Shown here one piece after another: positions 1 to 49,631 of a stretch of DNA of 49,631 bases. The stretch spans positions 1 through 49,631 of the forward strand of contig NZ_JABUXU010000022.1 of the NCBI RefSeq assembly GCF_014897675.1, given 5' to 3'. The stretch is from Advenella sp. FME57 (GTDB lineage Bacteria > Pseudomonadota > Gammaproteobacteria > Burkholderiales > Burkholderiaceae_B). The translations under genes and the position numbers were made by a program. The notes under the pieces were generated by a model. The model was given only the letters and a program-made list of their open reading frames with translations, did not search any database and was not told the origin of the DNA. How positions within the stretch are numbered: the stretch's first letter is position 1; every line of letters starts with the position of its first letter.

Positions 1-127
1 GCAGCGCCAATTGTTTACTAAGTCCGGATTGCGTTTGATCCAGGACTGTTGCCGCCTTTGACAGAGAACCCAAATCGGCAATAGAAACAAAAAAACGCAA
101 TCGACGGTCAACCGAGTCTAAAGACAT
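1..127 (-). CDS. LysR-family regulator, N-terminal fragment (runs off window)
   Basis: Reading leftward from an ATG at 125-127 gives about 42 residues that continue past the window edge. They start MSLDSVDRRLRFFVSIADLG and go on through SLSKAATVLDQTQSGLSKQL. This is the first part of a LysR winged helix-turn-helix: the opening helix (LRFFVSIADLGSLSKAA) and the recognition-helix region (TQSGLSKQL). A good ribosome binding site, GGGGAG, lies about six bases upstream of the ATG. The effector domain is outside the window, so target and inducer are unknown. It is transcribed away from the TetR gene at 310-1161, with 182 bases between them in which I see no gene. Confidence 0.8.
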   Translation of the reverse strand, partial: MSLDSVDRRLRFFVSIADLGSLSKAATVLDQTQSGLSKQLAL

Positions 128-309
128 ATTATTCTCCCCGGGCAAACATTGAAATGAGCCCCGTGATATCCATCGGCAAGAACAGCAATCACCTTCATTA
201 TGGTTCAAACAGAAACTGACGTTTGATTTAACCGCTGTCCTTGGAGCAGTATGGCAAAGCGAAAGCTATCCTCAACCTCCAATTCAGGAGATTGTGCCGA
301 TAGACATCT

Positions 310-1161
310 TCAACGCGCCACCATCCCGCCACTTATCAACGACGCAAAGACAGCCTCGGCGTCCCGCGCGTCCAGCGTCCCGCGCACCAAAGCAGATGAC
401 AACGCTTCTCCTGCCCCCACAAAGCCGATGCACCGCTTTTCCAGCTCTCCCTCAGGCAAAGTGTCGAAAGGCTTTAGCACCGCGACGAACATCATGATCA
501 CGTTGTCGAGCAGTTCCTGGAAAACGGCTGCCTTCTCTTGGCTACCGGCCAAGGCCGCGCCTACGGTGTGAAAGTCATCAGTGATGTCCGTTGCGCAATG
601 GATATAGCTTGTTGCCAGCAAACGAATGGTCTCGCCCTGGTCTCGCGTTTCAGCAGCCATTGCCGCTTGAAATGCACTTACCCTCTCGGTATCGATCCAC
701 CGGTATAGCTCGATAAGCAGCACCGAGCGCGTACCGAAATGTTCGTACACCACGGGCTTGGAAACTCCGGCGCAGACAGCCAGGTTGCCCAGGGTAAGAC
801 GATCTGCGCCTTCATCACGGATGATAAGCAACGCTGTTTCAAGCAGTTGCTGGCGCCGTTCTTCCTTCGGCATCCTGCGTGCCGGCGCGTTTGAAGTCGG
901 CTTTGAAGGCATCCTGGAAACCGTCTTTTGCAGCGTCTTTGAAGATATCTTTGAAGTAATCTTTGTCGGTGCCTTTGAAGTCGGCTTTGAAGGCTTCTTT
1001 GCACGTGCTTTTGAAGCCATACCTGGATGCATCTTTGAAGCAGCCGTTGTCGACGCCTTTGAAGCCGTTGTTGAAGTGGCCTTTGAAGCGGTGGTTGAAG
1101 ACCCCTTTGAAGTTGTCTTTGCGGGCGGATTCAGGGCATTCTGGTCGGAAGCGTTAATCAC
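310..1161 (-). CDS. TetR/AcrR-family regulator with Ser/Lys-rich octapeptide-repeat N-terminal tail
   Basis: 283 residues. The TetR part begins near residue 97 (MPKEERRQQLLETAL) with a helix-turn-helix through SKPVVYEHFGTRSVLL, then a helical ligand domain. The unusual part is residues 1-96: about ten octads of the form xxSKxxxx (TTSKGSST, TASKATST, TASKASTT, and so on), rich in Ala, Ser, Thr, Pro and Lys and free of acidic residues after the first few positions. It resembles histone-H1-like or AlgP-type DNA-binding tails. The GTG start at 1159-1161 is preceded by AAGGAGA nine bases upstream, which supports translation of the tail; an internal ATG at residue 97 is the alternative start. It is divergent from the oxidoreductase at 1259 across three operator-like repeats, so it probably represses that gene and itself. 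Confidence 0.85.
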   Translation of the reverse strand: MINASDQNALNPPAKTTSKGSSTTASKATSTTASKASTTAASKMHPGMASKARAKKPSKPTSKAPTKITSKISSKTLQKTVSRMPSKPTSNAPARRMPKEERRQQLLETALLIIRDEGADRLTLGNLAVCAGVSKPVVYEHFGTRSVLLIELYRWIDTERVSAFQAAMAAETRDQGETIRLLATSYIHCATDITDDFHTVGAALAGSQEKAAVFQELLDNVIMMFVAVLKPFDTLPEGELEKRCIGFVGAGEALSSALVRGTLDARDAEAVFASLISGGMVAR

Positions 1162-1181
1162 AGTCGAATTTCTCCTTGCTT

Positions 1182-1238
1182 AACCTACCATTAGTAGGTT
1201 AAGCTACTTTAAGTAGGTTTCCCCACTGTTAGTAGATT
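1182..1238. promoter_or_regulatory. Three contiguous 19-bp inverted-repeat operators
   Basis: Three 19-bp units abut exactly. Unit 1 (1182-1200) is AACCTACCATTAGTAGGTT, with perfect 7-bp arms. Unit 2 (1201-1219) is AAGCTACTTTAAGTAGGTT, with one arm mismatch. Unit 3 (1220-1238) is TCCCCACTGTTAGTAGATT and is weaker. They fill the space between the divergent TetR and oxidoreductase starts. The consensus and position fit binding sites for the adjacent TetR protein, but this is inferred. Confidence 0.8.
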
Positions 1239-1258
1239 CTAACCCTCTGCAAGGAAAT

Positions 1259-2302
1259 ATGACAATGATTTCAGACGCAATTTTGTTGATGGGCGGCACC
1301 GGCGCAATTGGACGCCAGACCGCAAGTGCACTGCGCAGCGCCTATCCCGATGTTCCTTTACTGATCGGCAGCCGCGATCTGGTTAAAAGCCGACAGGTGG
1401 CCAACGAGATCGGCAACGCCGAAGGCGTGGTGATCAATCCGCAGGCAGTCGATCTCGGCCTGGGCGAGCGTCGGGTCAGCGCGGTTGCGGTCTTTTACGC
1501 CGACCATCGCCTGGCGAGCCTGCGATTTGCGCACGCTCGCGGCGTGCCTCACCTGAGCATTTCTTCGGGCATTTACGAAATCGCTCCTGAAGTGGCAACC
1601 TATATGCATTCCCCCGGTACTGCGGCCATTGTCCTGGGCTATGAATGGCTGGTCGGCGCCACAACCATCAGCGTGCTCAATTGTGCCAAACCATTTGCCC
1701 AGTTGGATCAGATCACGATGAATGCGCTTGTTGATGAGCAGGATGAAGGCGGTCCGGCGGTTGCCGAAGATTTTGAACGCCTGGGCCGGATGATGCCCGC
1801 TGCCTTCACCCGCCGCGGCGGCAGCTATGTCTGGCGCAGTAACGACGATGCAAAAGCCCGCTTCCGTGCGATCGATGGCACCGAAATGGAAAGCACTGGC
1901 TTTTCGTCTATCGATGTTGCCGGCCTGGCGGCCGCCACCGGGGCGTCGGACGTGCAATTTAATCTGGCCATCGGCGTCAGTTCATCACGACGTCGTAGCG
2001 AACCCAAGTCCACGGAAATCATTATCGAAATGGCTGGCAAAGACCGTGACGGCCACCCGCTGCGCACCCGTCATGGCGTGTTCCATCCAGGCGGCGCCGC
2101 CCCGTTGACTGCGTTGGGAGTTAGCATGATTCTGGAGCGACTGGCCGGGCTGGACGGCAAAGCGCCAACGCGGCCAGGATTGTATTTTCCTTTCCAGGTT
2201 ATCGATCATGCGAGTTATCTATCCCGCTTGCAGACCGAAGGCGGCAGCGTCGTGTCATTGGATGTGGAGGGATGTGAGTGTGGATCAGGCCATCCTGCCT
2301 AA
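1259..2302 (+). CDS. NAD(P)-binding Rossmann-fold oxidoreductase, saccharopine-dehydrogenase-like
   Basis: 347 residues. The N-terminus ([19 protein letters not shown]) is a Rossmann nucleotide-binding motif of GGxGxxG type, and the IGSRD segment at the end of strand 2 resembles the saccharopine dehydrogenase/short-chain-like fold. The middle and C-terminal parts (residues about 140-330) have no motif that names a substrate. An AAGGA site lies just upstream of the ATG. It is divergent from the TetR gene and shares its operator array, so it is probably the regulated target. Its last bases overlap the convergent ATPase gene by four. Exact reaction unknown. Confidence 0.7.
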
Positions 2303-3024
2303 TGGATAATTTTGCCAAGAAAGTCCTGTGCTCGCTGGGATCGCGGCTCTTCAAAGAATGCGGTCTTATCGCAGTCCTCGACAATAACGCCGCCGTCCAT
2401 GAAAATAACCCGGTCGGCCACTTTTTTGGCGAAACCCATTTCGTGCGTCACCACCATCATAGTCATGCCGTCACGCGCCAATCCGACCATGACGTCCAGC
2501 ACTTCGTTGATCATCTCCGGATCCAGTGCAGACGTAGGTTCATCGAACAGCATCGCGATGGGGTCCATTGCCAGCGCCCGCGCAATTGCGACGCGTTGTT
2601 GCTGTCCGCCCGAGAGCTGAGCAGGCAACTTCGACGCGTGGCCTGCCAGGCCAACGCGATCCAGATACTCAACCGCCTTCCCGGCCGCCGACGCACGGTC
2701 ACGTTGCAACACTTTCATCTGCCCCAGAAGCATATTGTCAAGAACACTCAGGTGGGGAAATAACTCGAAGCCCTGGAACACCATGCCAATGCGAGCGCGC
2801 AGTTGCGGAAGATTCGTATCCTTCGCAGCAACCGAAACGCCATCGATCACGATGCTGCCCCGATCAATAGGTTCCAAACCGTTTACCGTCTTGATCAAGG
2901 TCGACTTGCCCGAGCCGGAAGGCCCGCATACAATCACCACTTCGCCCTTGCTGACGGACGCGCTACATTGGTTTAGTACCTGGAAATTGCCGTACCACTT
3001 GGAAATATTATTTATTTCGATCAT
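2299..3024 (-). CDS. gltL: Polar amino-acid ABC transporter ATPase (GltL/GlnQ type)
   Basis: 241 residues, full length for the family. It shows the Walker A motif GPSGSGKST (about residues 34-42), a Q-loop ([10 protein letters not shown]), the signature LSGGQQQR, Walker B ([14 protein letters not shown]) and the switch His in VVTHEMGFA. The protein powers import of a polar amino acid, probably Glu/Asp-like judging from the paired GltI-type binding protein at 7489. It is the last gene of a leftward operon after the two permeases, with three bases between it and gltK. Substrate is inferred. Confidence 0.93.
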
Positions 3025-3027
3025 TTT

Positions 3028-3714
3028 TTAGCCATTTTGAAATTGACGCATGCGTCTGACAAGGGATGAAAGCGTAAAGCAGATGCAGAAATAGACCACG
3101 GCCACGAACAGATACATTTCCAGCAATCGCCCATCGCGCTGCGCAATCGCGGCGGCAGCGCCGACAAAGTCGGTGATTGAAACCACGTACACAAGCGAAA
3201 CCTCTTGCAAAAGAATAATCGATTGCGTTAGCAGCAGGGGCAGCATGCTTTTTATTGCCTGTGGAAGAATCACGTATGTCATCGCCATGCGGTGGTTCAT
3301 GCCCAACGCCTGTGCCGCCTGTACTTGTCCGCGTGAAACACCCAGGATGCCAGCCCGTATGATTTCGCAGTAATATGCAGCCTCGAACATAACGAATGTG
3401 ACCAGTGCCGAACTGAACGCGCCCACTTCGATAGGCGTGTCCGAACCCATTATCCAGCCTCCGATATACGGCACCAGAAAGAAGAACCAGAAAATTACCA
3501 ACACCAGCGGGATAGAGCGAATAACGTTGACATAAACGCCGGCGACGGTGCGCAGGGTAGCTGAGTGCGACAGCCTCATGAGCGCCAGCAGCGTTCCCAA
3601 TATCAACCCACCCACCATAGCCAGGAGCGTCAATTTGACAGTGAAGACCATGCCTACGCCAAATAGAAACGGCAAGGCCTGGACGATCACGCTAAAGTCG
3701 AATGAGTCAAGCAT
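3028..3714 (-). CDS. gltK: Polar amino-acid ABC transporter permease (GltK type)
   Basis: 228 residues, the usual length for a His/Glu/Gln/Arg-family (HEAA) permease. Several hydrophobic membrane segments are visible, and the conserved EAA loop is present as EIIRAGILGVSRGQVQAAQALGM, in the typical cytoplasmic position. It would form the heteromeric channel with the neighbouring permease at 3707-4471, whose reading frame overlaps its start by eight bases, which suggests translational coupling. The importer lies in an operon with a RidA-like and a DapA-like gene, pointing to amino-acid catabolism. Confidence 0.92.
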   Translation of the reverse strand: MLDSFDFSVIVQALPFLFGVGMVFTVKLTLLAMVGGLILGTLLALMRLSHSATLRTVAGVYVNVIRSIPLVLVIFWFFFLVPYIGGWIMGSDTPIEVGAFSSALVTFVMFEAAYYCEIIRAGILGVSRGQVQAAQALGMNHRMAMTYVILPQAIKSMLPLLLTQSIILLQEVSLVYVVSITDFVGAAAAIAQRDGRLLEMYLFVAVVYFCICFTLSSLVRRMRQFQNG

Positions 3715-4471
3715 GACGATTCACCCGTCGGTTACGTTGCAGCAGGCTTCTGAACGAGCGCCCAGGTATCACAGCTGTCTCGATCAGTCGCATAACCCCC
3801 ACAGCAGACAAGTTCACCACCAGGTAGATCAGCGTTGCAGCGGTGAAAGCCTCAAAGACCTGAAACGAGAACTCCTGCATTGCTCGGGCGGTGGCGGTCA
3901 GTTCAATCAGACCGATGGTCAGCCCCACCGAGGTGTTCTTGATATTGTTCAGAAATTCGTTCGTCAACGGCAACAGCATCCGCCGTCCGGCCACAGGCAA
4001 AAGCACATAGCGGTAAATTTGCCATGTCCGCAGTCCAAGCGCTTTGGCTGCCGCACGCTGACCACGTGGCAAGGCGTCGATACCCGCCGATACCTGGACC
4101 GCAACCCGGGCCGACGCAAAGAACCCAAGACACACAACAGCGGCGACAAAGGGACCGTTAGACAAGGTTTTGATCCAGTAACCCATCGCACCTGGCAAGA
4201 GCTCGGGGATCACAAAATACCAGACAAACATCTGGACCAATAGCGGAATATTGCGAAACAGCTCAATGTAGGCAAACGCCAGTCGGCGAGCTGTCGCTGA
4301 CTCTGTGGTTTTCAAAACGCCAACGACCACGCCCAACACCATTGCAATGGCCCAGGCCAGCAGTGCGGTGGTGAGCGTCCAGCTCAGTCCCGACAACAGG
4401 CTGTCCATGTAGGTGCCTGTTCCATCCGGCGCGGGCTCTGCAAAAATCATCCAGTTCCAGTGGTAGTTCAT
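3707..4471 (-). CDS. gltJ: Polar amino-acid ABC transporter permease (GltJ type)
   Basis: 254 residues from the ATG at 4469-4471 (MNYHWNWMIFAEPAPDGTGT). This start is preferred over a longer in-frame one at 4558 because GAGAGG lies just upstream, the dapA-like gene stops 10 bases before, and GltJ proteins typically begin this way. Membrane helices are evident and the EAA loop reads RVAVQVSAGIDALPRGQ followed by RAAAKALGL. It pairs with the gltK product to form the inner-membrane channel of a Glu/Asp-type importer. Confidence 0.92.
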   Translation of the reverse strand: MNYHWNWMIFAEPAPDGTGTYMDSLLSGLSWTLTTALLAWAIAMVLGVVVGVLKTTESATARRLAFAYIELFRNIPLLVQMFVWYFVIPELLPGAMGYWIKTLSNGPFVAAVVCLGFFASARVAVQVSAGIDALPRGQRAAAKALGLRTWQIYRYVLLPVAGRRMLLPLTNEFLNNIKNTSVGLTIGLIELTATARAMQEFSFQVFEAFTAATLIYLVVNLSAVGVMRLIETAVIPGRSFRSLLQRNRRVNRHA

Positions 4472-4481
4472 TGTTGCCTCT

Positions 4482-5405
4482 CTAAATGGCCAGACGGTCT
4501 TGGTCGCTGTTGTGCCGGTTAGGCTGGGCTGCAGCCAGTCCGTTTTGCAACTGGGCACGCTGCATTGAACTCAGGGGAACCAGGGGCAGTTTCATCGTTG
4601 CCCAACTTTCGTCCTGGCGCTGCCAGGCCAGAGCGGCCTTCACCGCCGGCACCAGGGGAACACTGGTCAAGGCCTTGCGCGCATTGACCATCGGGCTATA
4701 GATTTCATCGGACGTATCCACACCGGCCTGATAGGCCGCGCATGCCAGATGCGGGAATACATTCACCGAAGCAGATATGCAGCCGGCAAATTTTTTCCTG
4801 GCACCGTCCCTGAGCGTCGCTTCATCACTCGGAAACACGGCAAGCTGGCTGAAATTTGTCGCTACCACCTCGGCATACGGCAAATCGCCAGAGCTATCCT
4901 TTATGCCCGCCAGTAATGCGCCAAGACTGCGTGTCAGACGTTCGATCACATCCAGCGAGTACTTCAGGCCGGTAAATTGCGGGATGTTGTAAAGATACAA
5001 TCTGCTGCGCTGCAGGCTCGCGCGCTCCGCCAGGGTCTCAACATACTGCACTAGCGCGCTGTCGCCAACACCCTTGTAATAAAAAGGAGGCAACAGAAGC
5101 GCGCCGGCAAAGCCCATCGTGTCGGCCGCTTGGGTCAAGGCAACTGCGTCAGCCAATGCAGCGCCACCGGTGCCGACCATCATCCGCTGCGCCAGGCCGG
5201 CCGTTGCCACCGCTTCCATGACCTGCAAACGCGTGGTTCGGTCAAAAGACGTCGCCTCTCCGGTCGTTCCTAGCAAATTAACCCCCTGGCAACCGGCATC
5301 GAACAGATCGCCGATGAACGCCACAAGCTTTGCTGTATCAGGCTGGCCATCAGCACGCAATGGCGTCGGCACGGCGGGAATCACGCCATGAAGAATCGGG
5401 TTCAT
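4482..5405 (-). CDS. Dihydrodipicolinate synthase/N-acetylneuraminate lyase family aldolase
   Basis: 307 residues, a full TIM-barrel class I aldolase. It has the GTTGE motif (residues 46-50), a catalytic-type Tyr139 in LYLYNIP, and the Schiff-base Lys169 in GIKDSSGD. The family cleaves or condenses pyruvate-type keto acids. Genes of this group placed outside lysine biosynthesis operons usually act in catabolism, for example on hydroxyproline-derived or sugar-acid intermediates. It sits between ridA-like (four-base ATGA overlap) and the gltJ-type permease, so a role in degrading the imported amino acid is likely. The specific substrate cannot be told. Confidence 0.88.
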   Translation of the reverse strand: MNPILHGVIPAVPTPLRADGQPDTAKLVAFIGDLFDAGCQGVNLLGTTGEATSFDRTTRLQVMEAVATAGLAQRMMVGTGGAALADAVALTQAADTMGFAGALLLPPFYYKGVGDSALVQYVETLAERASLQRSRLYLYNIPQFTGLKYSLDVIERLTRSLGALLAGIKDSSGDLPYAEVVATNFSQLAVFPSDEATLRDGARKKFAGCISASVNVFPHLACAAYQAGVDTSDEIYSPMVNARKALTSVPLVPAVKAALAWQRQDESWATMKLPLVPLSSMQRAQLQNGLAAAQPNRHNSDQDRLAI

Positions 5406-5815
5406 AGCACCACCTCCTGCTTACGGGCCGACAAGGGAACGTAAGCCACCACATCGATCTCGACCTGCACACCGTTGAGCTTGCAGCCTACCGTGGTTCG
5501 TGCCGGCCGGAAGGTCGGAAAATGTCTGGCGTAGACCTTATCGAAGCAAGCGGCATCTGCAAGGTCACTCAGAAAAACACCAACCTTGACCACATCCTCC
5601 AGCACACCGCCTGCAGCCTCGAGCGTCAGACGCACGTTTTCGAGGGTGACCGCCGTTTGTTCTTCAATAGTCTCTCCAACTACCGCACGCAAGCCGTCGC
5701 GCGGCGTCTGTCCCGACACAAAGATAAAGTCTCCGGCGCGAACCGCGTGCGAATAGTGGCCGCCGCAAGCCTTATCGCGCGGCGTATGGATCATCTTCAG
5801 CATGTTATTTTCCAT
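5402..5815 (-). CDS. RidA/YjgF family enamine/imine deaminase
   Basis: 137 residues, close to the family's 130. The RidA fold is visible, with YSHAVRAGDFIFVSGQTPRD, the middle segment TLENVRLTLEAAGG, and the conserved Arg in FRPARTTVGCKL followed by VEIDVVAYVP. RidA proteins hydrolyse reactive 2-aminoacrylate and related imines released by PLP enzymes. A PLP desulfhydrase-like gene lies across the MocR gene at 8402, which fits that role. Two in-frame ATGs (5815 and 5803) compete for the start; GGA precedes the second more suitably. First gene of the leftward operon. Confidence 0.88.
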   Translation of the reverse strand: MENNMLKMIHTPRDKACGGHYSHAVRAGDFIFVSGQTPRDGLRAVVGETIEEQTAVTLENVRLTLEAAGGVLEDVVKVGVFLSDLADAACFDKVYARHFPTFRPARTTVGCKLNGVQVEIDVVAYVPLSARKQEVVL

Positions 5816-5832
5816 GTAAAATAGGTTAATTG

Positions 5833-5873
5833 TTTTGTATCACACATTATTCCATTTTGTATCGATACAAAAT
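5833..5873. promoter_or_regulatory. MocR-type operator: half site plus 20-bp perfect palindrome
   Basis: A perfect 20-bp palindrome, ATTTTGTATCGATACAAAAT, lies at 5854-5873. A second copy of its half, TTTTGTATC, lies in direct orientation at 5833-5841, 22 bp away. It sits between the ridA-like gene and the MocR gene. MocR proteins often bind direct repeats plus inverted repeats, so it is the probable site for autoregulation and control of the leftward operon. Confidence 0.75.
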
Positions 5874-5951
5874 AGATTGTTCCGATAATAGACGGGTACA
5901 TTTATTCCTGTCAAGCCTTGCGCTAAGGCTACGAATCGAAAAAGGCAATAT

Positions 5952-7364
5952 ATGCAAAGCTCAAACGACTGGGCGCCAGATCTGTCTGCAACCAGCGGAC
6001 CGATGTACAAAAGAATCGCCCAGGCCCTCATTCAGGACATCCGTAGCGGCAAGCTCAAGCCCGGCGACCAGCTACCGCCAAACCGCCAACTGTCATCCCA
6101 GCTTGGCGTGACCGTTGGCACTGTGTCCCGCGCATTCGGCGAGGTCGTAAGAGCAAAGTTGCTCGAAACCGGCGCGCGCCGCGGCACGCGCGTGAAGGAT
6201 CCGGCCACAGCAGATGTCGTTGAGGCAGCAGCTGGCGCAACCACTGCCAGAAATCGAATGGCAGATCTGCGTGGTCACCAGGCTGCATTGAAAAGCTGGG
6301 GAAACGACATCGGGCAGGCGCTGTCAGTGTTGCACCAATCGCCCACCTTTGGTGAGCTCCTGCGCTACGATGACCCGGCCGGACGCGCCACCCACCGCCA
6401 GGCTGGCGCCCAGTGGCTCAGCCGCAACGCCGATACTCCCGTAGACCCTGCCCGGGTAGTCGTGACAGATGGCGCACAACACGCGCTTTTATGCGGTTTG
6501 CTGGCATGCAGCAAGGCCGGCGACTCTATCGCCACGGAGCAACTGACCTATACGGGCCTGAGAACCCTGGCGCCCCGGCTAGGGCTCAACTTAGTGCCTA
6601 TCGACATCGACGAGCACGGCCTGGTACCAGATTCCCTGCGCGAAGCAATCGCGACACACCCGATCAAAGGCCTTGTCTGTGTGCCCAATATCCACAACCC
6701 GACAACAGCAACGATCCCGGCAGACCGACGAATGGAGATCGCCGACATTGCAAAGCGGGCCGGCATTTTCCTGCTGGAGGACGATGTGTACGGGTGTCTT
6801 GCGCAGACCTCCCTGCCTACCCTGGCATCCCTGGCTCCGGAACTGACCATCAGAATTACCAGCTTTTCCAAATCCCTGGGCCCTGGGTTGCGTGTAGGCT
6901 ACATGGAAACACCACGCCAGCTAACAGCAGCAGCAATCGAGGCGGTACGCGCCACAACCTGGATGGCCTCGCCAATCTCAGCTGAGGTGGCAGCCCAACT
7001 TGTCACTTCAGGAAGTGCCGAACGGGTACTGCAAGAGAACAGGCTTGAGCTGGGCGAACGAAACAAGGCGCTTGCTCAGGCGCTTGCCGGATTCGATTTG
7101 CAGACAAGTGCGTTTAGCTCCCATGCGTGGTTGCGACTTCCCGATCCATGGACTGCGAGCCAGTTTTGCCGACGGGTAGAAACGATGGGCTATCGAGTTG
7201 CCCACTCAGAAGCCTTTGCCACGAGTCTTCCCGCCGTAGACAACGCCGTGCGCATCAGCGTCAGCGCAGCACAGGACAGAGCCGAGCTGCGCAACTTTGG
7301 ATTACTTATTGCAGACATGCTGAATGAAGAACCACACCCCCCCTTCATTGGGATTTTCCCCTAG
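5952..7364 (+). CDS. MocR-family regulator (GntR winged helix fused to aminotransferase domain)
   Basis: 470 residues. Residues about 15-80 are a GntR winged helix (GKLKPGDQLPPNRQLSSQLG, then VTVGTVSRAF). After a linker of about 30 residues comes a fold-type-I aminotransferase domain with the PLP lysine at about residue 307 in TSFSKSLGPGLRVGYM. MocR proteins use PLP or its amino-acid adduct to sense amino acids or vitamin B6. It lies between two divergent sets of genes for amino-acid uptake and breakdown, and similar TTGTATCGATACAA-like sequences lie on both sides, so it probably controls both. The inducer is likely the amino acid handled by the cluster (inference). Confidence 0.92.
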   Translation: MQSSNDWAPDLSATSGPMYKRIAQALIQDIRSGKLKPGDQLPPNRQLSSQLGVTVGTVSRAFGEVVRAKLLETGARRGTRVKDPATADVVEAAAGATTARNRMADLRGHQAALKSWGNDIGQALSVLHQSPTFGELLRYDDPAGRATHRQAGAQWLSRNADTPVDPARVVVTDGAQHALLCGLLACSKAGDSIATEQLTYTGLRTLAPRLGLNLVPIDIDEHGLVPDSLREAIATHPIKGLVCVPNIHNPTTATIPADRRMEIADIAKRAGIFLLEDDVYGCLAQTSLPTLASLAPELTIRITSFSKSLGPGLRVGYMETPRQLTAAAIEAVRATTWMASPISAEVAAQLVTSGSAERVLQENRLELGERNKALAQALAGFDLQTSAFSSHAWLRLPDPWTASQFCRRVETMGYRVAHSEAFATSLPAVDNAVRISVSAAQDRAELRNFGLLIADMLNEEPHPPFIGIFP

Positions 7365-7393
7365 TCCGCCAGCAGTATATACCATTGACTTTC

Positions 7394-7442
7394 TTTATGT
7401 ATCGATTGATAATTGAATTTCATCGTTTTGTAACGATACAAT
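7394..7442. promoter_or_regulatory. Probable MocR binding sites upstream of gltI-type gene
   Basis: Two sites resemble the palindrome at 5854: TTTATGTATCGATTGATAA (7394-7412) and TTTTGTAACGATACAAT (7426-7442). Both keep the TGTAtCGATaCA core with small changes. They precede the binding-protein operon and suggest it is co-regulated with the leftward ridA-like operon. Confidence 0.65.
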
Positions 7443-7488
7443 AAGAAGTCCGTGAGCGATTCACGCTGCGGCACCGGAGAAGACACCC

Positions 7489-8388
7489 ATGAAAACTTCA
7501 ATGTTTGTCGCAGCCCTTACGCTGATCGCCAGCACGTGCGCAACCGCCCAGCCAGTTGACACACTCAGCAAAATCAAGCAAAAGAACGAGATCGCGCTGG
7601 GCGTTCGGGAAACCGCACAACCCTTTTCCTATCTCGATGCATCACACCAGTTTGTTGGCTATTCGGTCGACCTCTGCCTTAAAGTCGTAGAAGGAATAAA
7701 GACCCACCTCAATCAGCCCGATCTCAAGATCAGGATGGTACCCATAGCCTCTTCCAACCGTATCCCGCTCATGGCCAATGGCACAATCGACCTGGAGTGC
7801 GGCACCACCTCGAATACAGTCGAGCGCCAGAAACAGGTCGCCTTCTCATCAACCATCTTTGTGTCCAGCACACGATTTGTCTCCAAGAAAAGCGCCAACC
7901 TGGCTGATCTGAGTTCTCTGGCCGGCAAGGCGGTTGTCGCCACGGCGGGTTCGTCAAACATTCGGCAGATCACGGCCCTGAACGTCGCGCACAAATACGG
8001 CATGCGTATCGCGCCGGCACGCGATTTTGCCGAAGGCTTCCTGATGATGGAAACCGACAGGGCAGCCGCATTCTTCCTGGACGACATTACACTTGCCGGT
8101 CTGGTGGCCAACGCAAAAACGCCGGATGCATACGTGATTTCCAAGACCCCCCTGTCGGTCGAGCCGTACGCCCTAATGATGAGAAAGGGGGATGCCTCCT
8201 TCAAGAGACTGGTGGACGATGTGCTCAAATCCACATTTGCAAGTAATACCATCGACGGCATTTATGCCAAATGGTTCGAGTCGGCGATTCCACCCAAATC
8301 CATCAACTTACGGGTCCCCATGAGTCCAGCACTGCGACGCGCCATTGCCACTCCTACCGACAGCACCGACGCTGCCTCATACCAATAA
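7489..8388 (+). CDS. gltI: Amino-acid ABC transporter periplasmic binding protein (GltI type)
   Basis: 299 residues. A signal peptide of about 20 residues ends near TCATAQ. The mature part is a family 3 solute-binding protein, with ALGVRETAQPFSYLD, the ligand-binding stretch NGTIDLECGTTSNTVERQKQ, and DDITLAGLV. The latter match Glu/Asp binding proteins closely. It begins the rightward operon, while its permeases and ATPase are in the leftward operon on the other side of the MocR gene, so one transporter appears to be split across a divergent regulon. Binding of Glu, Asp or a related acidic amino acid is inferred. Confidence 0.9.
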   Translation: MKTSMFVAALTLIASTCATAQPVDTLSKIKQKNEIALGVRETAQPFSYLDASHQFVGYSVDLCLKVVEGIKTHLNQPDLKIRMVPIASSNRIPLMANGTIDLECGTTSNTVERQKQVAFSSTIFVSSTRFVSKKSANLADLSSLAGKAVVATAGSSNIRQITALNVAHKYGMRIAPARDFAEGFLMMETDRAAAFFLDDITLAGLVANAKTPDAYVISKTPLSVEPYALMMRKGDASFKRLVDDVLKSTFASNTIDGIYAKWFESAIPPKSINLRVPMSPALRRAIATPTDSTDAASYQ

Positions 8389-8401
8389 CGAGCGCTGCCA
8401 C

Positions 8402-9391
8402 ATGAAATGGAATGCATTTCCCAGAATCGGCTTCACTGAACATGCAACGCCCCTGCAGCCGCTCTCGCGACTGTCTGACCATCTGGGCGGGCCGAAGATA
8501 TTTATCAAGCGCGACGACCTCACAGGTCTGGCCGGCGGCGGCAACAAGGCTCGCAAACTGGAGTATCTGGCAGCTGACGCGCTCGCCCAGGGTGCCGATA
8601 CCCTGATTGCGACGGGCGCGACCCAGTCGAATCATGCCCGGCAAACCGCGGCGGCTGCCGCCCAGTTGGGCCTGGACTGCATATTGCTGCTGGAACGACG
8701 CTTGCAAGGGCAACCCGCCGAATATTACCGGGCAGGCAATGCGCTCCTGAACCGAGTGCTCGGCGCGACGCTCTGCGAGGAGTTGCCTGCAGGCGCGAAC
8801 ATTGCGACAGCTGTTGCCGAGCTGGAAACGCAATTGATCCAGCAAGGGCGCAAACCCTACGTCGTCGCCGCTGGAGGTTCAAGCCCATTGGGCGCGATGG
8901 GGTATGTTGGCTGCGCACATGAAATCACTACCCAGGCGTCCGATCTGGGAATTAAGGTCGACTACATTGTGCATGCGGCCGGAAGTGGCGGAACGCAAGC
9001 GGGCCTGGTTGCCGCACTGTGCCGTCACAAACATACCCGGGTGCGAGGCTATAGCGTGCGATTCGATTCGAATCGCATGTCGGCAATCGTTCATGCCATC
9101 GCCAACCAGACTGCGAGCCTGATGGATGCACCCTCCGTACGCGCCGACCGGATAGAGGTCGATGACACTCATATCGGCGACGGATATGGTATCGCAACCC
9201 CCGAAGCCCTGGATGCCATCAAGCTCCTGGGACGACAAGAAGGCATCCTGTTGGATCCTGTGTACACAGGCAAGGCCATGGCAGGCTTGATCGCTGATAT
9301 TCATTCGGGTAGGTTTTCTGCGGACCAGAACATTGTTTTCCTGCACACCGGCGGCGCAGCCGTACTGTCTGCTTACACCTCTTTGCTCTAG
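8402..9391 (+). CDS. D-cysteine desulfhydrase / ACC-deaminase family PLP enzyme
   Basis: 329 residues from the ATG at 8402 (MKWNAFPRIGFTEHATPLQP). An in-frame ATG at 8345 would overlap the gltI-type gene and add 19 unlike residues. The PLP lysine is about residue 49 in AGGGNKARKLEYL, and the glycine-rich phosphate-binding loop is HAAGSGGTQAG. The family includes D-cysteine desulfhydrase, L-cysteate sulfo-lyase and ACC deaminase; all release ammonia from small amino acids and can generate aminoacrylate. With RidA nearby and an N-acyl-D-amino-acid deacylase downstream, a D-amino acid is the favoured substrate, but cysteate is a serious alternative. Confidence 0.87.
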   Translation: MKWNAFPRIGFTEHATPLQPLSRLSDHLGGPKIFIKRDDLTGLAGGGNKARKLEYLAADALAQGADTLIATGATQSNHARQTAAAAAQLGLDCILLLERRLQGQPAEYYRAGNALLNRVLGATLCEELPAGANIATAVAELETQLIQQGRKPYVVAAGGSSPLGAMGYVGCAHEITTQASDLGIKVDYIVHAAGSGGTQAGLVAALCRHKHTRVRGYSVRFDSNRMSAIVHAIANQTASLMDAPSVRADRIEVDDTHIGDGYGIATPEALDAIKLLGRQEGILLDPVYTGKAMAGLIADIHSGRFSADQNIVFLHTGGAAVLSAYTSLL

Positions 9392-9419
9392 CTTGTTTTC
9401 CATTCTAAAAGGAAGAATC

Positions 9420-10397
9420 ATGAACCAAATAATTTGCGCATTTATTGTCTCCTTGGGTGTAATATCAAGCTTGCAATGCAGCCACGCCACCGAGACTGCC
9501 TGGCCGACAAAGCCGGTTACCATTGTGCTGCCGTCGACACCTGGCGCGGCATCTGATGTATTGACGCGAGCCGTCGCCGCCGAGTTGGCCAAAATCACCG
9601 GCCAATCTTTCATCATCGAGAATCGGCCGGGTGCCGCAGGCGCGATCGCGCTATCGCATTTGAAACGTTCAGCGCCTGATGGCTACACGCTGAGTTATGG
9701 AAATATCAATAACCTGGCTATTAATCCCGCGTTGTTCAAGAAACTTACATACGACGTGAACCGAGATTTTGTCCCGGCCGGCCCGATGTATACAGTACCC
9801 AATCTAGTCGTGGTGCGAAAGGATTCCCCCTACAAAACGATCGCCGAACTGATTGCCGCCGCCAAAAAATCCCCGGGCCAGATGACATGGGCAGCCTCCA
9901 ACATCGGAAGCAGCGGCCATATGGGGGGTGAGCTCTTCAAAGATCTCAGCGGCATTGATAGCCAATTTATTCCGTATACCGGCGATCCTCAATCACTGAC
10001 AGACCTGGTGGGAGGCCGGCTTGACTATACGTTCACTAATGCCACGGTCGCATACCCGATGGTTGAAAGCGGCAAGCTGCGTGCACTGGCAATTACAACC
10101 AGCGAGCGCGCGGAGATGGATTCCTCAATACCGACCCTCGCGGAAAGCGGCCTCAAAGATTATGAGAATAGCGCCTGGGGTGGACTGATCGCCCCAGCCG
10201 GTACGCCCAAGGACATTGTCATGAAAATAAGTGAAACGCTCAACACAGCGATGCGTTCACCCACGGTACAGGCAACGCTAAAGCACTCCTTTGCCACTCC
10301 CACCCCGGGATCTCAGCAAGAGTACAGCGAGTTGATCGCCCAGGAGCAGCATAAATGGGCGCAGCTTATCGAAAGCGCCAAAATCGAAAAACAATAA
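9420..10397 (+). CDS. Tripartite tricarboxylate transporter substrate-binding protein (Bug family)
   Basis: 325 residues from the ATG at 9420, chosen because AAGGAAG lies seven bases upstream and a Sec signal peptide follows directly (MNQIICAFIVSLGVISSLQC). The mature part shows family hallmarks: WPTKPVTIVLPSTPGAASD, IIENRPGAAGAIA and APDGYTL. Bug proteins bind carboxylates or amides in the periplasm. No TctA/TctB membrane genes are near. Its place between a PLP deaminase and an acyl-D-amino-acid deacylase suggests an N-acyl or D-amino acid ligand (inference). Confidence 0.92.
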   Translation: MNQIICAFIVSLGVISSLQCSHATETAWPTKPVTIVLPSTPGAASDVLTRAVAAELAKITGQSFIIENRPGAAGAIALSHLKRSAPDGYTLSYGNINNLAINPALFKKLTYDVNRDFVPAGPMYTVPNLVVVRKDSPYKTIAELIAAAKKSPGQMTWAASNIGSSGHMGGELFKDLSGIDSQFIPYTGDPQSLTDLVGGRLDYTFTNATVAYPMVESGKLRALAITTSERAEMDSSIPTLAESGLKDYENSAWGGLIAPAGTPKDIVMKISETLNTAMRSPTVQATLKHSFATPTPGSQQEYSELIAQEQHKWAQLIESAKIEKQ

Positions 10398-10451
10398 TAC
10401 GGGCCGCGTACTTGATCGCGCTCACCCAACCCCAAGGTATCCCTATCACTT

Positions 10452-12041
10452 ATGCACGACTTCATTCTCTCTCACGGTTCAATCATTGATGGCAGCGGCA
10501 AACCACGCGCAACCGGCGATGTTGCCTTAAAAGACGGCCGTATATCCGCAATCGGCGATTTGACAGACGAATCGGCCGCAAGGCGAATCGACTGTAGCGG
10601 GCGGATCATCGCGCCCGGATTCATCGACTGCCACTGCCACTCGGAACTCTCCCTGATTGCCAACCCCGGCGCTGAAAGCAAGGTTCGTCAGGGCGTAACC
10701 ACCGAGGTGCTAGGAAACTGCGGATGGTCCACTTTTCCATTGGCTGGTGCGAACGCGGCTGCGTTCCGTGAACAGGCTGCCCCCATCTTCGGCCACCCCA
10801 CCATTGAGTGGGAATGGGAGGACCTCGACGGTTACTTCGAGCGCGTATTCAGGCAAGGCGCCGCCGTCAACGTCGCCACACTGACAGGACACGGTGCGCT
10901 GCGTGCTGCGGTTATGGGGCTTGAGGCGCGAGCACCAACCCCGGCCGAACTCGAATCCATGAAGGCCCTGCTTCATCGGACAATGCAACAGGGCTCGCTA
11001 GGTTTGTCATCAGGCCTTTGTTATGTACCTGGCGTCTACGCCGATTCGGACGAACTCGTTGCTCTGGCAGGCATTTCCAATGACTATGGCGGGTTGTATG
11101 CGACCCATATGCGGGACCAGGTAGATGGGCTGCTCCAATCCGTTGACGAGTCTGTGGATGTTGCCCTGCGTGCGCATATTCCGTTGCTGATCTCTCATCA
11201 CAAGACTAGCGGTACGAGAAACTTCGGCAAGACACGTCTGTCGCTTGCCAAGCTGGACAAGGCCCGCCAACACGGTATCAGGACGTATTCTGATATGTAC
11301 CCCTACCTGGCCGGCAGCACGACCCTGTCCATGTTGTTTCCACCCTGGGTACTGGATGGCGGGCGGGACGCGATGATGGAAAGATTGGCATCGCACGAAT
11401 GCCGCACGCGCATCAGGCACGACTGGACGCATGGCCTCCCAGGTTGGGAAAACCGTATCGCGGCCCTGGGCTGGCACAACATTTCCATCTCCTATCTCAA
11501 GCACGCCGAACGCCAGGCCTACGTCGGCCTGACGGTACTCGAAGCCGCGCAACAGGCAGGCCAGGAGGTCTGCGAATTTGTCTTTGACCTGATGCTGGCA
11601 GAACAAGGCGAAGTTGGCCAAATTATGCAAAACTCGTGTGACGAGGACCTTCGGAATGTGCTCACGCACGCACACAGCATGATCGGCAGTGACGGCCTGG
11701 ACGTCGGCGATCACCCGCATCCGCGTCAATACGGAACATTCCCGAAAGTCCTGGGGGAACTCGTACGCGACAAAGGGTGGATGACGCTTGAAGAAAGTAT
11801 ATTCAAAATGACCGGCTACACGGCGCGCACATTTAAGCTCGGCGATATGGGGCTGCTCAAGCAAGGTTATCGGGCTAACATCACTGTCTTTGATCCCGCC
11901 AATGTACAAGCGAACGCCACTTATGAAAATCCGCGACAGTTCGCCAGTGGCATCGAATGGGTATTTGTGAATGGACGTCCCAGTTTGGCCGATGGAGCGG
12001 CGACCGGCGATCTTGCGGGTACTGCAGTTCGCAGATGCTAA
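10452..12041 (+). CDS. N-acyl-D-amino-acid deacylase (D-aminoacylase)
   Basis: 529 residues, family length. It is an amidohydrolase-superfamily enzyme that hydrolyses N-acyl-D-amino acids to free D-amino acids. Metal-site motifs seen: H61 and H63 in DCHCHSE, C90 in GNCGWS (the D-aminoacylase Cys ligand), the His of ATHMRDQ, the paired His in LISHHKTSG, and the catalytic-type Asp in IGSDGLDVG. It ends the rightward operon and would supply substrate to the upstream desulfhydrase-like enzyme. The ribosome binding site is weak (AAGG about 15 bases upstream). Confidence 0.9.
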   Translation: MHDFILSHGSIIDGSGKPRATGDVALKDGRISAIGDLTDESAARRIDCSGRIIAPGFIDCHCHSELSLIANPGAESKVRQGVTTEVLGNCGWSTFPLAGANAAAFREQAAPIFGHPTIEWEWEDLDGYFERVFRQGAAVNVATLTGHGALRAAVMGLEARAPTPAELESMKALLHRTMQQGSLGLSSGLCYVPGVYADSDELVALAGISNDYGGLYATHMRDQVDGLLQSVDESVDVALRAHIPLLISHHKTSGTRNFGKTRLSLAKLDKARQHGIRTYSDMYPYLAGSTTLSMLFPPWVLDGGRDAMMERLASHECRTRIRHDWTHGLPGWENRIAALGWHNISISYLKHAERQAYVGLTVLEAAQQAGQEVCEFVFDLMLAEQGEVGQIMQNSCDEDLRNVLTHAHSMIGSDGLDVGDHPHPRQYGTFPKVLGELVRDKGWMTLEESIFKMTGYTARTFKLGDMGLLKQGYRANITVFDPANVQANATYENPRQFASGIEWVFVNGRPSLADGAATGDLAGTAVRRC

Positions 12042-12133
12042 GCCCGATTATTGATGTTGAGACGGACTGGTTTGTGAAGTAGAACACGGTGCCGGGGTCG
12101 TCAATCACTGCCCTATCGCTTCGCGAATGCCCT

Positions 12134-12389
12134 TTATGACATTTGTATTTGTCGGACTATTTTCGTGGTTTGGGAAACAACAAGATCGTCCGCATGATTG
12201 CGAAACGCGCCACTCAGCATTTGCTGCCAATCTCTGCTTAAGCGCTTCTATTGCGGCATAATTGTCGTGAGCTGTGATCTGGATAAATTTGTTCAGGCTC
12301 CCGACTTCAGAAATATAAATACTAGCCATGCCGACCCGATTTTGCACCCTGGACCGTTTTGACAACGGCTGTGCAACGAGTGGGGCCAT
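12134..12389 (-). pseudogene. NIPSNAP-family protein relic, truncated and frameshifted
   Basis: Leftward reading gives the NIPSNAP-like core IYISEVGSLNKFIQITAHDN and then an AALKQRLAANAEW-like stretch (as EALKQRLAANAEW). At about 12205-12220 the frame must shift by one to continue as RNHADDLVVSQTTKIVRQIQ, ending in MS at a TAA (12134-12136). The second segment matches the expected C-terminus of the family. The N-terminal half is absent or unrecognisable. It therefore looks like a decayed gene that once followed the IclR gene in the same direction. Family recognition is from memory of conserved motifs, not from a search. Confidence 0.6.
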
Positions 12390-12456
12390 ATTGTAAGTGC
12401 CTGCGATAAAAACAAATTAATCTCTATTAAGCACGCCACCCTTTGGCGCAAGAACA

Positions 12457-13236
12457 TCAATCCAGAAACTGCTGTGCAGTTATAGACAAGCACGCTACCT
12501 CATCTGCAACGCGGGCCATCGAGTTGGCCAATTCCCCTGTTTTCGCTCCAATCAATACACTGGGGAAAGTCGTAACCGACAGCACTGCCAGTATCCTGCG
12601 CTCATGCAAAACGGGCACTGCAAGCGTCGCATTTTGGTGTTGCTTGTTGGGCAAGCGCAAAGCATACTTCTGCGATTTTACGAGCGCCAGCTGCGCGCGC
12701 AGACCGCGCTCTACTGAGCGCCACTCGTTCTCGCTTAATTCCCCGGTTTCATGCCATGCGATCAAACGCTCGCGTTCCTCGTCATTACAGAAAGCCAAAT
12801 ACACCTGCCCCAGAGCCGAATCAAGCATGCTATGCGTATTGCCAACTGTCGTGTGCATTGGCCCGATAGGACTATATGGCATGCTGCTGTATCGCACGAC
12901 CATGTGACTATGCTCTGCAATGCCGATTGCAAAGGGAAGACCCGTTTCTCTGGTGGTACGCAGCAAAATGGGAATCGCCTGCTCCACGATGGTTTCATGC
13001 TCGCTAAAACCCTCGCTCAGCAACCGTACCTTTTCTGTGAGCGAGTAAATGCCTCTTACCACGTCAGAGCGTACATACCCTTCATTTTTCAACGTCGCCA
13101 ACAAGCGGTGTATGGTCGTCTTGGGCATCCCTGTTTCTTGCTGCAGGCTGACCAGCGTGCTGGCAGGCTGTCTGTTCATTGCGCGCAATAGTTCAAGCGT
13201 TCGAACCACGAGTAACATGGATTGTTGTGTCGCCAT
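12457..13236 (-). CDS. IclR-family transcriptional regulator
   Basis: 259 residues, standard length. The N-terminal winged helix-turn-helix includes LLRAMNRQPASTLVSLQQET and the recognition stretch MPKTTIHRLLATLKNEGYV. The C-terminal effector domain is recognised by DSALGQVYLAF and AVPVLHERRILAVLSV. It is divergent from the FAH-family gene at 13409 across 172 bases, so that gene is its most likely target. IclR proteins usually sense aromatic or small carboxylic acids. A NIPSNAP relic lies just downstream. Confidence 0.9.
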   Translation of the reverse strand: MATQQSMLLVVRTLELLRAMNRQPASTLVSLQQETGMPKTTIHRLLATLKNEGYVRSDVVRGIYSLTEKVRLLSEGFSEHETIVEQAIPILLRTTRETGLPFAIGIAEHSHMVVRYSSMPYSPIGPMHTTVGNTHSMLDSALGQVYLAFCNDEERERLIAWHETGELSENEWRSVERGLRAQLALVKSQKYALRLPNKQHQNATLAVPVLHERRILAVLSVTTFPSVLIGAKTGELANSMARVADEVACLSITAQQFLD

Positions 13237-13408
13237 TTTTCTGCATGAGCATTGTTAAGATGAAAGTAGATTATGGCATGGCCCCATGGGTTACAGACCG
13301 CGCCAATTCCTCCCCACGGAATAAATGAATATCTGTAACGGATAAAAGCCAGATGCTGCTTATACTGGACTACGGACTAACGAGACTTCAACTACATTTA
13401 GGAATCCC

Positions 13409-14344
13409 ATGAAAATTGGAACAATCGAACGCGAAGGCATCCCGTTGCTTGTGGCAAGTATGACAGATGACCAGGCAACCGTTTTAGCCGACGTTATGTC
13501 GGATGCCCCCACCGATATCCTTCAAGTAATAAGCCACGGCCAGCCTATACTCAAGGCCATCGCCACAGCAATTGAAGGGCGGCACGGTCAAGACGTCGAC
13601 GCCCTCAAATGGCTTCCTCCCGTACCCCGTCCCGGGAAAATCGTTTGCCTGGCGCTCAATAACAGCGCGAACAAAGACCGGATCATGAAGGGCCCCAGCC
13701 ATCCGGCGACCTTTATCAAACCCTCTTCATCATTGGTGGGCCACGGTCAGCCGATTCGCTTACGGGAAAGCTTTGGCCGAGTTCATCCCGAGCCGGAATT
13801 GACTGTTATCATCGGCACCGGCGGCGCAGACATCCAAAAAGAAAACGCTTTGGATCATGTCTTTGGCTACAGCATTATCAATGACCTGACCGCACCATTG
13901 ATGCGGGGTGAGGACACGTTCCACTACCGCGCCATACATCCGAAGGCAGATGGCAGCACCGGCATTGAATACAAGGATAGTTGGGTCTCATACCCAGGCC
14001 GCTACAAAGGTACGGACACGTTCGGTCCGATGGGACCATGGATTGCCACTGCCGATTCCATTCCCGACCCACATAACCTTACTGTAAGCTGCCTGCACAA
14101 GGGTGAGTTAATCACAGAAGACAACACAGCCAATCTGACGTACAAAGTGGCCGACGCCATTGCTTTTATTTCTTCCTTCATGACGCTGGAGCCAGGAGAC
14201 ATTATTTCCATGGGTACTGCACTCAAAGCCGCCGGGTCGGAAGGTAAAGCTGTGCAGAATATTGATCTTACCCAGCTGGGTGGACCGATAGAAGTGAAAA
14301 TTTCCGGGATCGGAAGACTGATCAATCCGGTCGAACAACGCTGA
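13409..14344 (+). CDS. Fumarylacetoacetate hydrolase (FAH) family protein
   Basis: 311 residues. The C-terminal FAH domain (residues about 100-305) shows metal-binding acidic residues in VHPEPELTVIIG and a downstream IINDLTAP, then EDNTANLTYKVADAIAFIS and LEPGDIISMGT. Family members hydrolyse C-C bonds or hydrate or decarboxylate 2-oxo-dienoates in aromatic ring-cleavage pathways. An AGGAAT site precedes the ATG. It stands alone between an IclR regulator and a terminator; the convergent Bug gene downstream could share a substrate. Reaction not assignable. Confidence 0.85.
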   Translation: MKIGTIEREGIPLLVASMTDDQATVLADVMSDAPTDILQVISHGQPILKAIATAIEGRHGQDVDALKWLPPVPRPGKIVCLALNNSANKDRIMKGPSHPATFIKPSSSLVGHGQPIRLRESFGRVHPEPELTVIIGTGGADIQKENALDHVFGYSIINDLTAPLMRGEDTFHYRAIHPKADGSTGIEYKDSWVSYPGRYKGTDTFGPMGPWIATADSIPDPHNLTVSCLHKGELITEDNTANLTYKVADAIAFISSFMTLEPGDIISMGTALKAAGSEGKAVQNIDLTQLGGPIEVKISGIGRLINPVEQR

Positions 14345-14368
14345 TTCGCTGACCCTTAAAAAACAATG

Positions 14369-14391
14369 GGCCCCATCGGTTGGGGCCTTTT
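14369..14391. terminator. Rho-independent terminator, probably bidirectional
   Basis: Stem GGCCCCA / TGGGGCC with a TCGGT loop, followed by TTTT on the + strand and preceded by AAAAAA (so a T run on the - strand). It lies between the convergent FAH-family and Bug genes. Confidence 0.8.
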
Positions 14392-14392
14392 C

Positions 14393-14417
14393 AACTTACG
14401 GACATTATCCGTAAGTT
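14393..14417. repeat. Perfect 10-bp inverted repeat next to the terminator
   Basis: AACTTACGGA and TCCGTAAGTT separated by CATTA form an uninterrupted hairpin two bases after the terminator T run and 13 bases before the Bug stop codon. There is no T run on the + side. It may be a second terminator arm or RNA-stabilising hairpin for the leftward Bug transcript. Confidence 0.7.
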
Positions 14418-14430
14418 GTGTGTTCTGCGC

Positions 14431-15405
14431 TTAAGGCGCGATACCGTGTTTGCGGGAAAACTCGGTCCATTGCTCGGTATCGCTACGCATTTCCTCCTTG
14501 AACGTCTCGCCGGTCTCAACATTAAGATCAAAGCCGTTGCGAGCCAACTGGCTTCTTATTTCACTGTCGTTATTCAAATCGTGCATCGCTTTGTCCAGCG
14601 CGGCCGTCACGTCCTGCGGTAATCCTTTTGGGCCCAGCAAGGCATACCAAACGGAAACACGATAGCCGGGTGCGACATCAGCAACGGTAGGCACGCCTGG
14701 CAGCAATGGGCTGGCCTGCCCTTCGGCTACGGCAAGAATTTTCAATTTTCCGCTATCAACATACGGTTTGACCAAACCCAATGAAGAAAACACAACATCC
14801 GTTTCAGCGGACGCAGTCGACAGCGCCGCCTTGGATCCTCCTTTGTAAGGCACATGCAGCAACCTGATTCCCGCCAATTGTTCAAACAGCGCACCGCTCA
14901 GGTGATTGAATGATCCGTTTCCGGCGGAGGCGTAGGTCAGACCTTCCGGCTGTTTTTTTGCAGCATCGATCAGCTCGCCTGCTGAGGAAACCGGCAATTC
15001 TGATCTGACGGCTAGCACGTTCGTGATAAAACCCAAGCGTGCAATTGGCGTAAAATCATCGATAGGCTGGAAAGGCCCTTTCAGGCCGATGGCGGGCTGC
15101 AAGATATGAGTGCTCATCGAGCCTAGTACCAGCGTGTAGCCATCCGGCGCCGAACGCGCCACCTGTTGCGTTCCAATATTGCCGGATGCCCCCGGTTTGT
15201 TTTCGACAACGAAGGACTGGCCCGTATATTTCCCGAGACGTTCGGCTACCAGCCGCCCCAGCATATCGGCAGAACCGCCTGCCTCCCACGGCACAACAAT
15301 TTTCACCGGTTTTTCCGGATAGGCGGCATAGCTCGCAGCCGACATGCAAACAGTGGCACATGTGGCCAATATAAGCGTGGCAATATTCAAACAGCGCTTT
15401 GACAT
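14431..15405 (-). CDS. Tripartite tricarboxylate transporter substrate-binding protein (Bug family)
   Basis: 324 residues. A Sec signal peptide of about 27 residues ends near ASYAA. The mature part has YPEKPVKIVVPWEAGGSADM, VVENKPGASGNIG, SAPDGYTLVLG and LLHVPYKGGSKAAL, all typical of Bug proteins. It is a single-gene unit reading leftward toward the terminator at 14369 and away from 400 bases of non-coding DNA. There is no membrane partner nearby. The ligand may relate to the FAH-family enzyme next door (weak inference). Confidence 0.92.
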   Translation of the reverse strand: MSKRCLNIATLILATCATVCMSAASYAAYPEKPVKIVVPWEAGGSADMLGRLVAERLGKYTGQSFVVENKPGASGNIGTQQVARSAPDGYTLVLGSMSTHILQPAIGLKGPFQPIDDFTPIARLGFITNVLAVRSELPVSSAGELIDAAKKQPEGLTYASAGNGSFNHLSGALFEQLAGIRLLHVPYKGGSKAALSTASAETDVVFSSLGLVKPYVDSGKLKILAVAEGQASPLLPGVPTVADVAPGYRVSVWYALLGPKGLPQDVTAALDKAMHDLNNDSEIRSQLARNGFDLNVETGETFKEEMRSDTEQWTEFSRKHGIAP

Positions 15406-15805
15406 AACGTCCCTCTCATATGAACAGATTTTGTCCCATCATATGGCCACCTCGGCGTTTACTGCTACGGAATCCTTGCGACGTTCCGTGCGGCGGAATC
15501 AAAATATGAGATGTATACTGCGCTATTGATGCGAAAGGCAGCCATGCTACGCGACGATTTGCCGCCCTTTTCCACTGCGCGTGAGAACAATTGCCAGCCG
15601 TCCAGGAGTCAACACCGGCTAAATCGAACCTCACGCGATAACACCCGCGTCCGCTCGCAGTGATACCTGGGTTTTATGGTATTAATCGTAAGGGCGCCCA
15701 AGTTTCGAAACAAAACGCCGGTGGGACCTCCCCGCGGCCGGCGTTTTTGTCGCCTGCCACCGTTATGCCAGCAGGCGTGCTTTATCCAATATTTAATATC
15801 AAATA
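15406..15805. other. Intergenic region without a supported gene
   Basis: 400 bases between the Bug start and the SDR stop. It carries the promoter side of the Bug gene, including two CATATG hexamers at about 15418 and 15438, and the terminator at 15710. Short open frames here lack ribosome binding sites and recognisable sequence. Confidence 0.6.
15710..15750. terminator. Rho-independent terminator after the SDR gene
   Basis: Long stem ACAAAACGCCGG against CCGGCGTTTTTGT with a 16-base loop that is itself GC-rich. T-rich arms on both strands suit either direction. It would end the leftward SDR transcript. Confidence 0.75.
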
Positions 15806-16567
15806 TCAGATCCCCAGACCCCCAGAGATGCTCAGCGTCTCGCCGGTAATATAGCCTGCAGAAGGCCCGGCAAGAAAGCAGACTGTTTCGGCCACCTCTT
15901 CCAGGGTCGCAATGCGCCGGATCGGATGCAAGTCCAGAATGGCCTCGCGCGTTGGCAGTTCACTAGCGACTTCGGCAGCCATATCAGTTGGCATAATGCC
16001 TGGCTGGACAACATTCACGGTAATGTTGCGCGATCCCAGATCACGCGCAATACCCTTCGCATAACCGACTAACGCCGCTTTGGTTCCGGCATAGTCTGCC
16101 ACTGAAGCAAAGGGTATGCTGGTGCCAAGCCGTGAACCGATGAAGATAATCCGACCTCCATCGGACAGTTTTGACGCGGCGGCGCGCGTATTGGCGATCG
16201 TGCCCATGACATTGACCTGCCATTGCTGATTGTAGTTTTCTGCATCCAGCGCAGGATCGTCCACCAACTGGCCCTGGATGGCGATGCCGGCATTGTTCAC
16301 AAGAATGTCCAGCCTGCCTAATGCCGCTATCACGCCGTCAATCAGCGGCTGAGCGGATTTCAGTTCGGACTGGTCGCTCTGGATGGCAATGGCGCGCACG
16401 CCCTTGGCCTTTAATGCTTCCACGACGGCTGCCGCCTTGTCGGCCGAAGTCGCGTAGCTGATCGCCACGTCTGCGCCACGATCGGCAAACGCATGTGCCA
16501 GTGCGACGCCAAGTCCGCGTGAGCCGCCGGTAATAAGAACGGTTTTGCCGTTGAGGTCTTTGTGCAT
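15806..16567 (-). CDS. Short-chain dehydrogenase/reductase (SDR), FabG-like
   Basis: 253 residues, classical SDR. The cofactor motif is TGGSRGLG (about residues 14-21), NNAG follows at about 90, the catalytic Ser is in IFIGSRLG, and the YxxxK pair is in ADYAGTKAALVGYAK. The C-terminal GGLGI end resembles 3-oxoacyl-ACP reductase relatives. It is divergent from the TetR gene at 16830, with a palindrome and tandem repeats between them. SDR/TetR pairs like this are common, and the SDR is usually the repressed target. Substrate unknown. A paralogous pair is at 47523-48994. Confidence 0.9.
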   Translation of the reverse strand: MHKDLNGKTVLITGGSRGLGVALAHAFADRGADVAISYATSADKAAAVVEALKAKGVRAIAIQSDQSELKSAQPLIDGVIAALGRLDILVNNAGIAIQGQLVDDPALDAENYNQQWQVNVMGTIANTRAAASKLSDGGRIIFIGSRLGTSIPFASVADYAGTKAALVGYAKGIARDLGSRNITVNVVQPGIMPTDMAAEVASELPTREAILDLHPIRRIATLEEVAETVCFLAGPSAGYITGETLSISGGLGI

Positions 16568-16581
16568 GGTAATTCCTTTTT

Positions 16582-16697
16582 TGAAAAATGGACCGGTGGG
16601 TCCGGGGGGTACGTTAATGGACTGATAAGTCCTGGGTTTACGTTCAGTAGGCTGATAAGCCCTGATTTACGTTATGTGGACCAATAAGGGATGATGC
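16582..16697. repeat. Four degenerate 29-bp tandem repeats
   Basis: Units start at 16582, 16611, 16640 and 16669, exactly 29 bp apart. Units 2 and 3 share ACGTT, then CTGATAAG and CCTG; unit 1 shares AATGGAC and GTCC with unit 2; unit 4 keeps ACGTT, GGAC and ATAAG. Units 1-3 each contain a small inverted repeat (GGAC/GTCC or GGC/GCC with a 6-base loop). They lie in the 5' leader of the SDR gene. Confidence 0.75.
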
Positions 16698-16736
16698 AAG
16701 GCGGCGTTTCGGCTTGAACCACCCATCCATAATTCA

Positions 16737-16758
16737 TATCGTAATGATCATTACGATA
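16737..16758. promoter_or_regulatory. 22-bp perfect palindrome, probable TetR operator
   Basis: Arms TATCGTAATGA and TCATTACGATA meet with no spacer, making a perfect 22-bp palindrome. It lies just upstream of a TATACT -10-like element at 16772-16777, about where the -35 would be. A further half site, CGTAATG, occurs at about 16790. Its position between the divergent SDR and TetR genes supports autoregulation and SDR control. Confidence 0.8.
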
Positions 16759-16829
16759 ACGGACGGTATGATATACTGTCAAGCACTTTCGTAATGCTTG
16801 TTATGTTTAAGAAAAAAGGATCAACTTCA

Positions 16830-17429
16830 ATGGGACGCCGTCGTCAGTTTGATGTAGACAAAGCACTTGATGCCGTACTCTGTGTCTTTTGGCGTAAGGG
16901 GTATGAAGGCGCATCGTATACAGACCTTACCGAAGCCGCCGGTGTGGAGCGCCCTGCGCTGTACTCTGCGTTCGGCAATAAAGAAGCCCTCTTTCGCCGG
17001 GCGCTGCAGCGCTATTACGAGCAGCATCAGCGCTTTATTCCAGAAGCGCTCGCAAAGCCCACCGCAAGGGAAGTTGCGGCGCACCTGCTGTTTGGCTCGG
17101 TCGAGCTGACTACGAGCAGTCCTGAGCATATGGGGTGCTTTCTCGTCAATGGCGTCATGGCCGGATCTGACCAAGCCGAGCCGCTGCGACAAGCATTGAT
17201 AGAAGCCCGCGCAGCCGGCGAAGCCAAACTTCGTGAGCGTTTCGAGCGGGCAAAGGCAGAAGGTGATTTGCCCAAAACCGCCAAACCCGAAGCCCTTGCG
17301 GCATTTCTGATGGCTGTGCTCCATGGTATGGCGGTGCAAGCCAAAGCAGGATTTAGCCGCGACATGCTGCAATCGGTTGCCGAACAGGCGCTATTGAGCT
17401 GGCCTGTCCGCAACGCCAAACGTTCCTGA
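16830..17429 (+). CDS. TetR/AcrR-family regulator
   Basis: 199 residues from the ATG at 16830 (MGRRRQFDVDKALDAVLCVF). In-frame ATGs at 16794 and 16803 exist, but the MGRRRxFD start is usual for this subgroup and AAGGA lies about 13 bases upstream. The helix-turn-helix is YTDLTEAAGV followed by ERPALYSAFGNKEALF, and the C-terminal part (GCFLVNGVMAGSD, then AFLMAVLHGMAVQAKAG) fits TetR regulators of the SDR-associated type. Likely represses the divergent SDR and itself through the 22-bp palindrome. Confidence 0.9.
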   Translation: MGRRRQFDVDKALDAVLCVFWRKGYEGASYTDLTEAAGVERPALYSAFGNKEALFRRALQRYYEQHQRFIPEALAKPTAREVAAHLLFGSVELTTSSPEHMGCFLVNGVMAGSDQAEPLRQALIEARAAGEAKLRERFERAKAEGDLPKTAKPEALAAFLMAVLHGMAVQAKAGFSRDMLQSVAEQALLSWPVRNAKRS

Positions 17430-17544
17430 TAGTGATCGGAGATTGAAGTGCGGCAACGCTATTTATTGGTCTACGATTACGAGGAACGCACAAAAAAATC
17501 GCTCATAAACAAGCGTTAATGCATTTTTGTAATGTACTGCCGGC

Positions 17545-17613
17545 ATGCACAGACAGCATACATAGAAAGGAAAGAAAACACCGACCGAATACACTGACAA
17601 AATGCACAGACAG
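17545..17613. repeat. Two direct copies of ATGCACAGACAG
   Basis: The 12-mer occurs at 17545-17556 and 17602-17613, 57 bases apart, upstream of the DUF1697 remnant. No function is evident; it could be a regulator site or chance. Confidence 0.45.
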
Positions 17614-17633
17614 ACCCGGAAAAAGGAGACAGG

Positions 17634-17870
17634 ATGCCAAACTATGTTGCATTATTGCGCGCCGTGAGCGTTGGCGGAACCGGCAAACTGCCGATGGCCG
17701 AATTGAAAGCCATGTGTATCGCCGAGGGATTCGAAGCGGTCCAAACGTATATCGTCAGCGGTAATGTCGTTTTTTCTACCGAACTATCGGAAGTCCAGGT
17801 AAAGGCGGCGCTTGAAAAGCGGCTGCAAACCTATGCCGACAAGCCCGTTGCTGTACCGCTGGCTGAAGCG
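17634..17870 (+). pseudogene. DUF1697 family protein, C-terminally truncated
   Basis: A strong ribosome binding site (AAAAAGGAGACAGG) leads into MPNYVALLRAVSVGGTGKLP, then MAELKAMC and the hallmark QTYIVSGNVVFS. This matches the first 75 or so residues of DUF1697 proteins, which are normally about 175 residues. After about residue 78 the frame stays open to 18263, but the sequence no longer resembles the family, and the last part runs antisense through the AraC gene. The usual C-terminal half is missing. I treat it as a gene broken by a rearrangement near 17860. A truncated product could still be made. Confidence 0.65.
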
Positions 17871-18074
17871 CATGGCCCAGCGATTACATTTGCCATATCA
17901 TCCCGAAAATACGATGTAATCGGTTGCCCAGGCTCAACCAGGCCTGCAACCACGCATGCCGTTTCGGTCATCTCAATGCCCGGAGACCGCGCTATCAACT
18001 GGCCAATACAACCCTCAGGATTACCCACCTTTCCAAGTTCAAAGATGTCCCGGATGCTGCCGGTTCTGTTACGC

Positions 18075-18944
18075 CTACAGCAGCGAATCGATACCGTCAT
18101 CCATCAAATCGACCACGCGCCGGTATTCTCCGGGTGTAATCCCCAGATGCTGACGAAAAAAACGAGTGAAATGCCCCGGTGCCGAAAACCCGACATTATA
18201 GGAAATATCGCCGATTCGCATGTCCGGCTTGCAAAGCTCTGCGATCGCAGATTCCACCTTTAGCGCATTGGCGTACACGGCTGGCGTCAAATTGGTGCAG
18301 CGGCGGAACAGTTCGAAGAAATGGGCGCGAGACAACCCGCTTTCGGCCGCCAACTCCGTAAAGTTCTCGCCATAATCCAGGTTCTCGCGCATTCTGGCCA
18401 CGGCGCGTCGAATGCGTGGATCCATTGTATTGGATCGCAGGCTGGAAAATAACTGCGAAGAATCGCGAAGGGATGAGTGACGCTCGGCGGTTGCCATGAA
18501 CAGGTCGAAAATCCTGCCCTCAAGGATGTCAGATGCAATTTCCTGGGATACCAGCATCTCGGCGGCCAGCGAATTGACCAGCAGCCGCGCGCCAGCAGGT
18601 AGTGCGGCACAGGGCTTGGGAAAAAACTGTGGGTGCCCACTCACGGTGAGCGAGCGCAGCACCTTGCTCAGCCAGGCGGTTTCAAGATACAGCGCCATCA
18701 GGATGCATCGCCCCTCGCCGCTGGGCGTATGCTCATAAGCATGGGGCTCCCAGGCATTGATGAGCACAACACTGTCTTTTGTAAGCGGCTGGCTTCGTCC
18801 CTTGACCAGAAACGAACTGTCGACCCCGCTTATCTTGATCAGGGCGTGGCAATGATGGTGGGCATGAATGACCAGCGGTTTGCTCATATCGAGCAACGAT
18901 ACGCGGCCAAAGGCGCCTTGAAATATTTTAATCGCCGTTGACAT
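18075..18944 (-). CDS. AraC-family transcriptional regulator
   Basis: 289 residues from the ATG at 18942-18944 (MSTAIKIFQGAFGRVSLLDM); an upstream in-frame start at 19007 would place a hairpin inside the gene. The N-terminal part is a cupin-like sensor (IHAHHHCHALIKISGVDSSF). The C-terminal part has two helix-turn-helices, FTELAAESGLSRAHFFELFR and ISYNVGFSAPGHFTRFFRQH. It follows benE and the hmf-like operon in the same direction, so it is the likely local activator, sensing furoate or its CoA ester (inference). Confidence 0.87.
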   Translation of the reverse strand: MSTAIKIFQGAFGRVSLLDMSKPLVIHAHHHCHALIKISGVDSSFLVKGRSQPLTKDSVVLINAWEPHAYEHTPSGEGRCILMALYLETAWLSKVLRSLTVSGHPQFFPKPCAALPAGARLLVNSLAAEMLVSQEIASDILEGRIFDLFMATAERHSSLRDSSQLFSSLRSNTMDPRIRRAVARMRENLDYGENFTELAAESGLSRAHFFELFRRCTNLTPAVYANALKVESAIAELCKPDMRIGDISYNVGFSAPGHFTRFFRQHLGITPGEYRRVVDLMDDGIDSLL

Positions 18945-18978
18945 GGTACCCAAATGAGAACACCCGCCCGCGCGGGAG

Positions 18979-19003
18979 GCGACAGGCTCAGTAAGCCTGT
19001 CGC
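18979..19003. repeat. Perfect 10-bp hairpin between benE and the AraC gene
   Basis: GCGACAGGCT and AGCCTGTCGC flank a CAGTA loop. It lies after the benE stop in the leftward direction and ahead of the AraC start. There is no T run on the leftward side, only another GC-rich self-complementary stretch, so it may be a weak terminator, a processing site or an operator. Confidence 0.6.
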
Positions 19004-19045
19004 ACAATATTTGTTAATTATATCAACAATTTGGCGATTAAACGG

Positions 19046-20365
19046 CTAGGCTGCGCCTCGCTCGCCGGACACCTTGGGCAGTTTTTTGGAGCCAGATCCG
19101 GGCTCATTGCTTTTTTCCAATGTGAGCCTGTCTGCCAGCACAGAGGCGAGCACACCGAATACCAGCGCCCAGAATGGTGCACTGATACCAAGCAGGTTGA
19201 GCGAACTCATGCCAACAACAAAAGCCACAAAAGCGCCAACCTGATTACCCAGCTTTGGCCCGAATGCTCCCTGCAACGAGCTGAGCAGCACGCCAATCAT
19301 TGCCAGGCCGGCAACGACGCCGATCAGGGGTTTGGGCAACGCCATGACAAAAGGAACCGCAAGACCTGCTACCAGGCCAAACGCGCCGAACAGAACACCA
19401 TTGACAATCGTGGCTCCGTAGCGTTTGTCCTTGTCCTCTCCGGCCTGTTCAGAAGCACAAATCGCCGTCATGGGCCCGGCAATATTGGCGTTATGTCCAC
19501 CCATCATGCCGGCAACAATGCCGCCAATACCGCTGATAACTGTCATGGTATTGATAGGCGGTTTGTAACCTTCGGCCATGAGTACGCCGATGGACTGCGC
19601 ATTTTCGGCGCCGATCACCAAGGCGGCCAGTGGCACGGCAATGCCAAAGAATGCCCCTACGCTAAATACGGGAGCAGTGAACTGGGGCATGACAAAGGCC
19701 AGATCCGTTGTGCCGGTCTGCAGTCCCCCTGTGGCCACGGTAATAATCAGTCCGACAACCAGTGCGGCCAGCACCGGCGGAACACGACGCGTCAGTCGCC
19801 CAGTCAAAAAGAAAGCAAGCGCAGCCAGCCCTGCAATCAATGGTGCCGCGCTCACTGCTTCCACTGCACCAATTCCAAAACGTATCATTGCGCCGGCAAT
19901 CATCGCCATCACAATTGGCATGGGCACCCAGCGCATGATACGTCCGATCACACCCGTGACACCAAGAATGAGCACCAGCACGCCGGCCATGATAAAGGCA
20001 CCCACCGCTTCCTGATATGAAAAGGAGGCGAAGGCGGCAGCCATGATCGCGGCGCCCGGGATAGAGTATGCCCCGGTAATCGGCATACGGTAGCGCATGC
20101 CCATAAAAATACTGATGATGCCGCCCAGCAAATAGATGGCCAGCAACCATGCAACGGTCTGACCGTTGCTCAACTGTCCAGCCTGGGCTGCTCCGATCAC
20201 GATCAACGCGGGGCCGGAGCAACCAAAAATGGCGGCGACCAGGCCTGCACTTATCGAATTGAGATTCAACGCGGCAGGCAAGCCTCTTAATCCTGCAATC
20301 CACCCCGGTGCGACCGGATCTTTGTGAGCTTCCTTGTGCTCAACCGCAGATTGTCTTGTATCCAT
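19046..20365 (-). CDS. benE: Benzoate/H+ symporter family transporter (BenE type)
   Basis: 439 residues with about 12 hydrophobic membrane segments. It is recognisable as BenE by the N-terminal GLRGLPAALNLNSISAGLVA, the motif MRYRMPITGAYSIPGAAIM and the later GMMGGHNANIAGPMTAICAS. BenE proteins import benzoate-like aromatic acids with protons. A CAGGAGAC ribosome binding site precedes the ATG. It follows the hmf-like operon in the same direction after a hairpin at 20378, so it probably imports 2-furoate or a similar ring acid. The literal benzoate role is less likely because no ben or cat genes are here. Confidence 0.9.
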   Translation of the reverse strand: MDTRQSAVEHKEAHKDPVAPGWIAGLRGLPAALNLNSISAGLVAAIFGCSGPALIVIGAAQAGQLSNGQTVAWLLAIYLLGGIISIFMGMRYRMPITGAYSIPGAAIMAAAFASFSYQEAVGAFIMAGVLVLILGVTGVIGRIMRWVPMPIVMAMIAGAMIRFGIGAVEAVSAAPLIAGLAALAFFLTGRLTRRVPPVLAALVVGLIITVATGGLQTGTTDLAFVMPQFTAPVFSVGAFFGIAVPLAALVIGAENAQSIGVLMAEGYKPPINTMTVISGIGGIVAGMMGGHNANIAGPMTAICASEQAGEDKDKRYGATIVNGVLFGAFGLVAGLAVPFVMALPKPLIGVVAGLAMIGVLLSSLQGAFGPKLGNQVGAFVAFVVGMSSLNLLGISAPFWALVFGVLASVLADRLTLEKSNEPGSGSKKLPKVSGERGAA

Positions 20366-20377
20366 ACTTGTCTCCTG

Positions 20378-20404
20378 AAAGGCTCGATATTGATCGAGCC
20401 TTTT
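20378..20404. terminator. Strong hairpin between hmfE-like gene and benE
   Basis: GGCTCGAT and ATCGAGCC around ATTG, flanked by AAA and TTTT. The T run is best on the + strand, but the leftward strand also has TTTC. It may attenuate transcription from the hmf-like genes into benE or end rightward antisense transcripts. Confidence 0.65.
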
Positions 20405-20451
20405 GTTGTAACCGGCATGCCCGTGCCTTGCCGGCCGGCGTGCCGGATGTT

Positions 20452-21258
20452 TTATTTGCCCGTGAAATTGGCCTTACGCTTGCCGTGGAACGCTTCCACC
20501 CCTTCACGGAAGTCCTCTGAACTGCGCAAGCGGCTATAGCAATGACCTTCCAGTTCGATGGCGGTCGTCAGCGAAGCGTCCTCGCTGTCATTCAGTAATT
20601 TTTTGGCGGTGCGTTGTGCGAGCGGGGAAAACTTCAACAGTTCTGCCACCAATTTGTCAGTCGCCGCTTCAAGCTGATCATCCTGTACACACTCCAGCGC
20701 CAGCCCCCAGTCATACGCCTGCGGACCAGGGATGCGGCGTGAACGCATGACGATGTCCTTGGTGCGACCGATACCCACCATTTTTTGCAACCGGGCCGAG
20801 CCGCCGGAGCCTGGGATTTGCCCCAGTTTTTGCTCTGGCAGCGCATATTGCGTTGTCGTAGTCACGATACGAAAATCGCAGGCCAGCGAAATTTCAAACC
20901 CCACCCCGAAACAATAGCCGCGGTTGGCCGCGATCACCGGTTTGGAGCAACGCTCAGGCGAGGCAATATTCCAGGCCAGCTTGGAGACATGCTCGGGCGA
21001 GGCATCCAGAAAACCGCGAATATCGCCGCCGCTGGAAAAATGCTCGCCCTCCGAGCGCAAAACAATGACACGCACATCATCATTGGCGTCCAGAGCTTCG
21101 AAAACCAGACGCAATTGCTCGCGCTGCGGCATGGAAATGATATTAAATGGTGGTCGCTGCAGCACAATGTCTGCACGCTGTCCGGCCGGATCGATATCGA
21201 CCCGGAAGCCATCCAGTTGCTCCAGCAGGTCGTGCGCAGGGTGTTTAATTTGAGTCAT
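20452..21258 (-). CDS. hmfE: Enoyl-CoA hydratase/isomerase family protein, probable 2-oxoglutaroyl-CoA hydrolase (HmfE)
   Basis: 268 residues, crotonase fold. The oxyanion-hole segments are visible: SSGGDIRGFLDAS, and NRGYCFGVGFEISLACDFRI followed by LGQIPGSGGSARLQ. In the furoate pathway of Cupriavidus basilensis, HmfE is a crotonase-like hydrolase that opens the oxidised furan ring to 2-oxoglutaroyl-CoA and releases 2-oxoglutarate. Assignment here rests on membership and identical order in the operon hmfA-B-C-D-E. Alone, the sequence would only support an enoyl-CoA hydratase/isomerase family call. Confidence 0.78.
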   Translation of the reverse strand: MTQIKHPAHDLLEQLDGFRVDIDPAGQRADIVLQRPPFNIISMPQREQLRLVFEALDANDDVRVIVLRSEGEHFSSGGDIRGFLDASPEHVSKLAWNIASPERCSKPVIAANRGYCFGVGFEISLACDFRIVTTTTQYALPEQKLGQIPGSGGSARLQKMVGIGRTKDIVMRSRRIPGPQAYDWGLALECVQDDQLEAATDKLVAELLKFSPLAQRTAKKLLNDSEDASLTTAIELEGHCYSRLRSSEDFREGVEAFHGKRKANFTGK

Positions 21259-21279
21259 TCGGTAATCCTTATTTAAATT

Positions 21280-22833
21280 TCAATTAGTCAGATCGATGGC
21301 AGGCGTGCAATCGGTATCGGCTTCATACTCACCGGACACTAACTTGCGACGCAGAATTTTTCCAACGGGGGATTTGGGTAAGGCGGCCACAAAAACGTAT
21401 TCGCGCGGCCGCTTAAAGTTGGCCAGGTCAGTGGACCGGCAGTACCGGTCAAGCTCCTGCGCGTCCACTTTTGCCTGACGTTTGACGAATGCAACCACCC
21501 GGTGGCCCCATCGTTCATCCTTGACGCCGGCCACGGCAACTTCATCGACCGCAGGGTGCAGGGAAATCACAGATTCGATATCCACCGGCGAGATGTTTTC
21601 TCCACCACTGATAATCATGTCGTCCACACGTCCGCTAACGAACAGTTCGCCATCGGGATCGTAATAGCCAATATCACCAGTGAAATACCAGTGGCCGATC
21701 AGTGATTTTTCGTTGGCGTCCGGCCGATTCCAGTATCCTTCGAACGCCTCGTCGCCATCCAGATGGGCAATGATCTGCCCCTCTTCCATGGCTTGAACCC
21801 GTTCCTCCGGATTGCTGCTGCCAAGCCTGATGACACGCAAACGGCAATTGATGGCCGCGCGACCGCAGGAGCCAGCCTTGAGCCGCGCATTCTGGGTAAT
21901 TGCCATGGTGTAGACTTCAGAACTGCCATAGTGATTCACAAACAGATCGGGAGCAAACGCCTTGTCGATGCGACGCAATAGCGCTTCGGACATTGGCGCA
22001 CCGGCAAATCCTAGCTTGCGTACGCGACTGACGTCAGTAGCAGAAAATTGGGGATGCGACAGCATATCGTGATAGAGCGTGGGCACCAGGTACAGGTTGG
22101 TCACGCCTTCAGCTTCAATCAGCGACAGCGCCTGGGCCACATCGAATTTGGGCATGCACACGAAACACCCGTCAATGAGCGCCATGGAGAGCAAAGAGCG
22201 CACGCCCATGGTGTGATAAAGCGGCATGACGCCCAGGGTACATTCCCCATAGGCGTACAGGTTCTGTGCAACGTGAGCCACGGCCGCGGCGCGCTCGTGC
22301 CGATGCCTGCGCGGCACCCCCTTGGGCTTGCCCGTGGTGCCCGAGGTATAAAGCATGAGCGAGACGTCTTGCGCACTGGCGCGCGATGTGCCTTCGATCG
22401 GCGTGGCCGCCAGCAACTGTTCGAACCGCAGGCTGCCAGGCGCACCCTGACCAACGGCGATCGCACCGATCGTCGACATGGCCTTGGCGCCTCGCACCGC
22501 CTCGATGCAGGAATCGTCGTAGATGATCAATTTGGCGGTTGAGTCGACAATACAGTAATCGATCTCGTCAGCCTTGGACCGCCAGTTCAGCGGCGTTACG
22601 ATCGCGCCAAGCAACTGGCAGGCCCAGTGCACGGTCGCCATCTCCCAGCGATTCTGCATCACCACCAGCAGATGATCACCGTGTCCAAGCCCCTGTTTCT
22701 CCAGACCGCCCGCAACAGCCTTGATCGTTTCAAACCATTGCGCATAAGTCAGCCGCTTTCCCTCGGCCACCAGGGCCAGCGCGTTCGGGTTGCGTTCAAC
22801 ACTTTGGATAAAAGTGCTTCCCAGATCAAGCAT
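21280..22833 (-). CDS. hmfD: AMP-forming acyl-CoA synthetase, probable 2-furoyl-CoA synthetase (HmfD)
   Basis: 517 residues, the full ANL-family length. Core motifs are all present: the ATP loop LYTSGTTGKPKGVPRR, the NHYGSSE-type A5 motif, YFTGDIGYYDPDGELFVSGR and the hinge region VDDMIISGGENISP, with the C-terminal catalytic Lys in PKSPVGKILRR. It activates a carboxylic acid with ATP and CoA. Its start overlaps the end of the iron-sulfur subunit gene by eight bases. Operon context with a Mo-hydroxylase and a crotonase points to 2-furoate; a benzoate-type acid is the alternative. Confidence 0.8.
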   Translation of the reverse strand: MLDLGSTFIQSVERNPNALALVAEGKRLTYAQWFETIKAVAGGLEKQGLGHGDHLLVVMQNRWEMATVHWACQLLGAIVTPLNWRSKADEIDYCIVDSTAKLIIYDDSCIEAVRGAKAMSTIGAIAVGQGAPGSLRFEQLLAATPIEGTSRASAQDVSLMLYTSGTTGKPKGVPRRHRHERAAAVAHVAQNLYAYGECTLGVMPLYHTMGVRSLLSMALIDGCFVCMPKFDVAQALSLIEAEGVTNLYLVPTLYHDMLSHPQFSATDVSRVRKLGFAGAPMSEALLRRIDKAFAPDLFVNHYGSSEVYTMAITQNARLKAGSCGRAAINCRLRVIRLGSSNPEERVQAMEEGQIIAHLDGDEAFEGYWNRPDANEKSLIGHWYFTGDIGYYDPDGELFVSGRVDDMIISGGENISPVDIESVISLHPAVDEVAVAGVKDERWGHRVVAFVKRQAKVDAQELDRYCRSTDLANFKRPREYVFVAALPKSPVGKILRRKLVSGEYEADTDCTPAIDLTN

Positions 22834-23338
22834 GTGAAGTCTCCGATTTTTCAGTTTTCAATTGGTTAGCCACATCAAGGATGGCCTCTACTATCGGTGT
22901 ATATCCGGTGCACCGGCACAGGTGCCCGGACAGCATGTCGCGAACCTGCTCTTCGGTCGGGTCGGCAAGCCGCTCAAGGAAATCGACACAAGACATAAGA
23001 ATGCCGGCTGTGCAAAAGCCGCATTGCAAAGCGTGGTGTTTCTTGAAAGCCTGCTGCAGAGCACCAAGCGTGCCGTCGTGGTTGCCCAGGCCCTCGACCG
23101 TGCGCAGATCGCAACCGTCCACCTGGCGGGCCAGGCACAGGCAGGACCGCGTGGCAACGCCATCAATCTGTACCGTGCATGCGCCGCAGACACCGTGCTC
23201 ACAGCCTACATGGGTGCCAGTGGCCCCCAATTCGTGCCGGATGAAATCAGACAGCAGCATGCGGCTTTCTGCGTGACCAGTACGGGCGACACCGTTGACC
23301 GTAACGTTAATGGGATGCCTGGTACGTTGTTCCGACAT
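22826..23338 (-). CDS. hmfC: (2Fe-2S)-binding subunit of Mo hydroxylase, probable furoyl-CoA dehydrogenase small subunit (HmfC)
   Basis: 170 residues. The plant-type ferredoxin cluster is bound by C46, C51, C54 (CEHGVCGAC) and C66. The second cluster is bound by C106, C109 (CGFC) and C141, C143 (CRC). This is the standard small subunit of xanthine-oxidase-family enzymes. It passes electrons from the molybdenum centre to FAD. It lies two bases after hmfB and overlaps hmfD. Assignment as furoyl-CoA dehydrogenase follows from the operon. Confidence 0.85.
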   Translation of the reverse strand: MSEQRTRHPINVTVNGVARTGHAESRMLLSDFIRHELGATGTHVGCEHGVCGACTVQIDGVATRSCLCLARQVDGCDLRTVEGLGNHDGTLGALQQAFKKHHALQCGFCTAGILMSCVDFLERLADPTEEQVRDMLSGHLCRCTGYTPIVEAILDVANQLKTEKSETSHA

Positions 23339-23340
23339 AA

Positions 23341-24180
23341 CTAGTCCTTGTTTTTTTCACAGCGGGAAAGCGCCGTTTCGATTGTGTGCTGCCCCAGCTC
23401 GCGCACCAGGTGACGCCGGTATGCTGCCGAAGCATGCTGATCGTCCTGAGCATCCAGTTGCCAGGCCAGGTCATTCAATGTTTCCGTGAACGACGCCTGG
23501 TCATTGCGTGCCCATTGCACAACGACCGGCTTGTCGGCAACCCCGCCAATGCCCAGCCGTATCCTTTCCGGCCCCGCATCCACGGCGCATGCCACAATCG
23601 CGAAATCGCCACGGCGCAACGCAAATTCATCAAACGCGTAGCCATGTCCGGCCTTGGCCACCGGAAAGCGCACTTCGGTCACCAGTTCATCAGCCTTTCT
23701 GGCAGTGGTGAGCATGCCTTGCTGGAACTGCGCCGCATCCAGCTTGCGCGCGCCTTGCCGTGAGCGCAGCACAACCTGGCCGCCAAGGGTTGCAAGACAC
23801 AAGGGCAGCTCTGCACTGGGGTCCGCGTGCGCAATAGAACCGGCAATGGTTCCCCGATTGCGGATTTGATAGTGAGAGATAAACGGGATCGCCTCTGCCA
23901 GCATGGGGACGGCCCGGGCCAGATCGGGCCAATATTGCAGTTGGGCCTGTGTGGTGCTGGCGCCAATACACAGCATGCCTTTTTCCTGACGGACGAACTT
24001 GAGTTCCTCACACCGCGATATATCCAACAGATAAGCAGGCTGGGCCAGCCGCATGTTCAGCAGGATGACAAGCGATTGTCCGCCAGCCAGTATGCGTGCG
24101 TTTTCTCCTGCCTCATGCAGCCATTGCACTGCCTCGGAAACCTTGTCAACGCGCTTGTATTCAAATGCCAGTGGCTTCAT
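23341..24180 (-). CDS. hmfB: FAD-binding subunit of Mo hydroxylase, probable furoyl-CoA dehydrogenase middle subunit (HmfB)
   Basis: 279 residues, normal for CoxM/CutM-type FAD subunits. The N-terminal FAD motif is ARILAGGQSLVILLNMRLAQ, and the second is RNRGTIAGSIAHADPSAELP. The C-terminal CO-dehydrogenase flavoprotein domain follows with RRGDFAIVACAV. It takes electrons from the HmfC subunit to the final acceptor. The ATG overlaps the hmfA stop in an ATGA, so the two are translationally coupled. Confidence 0.85.
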   Translation of the reverse strand: MKPLAFEYKRVDKVSEAVQWLHEAGENARILAGGQSLVILLNMRLAQPAYLLDISRCEELKFVRQEKGMLCIGASTTQAQLQYWPDLARAVPMLAEAIPFISHYQIRNRGTIAGSIAHADPSAELPLCLATLGGQVVLRSRQGARKLDAAQFQQGMLTTARKADELVTEVRFPVAKAGHGYAFDEFALRRGDFAIVACAVDAGPERIRLGIGGVADKPVVVQWARNDQASFTETLNDLAWQLDAQDDQHASAAYRRHLVRELGQHTIETALSRCEKNKD

Positions 24181-27100
24181 TTTTTAATCCTCAGAAACCG
24201 CAACACGCGGTGCCAGACGCCTTCCGAGCCGCTAGCGGTGTCCTGTCCCGATGCCTGACGGCCAAGCTGCTCGAATAGTTGGCCCAGCACCATGCGGGCC
24301 GCGCCTTCGAGCATGCGCCCCCCCACAGCAGCAACCTTGCCCTGAACTTCGGCTTCATACTGGTATTTCATCAGCGTGCCTTGCTCATTGGCCTGCAGCA
24401 CAATGTCGCCGCCGCCTTCTGCGCCACCAAGCGATGAGACGCCTTTACCCTGCAAATGGAGTGAATGCGGCCGGTCGATATTGGTCAGGGAGATCGTGGC
24501 TTCATAGCGCGCCTTGATCATCCCGATGCTGATCGTCACGTCGGCGCGGTATTGGTTTTCGCCGATGCGCTGCAGTTCCCGGCAGCCTGGAATCACCTTG
24601 GCCAGCGCTTGCGGATCCATCAGTACATCGAATACTTTGTCGGGCGAAGCAGGGATCTGCGTACTTCCCGATGCGGACAACGCGTGTCCGCGTCCGGTTT
24701 TTTTGGCCGGCTTATGCACTTGCACGTCGCCAGACGGTGGCGGATCGTCAAAGCCGATAAGATCGAGCACCCGGTTCGGGGTCAGCGGCAGGCGGATATC
24801 CGGCTGTCTGCCCAACGGGCTTAATGCATCAGCCACGGCGTTCGCAATACACACGGGCGTGCTCATATTGTTGCCTTCGCCCAGGCCCTTTGCGCCCAGC
24901 GGGGTGAACGGACTGGGCGTTTCCAGATGCACAATGACAGGATCGGGCACTTCGTAGCTTGTAGGCACGAGGTAATCAGCAAAGGTACCGGACTGAAACC
25001 CACCATCGTCGCCATAGCGAAATTCCTCAAGCAAGGCGGCGCCCAATCCCTGGGCAAACGCGCCCCGGATTTGTCCGTCTGCCATGGCGGGATTCAGGAT
25101 TCTGCCTGCGTCGTGGGCGGTCACATATCGGTCAATCGTGACGCGCCCGGTCTTGCGGTCAATTTCGACCGCACAAATATCGAAGGCAAAACCATAGGCA
25201 GCCGACGTATTGACACGGTCGTCTTCAGTAGGCGCGCCCAACGACTCGGGCGTCCAGAACTCGGTCACCCTCATGCCAGGGGCCATCCCTTCAGGCAGCT
25301 CGGCAGGCGCCCAGTGAGCGCTGCTGGCCAGCCTTGCAAACGGTATTGCCTTGTCCGCCTGGCCCTTGCGAAACACTAACCCGTCTTCAAATGCCATGTC
25401 CGAAGCCTCGCCACCAAGCTGGTGGGCAGCCATGTCGGCCATTTTTGCCTTCAGCCGCGTTGCCGCCAGGTGAACCGTTCCAGCAACCGCGCCGGCAAAC
25501 CGGCTGGAGTAGTTGCCGGCGGCAACCGACCAGGCATCCTTGTCCGTATCGAAATCCACATTGACGTGGATATCCTTGGGCTGCAGACCGAACACATCTG
25601 CCACTACCTGGGCGCATACCGTGACATGGCCTTGTCCTGCCGGAGAGGATGCAATAATCACTGTCACGCTGCCCAGTAAATCGATATTGACTGTCGCCGT
25701 TGCGATGCCGCCATTCTTGGGGCCTGCCTTGGCCCGCTGCTGCGGCGTCAGCGCAACCGTGATGTAGCCCATATTGGAAATCGACGGCTCGACAATGGCC
25801 GCATAGCCAATGCCATACAGTTTTCCCTGAGCGCGCGCCTGATCCCTTCGTTGCAATAGTTCTTCAAGTCCACCCTGTGCAATGGCCGCATCCATGGCTT
25901 GCTGATAATCGCCAGAATCAAGCAGTGCGCCTGCCGCTGCCCGATACGGAAATTGATCCGCCTGGATAAAATTGCGTCGGTAGACGTCCAGCGGATCCAT
26001 CTTCAGATGCTGCGCAATCCGCTGCACCATGCGCTCAAGGGCAAAGTAAACCTGCGGGCCGCCGAATCCGCGCACCAGGCCCGAAGGCATCTTGTTCGTG
26101 ACAACCACAAGGTTGCGCACCTGCAAGTCGGCGATACGGTAAGCCCCGGTCAATATGCCGTGCATGCGGTAAAAGGTGGCTGGCTCGGGCGCCCTCAGGT
26201 AGGCACCCACGTCGTCCATCTGGTCCAGGTCAAGCGCCCGAATCCTGCCATCACTGTCAAAAGCAGCCTTGATGGTGGCTTTTCGGCCGTTTGCCGCCGT
26301 TGCCGCGCTCAGATGTTCGAGCCGGTCCTCAACCCACTTGACTGGTGCGCCACCGGCCTTGCGGGAAGCCAGGCACATCAGAACCACCGCGGTAAACACA
26401 GCTTGCTTGACGCCAAAACTGCCGCCTGAGTCAGGTGCAGAACGATGCCGCAGACGATTGCCGGGCACCTGTAGCGCCAGCGACATGACCGCGTGCATGG
26501 AAAACGGTCCCATAAAGTTCGAACAGACGTCATATCCCGCCTCGCCCGCCAGGTGCTCGGCGATCACGACGCCGCATTCGATCGGCGTACAGGAGTTGCG
26601 CGGATATTCAATATTGAGCGACAGGGTATGCTCCGCCTCGCGAAAACGCGATTCCGGGTCCCCGTAAGTGAACTGGCGCTCATGAAGCACATTCGTGCCC
26701 ACGGCTTCATGCAGTATTGCAGCGTCGTCTGACATGGCCCCGTCTATGCTGCTGACGGCCGGCAAGGCCTCAAATTCGATCTTAATACCGTCCAGGGCGT
26801 CCTCTGCCAGATAACGGTCTTCAGCAATGACAACTGCAATCGGCTCGCCAACGTAACGAACCTTGTCCATGGCCAGCGCCCACATTTCCATGGGCATTTT
26901 TACCCCATTGATGAACGGTCGCGACCATGCCCGCACGTCGTCAGGCGTGAGCACCGCCCTGACGCCGGGCATTTTTTCCGCCTGCGAAACGTCAATGGAT
27001 TTGATGCGTGCGTGAGGGTAGCTGGAGCGATACACCGCCGCATGCAGAGTGCCTGGCTTGACCGCCAGGTCGTCGCCGAAGCGACCCCTTCCGGTAAGTA

Positions 27101-27182
27101 GCGGAATGCTTTCAAACCGCTCGACCCTTTGGCCGACAAACTTGCTGGCGCCACTGACTGGCGCGCTTTCAACGGTGCCCAT
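24177..27182 (-). CDS. hmfA: Molybdopterin-binding large subunit with C-terminal CoxG-like domain, probable furoyl-CoA dehydrogenase (HmfA)
   Basis: 1001 residues from the ATG at 27180-27182, which has GGAGG six bases upstream; the frame stays open 70 codons further but that part looks non-coding. Residues about 10-130 are the a/b hammerhead (LLTGRGRFGDDLAVKPGTLH). About 140-780 is the Mo-cofactor region, with PDSGGSFGVKQAVF, RGFGGPQVYFALERM and the catalytic Glu near 759 in GAKGLGEGNN. About 826-970 is a CoxG/SRPBCC domain (STQIPASPDKVFDVLMDPQA). It would hydroxylate furoyl-CoA at C5. First gene of the operon. Confidence 0.83.
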   Translation of the reverse strand: MGTVESAPVSGASKFVGQRVERFESIPLLTGRGRFGDDLAVKPGTLHAAVYRSSYPHARIKSIDVSQAEKMPGVRAVLTPDDVRAWSRPFINGVKMPMEMWALAMDKVRYVGEPIAVVIAEDRYLAEDALDGIKIEFEALPAVSSIDGAMSDDAAILHEAVGTNVLHERQFTYGDPESRFREAEHTLSLNIEYPRNSCTPIECGVVIAEHLAGEAGYDVCSNFMGPFSMHAVMSLALQVPGNRLRHRSAPDSGGSFGVKQAVFTAVVLMCLASRKAGGAPVKWVEDRLEHLSAATAANGRKATIKAAFDSDGRIRALDLDQMDDVGAYLRAPEPATFYRMHGILTGAYRIADLQVRNLVVVTNKMPSGLVRGFGGPQVYFALERMVQRIAQHLKMDPLDVYRRNFIQADQFPYRAAAGALLDSGDYQQAMDAAIAQGGLEELLQRRDQARAQGKLYGIGYAAIVEPSISNMGYITVALTPQQRAKAGPKNGGIATATVNIDLLGSVTVIIASSPAGQGHVTVCAQVVADVFGLQPKDIHVNVDFDTDKDAWSVAAGNYSSRFAGAVAGTVHLAATRLKAKMADMAAHQLGGEASDMAFEDGLVFRKGQADKAIPFARLASSAHWAPAELPEGMAPGMRVTEFWTPESLGAPTEDDRVNTSAAYGFAFDICAVEIDRKTGRVTIDRYVTAHDAGRILNPAMADGQIRGAFAQGLGAALLEEFRYGDDGGFQSGTFADYLVPTSYEVPDPVIVHLETPSPFTPLGAKGLGEGNNMSTPVCIANAVADALSPLGRQPDIRLPLTPNRVLDLIGFDDPPPSGDVQVHKPAKKTGRGHALSASGSTQIPASPDKVFDVLMDPQALAKVIPGCRELQRIGENQYRADVTISIGMIKARYEATISLTNIDRPHSLHLQGKGVSSLGGAEGGGDIVLQANEQGTLMKYQYEAEVQGKVAAVGGRMLEGAARMVLGQLFEQLGRQASGQDTASGSEGVWHRVLRFLRIKK

Positions 27183-27665
27183 GCACTGCCTCCGAAAATA
27201 CCGTGATTGGAGCCAGTGCAGGCAAACTGACGGATCGCTCAGATTATCCCGGGGTGTTGGCTCCTGTTCATTGTTCGTCTTTTTTTCTATTGACTTTTCT
27301 ATCGGGCCAGCATGGCCAGAGATGAAAATGAACGCGTGACCGACAGTATAGGAATGGGGCATAGCAAAAGCTTTACCTGGCAGTCCGGTCAATTACCTTT
27401 GAGTCTGATTTTTTTATTCAAGTGAAATACACAGACAACGGGTGAACCGCCCTGCAGGGTATTGCGGGCTGGCGGCACAAGACGCGAGCGCTGGAAACGA
27501 AGTAACCGTTAAATTGGTGTCTCTGTATCGGCTATGGGACGCATTTGGCGTTACCAAAGTGCAAGCGCTTGCCCAACGAGCACGGGCCGCAAGATGTCAT
27601 AGCGTTATTTTCATCAATGTGGTCAAATTCATACTCATCGACACGCAACACGCTAAGATAAAACA
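27183..27665. other. Divergent promoter region between hmfA-like and DUF4202 genes
   Basis: 483 bases without a gene I can support. It includes the leader of hmfA (left) and of the DUF4202 gene (right). Open frames on either strand lack ribosome binding sites and family-like sequence. I found no convincing palindrome for the AraC or other regulator. Confidence 0.55.
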
Positions 27666-28256
27666 ATGACTTCTTCTTCCAGGCTGAAGCAGGCTTATAG
27701 CGCCTTTGATGCCGTCAACAAAACCGATCCCAACGCTTTCCACTGGCAGGAACAAGACTGGCCGCGCGAGTTATTCCTGGCCATCAAACTGACTGAATGG
27801 GTTCTGAAACTTGCCCCGAATGCGTCTGAACCCTTGCGATTGGCGGCGCGCTGCCAGCATATCGGCCGCTGGCAAATTCCCCGGCGTGAGTACCCGCAAG
27901 GACGTATTGGTTACCTGACCTGGCGCAAGGCGCTGGCCCGGCATCATGCTGACATGGCCGCGCGTATACTGGGCCAATTGGAATACGATGAGCAAACGAT
28001 TGGGCGCGTACAGATGATTGTCCTCAAACGCGGCATCAAGCAGGATGCCGATGTTCAGGTCATGGAAAATGCGCTGTGTCTGGTCTTTCTCCAGTATCAG
28101 TTCGACTCGTTCCGGCTGGATAATGAAGAGAAGATCGTGGGTATCATTCGCAAGTCGTTGCTCAAGATGGATGATGCAGGCCGCCGGCAGGCACTGATGC
28201 TGGATTACAGTTCTGCCGGGCTGGCGGTGATTAACGAGGCGCTGTCGGGGTTGTAG
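27666..28256 (+). CDS. DUF4202 family protein
   Basis: 196 residues, the normal length of the family. The conserved stretch is AARCQHIGRWQIPRREYPQG followed by RIGYLTWRKALARHHADMAA, with later ERVQMIVLKR-like text (IGRVQMIVLKRGIKQDADVQ). The spaced His and Arg residues suggest an HD-like hydrolase fold, but no function is established that I know of. No clear ribosome binding site is near the ATG. It stands alone, divergent from hmfA, and its 3' end overlaps the CoA-transferase gene by 26 bases. Confidence 0.83.
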   Translation: MTSSSRLKQAYSAFDAVNKTDPNAFHWQEQDWPRELFLAIKLTEWVLKLAPNASEPLRLAARCQHIGRWQIPRREYPQGRIGYLTWRKALARHHADMAARILGQLEYDEQTIGRVQMIVLKRGIKQDADVQVMENALCLVFLQYQFDSFRLDNEEKIVGIIRKSLLKMDDAGRRQALMLDYSSAGLAVINEALSGL

Positions 28257-29382
28257 GCAAAGCGCCCAGCACCTCTTCATTGTGCTCGCCCAGGACAGGT
28301 GGCGGTATCACCTTGGTGCTTCTTTGTCCATCAAACGAAACAGGCGGTCGCACCGTATGGAAGTCGCCCATGGTTTCGTGTCTGGCCGACACAAGAATTT
28401 GTAAATGCCGGGCCTGCGGGTCCTCCAGGGCCTCGCTGGTGTCGTACATGGGCGCATGCGGCACATCTTCCGATTCCAGGCGGCGACACCATTCGTTGCG
28501 TGAGTGCTTGGCAAATATCCCGCCCAGAATCTGGATCAATGCGTCCTGGTTCTGGATCCGTCCGTTGCGGTCACAAAAGCGCGGATCGTCAAATAGCAAG
28601 GGTTGTTCAATCGCTCTTGCCAGGCCTTGCCAGAATTTCTCGGGCGAGGACATATGCAGGGCAATCCATTTTTGATCTGCGCATTTCAAGACATAAGACT
28701 GGGAAACGCTCGGGCGACTGTACGGCCCCATGATTTCACCCGCCGAATAATAATGGGTAAAGGCATCCAGGTTGAAGTGGCTCATGGCCTCCAGCATAGA
28801 CACCTCTACCTTGCGCCCCACGCCGGTACTATTGCGCTCATGCAGGGCACCCAGAATGCCGTATGCCGCGTAAAAGCCAGTAATGGAGTCGGCCAGCGCC
28901 GGGCCCACCACGCGCGGGTTTTCCGGGTTGATGAGCAATCCCAGGAAACCACTGGCCGCTTGCGCGACTGAATCGTAGGCCGGCCGCCCTGCAGCCGGAC
29001 CGGTTGGTCCGAAACCACTGATTGAGCAGTAAATCAGTCCCGGATTGATTTTGCGCAGCCGCTCTTCGCCCACGTTAAGTCTTTCGGCCGCGCCCGGACG
29101 AAAGTTCTGAATATATACGTCTGCCGTACGGACCAACTCATCGAAGGCGGCCAGATCGTCAGCCTCCTTGGTATTGAGTGTGATACTGCGCTTGTTGCGA
29201 TTGTATGTCTGAAAGTGTGGACTATACAGGCCGCCTTTGAAGGCACGAAACGGATCTCCCGTGCCTGGCTGCTCGATCTTGATGACATCTGCCCCAAGGT
29301 CTCCCAAGAGCATGCCCGCTGCAGGACCCGTAATGAACGTGCCTTGCTCCAGGACACGAATGCCGTTAAGTACTTTGATCAT
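28231..29382 (-). CDS. CaiB/BaiF (class III) CoA-transferase
   Basis: 383 residues, family length. N-terminal hallmark GMLLGDLGADVIKIEQPGTG (residues 23-42), RNKRSITLN at 62-70, and the catalytic Asp165 in GPALADSITGFYAAYG. These enzymes move CoA between carboxylic acids through an aspartyl-CoA anhydride. It is the last gene of a leftward operon behind a citrate-synthase-like lyase, so it probably forms the CoA ester that the lyase cleaves. Acceptor acid unknown. Confidence 0.92.
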   Translation of the reverse strand: MIKVLNGIRVLEQGTFITGPAAGMLLGDLGADVIKIEQPGTGDPFRAFKGGLYSPHFQTYNRNKRSITLNTKEADDLAAFDELVRTADVYIQNFRPGAAERLNVGEERLRKINPGLIYCSISGFGPTGPAAGRPAYDSVAQAASGFLGLLINPENPRVVGPALADSITGFYAAYGILGALHERNSTGVGRKVEVSMLEAMSHFNLDAFTHYYSAGEIMGPYSRPSVSQSYVLKCADQKWIALHMSSPEKFWQGLARAIEQPLLFDDPRFCDRNGRIQNQDALIQILGGIFAKHSRNEWCRRLESEDVPHAPMYDTSEALEDPQARHLQILVSARHETMGDFHTVRPPVSFDGQRSTKVIPPPVLGEHNEEVLGALPTTPTAPR

Positions 29383-29404
29383 GGTAAAACTCCATCAGGG
29401 TATG

Positions 29405-30214
29405 CTAGGCGTTATCGGGGGTAAAGCCCTCGGGCAACTGACCATCGTAAACGTAATTGCGTGTCGCCTGATACGACAAGGCAAAACCGATAGGTTTCTG
29501 GAACTCCTCTGTCAGATGGCCGATAAGACCTGCCGTACGAGCCAGAATCGGCACGCCTCGCAACGCGGTGATCGGAAAACCCACGCCCAGCAGGACGGCT
29601 GGAATGGCCGCAGATACATTGAGCATGAGGCGCTTTCCGACAACGTCTGGAATCACTTTTTCCACCGCATCGGCTATGTGCACATATGTCATATCAGCCC
29701 CGGCCCGCTCAGCCACAGCGAACAGCGCAGTCACACGCGGGTCGCGCGCTTTGTGCAGCGGGTGGCCGTAACCCGGGATGGCGCGCTTGTCGGCACGGTA
29801 CTCGCCCACCACCTGCCTGGCTGCTTCAACATAGTCTTTGCTCTGGCCGGCACGAGTACGAATATCTTCAAGAAAAATGCCGCTGGTTTCAGAAGCCCCG
29901 AGAATGACCGAGCCACAACCTAGTATTCCTGCCGCCACGGCGCCCTGCAAGGCGTCGGGTGCGGCGGCCAGTGTCATGCGACTGGCCTGAACGCTGGGGA
30001 CCAGGCCGTGTTCCGCAATGGCCACCAGGGTGGCATTTAACACTGCGGTTGCTGCCGCGGTTGGCGGCTGTCCCGTGACCAGCAAATGAAAATAGTCTGT
30101 GAAAGACATATTGCCGATCAGATCGACGGCAAGGTCTTTCCCCCTGACGACAATGGTCTCGGCGTTAGAGGTGCAGATGGCTGAATGGGGAATGGTTTCT
30201 TTACCGATTTTCAT
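29405..30214 (-). CDS. Citrate synthase family protein, probable citryl-CoA-lyase-like enzyme
   Basis: 269 residues from the ATG at 30212-30214 (MKIGKETIPHSAICTSNAET); the frame is open to 30289 but the added residues are basic and unlike the family. The active-site region is IPGYGHPLHKARDPRV with H151 and H154, equivalent to the catalytic His stretch of citrate synthase. It is much shorter than a full citrate synthase (about 430), as in stand-alone citryl-CoA lyases. It probably cleaves a 3-hydroxy-3-carboxyacyl-CoA to an oxo acid and acyl-CoA. It lies with a class III CoA-transferase 22 bases downstream. Confidence 0.82.
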   Translation of the reverse strand: MKIGKETIPHSAICTSNAETIVVRGKDLAVDLIGNMSFTDYFHLLVTGQPPTAAATAVLNATLVAIAEHGLVPSVQASRMTLAAAPDALQGAVAAGILGCGSVILGASETSGIFLEDIRTRAGQSKDYVEAARQVVGEYRADKRAIPGYGHPLHKARDPRVTALFAVAERAGADMTYVHIADAVEKVIPDVVGKRLMLNVSAAIPAVLLGVGFPITALRGVPILARTAGLIGHLTEEFQKPIGFALSYQATRNYVYDGQLPEGFTPDNA

Positions 30215-30343
30215 AAAGTTCCAATGAGAAGCATTCAGTCGGCTACGCATGCAGGCACGCGCTTGTCGCCGAATAAACGCATTGAACATATTAGGTTTTG
30301 CTAAAAGTTTTCATCGTCATCGATGTTTTAAGCACAGGGCATC

Positions 30344-31408
30344 TTAGGCGGGCCGCTGCCCTTCAAAAGCGGCTTGCAACAACGTGCGTATGCCATCGCG
30401 TTCAATCGGACGCGGGTTCCAATAGGGTGTGGCAATTGCGATATCGGCCGCCCTGTCCACATCGCTGTCACGCATCCCAATGTCTTGCAAACCCATCGGC
30501 GCACCCAGCGATTGAGCCAGATCGTATAAGGCGCCGGCAGCGCAAACGCCGTCCTGGCCCAGAGCGCGGGCAATCCGTTGCATGGCCTCTGGCGCGGCAG
30601 GCGCGTTATAGGCAATCGCGTGCGGCAAGACAATGGAGTGAGTCTGGGCATGCGGCAGATCAAAGCTGCCGGCCACGGTATGGCAAAGCTTGTGATGCAA
30701 AGCCATGCCTGCGCCGGCAAGCACCATGCCACAAAGCCAGGCGCCATACAGGCATTGGCTCCTTGCGGCAAGCGAGCTGGTGTTCGGGCTCAGTTGCCGC
30801 AAGCCGCTGGCCATGGCGCGTATACCCTCTTCTGCCATTAATGCCAGCACCGGGTTTCCGTCCTTGGCATACAATCCTTCCGCAGCATGGGCAATGGCGT
30901 TCATGCCGCTGACGACAGAGACAGCAAAAGGCAGTTTCAAGGTCAGCGATGGGTCATAGATGACGGTGCGCGGCAAGGCTCGCGGATCTTTACCGGTTTT
31001 TTTGATGCCGTTCTCGGTGATGCCATAGATGCTGGTCATCTCCGAGCCTGAATAGGTGCTCGGCACTGCCAGGATGGGTAAACCATTTTCAATGGCCAGC
31101 GCCTTGGCCAATCCTATCGTGGAACCACCGCCGATTGCCACAATACAGTCGGCCTGCATTGTGCGCGCTGCATCTTGCGCATCGCGTACCGCAGCAACGG
31201 GCACATGCATGACTGCCTGATCAAAGATGCCAGCGGCGCACTCACCCAGGGCATCAACCGCCCGTTGAGCCAACGTCCGCTGGCGCGCCGTGCAAAGCAC
31301 CAGCACTTTGCGCGCGCCAAGCAGGCCGGCTTCAGCTTTCAGCACGGTCCAGGCATCGCTGCCAAATACCACTCGTGCCTGTTGGGCGGTGTATAGAAAC
31401 GTATGCAT
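30344..31408 (-). CDS. Iron-containing alcohol dehydrogenase, maleylacetate-reductase-like
   Basis: 354 residues from the ATG at 31406-31408, four bases after the Bug stop; a GTG at 31429 would overlap it. The N-terminus MHTFLYTAQQARVVFGSDAW and GGGS (residues 93-96) in AIGGGSTIGLAKALAIENG match maleylacetate reductases, as do PTYSGSEMTSIYGITE-like text and the His-rich HHKLCHTVAGSFDLPHAQTH metal or substrate site. These enzymes reduce maleylacetate to 3-oxoadipate with NADH. No ring-cleavage dioxygenase is in the window, so the true substrate may be a different oxo or hydroxy acid. Confidence 0.85.
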   Translation of the reverse strand: MHTFLYTAQQARVVFGSDAWTVLKAEAGLLGARKVLVLCTARQRTLAQRAVDALGECAAGIFDQAVMHVPVAAVRDAQDAARTMQADCIVAIGGGSTIGLAKALAIENGLPILAVPSTYSGSEMTSIYGITENGIKKTGKDPRALPRTVIYDPSLTLKLPFAVSVVSGMNAIAHAAEGLYAKDGNPVLALMAEEGIRAMASGLRQLSPNTSSLAARSQCLYGAWLCGMVLAGAGMALHHKLCHTVAGSFDLPHAQTHSIVLPHAIAYNAPAAPEAMQRIARALGQDGVCAAGALYDLAQSLGAPMGLQDIGMRDSDVDRAADIAIATPYWNPRPIERDGIRTLLQAAFEGQRPA

Positions 31409-31412
31409 CACG

Positions 31413-32417
31413 TCAGTTGACCTTTGCACCCGATTTTTTTACCAGTTCAGCCCACTTTTCAATTTCGGCCGCTTCGAAACCGGCCAGATCCCGGACAGAT
31501 TCACCGCCTGGCTCTACGCCCTGGTTCTTGAGCTTGGCAGCCAGATCGGGATCGGCCAGCGCCACGTCAGCCGCCTTTTTCAACTTGGCCATGACAGGCT
31601 CGGGCGTGCCTGCCGGCGCGTACATCATGAACCACGCAACCAGATCGAATTCGCTATCGGTCTGCTCTGCAATAGAGGGCACGTCAGGCGCTGCGATACT
31701 GCGCTGGCTGCTGGATACGCCAATAGCCCGCAGCTTGCCTGCCTTCACATGGGGCAATACCGCGGCGGGGTGGTAAAACATGAACTGCACTTGCCCGGAC
31801 ATTACGTCCTGTAAAGCCATGCTGCCTTCCTTGTAAGGCACATGCAGCATGGTGCCGCCCAACCGGTCTTTCAGCAGATCACCGGCGAGATGCCCCGACG
31901 TGCCGCTGCCAGCAGACGAGAACGTGATGCCTGGCTCCGTGGCCGCTGCTTCGCCCAGGTCCTTGACCGTGTGATAGGCAGAGCTGCCGCTTACCACCAG
32001 AAACGTCGGCGTTTGTCCCACAAAAGCAATGGGCTCGAAATCTGTCTCGGGATCATAACCACGTTTTGAGTACAGTTCCTTGTTGATCGCATGCGTGCCG
32101 ACCGTACCCATGACGATCGTATAGCCATCGGGCGCGCTTCGGCTTACCTGCGCGGTCCCGATCGTTCCGCCTGCGCCAGCCTTGTTCTCGATAATGATCG
32201 GTTGCCCAAGGACTTTGGACATTCTGTCCGAAAGCAGCCTGGCAATCGTGTCGGTCGTCGTGCCCGCGCCGAACGGTACGATCATGCGCACCGCTTTGGC
32301 GGGATATTCCGCAGTCTGAGCCGAGGCCGCCGCGCACAACAATGGCGCACAAACCAGCGCGGCAAGCAGGCCTCGCGCAGCGCGACCAAAGTGTGCATCT
32401 TTAAGAGCATTCATCAT
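31413..32417 (-). CDS. Tripartite tricarboxylate transporter substrate-binding protein (Bug family)
   Basis: 334 residues. The signal peptide is long (about 33 residues, with LLAALVCAPLLCAAASAQTA). The mature part shows YPAKAVRMIVPFGAGTTTDT, IIENKAGAGGTIG, SAPDGYTIVMG and MLHVPYKEGSMALQD. It is the first gene of the leftward operon with the maleylacetate-reductase-like, lyase-like and CoA-transferase genes, and divergent from LysR at 32563. It likely captures the carboxylic acid that the operon degrades. Confidence 0.92.
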   Translation of the reverse strand: MMNALKDAHFGRAARGLLAALVCAPLLCAAASAQTAEYPAKAVRMIVPFGAGTTTDTIARLLSDRMSKVLGQPIIIENKAGAGGTIGTAQVSRSAPDGYTIVMGTVGTHAINKELYSKRGYDPETDFEPIAFVGQTPTFLVVSGSSAYHTVKDLGEAAATEPGITFSSAGSGTSGHLAGDLLKDRLGGTMLHVPYKEGSMALQDVMSGQVQFMFYHPAAVLPHVKAGKLRAIGVSSSQRSIAAPDVPSIAEQTDSEFDLVAWFMMYAPAGTPEPVMAKLKKAADVALADPDLAAKLKNQGVEPGGESVRDLAGFEAAEIEKWAELVKKSGAKVN

Positions 32418-32533
32418 TGTCTCGTCCTGTGTAGTGCTTTTTGCACTGTATTGGTTGTTGGTATATGAATTACTACACGGGCAAGTCTAGCCGACCTGAT
32501 GAAAAGATAGAAATGATTGTTTTCGTCTGATAT

Positions 32534-32550
32534 GATCGACAGTATCGATA
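32534..32550. promoter_or_regulatory. Candidate LysR binding box
   Basis: An inverted repeat ATCGA-CAGTA-TCGAT (32535-32549) lies about 13 bases before the LysR start, in the 145-base gap facing the Bug operon. It fits autoregulation by position only. Confidence 0.4.
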
Positions 32551-32562
32551 ATCGGAATAGTC

Positions 32563-33474
32563 ATGGAACTCAGACACTTACGATATTTCCTTGCCCTGGC
32601 CAGCTCGCTGAACTTTACGCGCGCGGCTGAACGGGTCCATGTCACCCAGTCCACCCTGTCACACCAAATCCGCCAGTTAGAGGAAGAAATCGGCCAGCAT
32701 TTGTTCGATCGCAGTAGCAAGCGCGTGGCACTGACCGAGGCCGGTGAATCATTCCTGATCTACGCTGCCCGCGCCCTGACGGCCATTGACCAGGGCCTGA
32801 GCGAGTTAAAGCAAACGGTTGTCCCCATGACCGGTACAGTGCGCATAGGTACAACCCATACGTTCAATCTGGGATTTTTGCCAGACTGCATCGCCCTGTT
32901 TCTGAAGCACAATCCAACGGTCAAGATCATTATTGAAGAATTGTCGGGAGACGCCATCACACAGGGCCTGAAGGCAGAGGAACTTGATGTAGGAATCGCC
33001 TATCGCCCTGAACAGCAAAAGGAGATACGCTTTGAGCCATTATTTAACGAGGAACTGGCCCTGGTCGTAGCCAAGACGCATCCACTGGCCAAACGCAAGC
33101 GTCTGCGCATTGCCGAGCTGCATCGGGAATCGCTGGTGTTATTGCCATCCAGCTTTTCAACGCGCCGACTGCTTGATGAATGCTTCAACGCTGCTGGTGC
33201 CAAGCCCAACATCATTGCCGAAATGAATACCATCCCGGCCATGCTGGGCCTGGTTATGCGCGATCATGTGGGCTTTATCGCCGCTCCTAGCGCTGTGACC
33301 GAACATAATAAACCCCTGCGCGTCATTCCACTAGAAGGGCCTACACCAATCCGAACCCATGGCCTGCTGTTTATGGACAGCCACGTTCAGACCCGGGCCA
33401 GCATGGCACTGATTGCCCTGATTCGCAAGCAGACCAAGGCCAAAGCCAGCGAACTGGGGGCCACGCCAGCGTAA
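32563..33474 (+). CDS. LysR-family transcriptional regulator
   Basis: 303 residues. The helix-turn-helix is clear: MELRHLRYFLALASSLNFTR followed by VTQSTLSHQIRQLEEEIGQH. The effector domain begins about residue 90 with GTVRIGTTHTFNLGFLPDCI, and the overall form is CynR/CbbR-like. A GGAA site precedes the ATG by five bases. It is divergent from the Bug/maleylacetate-reductase-like operon and is the probable activator of it, with a coinducer from that pathway. Confidence 0.92.
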   Translation: MELRHLRYFLALASSLNFTRAAERVHVTQSTLSHQIRQLEEEIGQHLFDRSSKRVALTEAGESFLIYAARALTAIDQGLSELKQTVVPMTGTVRIGTTHTFNLGFLPDCIALFLKHNPTVKIIIEELSGDAITQGLKAEELDVGIAYRPEQQKEIRFEPLFNEELALVVAKTHPLAKRKRLRIAELHRESLVLLPSSFSTRRLLDECFNAAGAKPNIIAEMNTIPAMLGLVMRDHVGFIAAPSAVTEHNKPLRVIPLEGPTPIRTHGLLFMDSHVQTRASMALIALIRKQTKAKASELGATPA

Positions 33475-33493
33475 TCAGCAGTATCGCTAAGGC

Positions 33494-33514
33494 GCCCATC
33501 GTCAGACGATGGGC
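33494..33514. repeat. Perfect 9-bp hairpin after the LysR gene
   Basis: GCCCATCGT and ACGATGGGC with a CAG loop, 20 bases after the LysR stop. It lacks a following T run, so it is a terminator candidate only. Confidence 0.5.
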
Positions 33515-33595
33515 CCGCATGGCAAAACCAGGCTATTGCCCGGCGTCGATTGCACCAATATAGTACCCACTATTATCTATTGTTATGAATGACTT

Positions 33596-33781
33596 ATGTC
33601 AACAAGCATTGCTTTGAGTACGCACTTTGAAGTATTCATACGCCAACAGGTAGAGTCGGGCCGTTATAACAACCCCCGCGAAGTCGTGCGCGCCAGTTTG
33701 CGCGTGCTAGAAGATCAGGAACGCCTCAACCAGGCCAAACTTGCCGGGCTTCGCCAGCCTATCGCCACTGGCGTGCAATAA
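33596..33781 (+). CDS. ParD-like antitoxin, truncated and without a toxin partner
   Basis: 61 residues: MSTSIALSTHFEVFIRQQVE then SGRYNNPREVVRASLRVLED. This is the ribbon-helix-helix and following helix of type II ParD antitoxins, normally 80-95 residues. The C-terminal toxin-binding tail is cut short (AIATGVQ then stop) and no ParE gene follows; the convergent fumarase gene overlaps its last 23 bases. An inverted repeat ATAGT-ACCC-ACTAT at 33560-33573 sits upstream and may be its operator. Likely a leftover of a parDE module. Confidence 0.75.
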   Translation: MSTSIALSTHFEVFIRQQVESGRYNNPREVVRASLRVLEDQERLNQAKLAGLRQPIATGVQ

Positions 33782-35273
33782 TCGGCACCACTCCCTTATG
33801 TATATAATCGCCCGTACTATCTATCGCAACCGTCACCGGAAAGTTGCGGACTTCAAACTCATAAATGGCTTCCATGCCAAGGTCCTCGAAAGCAACAACA
33901 CGAGCGTGTGTAATTGTTTTGGCGATCAGGTACGCGGCGCCGCCTACCGCGCTCAGATAAGCGGTTCCTGTCTTTTTGATTACATCAATGGCATGCCGGC
34001 TACGTTCGGCCTTGCCGATGGAAATGAGCAGCCCTGCCTTGTCGATGAAATCTTCCAGATAGGCGTCCATGCGATTGGACGTCGTCGGCCCGGCCGGCCC
34101 CACCACTTCATCGCCGGTGGCATCTACCGGACCCACATAGTAAATAGCACGCCCGCTCAATGACACAGGCAGCGGTTGATTGTGATGCAACATATTCGCA
34201 ATACGTTTATGTGCCGCATCGCGCGCTGTCAGCATTTTGCCCGATAGCAGCAGCATGTCCCCTGCTTTCCAGCTTCTTACCTCTTCTTTGGTCAGCGTAT
34301 CCAGATTCACGGCAATGGATTCGGCCACATTGATCGTATCCGGAATATCCTCCCACAGACTGTCATCATGAACTGGCAGGCGGGCCGATCCACTCCCATC
34401 TAATTCAAACGTCATATAGCGGGTGGCTGCGCAATTGGGAACGATGGCAACGGGCAGCATGGCCGCATGACACGGCGCATGTCGCAGCTTGATATCCAGC
34501 ACGGTGGACTTGCCGCCAAGGCCCTGGGCACCGATATTCAATTCGTTATTGATACGGTGGTACAGTGACAGCCGCAAGCGTTCGTAATCATCAAGAGTGC
34601 TCTTGTGCTTCAGTTGCTGAATATCAATGGGCTGATGCAGCGACTCCTTTGCCATTTGCATGGCCTGCTCCGGGCTGCCGCCCAGGCCAATGCCTAGGAC
34701 GCCGGGCGGGCACCAGCCCGCGCCCAGTTTCGGCATTTGTTTCATCACCCATTCCTCGACGGATTCGTTCGGATTCAACATGGCAAACCGGGCCTTGACG
34801 TCGCCCCCGCCCCCTTTGGCGCTCACGGTGACACGCAAGGCGTCGCCTCTGCACATGGTGATATGCAACACCGCTGGCGCATTATTTCCTGTATTTTTGC
34901 GCGCACCCAGCGGTTCTCCGACCGTGGTTGCCCGCAATGGATTGTCTGCGTGCGTATAGGCTGCAATAACAGCATTGTCGGCCACTTCCTGCAAGGATGG
35001 CATGGGCTGCACGTCGGATGAAAAACGCACCTCCATACCGATTTGCAGGAACACATGCGCAATACCCGTATCCTGGCAGATTGGACGCCTGGCCGACGCG
35101 CTCAGCTTGCTATTGATCAGAATTTGCAGGATGGCGTTTTTGGCATATCGGTTGTCCTCTTCAATATAGGCGTGTTTCAGCGCATGAACGTAGTCAGGCG
35201 GATGATGATGGCTGACATATTGCAATGCACTGGCAATGCTTTTCTCCAGGTCTTCCAGGCGTATGACGTTCAT
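33759..35273 (-). CDS. Class I (iron-sulfur) fumarate hydratase family
   Basis: 504 residues, with the alpha and beta parts fused as in FumA-type enzymes. Likely 4Fe-4S ligands are C66 (RPICQDTGIAHVF), C188 (GAGWCPPGVLGIG) and C281 (IVPNCAATRYM); C268 lies in HAPCHAAMLP. The C-terminal half has GPAGPTTSNRMDAYLEDFID. The family hydrates fumarate to malate; relatives act as mesaconase or tartrate dehydratase. It follows a Bug gene by three bases and a fumarase/aspartase-superfamily lyase, so it may process fumarate (or mesaconate) released by that lyase. Confidence 0.92.
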   Translation of the reverse strand: MNVIRLEDLEKSIASALQYVSHHHPPDYVHALKHAYIEEDNRYAKNAILQILINSKLSASARRPICQDTGIAHVFLQIGMEVRFSSDVQPMPSLQEVADNAVIAAYTHADNPLRATTVGEPLGARKNTGNNAPAVLHITMCRGDALRVTVSAKGGGGDVKARFAMLNPNESVEEWVMKQMPKLGAGWCPPGVLGIGLGGSPEQAMQMAKESLHQPIDIQQLKHKSTLDDYERLRLSLYHRINNELNIGAQGLGGKSTVLDIKLRHAPCHAAMLPVAIVPNCAATRYMTFELDGSGSARLPVHDDSLWEDIPDTINVAESIAVNLDTLTKEEVRSWKAGDMLLLSGKMLTARDAAHKRIANMLHHNQPLPVSLSGRAIYYVGPVDATGDEVVGPAGPTTSNRMDAYLEDFIDKAGLLISIGKAERSRHAIDVIKKTGTAYLSAVGGAAYLIAKTITHARVVAFEDLGMEAIYEFEVRNFPVTVAIDSTGDYIHKGVVPIIARQWR

Positions 35274-35276
35274 ATT

Positions 35277-36251
35277 TCACTGAGGCTCGATGCCGGCCTG
35301 CTTGATAACGTCGGCCCATTTGCCGATTTCCGACTGGGTGAATTCCTGGAACGCATCCGGCGCGTAGTTTTTCTCTGGCAACAAAAATATTCCCTGTTGT
35401 TCCATCTTGTCGGTGAAGGCTTTGTTTTGCATAACTTTCTGATAAGCCTTATAGGTGGTATCAATCATGGCACGTGGTGTTCCCTTTGGAGCATAAATAC
35501 CATACCAGGTGGATGCCTCCAGGCCGGGCATGGTGCCTGAAATCGTCGGCACATCGGGAAACTGCGACATGGTTTGCGATGCCGTCAAAGCCAGTGCCCG
35601 AATCTTGTCGCCTTTGGTCTGGGGCAAGGCAGTATTGGTTTGATCGAACATGGCGTCAACCTGACCACCCATTACATCGTTCAGCGCCGGGCCAGCGCCT
35701 TTATAGGAAACCTGCGTGATTTTGATTTTTGCCTTGGCGGCAAACAACTCCGCCACCAGGTGAGAACTGGAGCCAACGCCTGCGTTGCCAAAATTGATCT
35801 TGTCCGGGTTTGCCTTGGCAAACTCGATCATCTCGTCCACGGTCTTGTATTGCGAATCCGCGCCCACCAACAGCACCAGTGGCGTATCGGGAAAGCGAAA
35901 CACCGCGTCAAAATCCTTAATAGGATCGTACTTCATTGTTTTGTACAATGAAGGGGCGGCGGCCATATAACCAAAATGCCCCACCAGAAACGTGTAGCCG
36001 TCAGGTTTGGCGTTCGAGGCCTTCGCTGCACCAATTTGCCCGCCGGCCCCACCGACGTTCTCAATAACAATGGGCTGCTTCAACTCTTTCGAAACTTCTG
36101 CGGCAACCATCCGCGCCATACCATCGGTCGGTCCGCCTGCGGCAAAGGGAACGATCCAGGTTACCGCCCGCTCTGGGTAAGACTGGGCAAAAGATGGGTT
36201 GCTGCAAATTAGTGCTGCCACACTTGTGATAAATAGATGAGTCGTTTTCAT
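35277..36251 (-). CDS. Tripartite tricarboxylate transporter substrate-binding protein (Bug family)
   Basis: 324 residues. Signal peptide about 22 residues (MKTTHLFITSVAALICSNPS then FAQ). Family motifs: YPERAVTWIVPFAAGGPTDG, VIENVGGAGGQIG, AKPDGYTFLVG, ITQVSYKGAGPALND and DVPTISGTMPGLEAS. It lies between the lyase (20 bases upstream) and the fumarase (three bases downstream), so it is in the same operon and likely binds the lyase substrate. Confidence 0.92.
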   Translation of the reverse strand: MKTTHLFITSVAALICSNPSFAQSYPERAVTWIVPFAAGGPTDGMARMVAAEVSKELKQPIVIENVGGAGGQIGAAKASNAKPDGYTFLVGHFGYMAAAPSLYKTMKYDPIKDFDAVFRFPDTPLVLLVGADSQYKTVDEMIEFAKANPDKINFGNAGVGSSSHLVAELFAAKAKIKITQVSYKGAGPALNDVMGGQVDAMFDQTNTALPQTKGDKIRALALTASQTMSQFPDVPTISGTMPGLEASTWYGIYAPKGTPRAMIDTTYKAYQKVMQNKAFTDKMEQQGIFLLPEKNYAPDAFQEFTQSEIGKWADVIKQAGIEPQ

Positions 36252-36271
36252 AACAGGTTCCTTATTGGCGT

Positions 36272-37633
36272 TCAGATACGTGCTGAAGCATTCAGGGCAT
36301 GAGCGACCATTTCTGGTGCCTGTCCCAGGTAATTGGCCGGATCGGTCAAGGCGTGGATCTGCTCGTCGGATAGGTGTTGTGTGACGGCCGGTGTTTGCAT
36401 GAGTACTTCGGCCAGCGTCTGGCTACCGCTGTTGACCCTAAGGCAGGCGTCGTAGACAACCTCATGGGCCTGGTGTTTTCCTAGATGGGCAGCCAATGCC
36501 ATCATGACGGACTCGGCCACAATCAGGCCTTTGGAAATACCCAGGTTCTTCTGCATTTGCGCGGCATCCACTTCCAGACCGCCCAGCGCAAAACGTGCCT
36601 GGGCCAGCCCGCTTGCCGTAAGCAGAAAGCTTTCGGGAATGGCGATCCACTCGGCATGCCAGGGGCCGGTCGCCCGCTCGAAATCCTGAATCATCGCATC
36701 GAGCATCAGCCCGGCATGCTGTCGCACGCCCTTGGCGCAGGCCAGCATAATTTCACTTGAAATTGGATTCCGCTTTTGCGGCATGGTGCTGCTTGCCCCG
36801 CGTCCTTTAACGAAGGGCTCATACACTTCGGCATACTCGGTCGATGCCATCAGCATGATATCCAGCGCAATTTTGCCCAGGGAGCCGGTCACCAGCGCGA
36901 GAAAATTAAGGGCTTCTGCGAAATTGTCTCGTGCAACATGCCAGGTGGTCACCGGAATGCCCAGCCCAAGTTCGCGCATCATTTCTGCCTGTACTTGCAA
37001 CCCCATGTCGCCCAGCGAGGCCAGCGTGCCTGCTGCCCCGGCAAGCTGGCCAACCTCCACACGCGGCTTCAGTTCGCGCAAGCGTTGCTCATGCCGATCA
37101 AACATGCCAAGCCAGATGGCGCATTTGTAGCCGAACGTAATGGGAAGCGCCTGTTGCAGATGCGTGCGCCCTGCCATCGGCGTGTCTTTGTAAGTAGAAG
37201 CCAGCTCCTGAAGGATTGTTCGAAGTGCACGAATATCCGACTCAACCAGAGCCAGCGCCTCTTTGATTTGCAATGCGTTGGCGGTGTCCATAATGTCCTG
37301 GGTGGTTGCCCCCCAATGGAGGTACTTACCCGCTTCTTCGCATTGCTCGGCAAGCTGCGTCACCAGCGGCAAAATGGGATAGCCTACGTTTTCCGTTTCG
37401 TGTTTAAGCCGCTCAAAATCGAGCTGCTCAAACTTTATTCGACTTTCGATTTCGGCCGCGGCCGTTGCCGGAATCACATTCAGGCGTGATTGCGCCTTTG
37501 CCAGGGCTATTTCAACCGCAATGTATTTGCGAATAAGACTGGCATCAGAAAATACGTTGCGCATGGCTGGCGTACCAAACGTATCGCGAAACAGCAGGGA
37601 GTCAAAAACAGTGGAGGCAGAAGCAGACAACAT
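36272..37633 (-). CDS. Fumarase/aspartase-superfamily lyase (adenylosuccinate lyase / carboxymuconate cycloisomerase branch)
   Basis: 453 residues, full length. Three conserved regions are visible: HWGATTQDIMDTANAL (106-121), the catalytic-region GRTHLQQALPITFG (155-168), and the signature loop GASSTMPQKRNPISSE (279-294). The superfamily eliminates fumarate from N- or O-substituted succinates, or isomerises carboxymuconate. With a class I fumarase downstream, release of fumarate from a substituted aspartate is attractive; 3-carboxymuconate cycloisomerase (PcaB) is the textbook alternative but no other pca gene is here. Divergent from the GntR gene over paired operators. Confidence 0.87.
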   Translation of the reverse strand: MLSASASTVFDSLLFRDTFGTPAMRNVFSDASLIRKYIAVEIALAKAQSRLNVIPATAAAEIESRIKFEQLDFERLKHETENVGYPILPLVTQLAEQCEEAGKYLHWGATTQDIMDTANALQIKEALALVESDIRALRTILQELASTYKDTPMAGRTHLQQALPITFGYKCAIWLGMFDRHEQRLRELKPRVEVGQLAGAAGTLASLGDMGLQVQAEMMRELGLGIPVTTWHVARDNFAEALNFLALVTGSLGKIALDIMLMASTEYAEVYEPFVKGRGASSTMPQKRNPISSEIMLACAKGVRQHAGLMLDAMIQDFERATGPWHAEWIAIPESFLLTASGLAQARFALGGLEVDAAQMQKNLGISKGLIVAESVMMALAAHLGKHQAHEVVYDACLRVNSGSQTLAEVLMQTPAVTQHLSDEQIHALTDPANYLGQAPEMVAHALNASARI

Positions 37634-37649
37634 AAGAGGTTATTTCCAT

Positions 37650-37691
37650 TATGTACGAACATATTAATATAATATATTATGTACGTACATA
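37650..37691. promoter_or_regulatory. Two GntR-type operators, 28 bp apart
   Basis: TATGTACGTACATA at 37678-37691 is a perfect palindrome, and TATGTACGAACATA at 37650-37663 is the same with one change. An AT-only spacer separates them. They lie between the divergent lyase and GntR starts. HutC-type regulators bind short palindromes of this kind (general family knowledge). Confidence 0.8.
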
Positions 37692-37730
37692 TTAAATATC
37701 GGTAATAACCCTCACTCGCTCAATTGCCCG

Positions 37731-37736
37731 TATAAT
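37731..37736 (+). promoter_or_regulatory. -10 element very close to the GntR start
   Basis: A consensus TATAAT ends seven bases before the ATG at 37744. There is no ribosome binding site between. If used, the transcript would begin at or next to the start codon (leaderless). A good -35 is not evident. Confidence 0.5.
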
Positions 37737-37743
37737 TTCGAGC

Positions 37744-38484
37744 ATGAAAAAACTGACGAAATACAACGAAATCGCGCTCAGCCTGAAAGAGGACATCGTC
37801 TCCGGCAAGTACGGAATCGGCAGCCTGTTGCCAACAGAATTTGAGTTATCGGCCATGCACAGCGCAAGCCGGCAGACCATCAGATCTGCCATTGCGGAAC
37901 TGGCGCGCCAGGGGTTTGTCAGTCGTACAAAAAAACTGGGCACACGCGTAGAATCTGCGATGCCGCAAAACATGTACTTGCATCGGCTCGATTCAATCAA
38001 CGATCTGGTGCAGTTCAGCAACGAGAACAAAAAAGCGGTGCAAGGGATGGAACAGGTTGTACTGGACAAACAACTGGCTGCGGATCTGGGACTCGAACCC
38101 GGCCTGCATGCCCTGAAAATATCAACAATGCGATATGGCAAGGCCGGTGATAAATTGCCAATTGGCTGGACCGATATTTATGTCGTACTAGCCGGCCTGG
38201 ATTTATCCTTACTGGCTGAGAGGATCAAGGAAAAACCAGACGTTCTGGTCAGCGCAATATTAGAGGAAGAGTTCAACGTTACGCTCAAGGCCGTGAGTCA
38301 GGAAATTGATTCCATCCTTTTGCCGGCAGAGCTGGAGACCGTCCTGCAGACCCCCTCTCCTGCTCCGGCCTTGAAAGTGATCCGGCGGTATATCGATAGC
38401 CATGACGACGTTGTGCAGATCAGTATTACTTTGCATCCCAGCGGCCGATTCTCTTTGCTGCTGGATGCAAAGCGGGAGATGTAG
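37744..38484 (+). CDS. GntR/HutC-family regulator with UTRA domain
   Basis: 246 residues. Residues about 5-70 form the GntR winged helix (SGKYGIGSLLPTEFELSAMH then SASRQTIRSAIAELARQGFV). About 85-240 form a UTRA ligand domain (LGLEPGLHALKISTMRYGKA and VIRRYIDSHDDVVQISITLH). It is divergent from the lyase/Bug/fumarase operon and shares two palindromic operators with it, so it most likely represses it until the substrate is present. The Ldh_2-family gene at 38829 is downstream in the same direction. Confidence 0.9.
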   Translation: MKKLTKYNEIALSLKEDIVSGKYGIGSLLPTEFELSAMHSASRQTIRSAIAELARQGFVSRTKKLGTRVESAMPQNMYLHRLDSINDLVQFSNENKKAVQGMEQVVLDKQLAADLGLEPGLHALKISTMRYGKAGDKLPIGWTDIYVVLAGLDLSLLAERIKEKPDVLVSAILEEEFNVTLKAVSQEIDSILLPAELETVLQTPSPAPALKVIRRYIDSHDDVVQISITLHPSGRFSLLLDAKREM

Positions 38485-38828
38485 GGCGCTCTTCACACGA
38501 ACGCACTTACCGTGAACATGGCACAATCGAATAAGACGCACATTAGTGCGCGAAATGGCAAACCAGAGAAGCTCAGCCACGCTCTGCGACGGGTCGATTC
38601 TGAATAGAGTAGCGTAATTGACATGGCCAGGCAACAAGCACCTGAGCGCCTGTCGTTCAACCTGCCTGTGCAGTCTTTGCAAATATTGCAAAAGTCATAT
38701 CCGGCACCCTGCATTGTTTGCTCTGCCTGTCCTGCCTACAATCGGGCCATGACTTGCTTGCGACGGTACCGCAGCAAGCTACTATATAATCGTATTTAAT
38801 ATAGAAATAGAACCAGGAGACATCGAAC
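38485..38828. other. Intergenic region upstream of the Ldh_2-family gene
   Basis: 344 bases with no gene I can support. Near its right end are an AT-rich stretch (ACTATATAATCG at about 38779-38790) that could hold a -10 element and a clear ribosome binding site (CCAGGAGAC) eight bases before the ATG at 38829. Confidence 0.55.
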
Positions 38829-39848
38829 ATGCGTCTAATTGATGCGGATACACCTGAGAAAATTCGCCTGCAGCCCCAACAGGCTGTGCACCTGGGAGAG
38901 GCGGCGCTAAGAGGCATCGGCTACACCGAAGAAGAAAGCCGCATTATCACTCACCATCTTGTAGACAACTCCCTGTGTGGCTATGAGTTTGCCGGCTTGC
39001 CGCGTATCCTTGCCATTGCCGACAGCCCCGAATTGAAGAACCCCCGTTATCCGGTCAAAGTCATCCACGAAACACCGGTTTCGGCATTGCTGGACGGAGG
39101 AAACCATGTCGGCTATATTTCGGTCAACGCCGGCGCCGAATTGGCGATCAAGAAAGTGCGAGAGTCGGGCATTGCCGTTGTCGGCGTGTCAAATAGCTGG
39201 TTCAGCGGTCGTAACGCTTACTACCTGGAAAAAATAGCCCGTGCCGGATATGTCGGAATCCATACCGTGAGCGGAAGCCCGATGGTCGTACCGATGGGCG
39301 CAAAGCGCCCGGCTTTGGGCACAAATCCGATCGCCTTTGCATTTCCCGGTGAAAAGGACCCGTTTATTTTCGACATGGGTACGGGCGCGACCATGTGGGG
39401 AGAAGTACTGCTGCATGCCTTCCTGGAGAAAGACTTCGACGACGAAGTCGGTGTAGACGCCAATGGCAGCCCAACCCGCAACGCCAAAGCGATTGTTCAA
39501 GGCGGCGTGGTTCCGTTTGCCGGACACAAGGGGTATGGCTTATCGCTAGCCATCCAGGCGCTAGGCCTGCTTGCAGGCGCCAGGCGACGCTCTGGTAAGG
39601 TATCTGACTTTGGCTTTCTTTTTATTGCCTTTGACCCTGAAATATTAATGCCGGCGGCCGAGTTCAAAGCCCAGTTGTCGGAACTCCTGCAATCGATAAA
39701 AGACCTGCCCAGGCAGGACGGCGTGGACGAGATCCGCATCCCTTCAGAACGGTCACAACGAGAGCGAAGCATCAGAGAAGAACAAGGCATTCTCGTGCAG
39801 CGCCGGGTCTATGATCGGCTGATGCAAATGCGTGACTCAGATGGATGA
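38829..39848 (+). CDS. Ldh_2-family (malate / L-lactate / sulfolactate) dehydrogenase
   Basis: 339 residues, family length. Typical motifs: TLLLDGGNHVGYISVN-like text, VGVSNSWFSGRNAYYLEKIA, then VVPMGAKRPALGTNPIAFAF, FIFDMGTGATMWGEV and PFAGHKGYGLSLAIQALGLL. These NAD(P)-dependent enzymes oxidise 2-hydroxy acids such as malate, and also act on ureidoglycolate or imine substrates. Following the GntR gene and opposite a fumarase operon, it could oxidise the malate formed there. The next LysR gene overlaps its end by eight bases. Confidence 0.88.
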   Translation: MRLIDADTPEKIRLQPQQAVHLGEAALRGIGYTEEESRIITHHLVDNSLCGYEFAGLPRILAIADSPELKNPRYPVKVIHETPVSALLDGGNHVGYISVNAGAELAIKKVRESGIAVVGVSNSWFSGRNAYYLEKIARAGYVGIHTVSGSPMVVPMGAKRPALGTNPIAFAFPGEKDPFIFDMGTGATMWGEVLLHAFLEKDFDDEVGVDANGSPTRNAKAIVQGGVVPFAGHKGYGLSLAIQALGLLAGARRRSGKVSDFGFLFIAFDPEILMPAAEFKAQLSELLQSIKDLPRQDGVDEIRIPSERSQRERSIREEQGILVQRRVYDRLMQMRDSDG

Positions 39849-40755
39849 GCTGGCTGCAATCCGGGTGTTCGCCCGGGTAGCCAGAGTGGGCACCTTTTCC
39901 GAGGCGGCGCGCCAGCTCGATATGTCAACGAGCTCGGTCTCACGCCAGATCAACGCGCTGGAAGAGTCCCTGGGAATACGTTTGTTCAAACGTTCAACTC
40001 GCAACCTGGTCTTGACCGAAGCAGGGGAAACCTATCTGACATCAATTGACCCGGCATTGAAGCAGCTGGAGCTGGCCAGAAGGACAGCGCTCTCCTATCA
40101 GCGCACGATCAGTGGCTCCATACGCTTTCATGCCCGTACCTCAGCGGGGACAGAAGTCATCGTACCGGCCCTGTCTGAGTTCTTCGTCCGCTACCCAGAT
40201 ATTGAAATTGATATCACCCTGACCGATGAGCGTGTCGATCTTCTTGCCAATGGCATTGATGTCGCGGTATGGCTGGGCAAACTCGAAGACTCCAGCATGG
40301 TGGCAAGAAACCTGAGCAGCAGCAGGCGCGTGATATGCGGCAGTCCGGCCTATCTGCAGCGCCATGGCATTCCGTGCAAGCCCGACGATCTGCTGCAGCA
40401 CAGCTGCCTGGTCTACTTGCAGCATAACTACCTGAAAGACTGGCGTTTTCAGAAGGATGGTCAGTCTTTTGTCATTCCGGTAACCGGCAAGTTACGCACG
40501 CCCAACAGCGTGGTGCTCATGGAAGGCGCCAAACAGGGACTGGGGCTGGTCATGTTGCAGGGGTGGATGGTTCGCAAATCGGTGCAGGAAGGGTCGTTGC
40601 AAATAGTCATGGAAGACTATGAAGCCTACCCGACTGAAACGGACACGGCATTGTATATTGTTTACCCCCATCGACACGGTCTGCCGTTGAAAGTGCGGGT
40701 TTTTATCGACTTTTTGGTGCAGCTGTTTGGTCCTGAATCGCAGGCGTCTGCGTGA
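39841..40755 (+). CDS. LysR-family transcriptional regulator
   Basis: 304 residues from the ATG at 39841 (MDELAAIRVFARVARVGTFS); a GTG three codons earlier at 39832 is equally possible. The helix-turn-helix continues as MSTSSVSRQINALEESLGIR. The effector domain is of the DsdC/CrgA-like group (RFHARTSAGTEVIVPALSEF, DVAVWLGKLEDSSM). It overlaps the Ldh_2-family gene by eight bases (same direction) and the amidohydrolase by 53 (convergent). It may regulate either neighbour; the Ldh_2-family gene is favoured by coupling. Confidence 0.9.
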   Translation: MDELAAIRVFARVARVGTFSEAARQLDMSTSSVSRQINALEESLGIRLFKRSTRNLVLTEAGETYLTSIDPALKQLELARRTALSYQRTISGSIRFHARTSAGTEVIVPALSEFFVRYPDIEIDITLTDERVDLLANGIDVAVWLGKLEDSSMVARNLSSSRRVICGSPAYLQRHGIPCKPDDLLQHSCLVYLQHNYLKDWRFQKDGQSFVIPVTGKLRTPNSVVLMEGAKQGLGLVMLQGWMVRKSVQEGSLQIVMEDYEAYPTETDTALYIVYPHRHGLPLKVRVFIDFLVQLFGPESQASA

Positions 40756-41794
40756 TCGTCTTGCTCACGTCTGCCAGACGATAAATCCGGGCGGCATTGC
40801 GCCAGAACAATAGGTCTTTTTCATCGGGTGTCGCAGCCTGCGTAATTCGCTTCATCGCATTCCAGCCCACACAATAACTGTGGGAGCCTCGGTCTGCCGG
40901 AAAATTACTTTCAAACATACAACGCGCTGCACCAAAAGCCTCAATACATGGCTCGATCCAAGGTCGCCAGATATCGGCCAACGCTTGCGAATTGGCCGGC
41001 ATACCACCATGACCTGGCCAGCCAAGTCCCGTCATCGGCAATCCGAGCCCGCCCAGCTTCACCGTCACATTTTCGCAACCAGCCAGTTCGCGCATATTCT
41101 GCAGCCACTGGGTTCGCACCAGCGCTGCCTGGCCTTCGTATCCTCGTGTTCCCAGCACGCCGCCACAGTGATTAAGTATGATGCAAATCGATGGAAAATC
41201 CCGTGCTAGCGCGGTCAGCCTGGGCAGTTGATGAAAAAAGAGCCATGCGTCAAATGTTAGGCCAAAGCGGCCCAGTTGTGCGAACCCCCGGCGAAAGGTT
41301 TTATCGTCGAGCAATCCCGGATGGGATGGGTAGGCACGATTGAGCAGTTCAGTATCCTTGTCCCATGCCAGCGGTTGCCGAATACCCTTGAAATAATTGC
41401 CGCCGGCGCTCATGTGCGATTCCAGTACGGGCCGGACCCGCTCGCCCAGTGTCAGGTCGGCGTATCCGACAATACCAGCACAGATACGCGGCACTTCAGG
41501 GGGCGCCTTATCGCAGGCCAGGGCAACATCATGGGCAAACGCCGTCTCGCCAACAGCCTTGAACGCTTCGGGCCCGTGTTCCCGCAGCATTGAGCGCGCC
41601 TGCACATAGACCGTTGCCCGGACATCATGCCCACTGCATATATCGGTGAGCAGATCATTTAGCAAATACCGGATGCCGGGCCTGTCGTACAAATGGTGGT
41701 GAGCATCGATAATCAACTGGTCCGGATCGAGTGCGAGCTCACGGGCAACAGGGGACCGACAGGTGCCTTCTTGGGACTGCTTCTGGCCGTTCAC
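40703..41794 (-). CDS. Amidohydrolase family 2 metal-dependent hydrolase
   Basis: 363 residues. TIM-barrel amidohydrolase with the metal-binding H32-H34 in IIDAHHHLYD, the later strand His in IILNHCGGVLG, and the conserved C-terminal FESNFPADRGSHSYCVGWN with the metal-site Asp. Family members are lactonases (2-pyrone-4,6-dicarboxylate or 4-sulfomuconolactone hydrolases) and decarboxylases. The ATG overlaps the CMD-like gene stop. Behind a Baeyer-Villiger-like monooxygenase, hydrolysis of a lactone product is plausible. Confidence 0.87.
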   Translation of the reverse strand: MNGQKQSQEGTCRSPVARELALDPDQLIIDAHHHLYDRPGIRYLLNDLLTDICSGHDVRATVYVQARSMLREHGPEAFKAVGETAFAHDVALACDKAPPEVPRICAGIVGYADLTLGERVRPVLESHMSAGGNYFKGIRQPLAWDKDTELLNRAYPSHPGLLDDKTFRRGFAQLGRFGLTFDAWLFFHQLPRLTALARDFPSICIILNHCGGVLGTRGYEGQAALVRTQWLQNMRELAGCENVTVKLGGLGLPMTGLGWPGHGGMPANSQALADIWRPWIEPCIEAFGAARCMFESNFPADRGSHSYCVGWNAMKRITQAATPDEKDLLFWRNAARIYRLADVSKTITQTPAIQDQTAAPKSR

Positions 41795-42372
41795 GGCTGA
41801 ACTCCGGCCTCGCTGGAGTCCGGGCGCTCCAGCTCGGACGCCCGGCTCTCTGGAAGACCTATTTCAAAGCAATTGAGCGTAATCGATACCAGACAGTAAT
41901 AGCCCAGTATCGCAACCAGCTCTACCAGGCCGCGTTCTCCCAGCGCCTGAATACCCTCGGTGTAATGCGTGGGCGATAGCTGGCCGCTAGAGAGCACCTC
42001 CCGTGAAATCACATAGACGATTTTCTCGTTCACCTCGGTAAACGCCGGTGCACGGTGGTCTGCAATTGCATCGATAGTGGCAGGCTCCAGTCCTGCCTGC
42101 AAGGCCAGTTTCTTGTGTGCGGTCCATTCGTGATGTGACGTCCAGTGGCGGGCACAAACCAGTATGGCCAGCTCTGTCAATCTGGGCGTCAATGACGTAT
42201 CAAAACGCAACAAGGCACCCAGATCCTGGGCGCGCCGCGCCAGCTCCGGATTGCGAAGCCAGGCGATCATCGGAGCGGGAATTTTGCCCCGAGGCCCCGT
42301 TCGCGCCGCCTCGCAGGCAGCAGCCTGCTCCGCAGACATTTCAGATGGATCCAGCATGGGAAGGCGTTGCAT
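41791..42372 (-). CDS. Carboxymuconolactone decarboxylase/AhpD-like protein
   Basis: 193 residues. The CMD-fold segment is TLTPRLTELAILVCARHWTS-like text followed by HHEWTAHKKLALQAGLEPAT (residues about 60-100), and the helix LGERGLVELVAILGYYCLVS. It has one Cys (C73) where the redox CxxC of AhpD would be, so a peroxidase role is unlikely. Such proteins recur in catabolic operons with SDRs and amidohydrolases, with no firm function. ATGA overlap with the amidohydrolase gene. Confidence 0.85.
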   Translation of the reverse strand: MQRLPMLDPSEMSAEQAAACEAARTGPRGKIPAPMIAWLRNPELARRAQDLGALLRFDTSLTPRLTELAILVCARHWTSHHEWTAHKKLALQAGLEPATIDAIADHRAPAFTEVNEKIVYVISREVLSSGQLSPTHYTEGIQALGERGLVELVAILGYYCLVSITLNCFEIGLPESRASELERPDSSEAGVQP

Positions 42373-42390
42373 ACAGTTCTCCTGATCATT

Positions 42391-43218
42391 CTAAGTAGTG
42401 GGACGTGCTGCGGTCATGCCGCCATCGACAACCAGTTGCGTCGCAGTGATATATCGCGCTTCGTCACTGGCAAGAAACAGCACAGCATGGGCCACATCCC
42501 AGGCGTCTCCCATCCTGCCCACAGGAACGCTGGCGTGACGTTTTTCAATAAATGACCGGGTATCTTTTACACCCAGTTGCGTGACCAGCCGGTTTGAGAC
42601 CAGGGGCGTGTCCATCACGCCTGGAACGACAGTATTGACCCGGATTCCCTTGCGCGAATAAGCGATCGCGACCGCGCGACTAAAGGAAAGCACGCCGCCC
42701 TTGGACGCAGCATACGCCACGCTCACCCGTCCTTGATCCTGAAAACTCATGCAACCGATGCTCGACAGGTTCACAATTGCCCCTCCCCTTGATTCCGAAT
42801 TGAATTGTCGCTCCATGATAGGCAAAACGTGCTTGCATCCAAGAAACGCCGTTTTCAAGTTCAGTTCCATCTGTGCATCCCACGCCTCCTCTGGCATCGA
42901 AACCGGGTCGCCCGGTGCACTCCCGCCCACATTATTGACCAGCACATCAATGCGCCCGAACCGATCCAGACAGTCACTAACGGCCGATTGCACTTGCCCG
43001 CTGTCTGTCATATCGCAGGTTTTGCAAGCCCAGTTTTCATGTCCTTCATCCAGCATGGCTGCATTCGTGCCTTGCAGCGCACTGTCGTCCCTGTCCACGC
43101 CGAATACATGCGCCCCCTGGCGGGCCATCAACACTGCCGTCGCTTTGCCATTTCCCCATCCCGGCCCGGCCGCCCCGGCGCCCGCCACGAATACTACCTT
43201 TCCTGTCATATCAAGCAT
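42391..43218 (-). CDS. Short-chain dehydrogenase/reductase (SDR)
   Basis: 275 residues from the ATG at 43216-43218 (MLDMTGKVVFVAGAGAAGPG), with AAAGGAG six bases upstream; a longer open frame reaches 43263. The cofactor loop is expanded and unusual: GAGAAGPGWGNGKA instead of TGxxxGIG, as in a subset of SDRs from terpene or steroid catabolism. NNVGG, the Ser in NLSSIG, and YAASK with the catalytic Tyr and Lys are present. It lies 37 bases after the monooxygenase gene and probably makes or uses the ketone that the monooxygenase oxidises. Confidence 0.88.
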   Translation of the reverse strand: MLDMTGKVVFVAGAGAAGPGWGNGKATAVLMARQGAHVFGVDRDDSALQGTNAAMLDEGHENWACKTCDMTDSGQVQSAVSDCLDRFGRIDVLVNNVGGSAPGDPVSMPEEAWDAQMELNLKTAFLGCKHVLPIMERQFNSESRGGAIVNLSSIGCMSFQDQGRVSVAYAASKGGVLSFSRAVAIAYSRKGIRVNTVVPGVMDTPLVSNRLVTQLGVKDTRSFIEKRHASVPVGRMGDAWDVAHAVLFLASDEARYITATQLVVDGGMTAARPTT

Positions 43219-43255
43219 CGCTGCTCCTTTCATGCTTAGTGAACCGCTGTTGGGG

Positions 43256-45025
43256 TTACGCAATAAGCCCGACTTCGTTCGCTTTTATCAGCAACGCGAC
43301 GTATTGAGAATAAATGCGCGCGTGTGCAAGCCCGCCACCCATGAACCACAGCCCCTGCTGTGGTGTTGGTCGAAACATATTGCTCAATTCGCCATCCTTG
43401 GCCAACCCCCAAACCGGCCCGATCTTATCGGCTATGTTTTCGCCCAGTAACTCGCGCACCACCTCGTTCTGGTTCTGGTAGCCTGTGGCCGTCACAAGCA
43501 GATCGGCCTTGTAAATGCGCCCGTCCTTCATTTTCAACCCGCTGTTGACAAAGCGCTCGATGTCTTCGTACTGGATCAGCCCGACCTGGCCATTGATGAT
43601 CAGTTCCGAGCAACCGCAATTGAGGTAGTAGCCCCCAAAGCGGCGACGCAGTTTCATTTGGTGCCCGGTGTTATCTTCCCCAATATCCAATTTCATACCC
43701 CTGGCTCGAAGGCCTGCGATAAGCGCCTTATCCATTTCCAGCATTTTTTCGACAGCCAACTGGTAGCCACGCACTAGCAAAGGATAGGTACTTGCCGTGG
43801 CAATCAGATCGCAGTCCTCCAACGGCAGGCCTTCGTTGTAGTAAAGAGAATGATTGATTCCGGCAGCCTCGACACTTGCCACCGTAATGGAACCACGCTG
43901 TATCAGCGAGACATTTGCGCCGTGAGCGTGCAGATCCTGCGCAATATCGTGCCCACTTGTACCAACGCCCAGCACCAACGCCGACTTGCCTTTCCAGGCA
44001 GAACCGTCACGGTAGTCGTGCGTATGCAGGATTTGCCCTGCGAAATCCTCAAGGCCGGGGGCACGCGCCGGCTTGGGCTTTCCCACGATGCCATTTGCGA
44101 AAACAATGTGGCGGGGATGCAGGAGCCGTTCGGGATGGCCGCGCCGTTGAACGCGCGCCGACCAATGCCCTGCTGCTTCTTCGTAACTGGCGCCCTTGAA
44201 CTCGGTGTCCGTCCAGACGTTGCACTCCATGGCCCAGGCATACGTTTCGAGCCAATTGCCAAGCATATCCTTAGGCAGATAGAGCGGCCAACTGGGCGGG
44301 AAAGGCATATAAGGCAAATGGTTAAGGGGAACACGGTTGTGAAGGGCCAGCGAGTGGTACCGGTTGCGCCACACATCCCCGACACGCTCCAGTCGTTCCA
44401 CCACCAGAGTATCGACGCCCTGCAGGCGCAGCCGCGCCGCAAGGCTCAGTCCCGCCTGACCAGCGCCAACAATCAACACCGCAGGCTCTCTGTCTTCGAA
44501 AGCCCGCTCCCGTTGCCGCTTTTCTGTCCAGTTCTCGCCGCCAAAGGCGCGAGAGTATGCCTGCCCGCTGGGACGACGCCCATTGATAGGCTCTTCATAC
44601 CCTTTCAGTTCGTCAAGAGAGGTCATCAGGACCCACGCCCGGTCCGGTTGATCTGCCAGGATTCTGACGATGCCGTGGCCCCGACCGACCCGGCTTTCAA
44701 ACCCGAAGATCGCCTCTATAACATCGACGCCTGTCCGGGTGACGCGGCGCGGTGGCGTGCGGTTTGTATCCAACGCAAACATGCTGGTATGCGCGCTCAT
44801 TTGGGCCTCAAGCAGGCCCTGGACAATCTCTTGGGCGCCAACATGAGGCGTAATGTTCCAGGTGAAAGCCAGCAGGTCCCGCCAATGGCTATCCGCAGCA
44901 AAAAGATCAAGAAGCTGCTCGCGATCTCCGGCACATAGCGAGGCCTCGAAACGCGATAGCCAATCCCGAACGATATCTGTATTCTCGATCAGCCGGGTTC
45001 GATCAAGGATCATGTCATCTTGCAT
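43256..45025 (-). CDS. Flavin-containing monooxygenase with N-terminal NTF2-like domain
   Basis: 589 residues from the ATG at 45023-45025, which follows CAGGAG by five bases. Residues about 15-140 look like a SnoaL/NTF2 domain (WLSRFEASLCAGDREQLLDL). The FAD site is LIVGAGQAGLSLAARL (187-192) and the NADPH site is VLGVGTSGHDIAQDL (353-358). The FMO/BVMO fingerprint is FAGQILHTHDY (F328 to Y338), with Tyr where Baeyer-Villiger enzymes have Trp. It adds one oxygen from O2; ketone, amine or sulfur substrates are possible. First gene of the leftward operon. Confidence 0.88.
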   Translation of the reverse strand: MQDDMILDRTRLIENTDIVRDWLSRFEASLCAGDREQLLDLFAADSHWRDLLAFTWNITPHVGAQEIVQGLLEAQMSAHTSMFALDTNRTPPRRVTRTGVDVIEAIFGFESRVGRGHGIVRILADQPDRAWVLMTSLDELKGYEEPINGRRPSGQAYSRAFGGENWTEKRQRERAFEDREPAVLIVGAGQAGLSLAARLRLQGVDTLVVERLERVGDVWRNRYHSLALHNRVPLNHLPYMPFPPSWPLYLPKDMLGNWLETYAWAMECNVWTDTEFKGASYEEAAGHWSARVQRRGHPERLLHPRHIVFANGIVGKPKPARAPGLEDFAGQILHTHDYRDGSAWKGKSALVLGVGTSGHDIAQDLHAHGANVSLIQRGSITVASVEAAGINHSLYYNEGLPLEDCDLIATASTYPLLVRGYQLAVEKMLEMDKALIAGLRARGMKLDIGEDNTGHQMKLRRRFGGYYLNCGCSELIINGQVGLIQYEDIERFVNSGLKMKDGRIYKADLLVTATGYQNQNEVVRELLGENIADKIGPVWGLAKDGELSNMFRPTPQQGLWFMGGGLAHARIYSQYVALLIKANEVGLIA

Positions 45026-45327
45026 CTGTGCTCCTGTATAGTGGCGTCGACAGAGCCTGGGATAGCCGGATAGCATGTTGGATTCTTTTCTACCCAGGCT
45101 TGTCGCCGTCAGGAAATTCTAGTTGTGACGGCGAGCTGGAACTAGTGATGTTCCCGGTAAACAATCTTGCTCCATACGCAAAGGCCATGAGAGTACGCAG
45201 GAAATACGACAGCTTCCCTGATTATGCAAAACACATTTTCAGTTTCGTGCCATATACAACGTAAATCCAATCCCTAGAATGATGCTATGACACGACATGC
45301 CAGTAACACACCAAAGGAGACAATATA
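45026..45327. other. Divergent promoter region between monooxygenase and Bug genes
   Basis: 302 bases. A 78-codon open frame reads rightward from 45028, but it lacks family-like sequence and a ribosome binding site. The right end carries AAAGGAGACA before the Bug ATG. I see no clear operator. Confidence 0.5.
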
Positions 45328-46302
45328 ATGAAAATGGATAGAAGGACATTTTTGAAAACAGCCGGCGCTCTCCCAATGATTGGACTGGGCACCACAGCGT
45401 ACGCAGAGCAATATCCTTCCCGGCCTATAAAAATCGTAGTGCCGGCATCGGCAGCCACTTCCATCGACGTAGCTGCAAGATTTTTCACCGAACCCCTGTC
45501 ACGAAAGCTCAAGACCCCCGTGGTGGTCGAAAACAAGCCAGGTACCGGCGGGCTGATAGCCTATGCCAGCACAGCCAAAACCCAGCCTGATGGCTATACG
45601 CTCATGCTTGCAGGAATTCCGATGTACTTGTTGCCCCTGTTATCGACGGGTACTGCCCAATTCGACGCCAGGGCGGACTTTACGCCAGTTACGCGAGTCG
45701 CCAGGGTATCTTTGGGCGTCGTCGTGGCGCCAGAGTCTCCCTATCAGACGTTAGATGACCTGATCCAGGCAATGAAGAAAAAGCCAAACGAACTGACCTA
45801 TTCCTCCCAGGGGATTGGCAGTACAGCACATCTTTGTTCAGTGCTGTTCACGCACATGAGCCATACCAAAGCGCAACACGTGCCCTACAAATCTACCACC
45901 ACTGCGACCACGGACGTAGCAGCTGGCCGAATAACATTTACGACTCAAACGGCACCCGCATTGCTAGGCTTGATCCAAAGCAGCAAATTGCGGCTTTTGG
46001 CAGTGACGGGAGAAGAACGCTGGGAACAGTTCCCCGACGTGCCTACCGTGCAAGAGGCAGGTGTCCCCGATTTCGAACTATCGTCCTGGCTGGACTTCGT
46101 GGCTCCAAAAGGAACACCTGAACCTGTCCTGCAATTACTCACGGATGAATTCAGCCAAATTGCGAATTCTTCAGAGTACAAAACATTCTGCAAGCAACAG
46201 ATTATTTTTCCTGATGTCGTGGGCTATCAGGAACTTGCCCGGCAGATGCCCGACGAAGCAGCCAAATGGAAACGGATCGTCGATCTGTCAAAATCGAGCT
46301 GA
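45328..46302 (+). CDS. Bug-family substrate-binding protein with a Tat-type signal peptide
   Basis: 324 residues. The N-terminus MKMDRRTFLKTAGALPMIGL contains a twin-arginine motif (RRTFLK), then a hydrophobic stretch ending near AYAEQ; the other Bug proteins here have Sec signals. Mature motifs: YPSRPIKIVVPASAATSIDV, VVENKPGTGGLIA, QPDGYTLMLAG and AQHVPYKSTTTATTD. AAAGGAG lies nine bases upstream of the ATG. It is divergent from the monooxygenase operon and probably binds its substrate. Confidence 0.9.
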   Translation: MKMDRRTFLKTAGALPMIGLGTTAYAEQYPSRPIKIVVPASAATSIDVAARFFTEPLSRKLKTPVVVENKPGTGGLIAYASTAKTQPDGYTLMLAGIPMYLLPLLSTGTAQFDARADFTPVTRVARVSLGVVVAPESPYQTLDDLIQAMKKKPNELTYSSQGIGSTAHLCSVLFTHMSHTKAQHVPYKSTTTATTDVAAGRITFTTQTAPALLGLIQSSKLRLLAVTGEERWEQFPDVPTVQEAGVPDFELSSWLDFVAPKGTPEPVLQLLTDEFSQIANSSEYKTFCKQQIIFPDVVGYQELARQMPDEAAKWKRIVDLSKSS

Positions 46303-46315
46303 CTCACTTGCATCG

Positions 46316-47530
46316 CTATGCGCACTCCGACCGCAACGCCCCCGCTACTTCTATGCTTTCTGTACTGACCTTTTCCCTGAATACCAACGGCACCACACTC
46401 AGCACCCCGATCACCGCCAACCCGGCTCCTACCCACAGCGGGGCGCGCATGCCAAAGTCCAGGCTGATGCCCAAACCACCCAGCGCAGAGCCGGCGAACA
46501 GGCCGATATTAATCACAGAGGCATGCAGCGTGTTCACAAGCGGACTCGCATTTGCCGTCTTGATCACGCGTGTCACCATGGCAGGATTCAGCGCAACACC
46601 AGTCAGCCCGATCAGTATCAAAGCGCCCAGGGCGACAGGCTGCAGTTGTCCGAAAAGTGCGAATGCAATCAAGGCTGCTGTCAAGAGAACCTGTCCCCAG
46701 AACAGAACCTGCATGGTATGGCGGTCGGCCAGCCGCCCGACAACGAAATTGCCCACTACCGTTGCGGCGCCGTAAAGCATAAGCAGCAACGGGATGGTTG
46801 AGGCGTCATACCTGCTCACGTTCAGCAGAATCGGGGAAAAGTAACTGAAGGCCGCAAAGGTTGCGCCGATAATCAGGGCGCTGGTAGCGTATGCGGCCCA
46901 CAGGCGACCGTTATTGAGCGAGGCCAGTTCTGCCCGCGCACTGATCCGCTGTGCAATACGCGAGGCTGGCAGCGTGATCGCCAGCACCACACCGGATGCA
47001 GCGGTCATTGCCGCCACCAGCCAGAACACAAAGCGCCAGCCTAAGTTTTGCTCCAGGGCCGTTGCAGCCGGCACGCCAAACACAGTGGCAAACATCAGTC
47101 CGCCGATCACGATGGCCGCGGCTCTGGCCATCTTGCCCGGCGGCACCATCTGGGCACAAATGGCCAGCGCCAGGCCGAAACATGCCGATGCAGCAACGCC
47201 ACACAATATGCGCCCTGCCACCATGATTTCATATGTGATTGCGGCTGCGGCGGCCGATTGGCCCACCGTATATACCCCGATAAGCACCAGCAATGCGCGC
47301 TTGCGCGGCACGTTAAGTAGAGCCAGCATCAAGACAGGCCCGCCAATCACCATGCCCGCTGCGTAATAGGAGATAAGATAACCAACCTCAGGCACCGATA
47401 CGTCCAACGCCTGCGCAAGCGAAGGCATCATGCCCGCCACCATGAATTCCGACGTGGTCAGGGCAAAAATCGCCATGGCCAGAAAATAAACAATGACTGG
47501 CATGCTGTGTTGCGCTTCGATCTTAGACAT
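46316..47530 (-). CDS. MFS transporter, AraJ/drug-exporter (DHA1) type
   Basis: 404 residues from the ATG at 47528-47530 (MSKIEAQHSMPVIVYFLAMA); a start five codons earlier is possible. About 12 membrane segments are visible, with FALTTSEFMVAGMMPSLAQA in helix 1 and GRILCGVAASACFGLALAIC further on, as in AraJ and YdhP-type exporters. The start overlaps the SDR stop by eight bases, so the two are co-translated. It probably exports the toxic compound or intermediate that the SDR modifies. Under the TetR at 48395 by position. Confidence 0.88.
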   Translation of the reverse strand: MSKIEAQHSMPVIVYFLAMAIFALTTSEFMVAGMMPSLAQALDVSVPEVGYLISYYAAGMVIGGPVLMLALLNVPRKRALLVLIGVYTVGQSAAAAAITYEIMVAGRILCGVAASACFGLALAICAQMVPPGKMARAAAIVIGGLMFATVFGVPAATALEQNLGWRFVFWLVAAMTAASGVVLAITLPASRIAQRISARAELASLNNGRLWAAYATSALIIGATFAAFSYFSPILLNVSRYDASTIPLLLMLYGAATVVGNFVVGRLADRHTMQVLFWGQVLLTAALIAFALFGQLQPVALGALILIGLTGVALNPAMVTRVIKTANASPLVNTLHASVINIGLFAGSALGGLGISLDFGMRAPLWVGAGLAVIGVLSVVPLVFREKVSTESIEVAGALRSECA

Positions 47531-48305
47531 TGGCGCCGCCATCAATTACCATACTGGCGCCCGTAATCGAACGTGCGGCGTCACTGGCCAGGTAAACTGC
47601 CATGGCGGCGATCTCTTGGGGCGTATTGTAACTGGGGATGGCGCGCAAGCTGCGCTGCTCCTGGGCGTGGGGCCCGCTGGCCGGATTCATGTCGGTATCG
47701 GTCGATCCCGGCTGAATGATATTGACCGTGATCCCACGCGGGCCCAGGTCGCGCGCTGCGCCTTTGGTCAGTCCCCACACCGCAGCCTTGCTCATGGCGT
47801 ATAGCGACATATTCGGCCTGGGCACCCGTGCAGCCAGGTTACTGCCGATATTGATAATGCGCCCACCGTCGGCCATGACCCGCGCAGCCTGCTGAATAGC
47901 CGCGAAGACGGCACGCGCATTGACACCCATTTGCCTTTCGTAGTCTTCCATTGTGAACTCGCCGGTCGGCTTCAGTTCAAAGACGCCAGCGTTATTGACC
48001 AAAATATCCAGTTGCCCGAAATGCTCAAAGGCGGTCAACACGGCCTTTTGCACTGCAATCGGATCTATGCTGTCAACCTGTAGCGCCAATGTTGCCGACT
48101 GCGCGCCGTGTTCTGCGCCGGCCTGGGCTTTGCGACGCAAGGCCTCGATCTCGCCCACCAAGTCTTGCGCCGCCTGGGACGAACTTGAGTAAGTGAAGGC
48201 CACTTGCGCGCCTTCTTTCGCCAGTTGACGAACAATGGCTGCGCCGATTCCCCGCGAGCCGCCGGTAACCAGCGCGATTTTTCCTGTGAGTAGCGACATA
48301 TCCAT
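47523..48305 (-). CDS. Short-chain dehydrogenase/reductase (SDR), FabG-like
   Basis: 260 residues. Cofactor motif TGGSRGIG, NNAG at about 106, catalytic Ser in IINIGSNLA, and SLYAMSKAAVWGLTK with the YxxxK pair. An insertion of about 10 residues (RRKAQAGAEHGAQSATL) after the second helix is unlike its paralogue at 15806. Start ambiguous between ATGs at 48305 and 48299. It is divergent from the TetR gene at 48395. Together with the MFS gene this looks like a TetR-controlled detoxification unit. Confidence 0.9.
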   Translation of the reverse strand: MDMSLLTGKIALVTGGSRGIGAAIVRQLAKEGAQVAFTYSSSSQAAQDLVGEIEALRRKAQAGAEHGAQSATLALQVDSIDPIAVQKAVLTAFEHFGQLDILVNNAGVFELKPTGEFTMEDYERQMGVNARAVFAAIQQAARVMADGGRIINIGSNLAARVPRPNMSLYAMSKAAVWGLTKGAARDLGPRGITVNIIQPGSTDTDMNPASGPHAQEQRSLRAIPSYNTPQEIAAMAVYLASDAARSITGASMVIDGGANV

Positions 48306-48319
48306 TCCATTTTTTAGTG

Positions 48320-48388
48320 ATCGTTATATAATCGTAATTTGAACGAGCATCCGCCGTCAACAGATTTTTTGATCAATCGTTATAAAAT
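48320..48388. promoter_or_regulatory. Candidate TetR sites: repeated ATCGTTATA-AAT words
   Basis: ATCGTTATATAAT (48320-48332) and ATCGTTATAAAAT (48376-48388) are direct repeats 56 bases apart, and ATCGTAAT at 48331-48338 equals the half site of the palindrome at 16737. They fill the SDR/TetR gap. The second copy also holds a TATAAA -10-like element eight bases before the TetR ATG. Confidence 0.5.
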
Positions 48389-48394
48389 TTAATT

Positions 48395-48994
48395 ATGATT
48401 ACCAGAGGCCGCCCCCGCTCCTTTGATAGAAACGCCGTCTTGCGCGCCGCCATGCAGCTGTTTCAGGCTCATGGCTATGAAGGCACGTCTATGGCAGACC
48501 TGACCGCCGCCATGGGAATCCCTGCGCCCAGTTTGTACAATGCATTTGGCAGCAAGGAAGGTCTGTTCAGGGAAACCGTGGAATATTACGTTGCCCATGA
48601 TGGTAGCGCGACAGCCCGTGCGTTGCGCGAAGAGCCCACTGCACGCCGCGCCATCCAGGTCATGCTGCGCGAGGCATTGGGCGCAGTATCCAACAAGAGC
48701 AAAAACCACGGCTGCCTGGTGGTGCTGGGCGCAGCCAATTGCGCCGAAGAACATCGCAATGTGGACGACTATCTGAAGGGACTGCGACAGGGAAACTACG
48801 AGGCTATCCGCCATCGGCTACAAAAAGCGCAGGCGGAAAAAGAGATCTCGGACAAGGTGGACACTTCGGCGCTCGCCAGTTTTTATGCAACGCTCATGAA
48901 CGGGCTGGCCATACAGATGCGGGATGGCGTGCCACGCGATGTCCTTGAAAAAGTGGTGGAAACAGCCATGACCGCGTGGCCGGATCAAGGCTGA
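48395..48994 (+). CDS. TetR/AcrR-family regulator
   Basis: 199 residues. Helix-turn-helix SMADLTAAMGIPAPSLYNAF followed by GSKEGLF; C-terminal part with GCLVVLGAANCAEEHRNVDD and ASFYATLMNGLAIQMRDG. It resembles the TetR at 16830 in length, in the LYxAFGxKE stretch and in C-terminal pattern, and both face an SDR. No ribosome binding site is evident before the ATG. Likely represses the SDR/MFS operon and itself. Confidence 0.9.
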   Translation: MITRGRPRSFDRNAVLRAAMQLFQAHGYEGTSMADLTAAMGIPAPSLYNAFGSKEGLFRETVEYYVAHDGSATARALREEPTARRAIQVMLREALGAVSNKSKNHGCLVVLGAANCAEEHRNVDDYLKGLRQGNYEAIRHRLQKAQAEKEISDKVDTSALASFYATLMNGLAIQMRDGVPRDVLEKVVETAMTAWPDQG

Positions 48995-49029
48995 TTCCTT
49001 TTTTTTGGCTAAGCGACTTGATTTTTTCC

Positions 49030-49338
49030 CTATTTCGGCAAATCAATATCCTGCATCACATATGACAACGTCTTGCCATGAGCGTCCATGGCAAGTGAAA
49101 TCGTCACGCCGCCCCCCAGTGCGTTTTCAATCACAAAGTTAAGCGCTCTGAGCTTCGGCAGTTCGTATCGTGTCACCGGTCCGCCAACCAGATGCTGATA
49201 GGCCTGCATAACTCGTTCGACGGTCAAGTCGCGACGCAATCGCTCCCAAGCCGCAGCATCATAAGCAATAACCGAAACATTCGATGTATTGCCCTTGTCG
49301 CCGGCACGTGAATGCCCCAGTTCATAGACTTTGGTCAT
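49030..49338 (-). CDS. AtuA-associated small protein (AtuA C-terminal-domain-like)
   Basis: 102 residues: MTKVYELGHSRAGDKGNTSN then VSVIAYDAAAW. The HSRAGDKGNTSNVS stretch is the hallmark of the small domain that, in acyclic terpene utilisation AtuA-type proteins (DUF1446), is either fused at the C-terminus or encoded separately. Here it is separate and its ATG overlaps the end of the larger gene in an ATGA. It probably acts as a partner subunit. Enzymatic role unknown; convergent with the TetR gene 35 bases away. Confidence 0.78.
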   Translation of the reverse strand: MTKVYELGHSRAGDKGNTSNVSVIAYDAAAWERLRRDLTVERVMQAYQHLVGGPVTRYELPKLRALNFVIENALGGGVTISLAMDAHGKTLSYVMQDIDLPK

Positions 49339-49631
49339 GCTGATCCTCCGTTCATGACAATTTCCGGGCGAACGTGCTCGCGCGGCAGCAGCAAGGATTT
49401 AACGCCAATGACTTGGCGCACCGTATTGGTGCCGCCCCCACCGCCAGCTGGTCCGTTCACGTTTAACGTCCTTACTTCAAACCCCACAGCCTCGGCTGCC
49501 TTGCGATCGTGGCTGCGTGCCGCGACGCGCAAGCGGACCTCATACGGTTCTGGCCGGTCGGGCAGCTCGCCGTGCAGGCTGGAAACCCCAATGTAATCGA
49601 CTCGGATTTCGGGATATGTGAATCCTCGCAA
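49335..49631 (-). CDS. AtuA-type (DUF1446) acyclic terpene utilisation protein, C-terminal part (runs off window)
   Basis: About 98 residues before the stop, with the start beyond the window edge. Visible: YPEIRVDYIGVSSLHGE, then VRLRVAARSHDRKAAEAVGF, then a Gly-rich GPAGGGGGTNTVRQVIGVKS. These fit the end of AtuA family proteins, first named from the acyclic terpene (citronellol/geraniol) pathway of Pseudomonas. Coupled by ATGA overlap to the small partner gene. Only the C-terminus can be judged, so the assignment is moderate. Confidence 0.75.
   Translation of the reverse strand: MRGFTYPEIRVDYIGVSSLHGELPDRPEPYEVRLRVAARSHDRKAAEAVGFEVRTLNVNGPAGGGGGTNTVRQVIGVKSLLLPREHVRPEIVMNGGSA

Follow-up and report, generated by a model that had tools for sequence, protein, structure and literature searches.

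An hmfABCDE operon with a BenE transporter and an AraC regulator, predicted to catabolize 2-furoate, in Advenella sp. FME57

2-Furoic acid arises as a by-product from plant sugars. In the processing of lignocellulose, furan acids and aldehydes act as inhibitors and also serve as feedstocks. The hmf cluster of Cupriavidus basilensis HMF14 was reportedly described by Koopman in 2010. In 2019, an hmfABCDE cluster with benE and an AraC-family regulator was reported from Pseudomonas pseudoalcaligenes (Ectopseudomonas oleovorans) CECT 5344, in which these enzymes and BenE go with growth on furoate; the identities between this cluster and that of C. basilensis HMF14 (Hmf proteins ADE20399-20403) are 64/59/77/61/80% (PMC6678421). 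Wild-type CECT 5344 began to grow only once a long lag had passed and araC had acquired a point mutation; in the evolved strain, growth on furfural is lost when araC is disrupted, and CECT 5344 does not assimilate HMF (PMC6678421).

The operon and its enzymes

Within the window (the whole stretch of DNA analyzed, 49,631 nucleotides of Advenella sp. FME57), positions 18075-27182 hold a single unit, hmfA-B-C-D-E-benE-araC, whose seven genes all have open frames and all lie on the minus strand; the limits given in the first-pass annotation match the araC stop and the hmfA start exactly. The ATG of hmfA (24177..27182) stands at 27182, preceded by GGAGG, and the gene encodes the predicted molybdenum subunit of furoyl-CoA dehydrogenase with a fused CoxG domain (Pfam Ald_Xan_dh_C, MoCoBD_1, MoCoBD_2, and COXG). 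It is followed by hmfB (23341..24180; FAD subunit, FAD_binding_5 and CO_deh_flav_C), hmfC (22826..23338; [2Fe-2S] subunit, Fer2 and Fer2_2), hmfD (21280..22833; furoyl-CoA synthetase, AMP-binding), hmfE (20452..21258; crotonase-fold 2-oxoglutaroyl-CoA hydrolase, ECH_1), benE (19046..20365; predicted furoate/H+ symporter of the hmf-linked BenE branch, TIGR00843), and araC (18075..18944; predicted furoate-responsive operon activator, AraC_binding and HTH_18). From hmfA to hmfE, adjacent genes overlap or have no more than 21 bp between them, and gaps of 86 and 101 bp separate hmfE from benE and benE from araC, respectively. For araC, the open reading frame list gives a start at 19007 that probably makes the gene too long, and an ATG is present at 18944. 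The DNA alignable with two Advenella relatives spans 18074-27415 (L128, 78.8%) and 18081-27419 (L129, 77.6%), limits that mark the unit as self-contained.

HmfA/B/C/D/E are 66/57/73/64/79% identical to the proteins of the Cupriavidus pinatubonensis cluster (this species and other relatives were used in place of the C. basilensis HMF14 proteins), values similar in size to those between C. basilensis HMF14 and CECT 5344. HmfA occurs in one full-length copy in the Advenella genome and is 65 to 68% identical to its counterparts in Burkholderiales hmf clusters; across 101 related genomes, HmfA copies are at least 62% identical and other hydroxylases at most 38%. The five enzyme genes are contiguous and co-directional, and their products have orthologues in the described type of Cupriavidus/Paraburkholderia cluster and in hmf clusters that bear UbiD/UbiX and GMC oxidase genes. 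This confirms the gene set, order, and Hmf orthology of the operon with BenE and AraC that had first been annotated as furoate type. That annotation would have been undermined by low Hmf identities and better matches to other molybdenum hydroxylases, but the identities are high, and two such assignments were rejected with scores far below the cutoffs: the 4-hydroxybenzoyl-CoA reductase alpha subunit (TIGR03194; 354.1 bits, cutoff of 994.55) and the aerobic CO dehydrogenase CoxL (TIGR02416; 410.5 bits, cutoff of 991.15). The closest solved structure to HmfD by sequence is a 4-chlorobenzoate CoA ligase.

Based on gene content, orthology, operon layout, and a conserved repeat, all read from the sequence, we assign a probability of roughly 90% to 18075-27182 being a furoate-catabolic operon, through which the soil bacterium Advenella would take up 2-furoate and turn it into a normal metabolite; we infer the substrate, the direction of transport, and the enzymatic steps. 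The steps would follow the Hmf pathway as told in PMC6678421: BenE would bring in 2-furoate together with protons, HmfD would make 2-furoyl-CoA, the molybdenum enzyme HmfABC would hydroxylate it at C5, the product would tautomerize and its lactone open, and HmfE would release 2-oxoglutarate to the TCA cycle. No gene is assigned to the lactone opening in this operon or in PMC6678421; a GO16 table names a putative gene, hyd. Clustering of 601 unassigned open reading frames near hmfA (104 loci, duplicates included) revealed no common hyd lactonase, in that no family occurs in more than nine loci: the two families with nine are SDR-like proteins and ABC permeases, and the next, with six, is an alpha/beta-hydrolase by eye. 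In haloarchaea, loci that combine BenE with HmfA-like and ligase genes lack HmfE and encode DUF6282 and a thioesterase (Pfam applied to L198 only), which suggests that HmfE might perform both hydrolyses in Proteobacteria, but the haloarchaeal HmfA is just 40.7% identical, so this double role remains an idea.

The CoxG (SRPBCC) domain of HmfA (24243..24680, minus strand; approximately residues 835-980, then a basic tail) was recognized by Pfam (PF06240), by its structural model (pLDDT of 86.8), and by Foldseek, whose best match is 2pcs and which also matched the CoxG structure 8uds, such that both the domain and the CoxG fold are present. The domain is fused to HmfA in 91 of 93 rows. The tail has a charge of +3 or more in 68 of 80 rows (L071 left out), and this positive charge is firmer than its amphipathic moment, which exceeds that of shuffled tails only modestly (a median of 21.5% of shuffles are equally high). 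The fused domain suggests electron delivery to quinone, and furoyl-CoA dehydrogenase may be a quinone reducer that docks to the membrane via the CoxG domain and the basic amphipathic tail, a reading that we hold tentatively and at somewhat less than even odds. Within it, we propose that domain and tail replace the separate CoxG protein of CO dehydrogenase and would pass electrons straight to the respiratory quinone pool. If true, the pathway's electron acceptor would thereby be identified for the Hmf family as a whole, beyond this window.

Regulator and predicted operator

Approximately 190 bp before hmfA lies a predicted AraC operator (27373..27405, minus strand), the tandem direct repeat GACTN4GGTAA-N7-GACTN4GGTAA with a 20-bp period, which is conserved in an alignment of five training loci (the window, S44/G009, G006, G003, and G054). 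With the spacing fixed at exactly 20 bp and no more than 5 of the 18 positions mismatched, the repeat was found outside the training set in 37 of 44 AraC-linked loci, which are not independent because several are near-identical Rhizobiaceae, and in 0 of 15 LysR-linked loci; upstream DNA was sufficient in 92 of 93 rows. At other spacings from 14 to 30, between 1 and 14 of the 44 AraC-linked loci match, and with the motif reversed, none. Conserved tandem half-sites thus stand beside the promoter of the linked operon, with seven of the 44 loci failing (the Pseudomonas locus L074 among them) and counted against the prediction. Loci with an undecided regulator match in 14 of 29 cases, one of which (L130) is a training locus.

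Genome-wide, 27373..27405 is the only exact site in Advenella sp. FME57. Scanning 101 relatives at up to two mismatches gave 26 hits, of which 9 precede hmfA, a scan that is not blind for the 5 of these 9 that are training loci; the remaining 17 equal the reversed-pattern control (16). Outside the training loci, the site is present at 4 of 10 hmfA copies (3 of 5 with a detected AraC and 1 of 5 without). A scan of the other 397 genomes bears on specificity only.

A TATACT sequence (27345..27350, minus strand) is the predicted -10 box of the hmfA promoter, based on alignment and on the information in columns +56 and +60, counted from where the site begins (55 loci, with L014 and L085 in another register than in the operator match test). 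A general sigma-70 scan, which returned 4 sites versus 5.7 expected, did not list it. The proximal operator half-site abuts the -35 position, an arrangement of direct repeats that presumably resembles the operators of XylS/BenR. Together with its conservation, the repeat suggests a DNA switch before the hmf operon, one that many related bacteria have retained. Here we infer the effector, the DNA binding, and read-through into araC: AraC, the product of the last gene of the operon, would sense furoate or furoyl-CoA, bind the 20-bp-period repeat at -35, and activate the promoter before hmfA. Since AraC would be encoded last in the operon that it activates, we propose positive feedback. The operator, predicted to respond to furoate, recurs in Alpha-, Beta-, and Gammaproteobacteria and is a possible biosensor part for furan acids.

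Transporter, upper pathway, and alternative readings

As first annotated, no HMF-type upper-pathway gene is adjacent, judged by the UbiD, UbiX, GMC, and ALDH references used. At a distance of 3.2 kb upstream stands an iron alcohol dehydrogenase gene (30344-31429) that belongs to a different gene set. The rest of the genome has a single UbiD, which shares 29.5% identity with the HmfF-type reference, and seven GMC loci, six of which match the HmfH-type reference, at best at 34.3%; known upper-pathway loci match these references at 53% or more (bar one UbiD hit at 35%), and we therefore rejected the Advenella genes as HmfF and HmfH. Next to the best GMC gene (contig C20) is an ALDH gene whose product shares 42.9% identity with the ALDH linked to hmf in L008, and a furfural route may lie there. 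Among 63 loci with enough flank, UbiD or GMC is present in 0 of 19 BenE loci versus 22 of 44 others, but the HmfA tree, on which both BenE loci and UbiD/GMC loci occur in the alpha and beta parts, offers just four independent contrasts, and the association of BenE with lack of the upper pathway is not supported.

The benE product passes the generic BenE models (TIGR00843, 231.7 bits versus a cutoff of 203.4; PF03594, 277.7 versus 27), as it would if it were an ordinary benzoate transporter sitting in the operon by chance. This is unlikely, given that another BenE in the genome (C21:390717) falls in the other branch and that the operon BenE groups with the hmf-linked proteins, apart from other BenE (CECT 5344 being outside the set). 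The 28 hmf-linked proteobacterial rows form one branch (SH-aLRT of 99, quick tree), which is all hmf linked partly by construction, hmf loci having been sampled first; they are at least 63% identical to a linked query, compared with at most 38% for unlinked rows. A plasmid search with BenE alone returned 92 records (5 at 60 to 80% identity and 87 below 60%), and among the matches listed (60 of the 92), all three above 60% fall in hmf loci, and the next, at 45.8%, lies beside an HmfA-like gene. Membership in the hmf-linked branch would predict furoate transport from sequence.

That the operon serves another ring acid, as the first annotation also allowed, we consider very improbable. A substituted furoate, thiophene-2-carboxylate, or pyrrole-2-carboxylate might be degraded after activation and hydroxylation by Hmf-like enzymes, given that the substrate is a prediction from sequence, the BenE and AMP-ligase families are broad, and HMF-type genes are not adjacent. 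All five proteins, however, are close to, and co-orthologous with, the set in furan upper-pathway loci that carry FDCA decarboxylase genes, BenE and UbiD/GMC loci are interspersed on the HmfA tree, and CECT 5344, with this enzyme set, grows on furoate (PMC6678421); relaxed use of furoate analogues is compatible with the furoate reading. Very unlikely, in our view, is a decayed or silent copy that has lost the maturation gene xdhC and makes no active enzyme. In L128, L129, and L130, all close relatives, XdhC adjoins hmfA, and it is absent from this locus and from that of Advenella sp. S44, the genome is left with a single XdhC, and the CECT 5344 cluster was silent before the araC mutation (PMC6678421). 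Against this, every gene retains an open frame and the operator repeat is undamaged; the one XdhC left, beside a MocA-like gene, is 73 to 76% identical to hmf-linked ones; and no more than 6 of 80 named loci have XdhC within 11 kb of hmfA (our own threshold), which makes such linkage the exception.

Comparison with described hmf clusters

Like Advenella, CECT 5344 has the five enzymes, a downstream benE, and an AraC-family regulator; unlike it, CECT 5344 carries an XdhC-like gene, psfD, in the island, where it makes up a module of its own with araC (PMC6678421), whereas in Advenella araC directly follows benE and there is no XdhC gene. Cupriavidus hmf clusters (HMF14 and the relatives L007, L010, and L058) share the HmfA-E orthologues in the same order, but in the three relatives these are accompanied by a divergent LysR gene and an MFS transporter, neither of which is in the Advenella operon, and the contrast with Cupriavidus drawn at first is right for them. 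L010 and L058 additionally carry UbiD/UbiX and GMC genes, and L007 an XdhC, all lacking from the Advenella operon. The Paenalcaligenes niemegkensis locus (L086) has the nearest HmfA outside the BenE group (73%) and likewise an AraC (62%) downstream of the transporter, but with an MFS gene in the benE slot and XdhC after araC.

The BenE/AraC arrangement that led to the description of a variant furoate module is real, but it is not novel, being published for CECT 5344 (PMC6678421) and recurring in Alpha- and Gammaproteobacteria. AraC and BenE without HMF genes is the commonest class, with 17 of 63 named loci, in a sample biased to relatives (the best 80 of 551, from an alignment seeded with the window and including the near-identical S44). 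The gene set being of a known kind, the hmf operon in Advenella is a matter of annotation; what the comparison adds to the described systems is a predicted operator, a BenE branch, and a proposed electron acceptor of furoyl-CoA dehydrogenase.

Gene content, pathway assignment and flanking genes

The window comprises all of contig C32 (49,631 bp), part of a 4.74-Mb genome, and its hmf operon runs along the minus strand from hmfA (27182-24177; molybdenum subunit with a C-terminal CoxG domain) through hmfB (24180-23341; FAD subunit), hmfC (23338-22826; [2Fe-2S] subunit), hmfD (22833-21280; AMP-binding ligase), hmfE (21258-20452; crotonase) and benE (20365-19046; BenE) to araC (18944-18075; AraC), with intergenic gaps of at most 101 bp. 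In a domain search, the content of all seven proteins fits their assigned roles, and a genome search recovered one HmfA of the furoate-pathway kind. Of the named relatives, Advenella sp. S44 ranks best, with an HmfA 100% identical to this one.

HmfA to HmfE share 66, 57, 73, 64 and 79% identity with the C. pinatubonensis cluster; the corresponding values between the clusters of C. basilensis HMF14 and P. pseudoalcaligenes CECT 5344 are given as 64, 59, 77, 61 and 80% (PMC6678421). Among 101 related genomes, HmfA matches (E values up to 1e-100 counted) split into two groups: 14 genomes hold 15 copies with identities of at least 62%, and all other matches reach 38% at most. Models for 4-hydroxybenzoyl-CoA reductase and CO dehydrogenase scored far under their cutoffs. 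The first-pass annotation had proposed a furoate-type hmfABCDE operon, which these high identities and low scores bear out; the pattern it had set against this proposal, low identity to HmfA-E with other molybdenum hydroxylases as best matches, does not appear. Judged from sequence, the operon is real and the main furoate reading correct. Furthermore, 24 plasmid records of Burkholderiales encode proteins 65-68% identical to HmfA, and the surroundings of four annotated examples are of the furan type (4/4 with LysR and MFS genes, 3/4 with UbiD/UbiX and the upper-pathway oxidase type GMC, 2/4 with XdhC). On another contig of this genome, C20 (locus L160), a GMC oxidase with 34.3% identity to an HmfH-type reference adjoins an ALDH with 42.9% identity to an hmf-linked ALDH; nothing else in this genome comes closer to an upper pathway.

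DNA alignable to two other Advenella genomes (18074-27415 and 18081-27419) has sharp ends, one at the araC stop codon and the other a few bases upstream of the predicted operator. On the araC side, only the first 75 residues of a DUF1697 gene (17634-18263, plus strand) match the family, and the rest of the frame overlaps the 3' end of araC; this truncated gene is perhaps an insertion or deletion scar at the cassette end. The G+C content of the operon (0.578, versus 0.557 for the window) gives no sign of recent foreign origin. Upstream, a DUF4202 gene (27666-28256, plus strand) occupies the position that XdhC has in three close relatives with hmf genes (L128 to L130). It lies between the hmf operon and a separate catabolic set (28231-32417, minus strand) whose genes encode a type III CoA-transferase, a citryl-CoA-lyase-like protein, an iron alcohol dehydrogenase and a Bug-type (tripartite-tricarboxylate) binding protein; a LysR gene stands beyond this set (32563-33474, plus strand). 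This set is common to S44 and was not seen beside hmf in L128 to L130. By eye, five open reading frames in the window (at 9333, 14431, 31413, 35277 and 45328) encode Bug-type binding proteins.

CoxG domain and XdhC

The CoxG domain (HmfA residues 835-980) is fused to HmfA in 91 of 93 rows, the two exceptions being L071, a comparison locus with 65% of the domain, and Geobacillus, with a separate CoxG gene whose product has a known structure (PDB 2pcs). An AlphaFold model of HmfA residues 800-1001 (pLDDT 86.8) matches 2pcs (37% identity), 2ns9 and 8uds (CoxG of Mycobacterium smegmatis), the title of the last naming a lipid-anchoring C-terminus. CoxG is described as a quinone-binding membrane protein through which CO dehydrogenase feeds electrons into the respiratory chain (PMC13240472, 2026). 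The C-terminal tail of HmfA is basic: over its final 22 residues, the net charge is at least +3 in 68 of 80 rows. From the fused domain, the basic tail and the quinone role of CoxG, we infer that the furoyl-CoA dehydrogenase may be membrane-docked and pass its electrons directly to quinone.

In L128, L129 and L130, an XdhC maturation gene is divergent from hmfA; neither the window nor S44 has an hmfA-adjacent XdhC. This genome and G009 (taken to be S44) each encode a single XdhC, of the other Advenella type; the copy in this genome, adjoined by a MocA-like gene (contig C4), is 73-76% identical to the hmf-linked type. If HmfABC is active here, this single XdhC should serve it.

Predicted operator and AraC

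Alignment of five Alcaligenaceae loci, from which the motif was derived, shows one strongly conserved block before hmfA, containing a predicted operator repeat, GACTCAAAGGTAA / GACTGCCAGGTAA (27405-27373, minus strand), and TATACT (27350-27345, minus strand). The tested motif, GACTN4GGTAA-N7-GACTN4GGTAA, was scored at 18 positions, with 5 or fewer mismatches at a spacing of 20 counted as a match. Among AraC-linked loci that were not used for training, 37 of 44 match (mean, 3.66 mismatches; these loci are not independent, several being Rhizobiaceae near-copies); among those linked to LysR, 0 of 15 do (mean, 7.47). When the spacing is set to 14-19 or 21-30, 1 to 14 of the 44 match, and the motif read backwards yields none. 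Matches come from Burkholderiales, Aromatoleum, several alphaproteobacterial families and Halomonadaceae. The consensus over 55 sites is about TSAGAC(T)N4GGTAA-N7-GACN5GGNAW; beyond the bases flanking the repeat, the only later columns that are markedly informative are +56 A and +60 T, the predicted -10 box, which would place the -35 directly against the proximal half-site, as in XylS/BenR-type activators.

As a test of specificity only, a scan of 398 Pseudomonadota genomes gave a single occurrence of the exact consensus, in this genome. Allowing two mismatches gives 26 sites in the 101 relatives, of which 9 precede hmfA (5 training loci and 4 new) and 17 approximate the reversed-pattern control of 16; at no more than one mismatch, 7/8 precede hmfA, 2 of them new. 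For hmfA copies outside the training loci, a site is present in 3/5 with a detected AraC and 1/5 without. This genome itself holds one exact site and, at three mismatches, a second (4 for the reversed control), so the regulator appears dedicated to the hmf operon. PMC6678421, within the terms queried, and the titles among the matches listed contain no mention of an operator; since the hmf-gene survey of Donoso and colleagues lies outside this literature comparison, novelty is not established. In the sensor domain of the hmf-linked AraC (18075-18944), histidines and a cysteine (HAH..CH, H.Y.H) are conserved in at least 90% of 58 rows, possibly as a metal or acid binding site.

BenE branch and frequency of the arrangement

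BenE proteins encoded beside hmf genes in Proteobacteria are at least 63% identical to a linked query, those of three haloarchaea and Priestia 44-51%, and unlinked ones at most 38%. A quick tree with 68 rows places all 28 proteobacterial linked rows in a single branch (SH-aLRT, 99), partly a sampling matter, as linked rows were drawn from hmf loci by design; the three haloarchaeal rows are its sister (92), and the Priestia row and three unlinked rows attach further out. A plasmid search with the BenE query alone agrees with the linked branch, and the second BenE of this genome (contig C21) falls in the other. This supports the operon BenE as a predicted furoate transporter. The same type adjoins HmfA/B/C-like genes and two ligases on three haloarchaeal plasmids; on the haloarchaeal plasmids L198, L199 and L200, a conserved BenE-DUF6282-thioesterase-ligase-HmfB/C/A-like-ligase-XdhC set lies beside rdfA and an SMC-like gene. 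This set could represent a furoate pathway of archaea in which the lactonase would be DUF6282.

At least 5 changes in BenE are needed on the HmfA tree (FastTree; 93 rows, neighbors known for 75). The nearest BenE-less HmfA is that of Paenalcaligenes, where an MFS gene fills the benE slot with the same AraC behind, suggesting exchange of the transporter while the remaining operon was kept. The parts that specialists could use are the predicted operator, the BenE branch and the proposed role of CoxG.

We fetched 80 named hmf loci, a sample biased toward relatives of the window, and retained 63 whose flanks extend 4.5 kb or more before hmfA and 7.5 kb or more behind it. Regulators among them include an AraC orthologue (42) and a Cupriavidus/Burkholderia-type LysR (12), and transporters include BenE (19), MFS (29) and an ABC importer (8). 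Within this biased sample, the commonest class is AraC and BenE without UbiD or GMC (17/63), followed by AraC and MFS without upper genes (11) and LysR and MFS with upper genes (10). The combination of hmfABCDE with benE and AraC was published in 2019 for CECT 5344, an evolved strain of which required its mutated AraC for growth on furfural (PMC6678421). Work from 2025 on P. umsongensis GO16 gives araC as the lower-pathway regulator, citing Donoso 2021. The first-pass annotation's "variant" furoate module is thus one of the main types, of which this operon is a new member: the hmfABCDE-BenE-AraC arrangement has been described before and is common.
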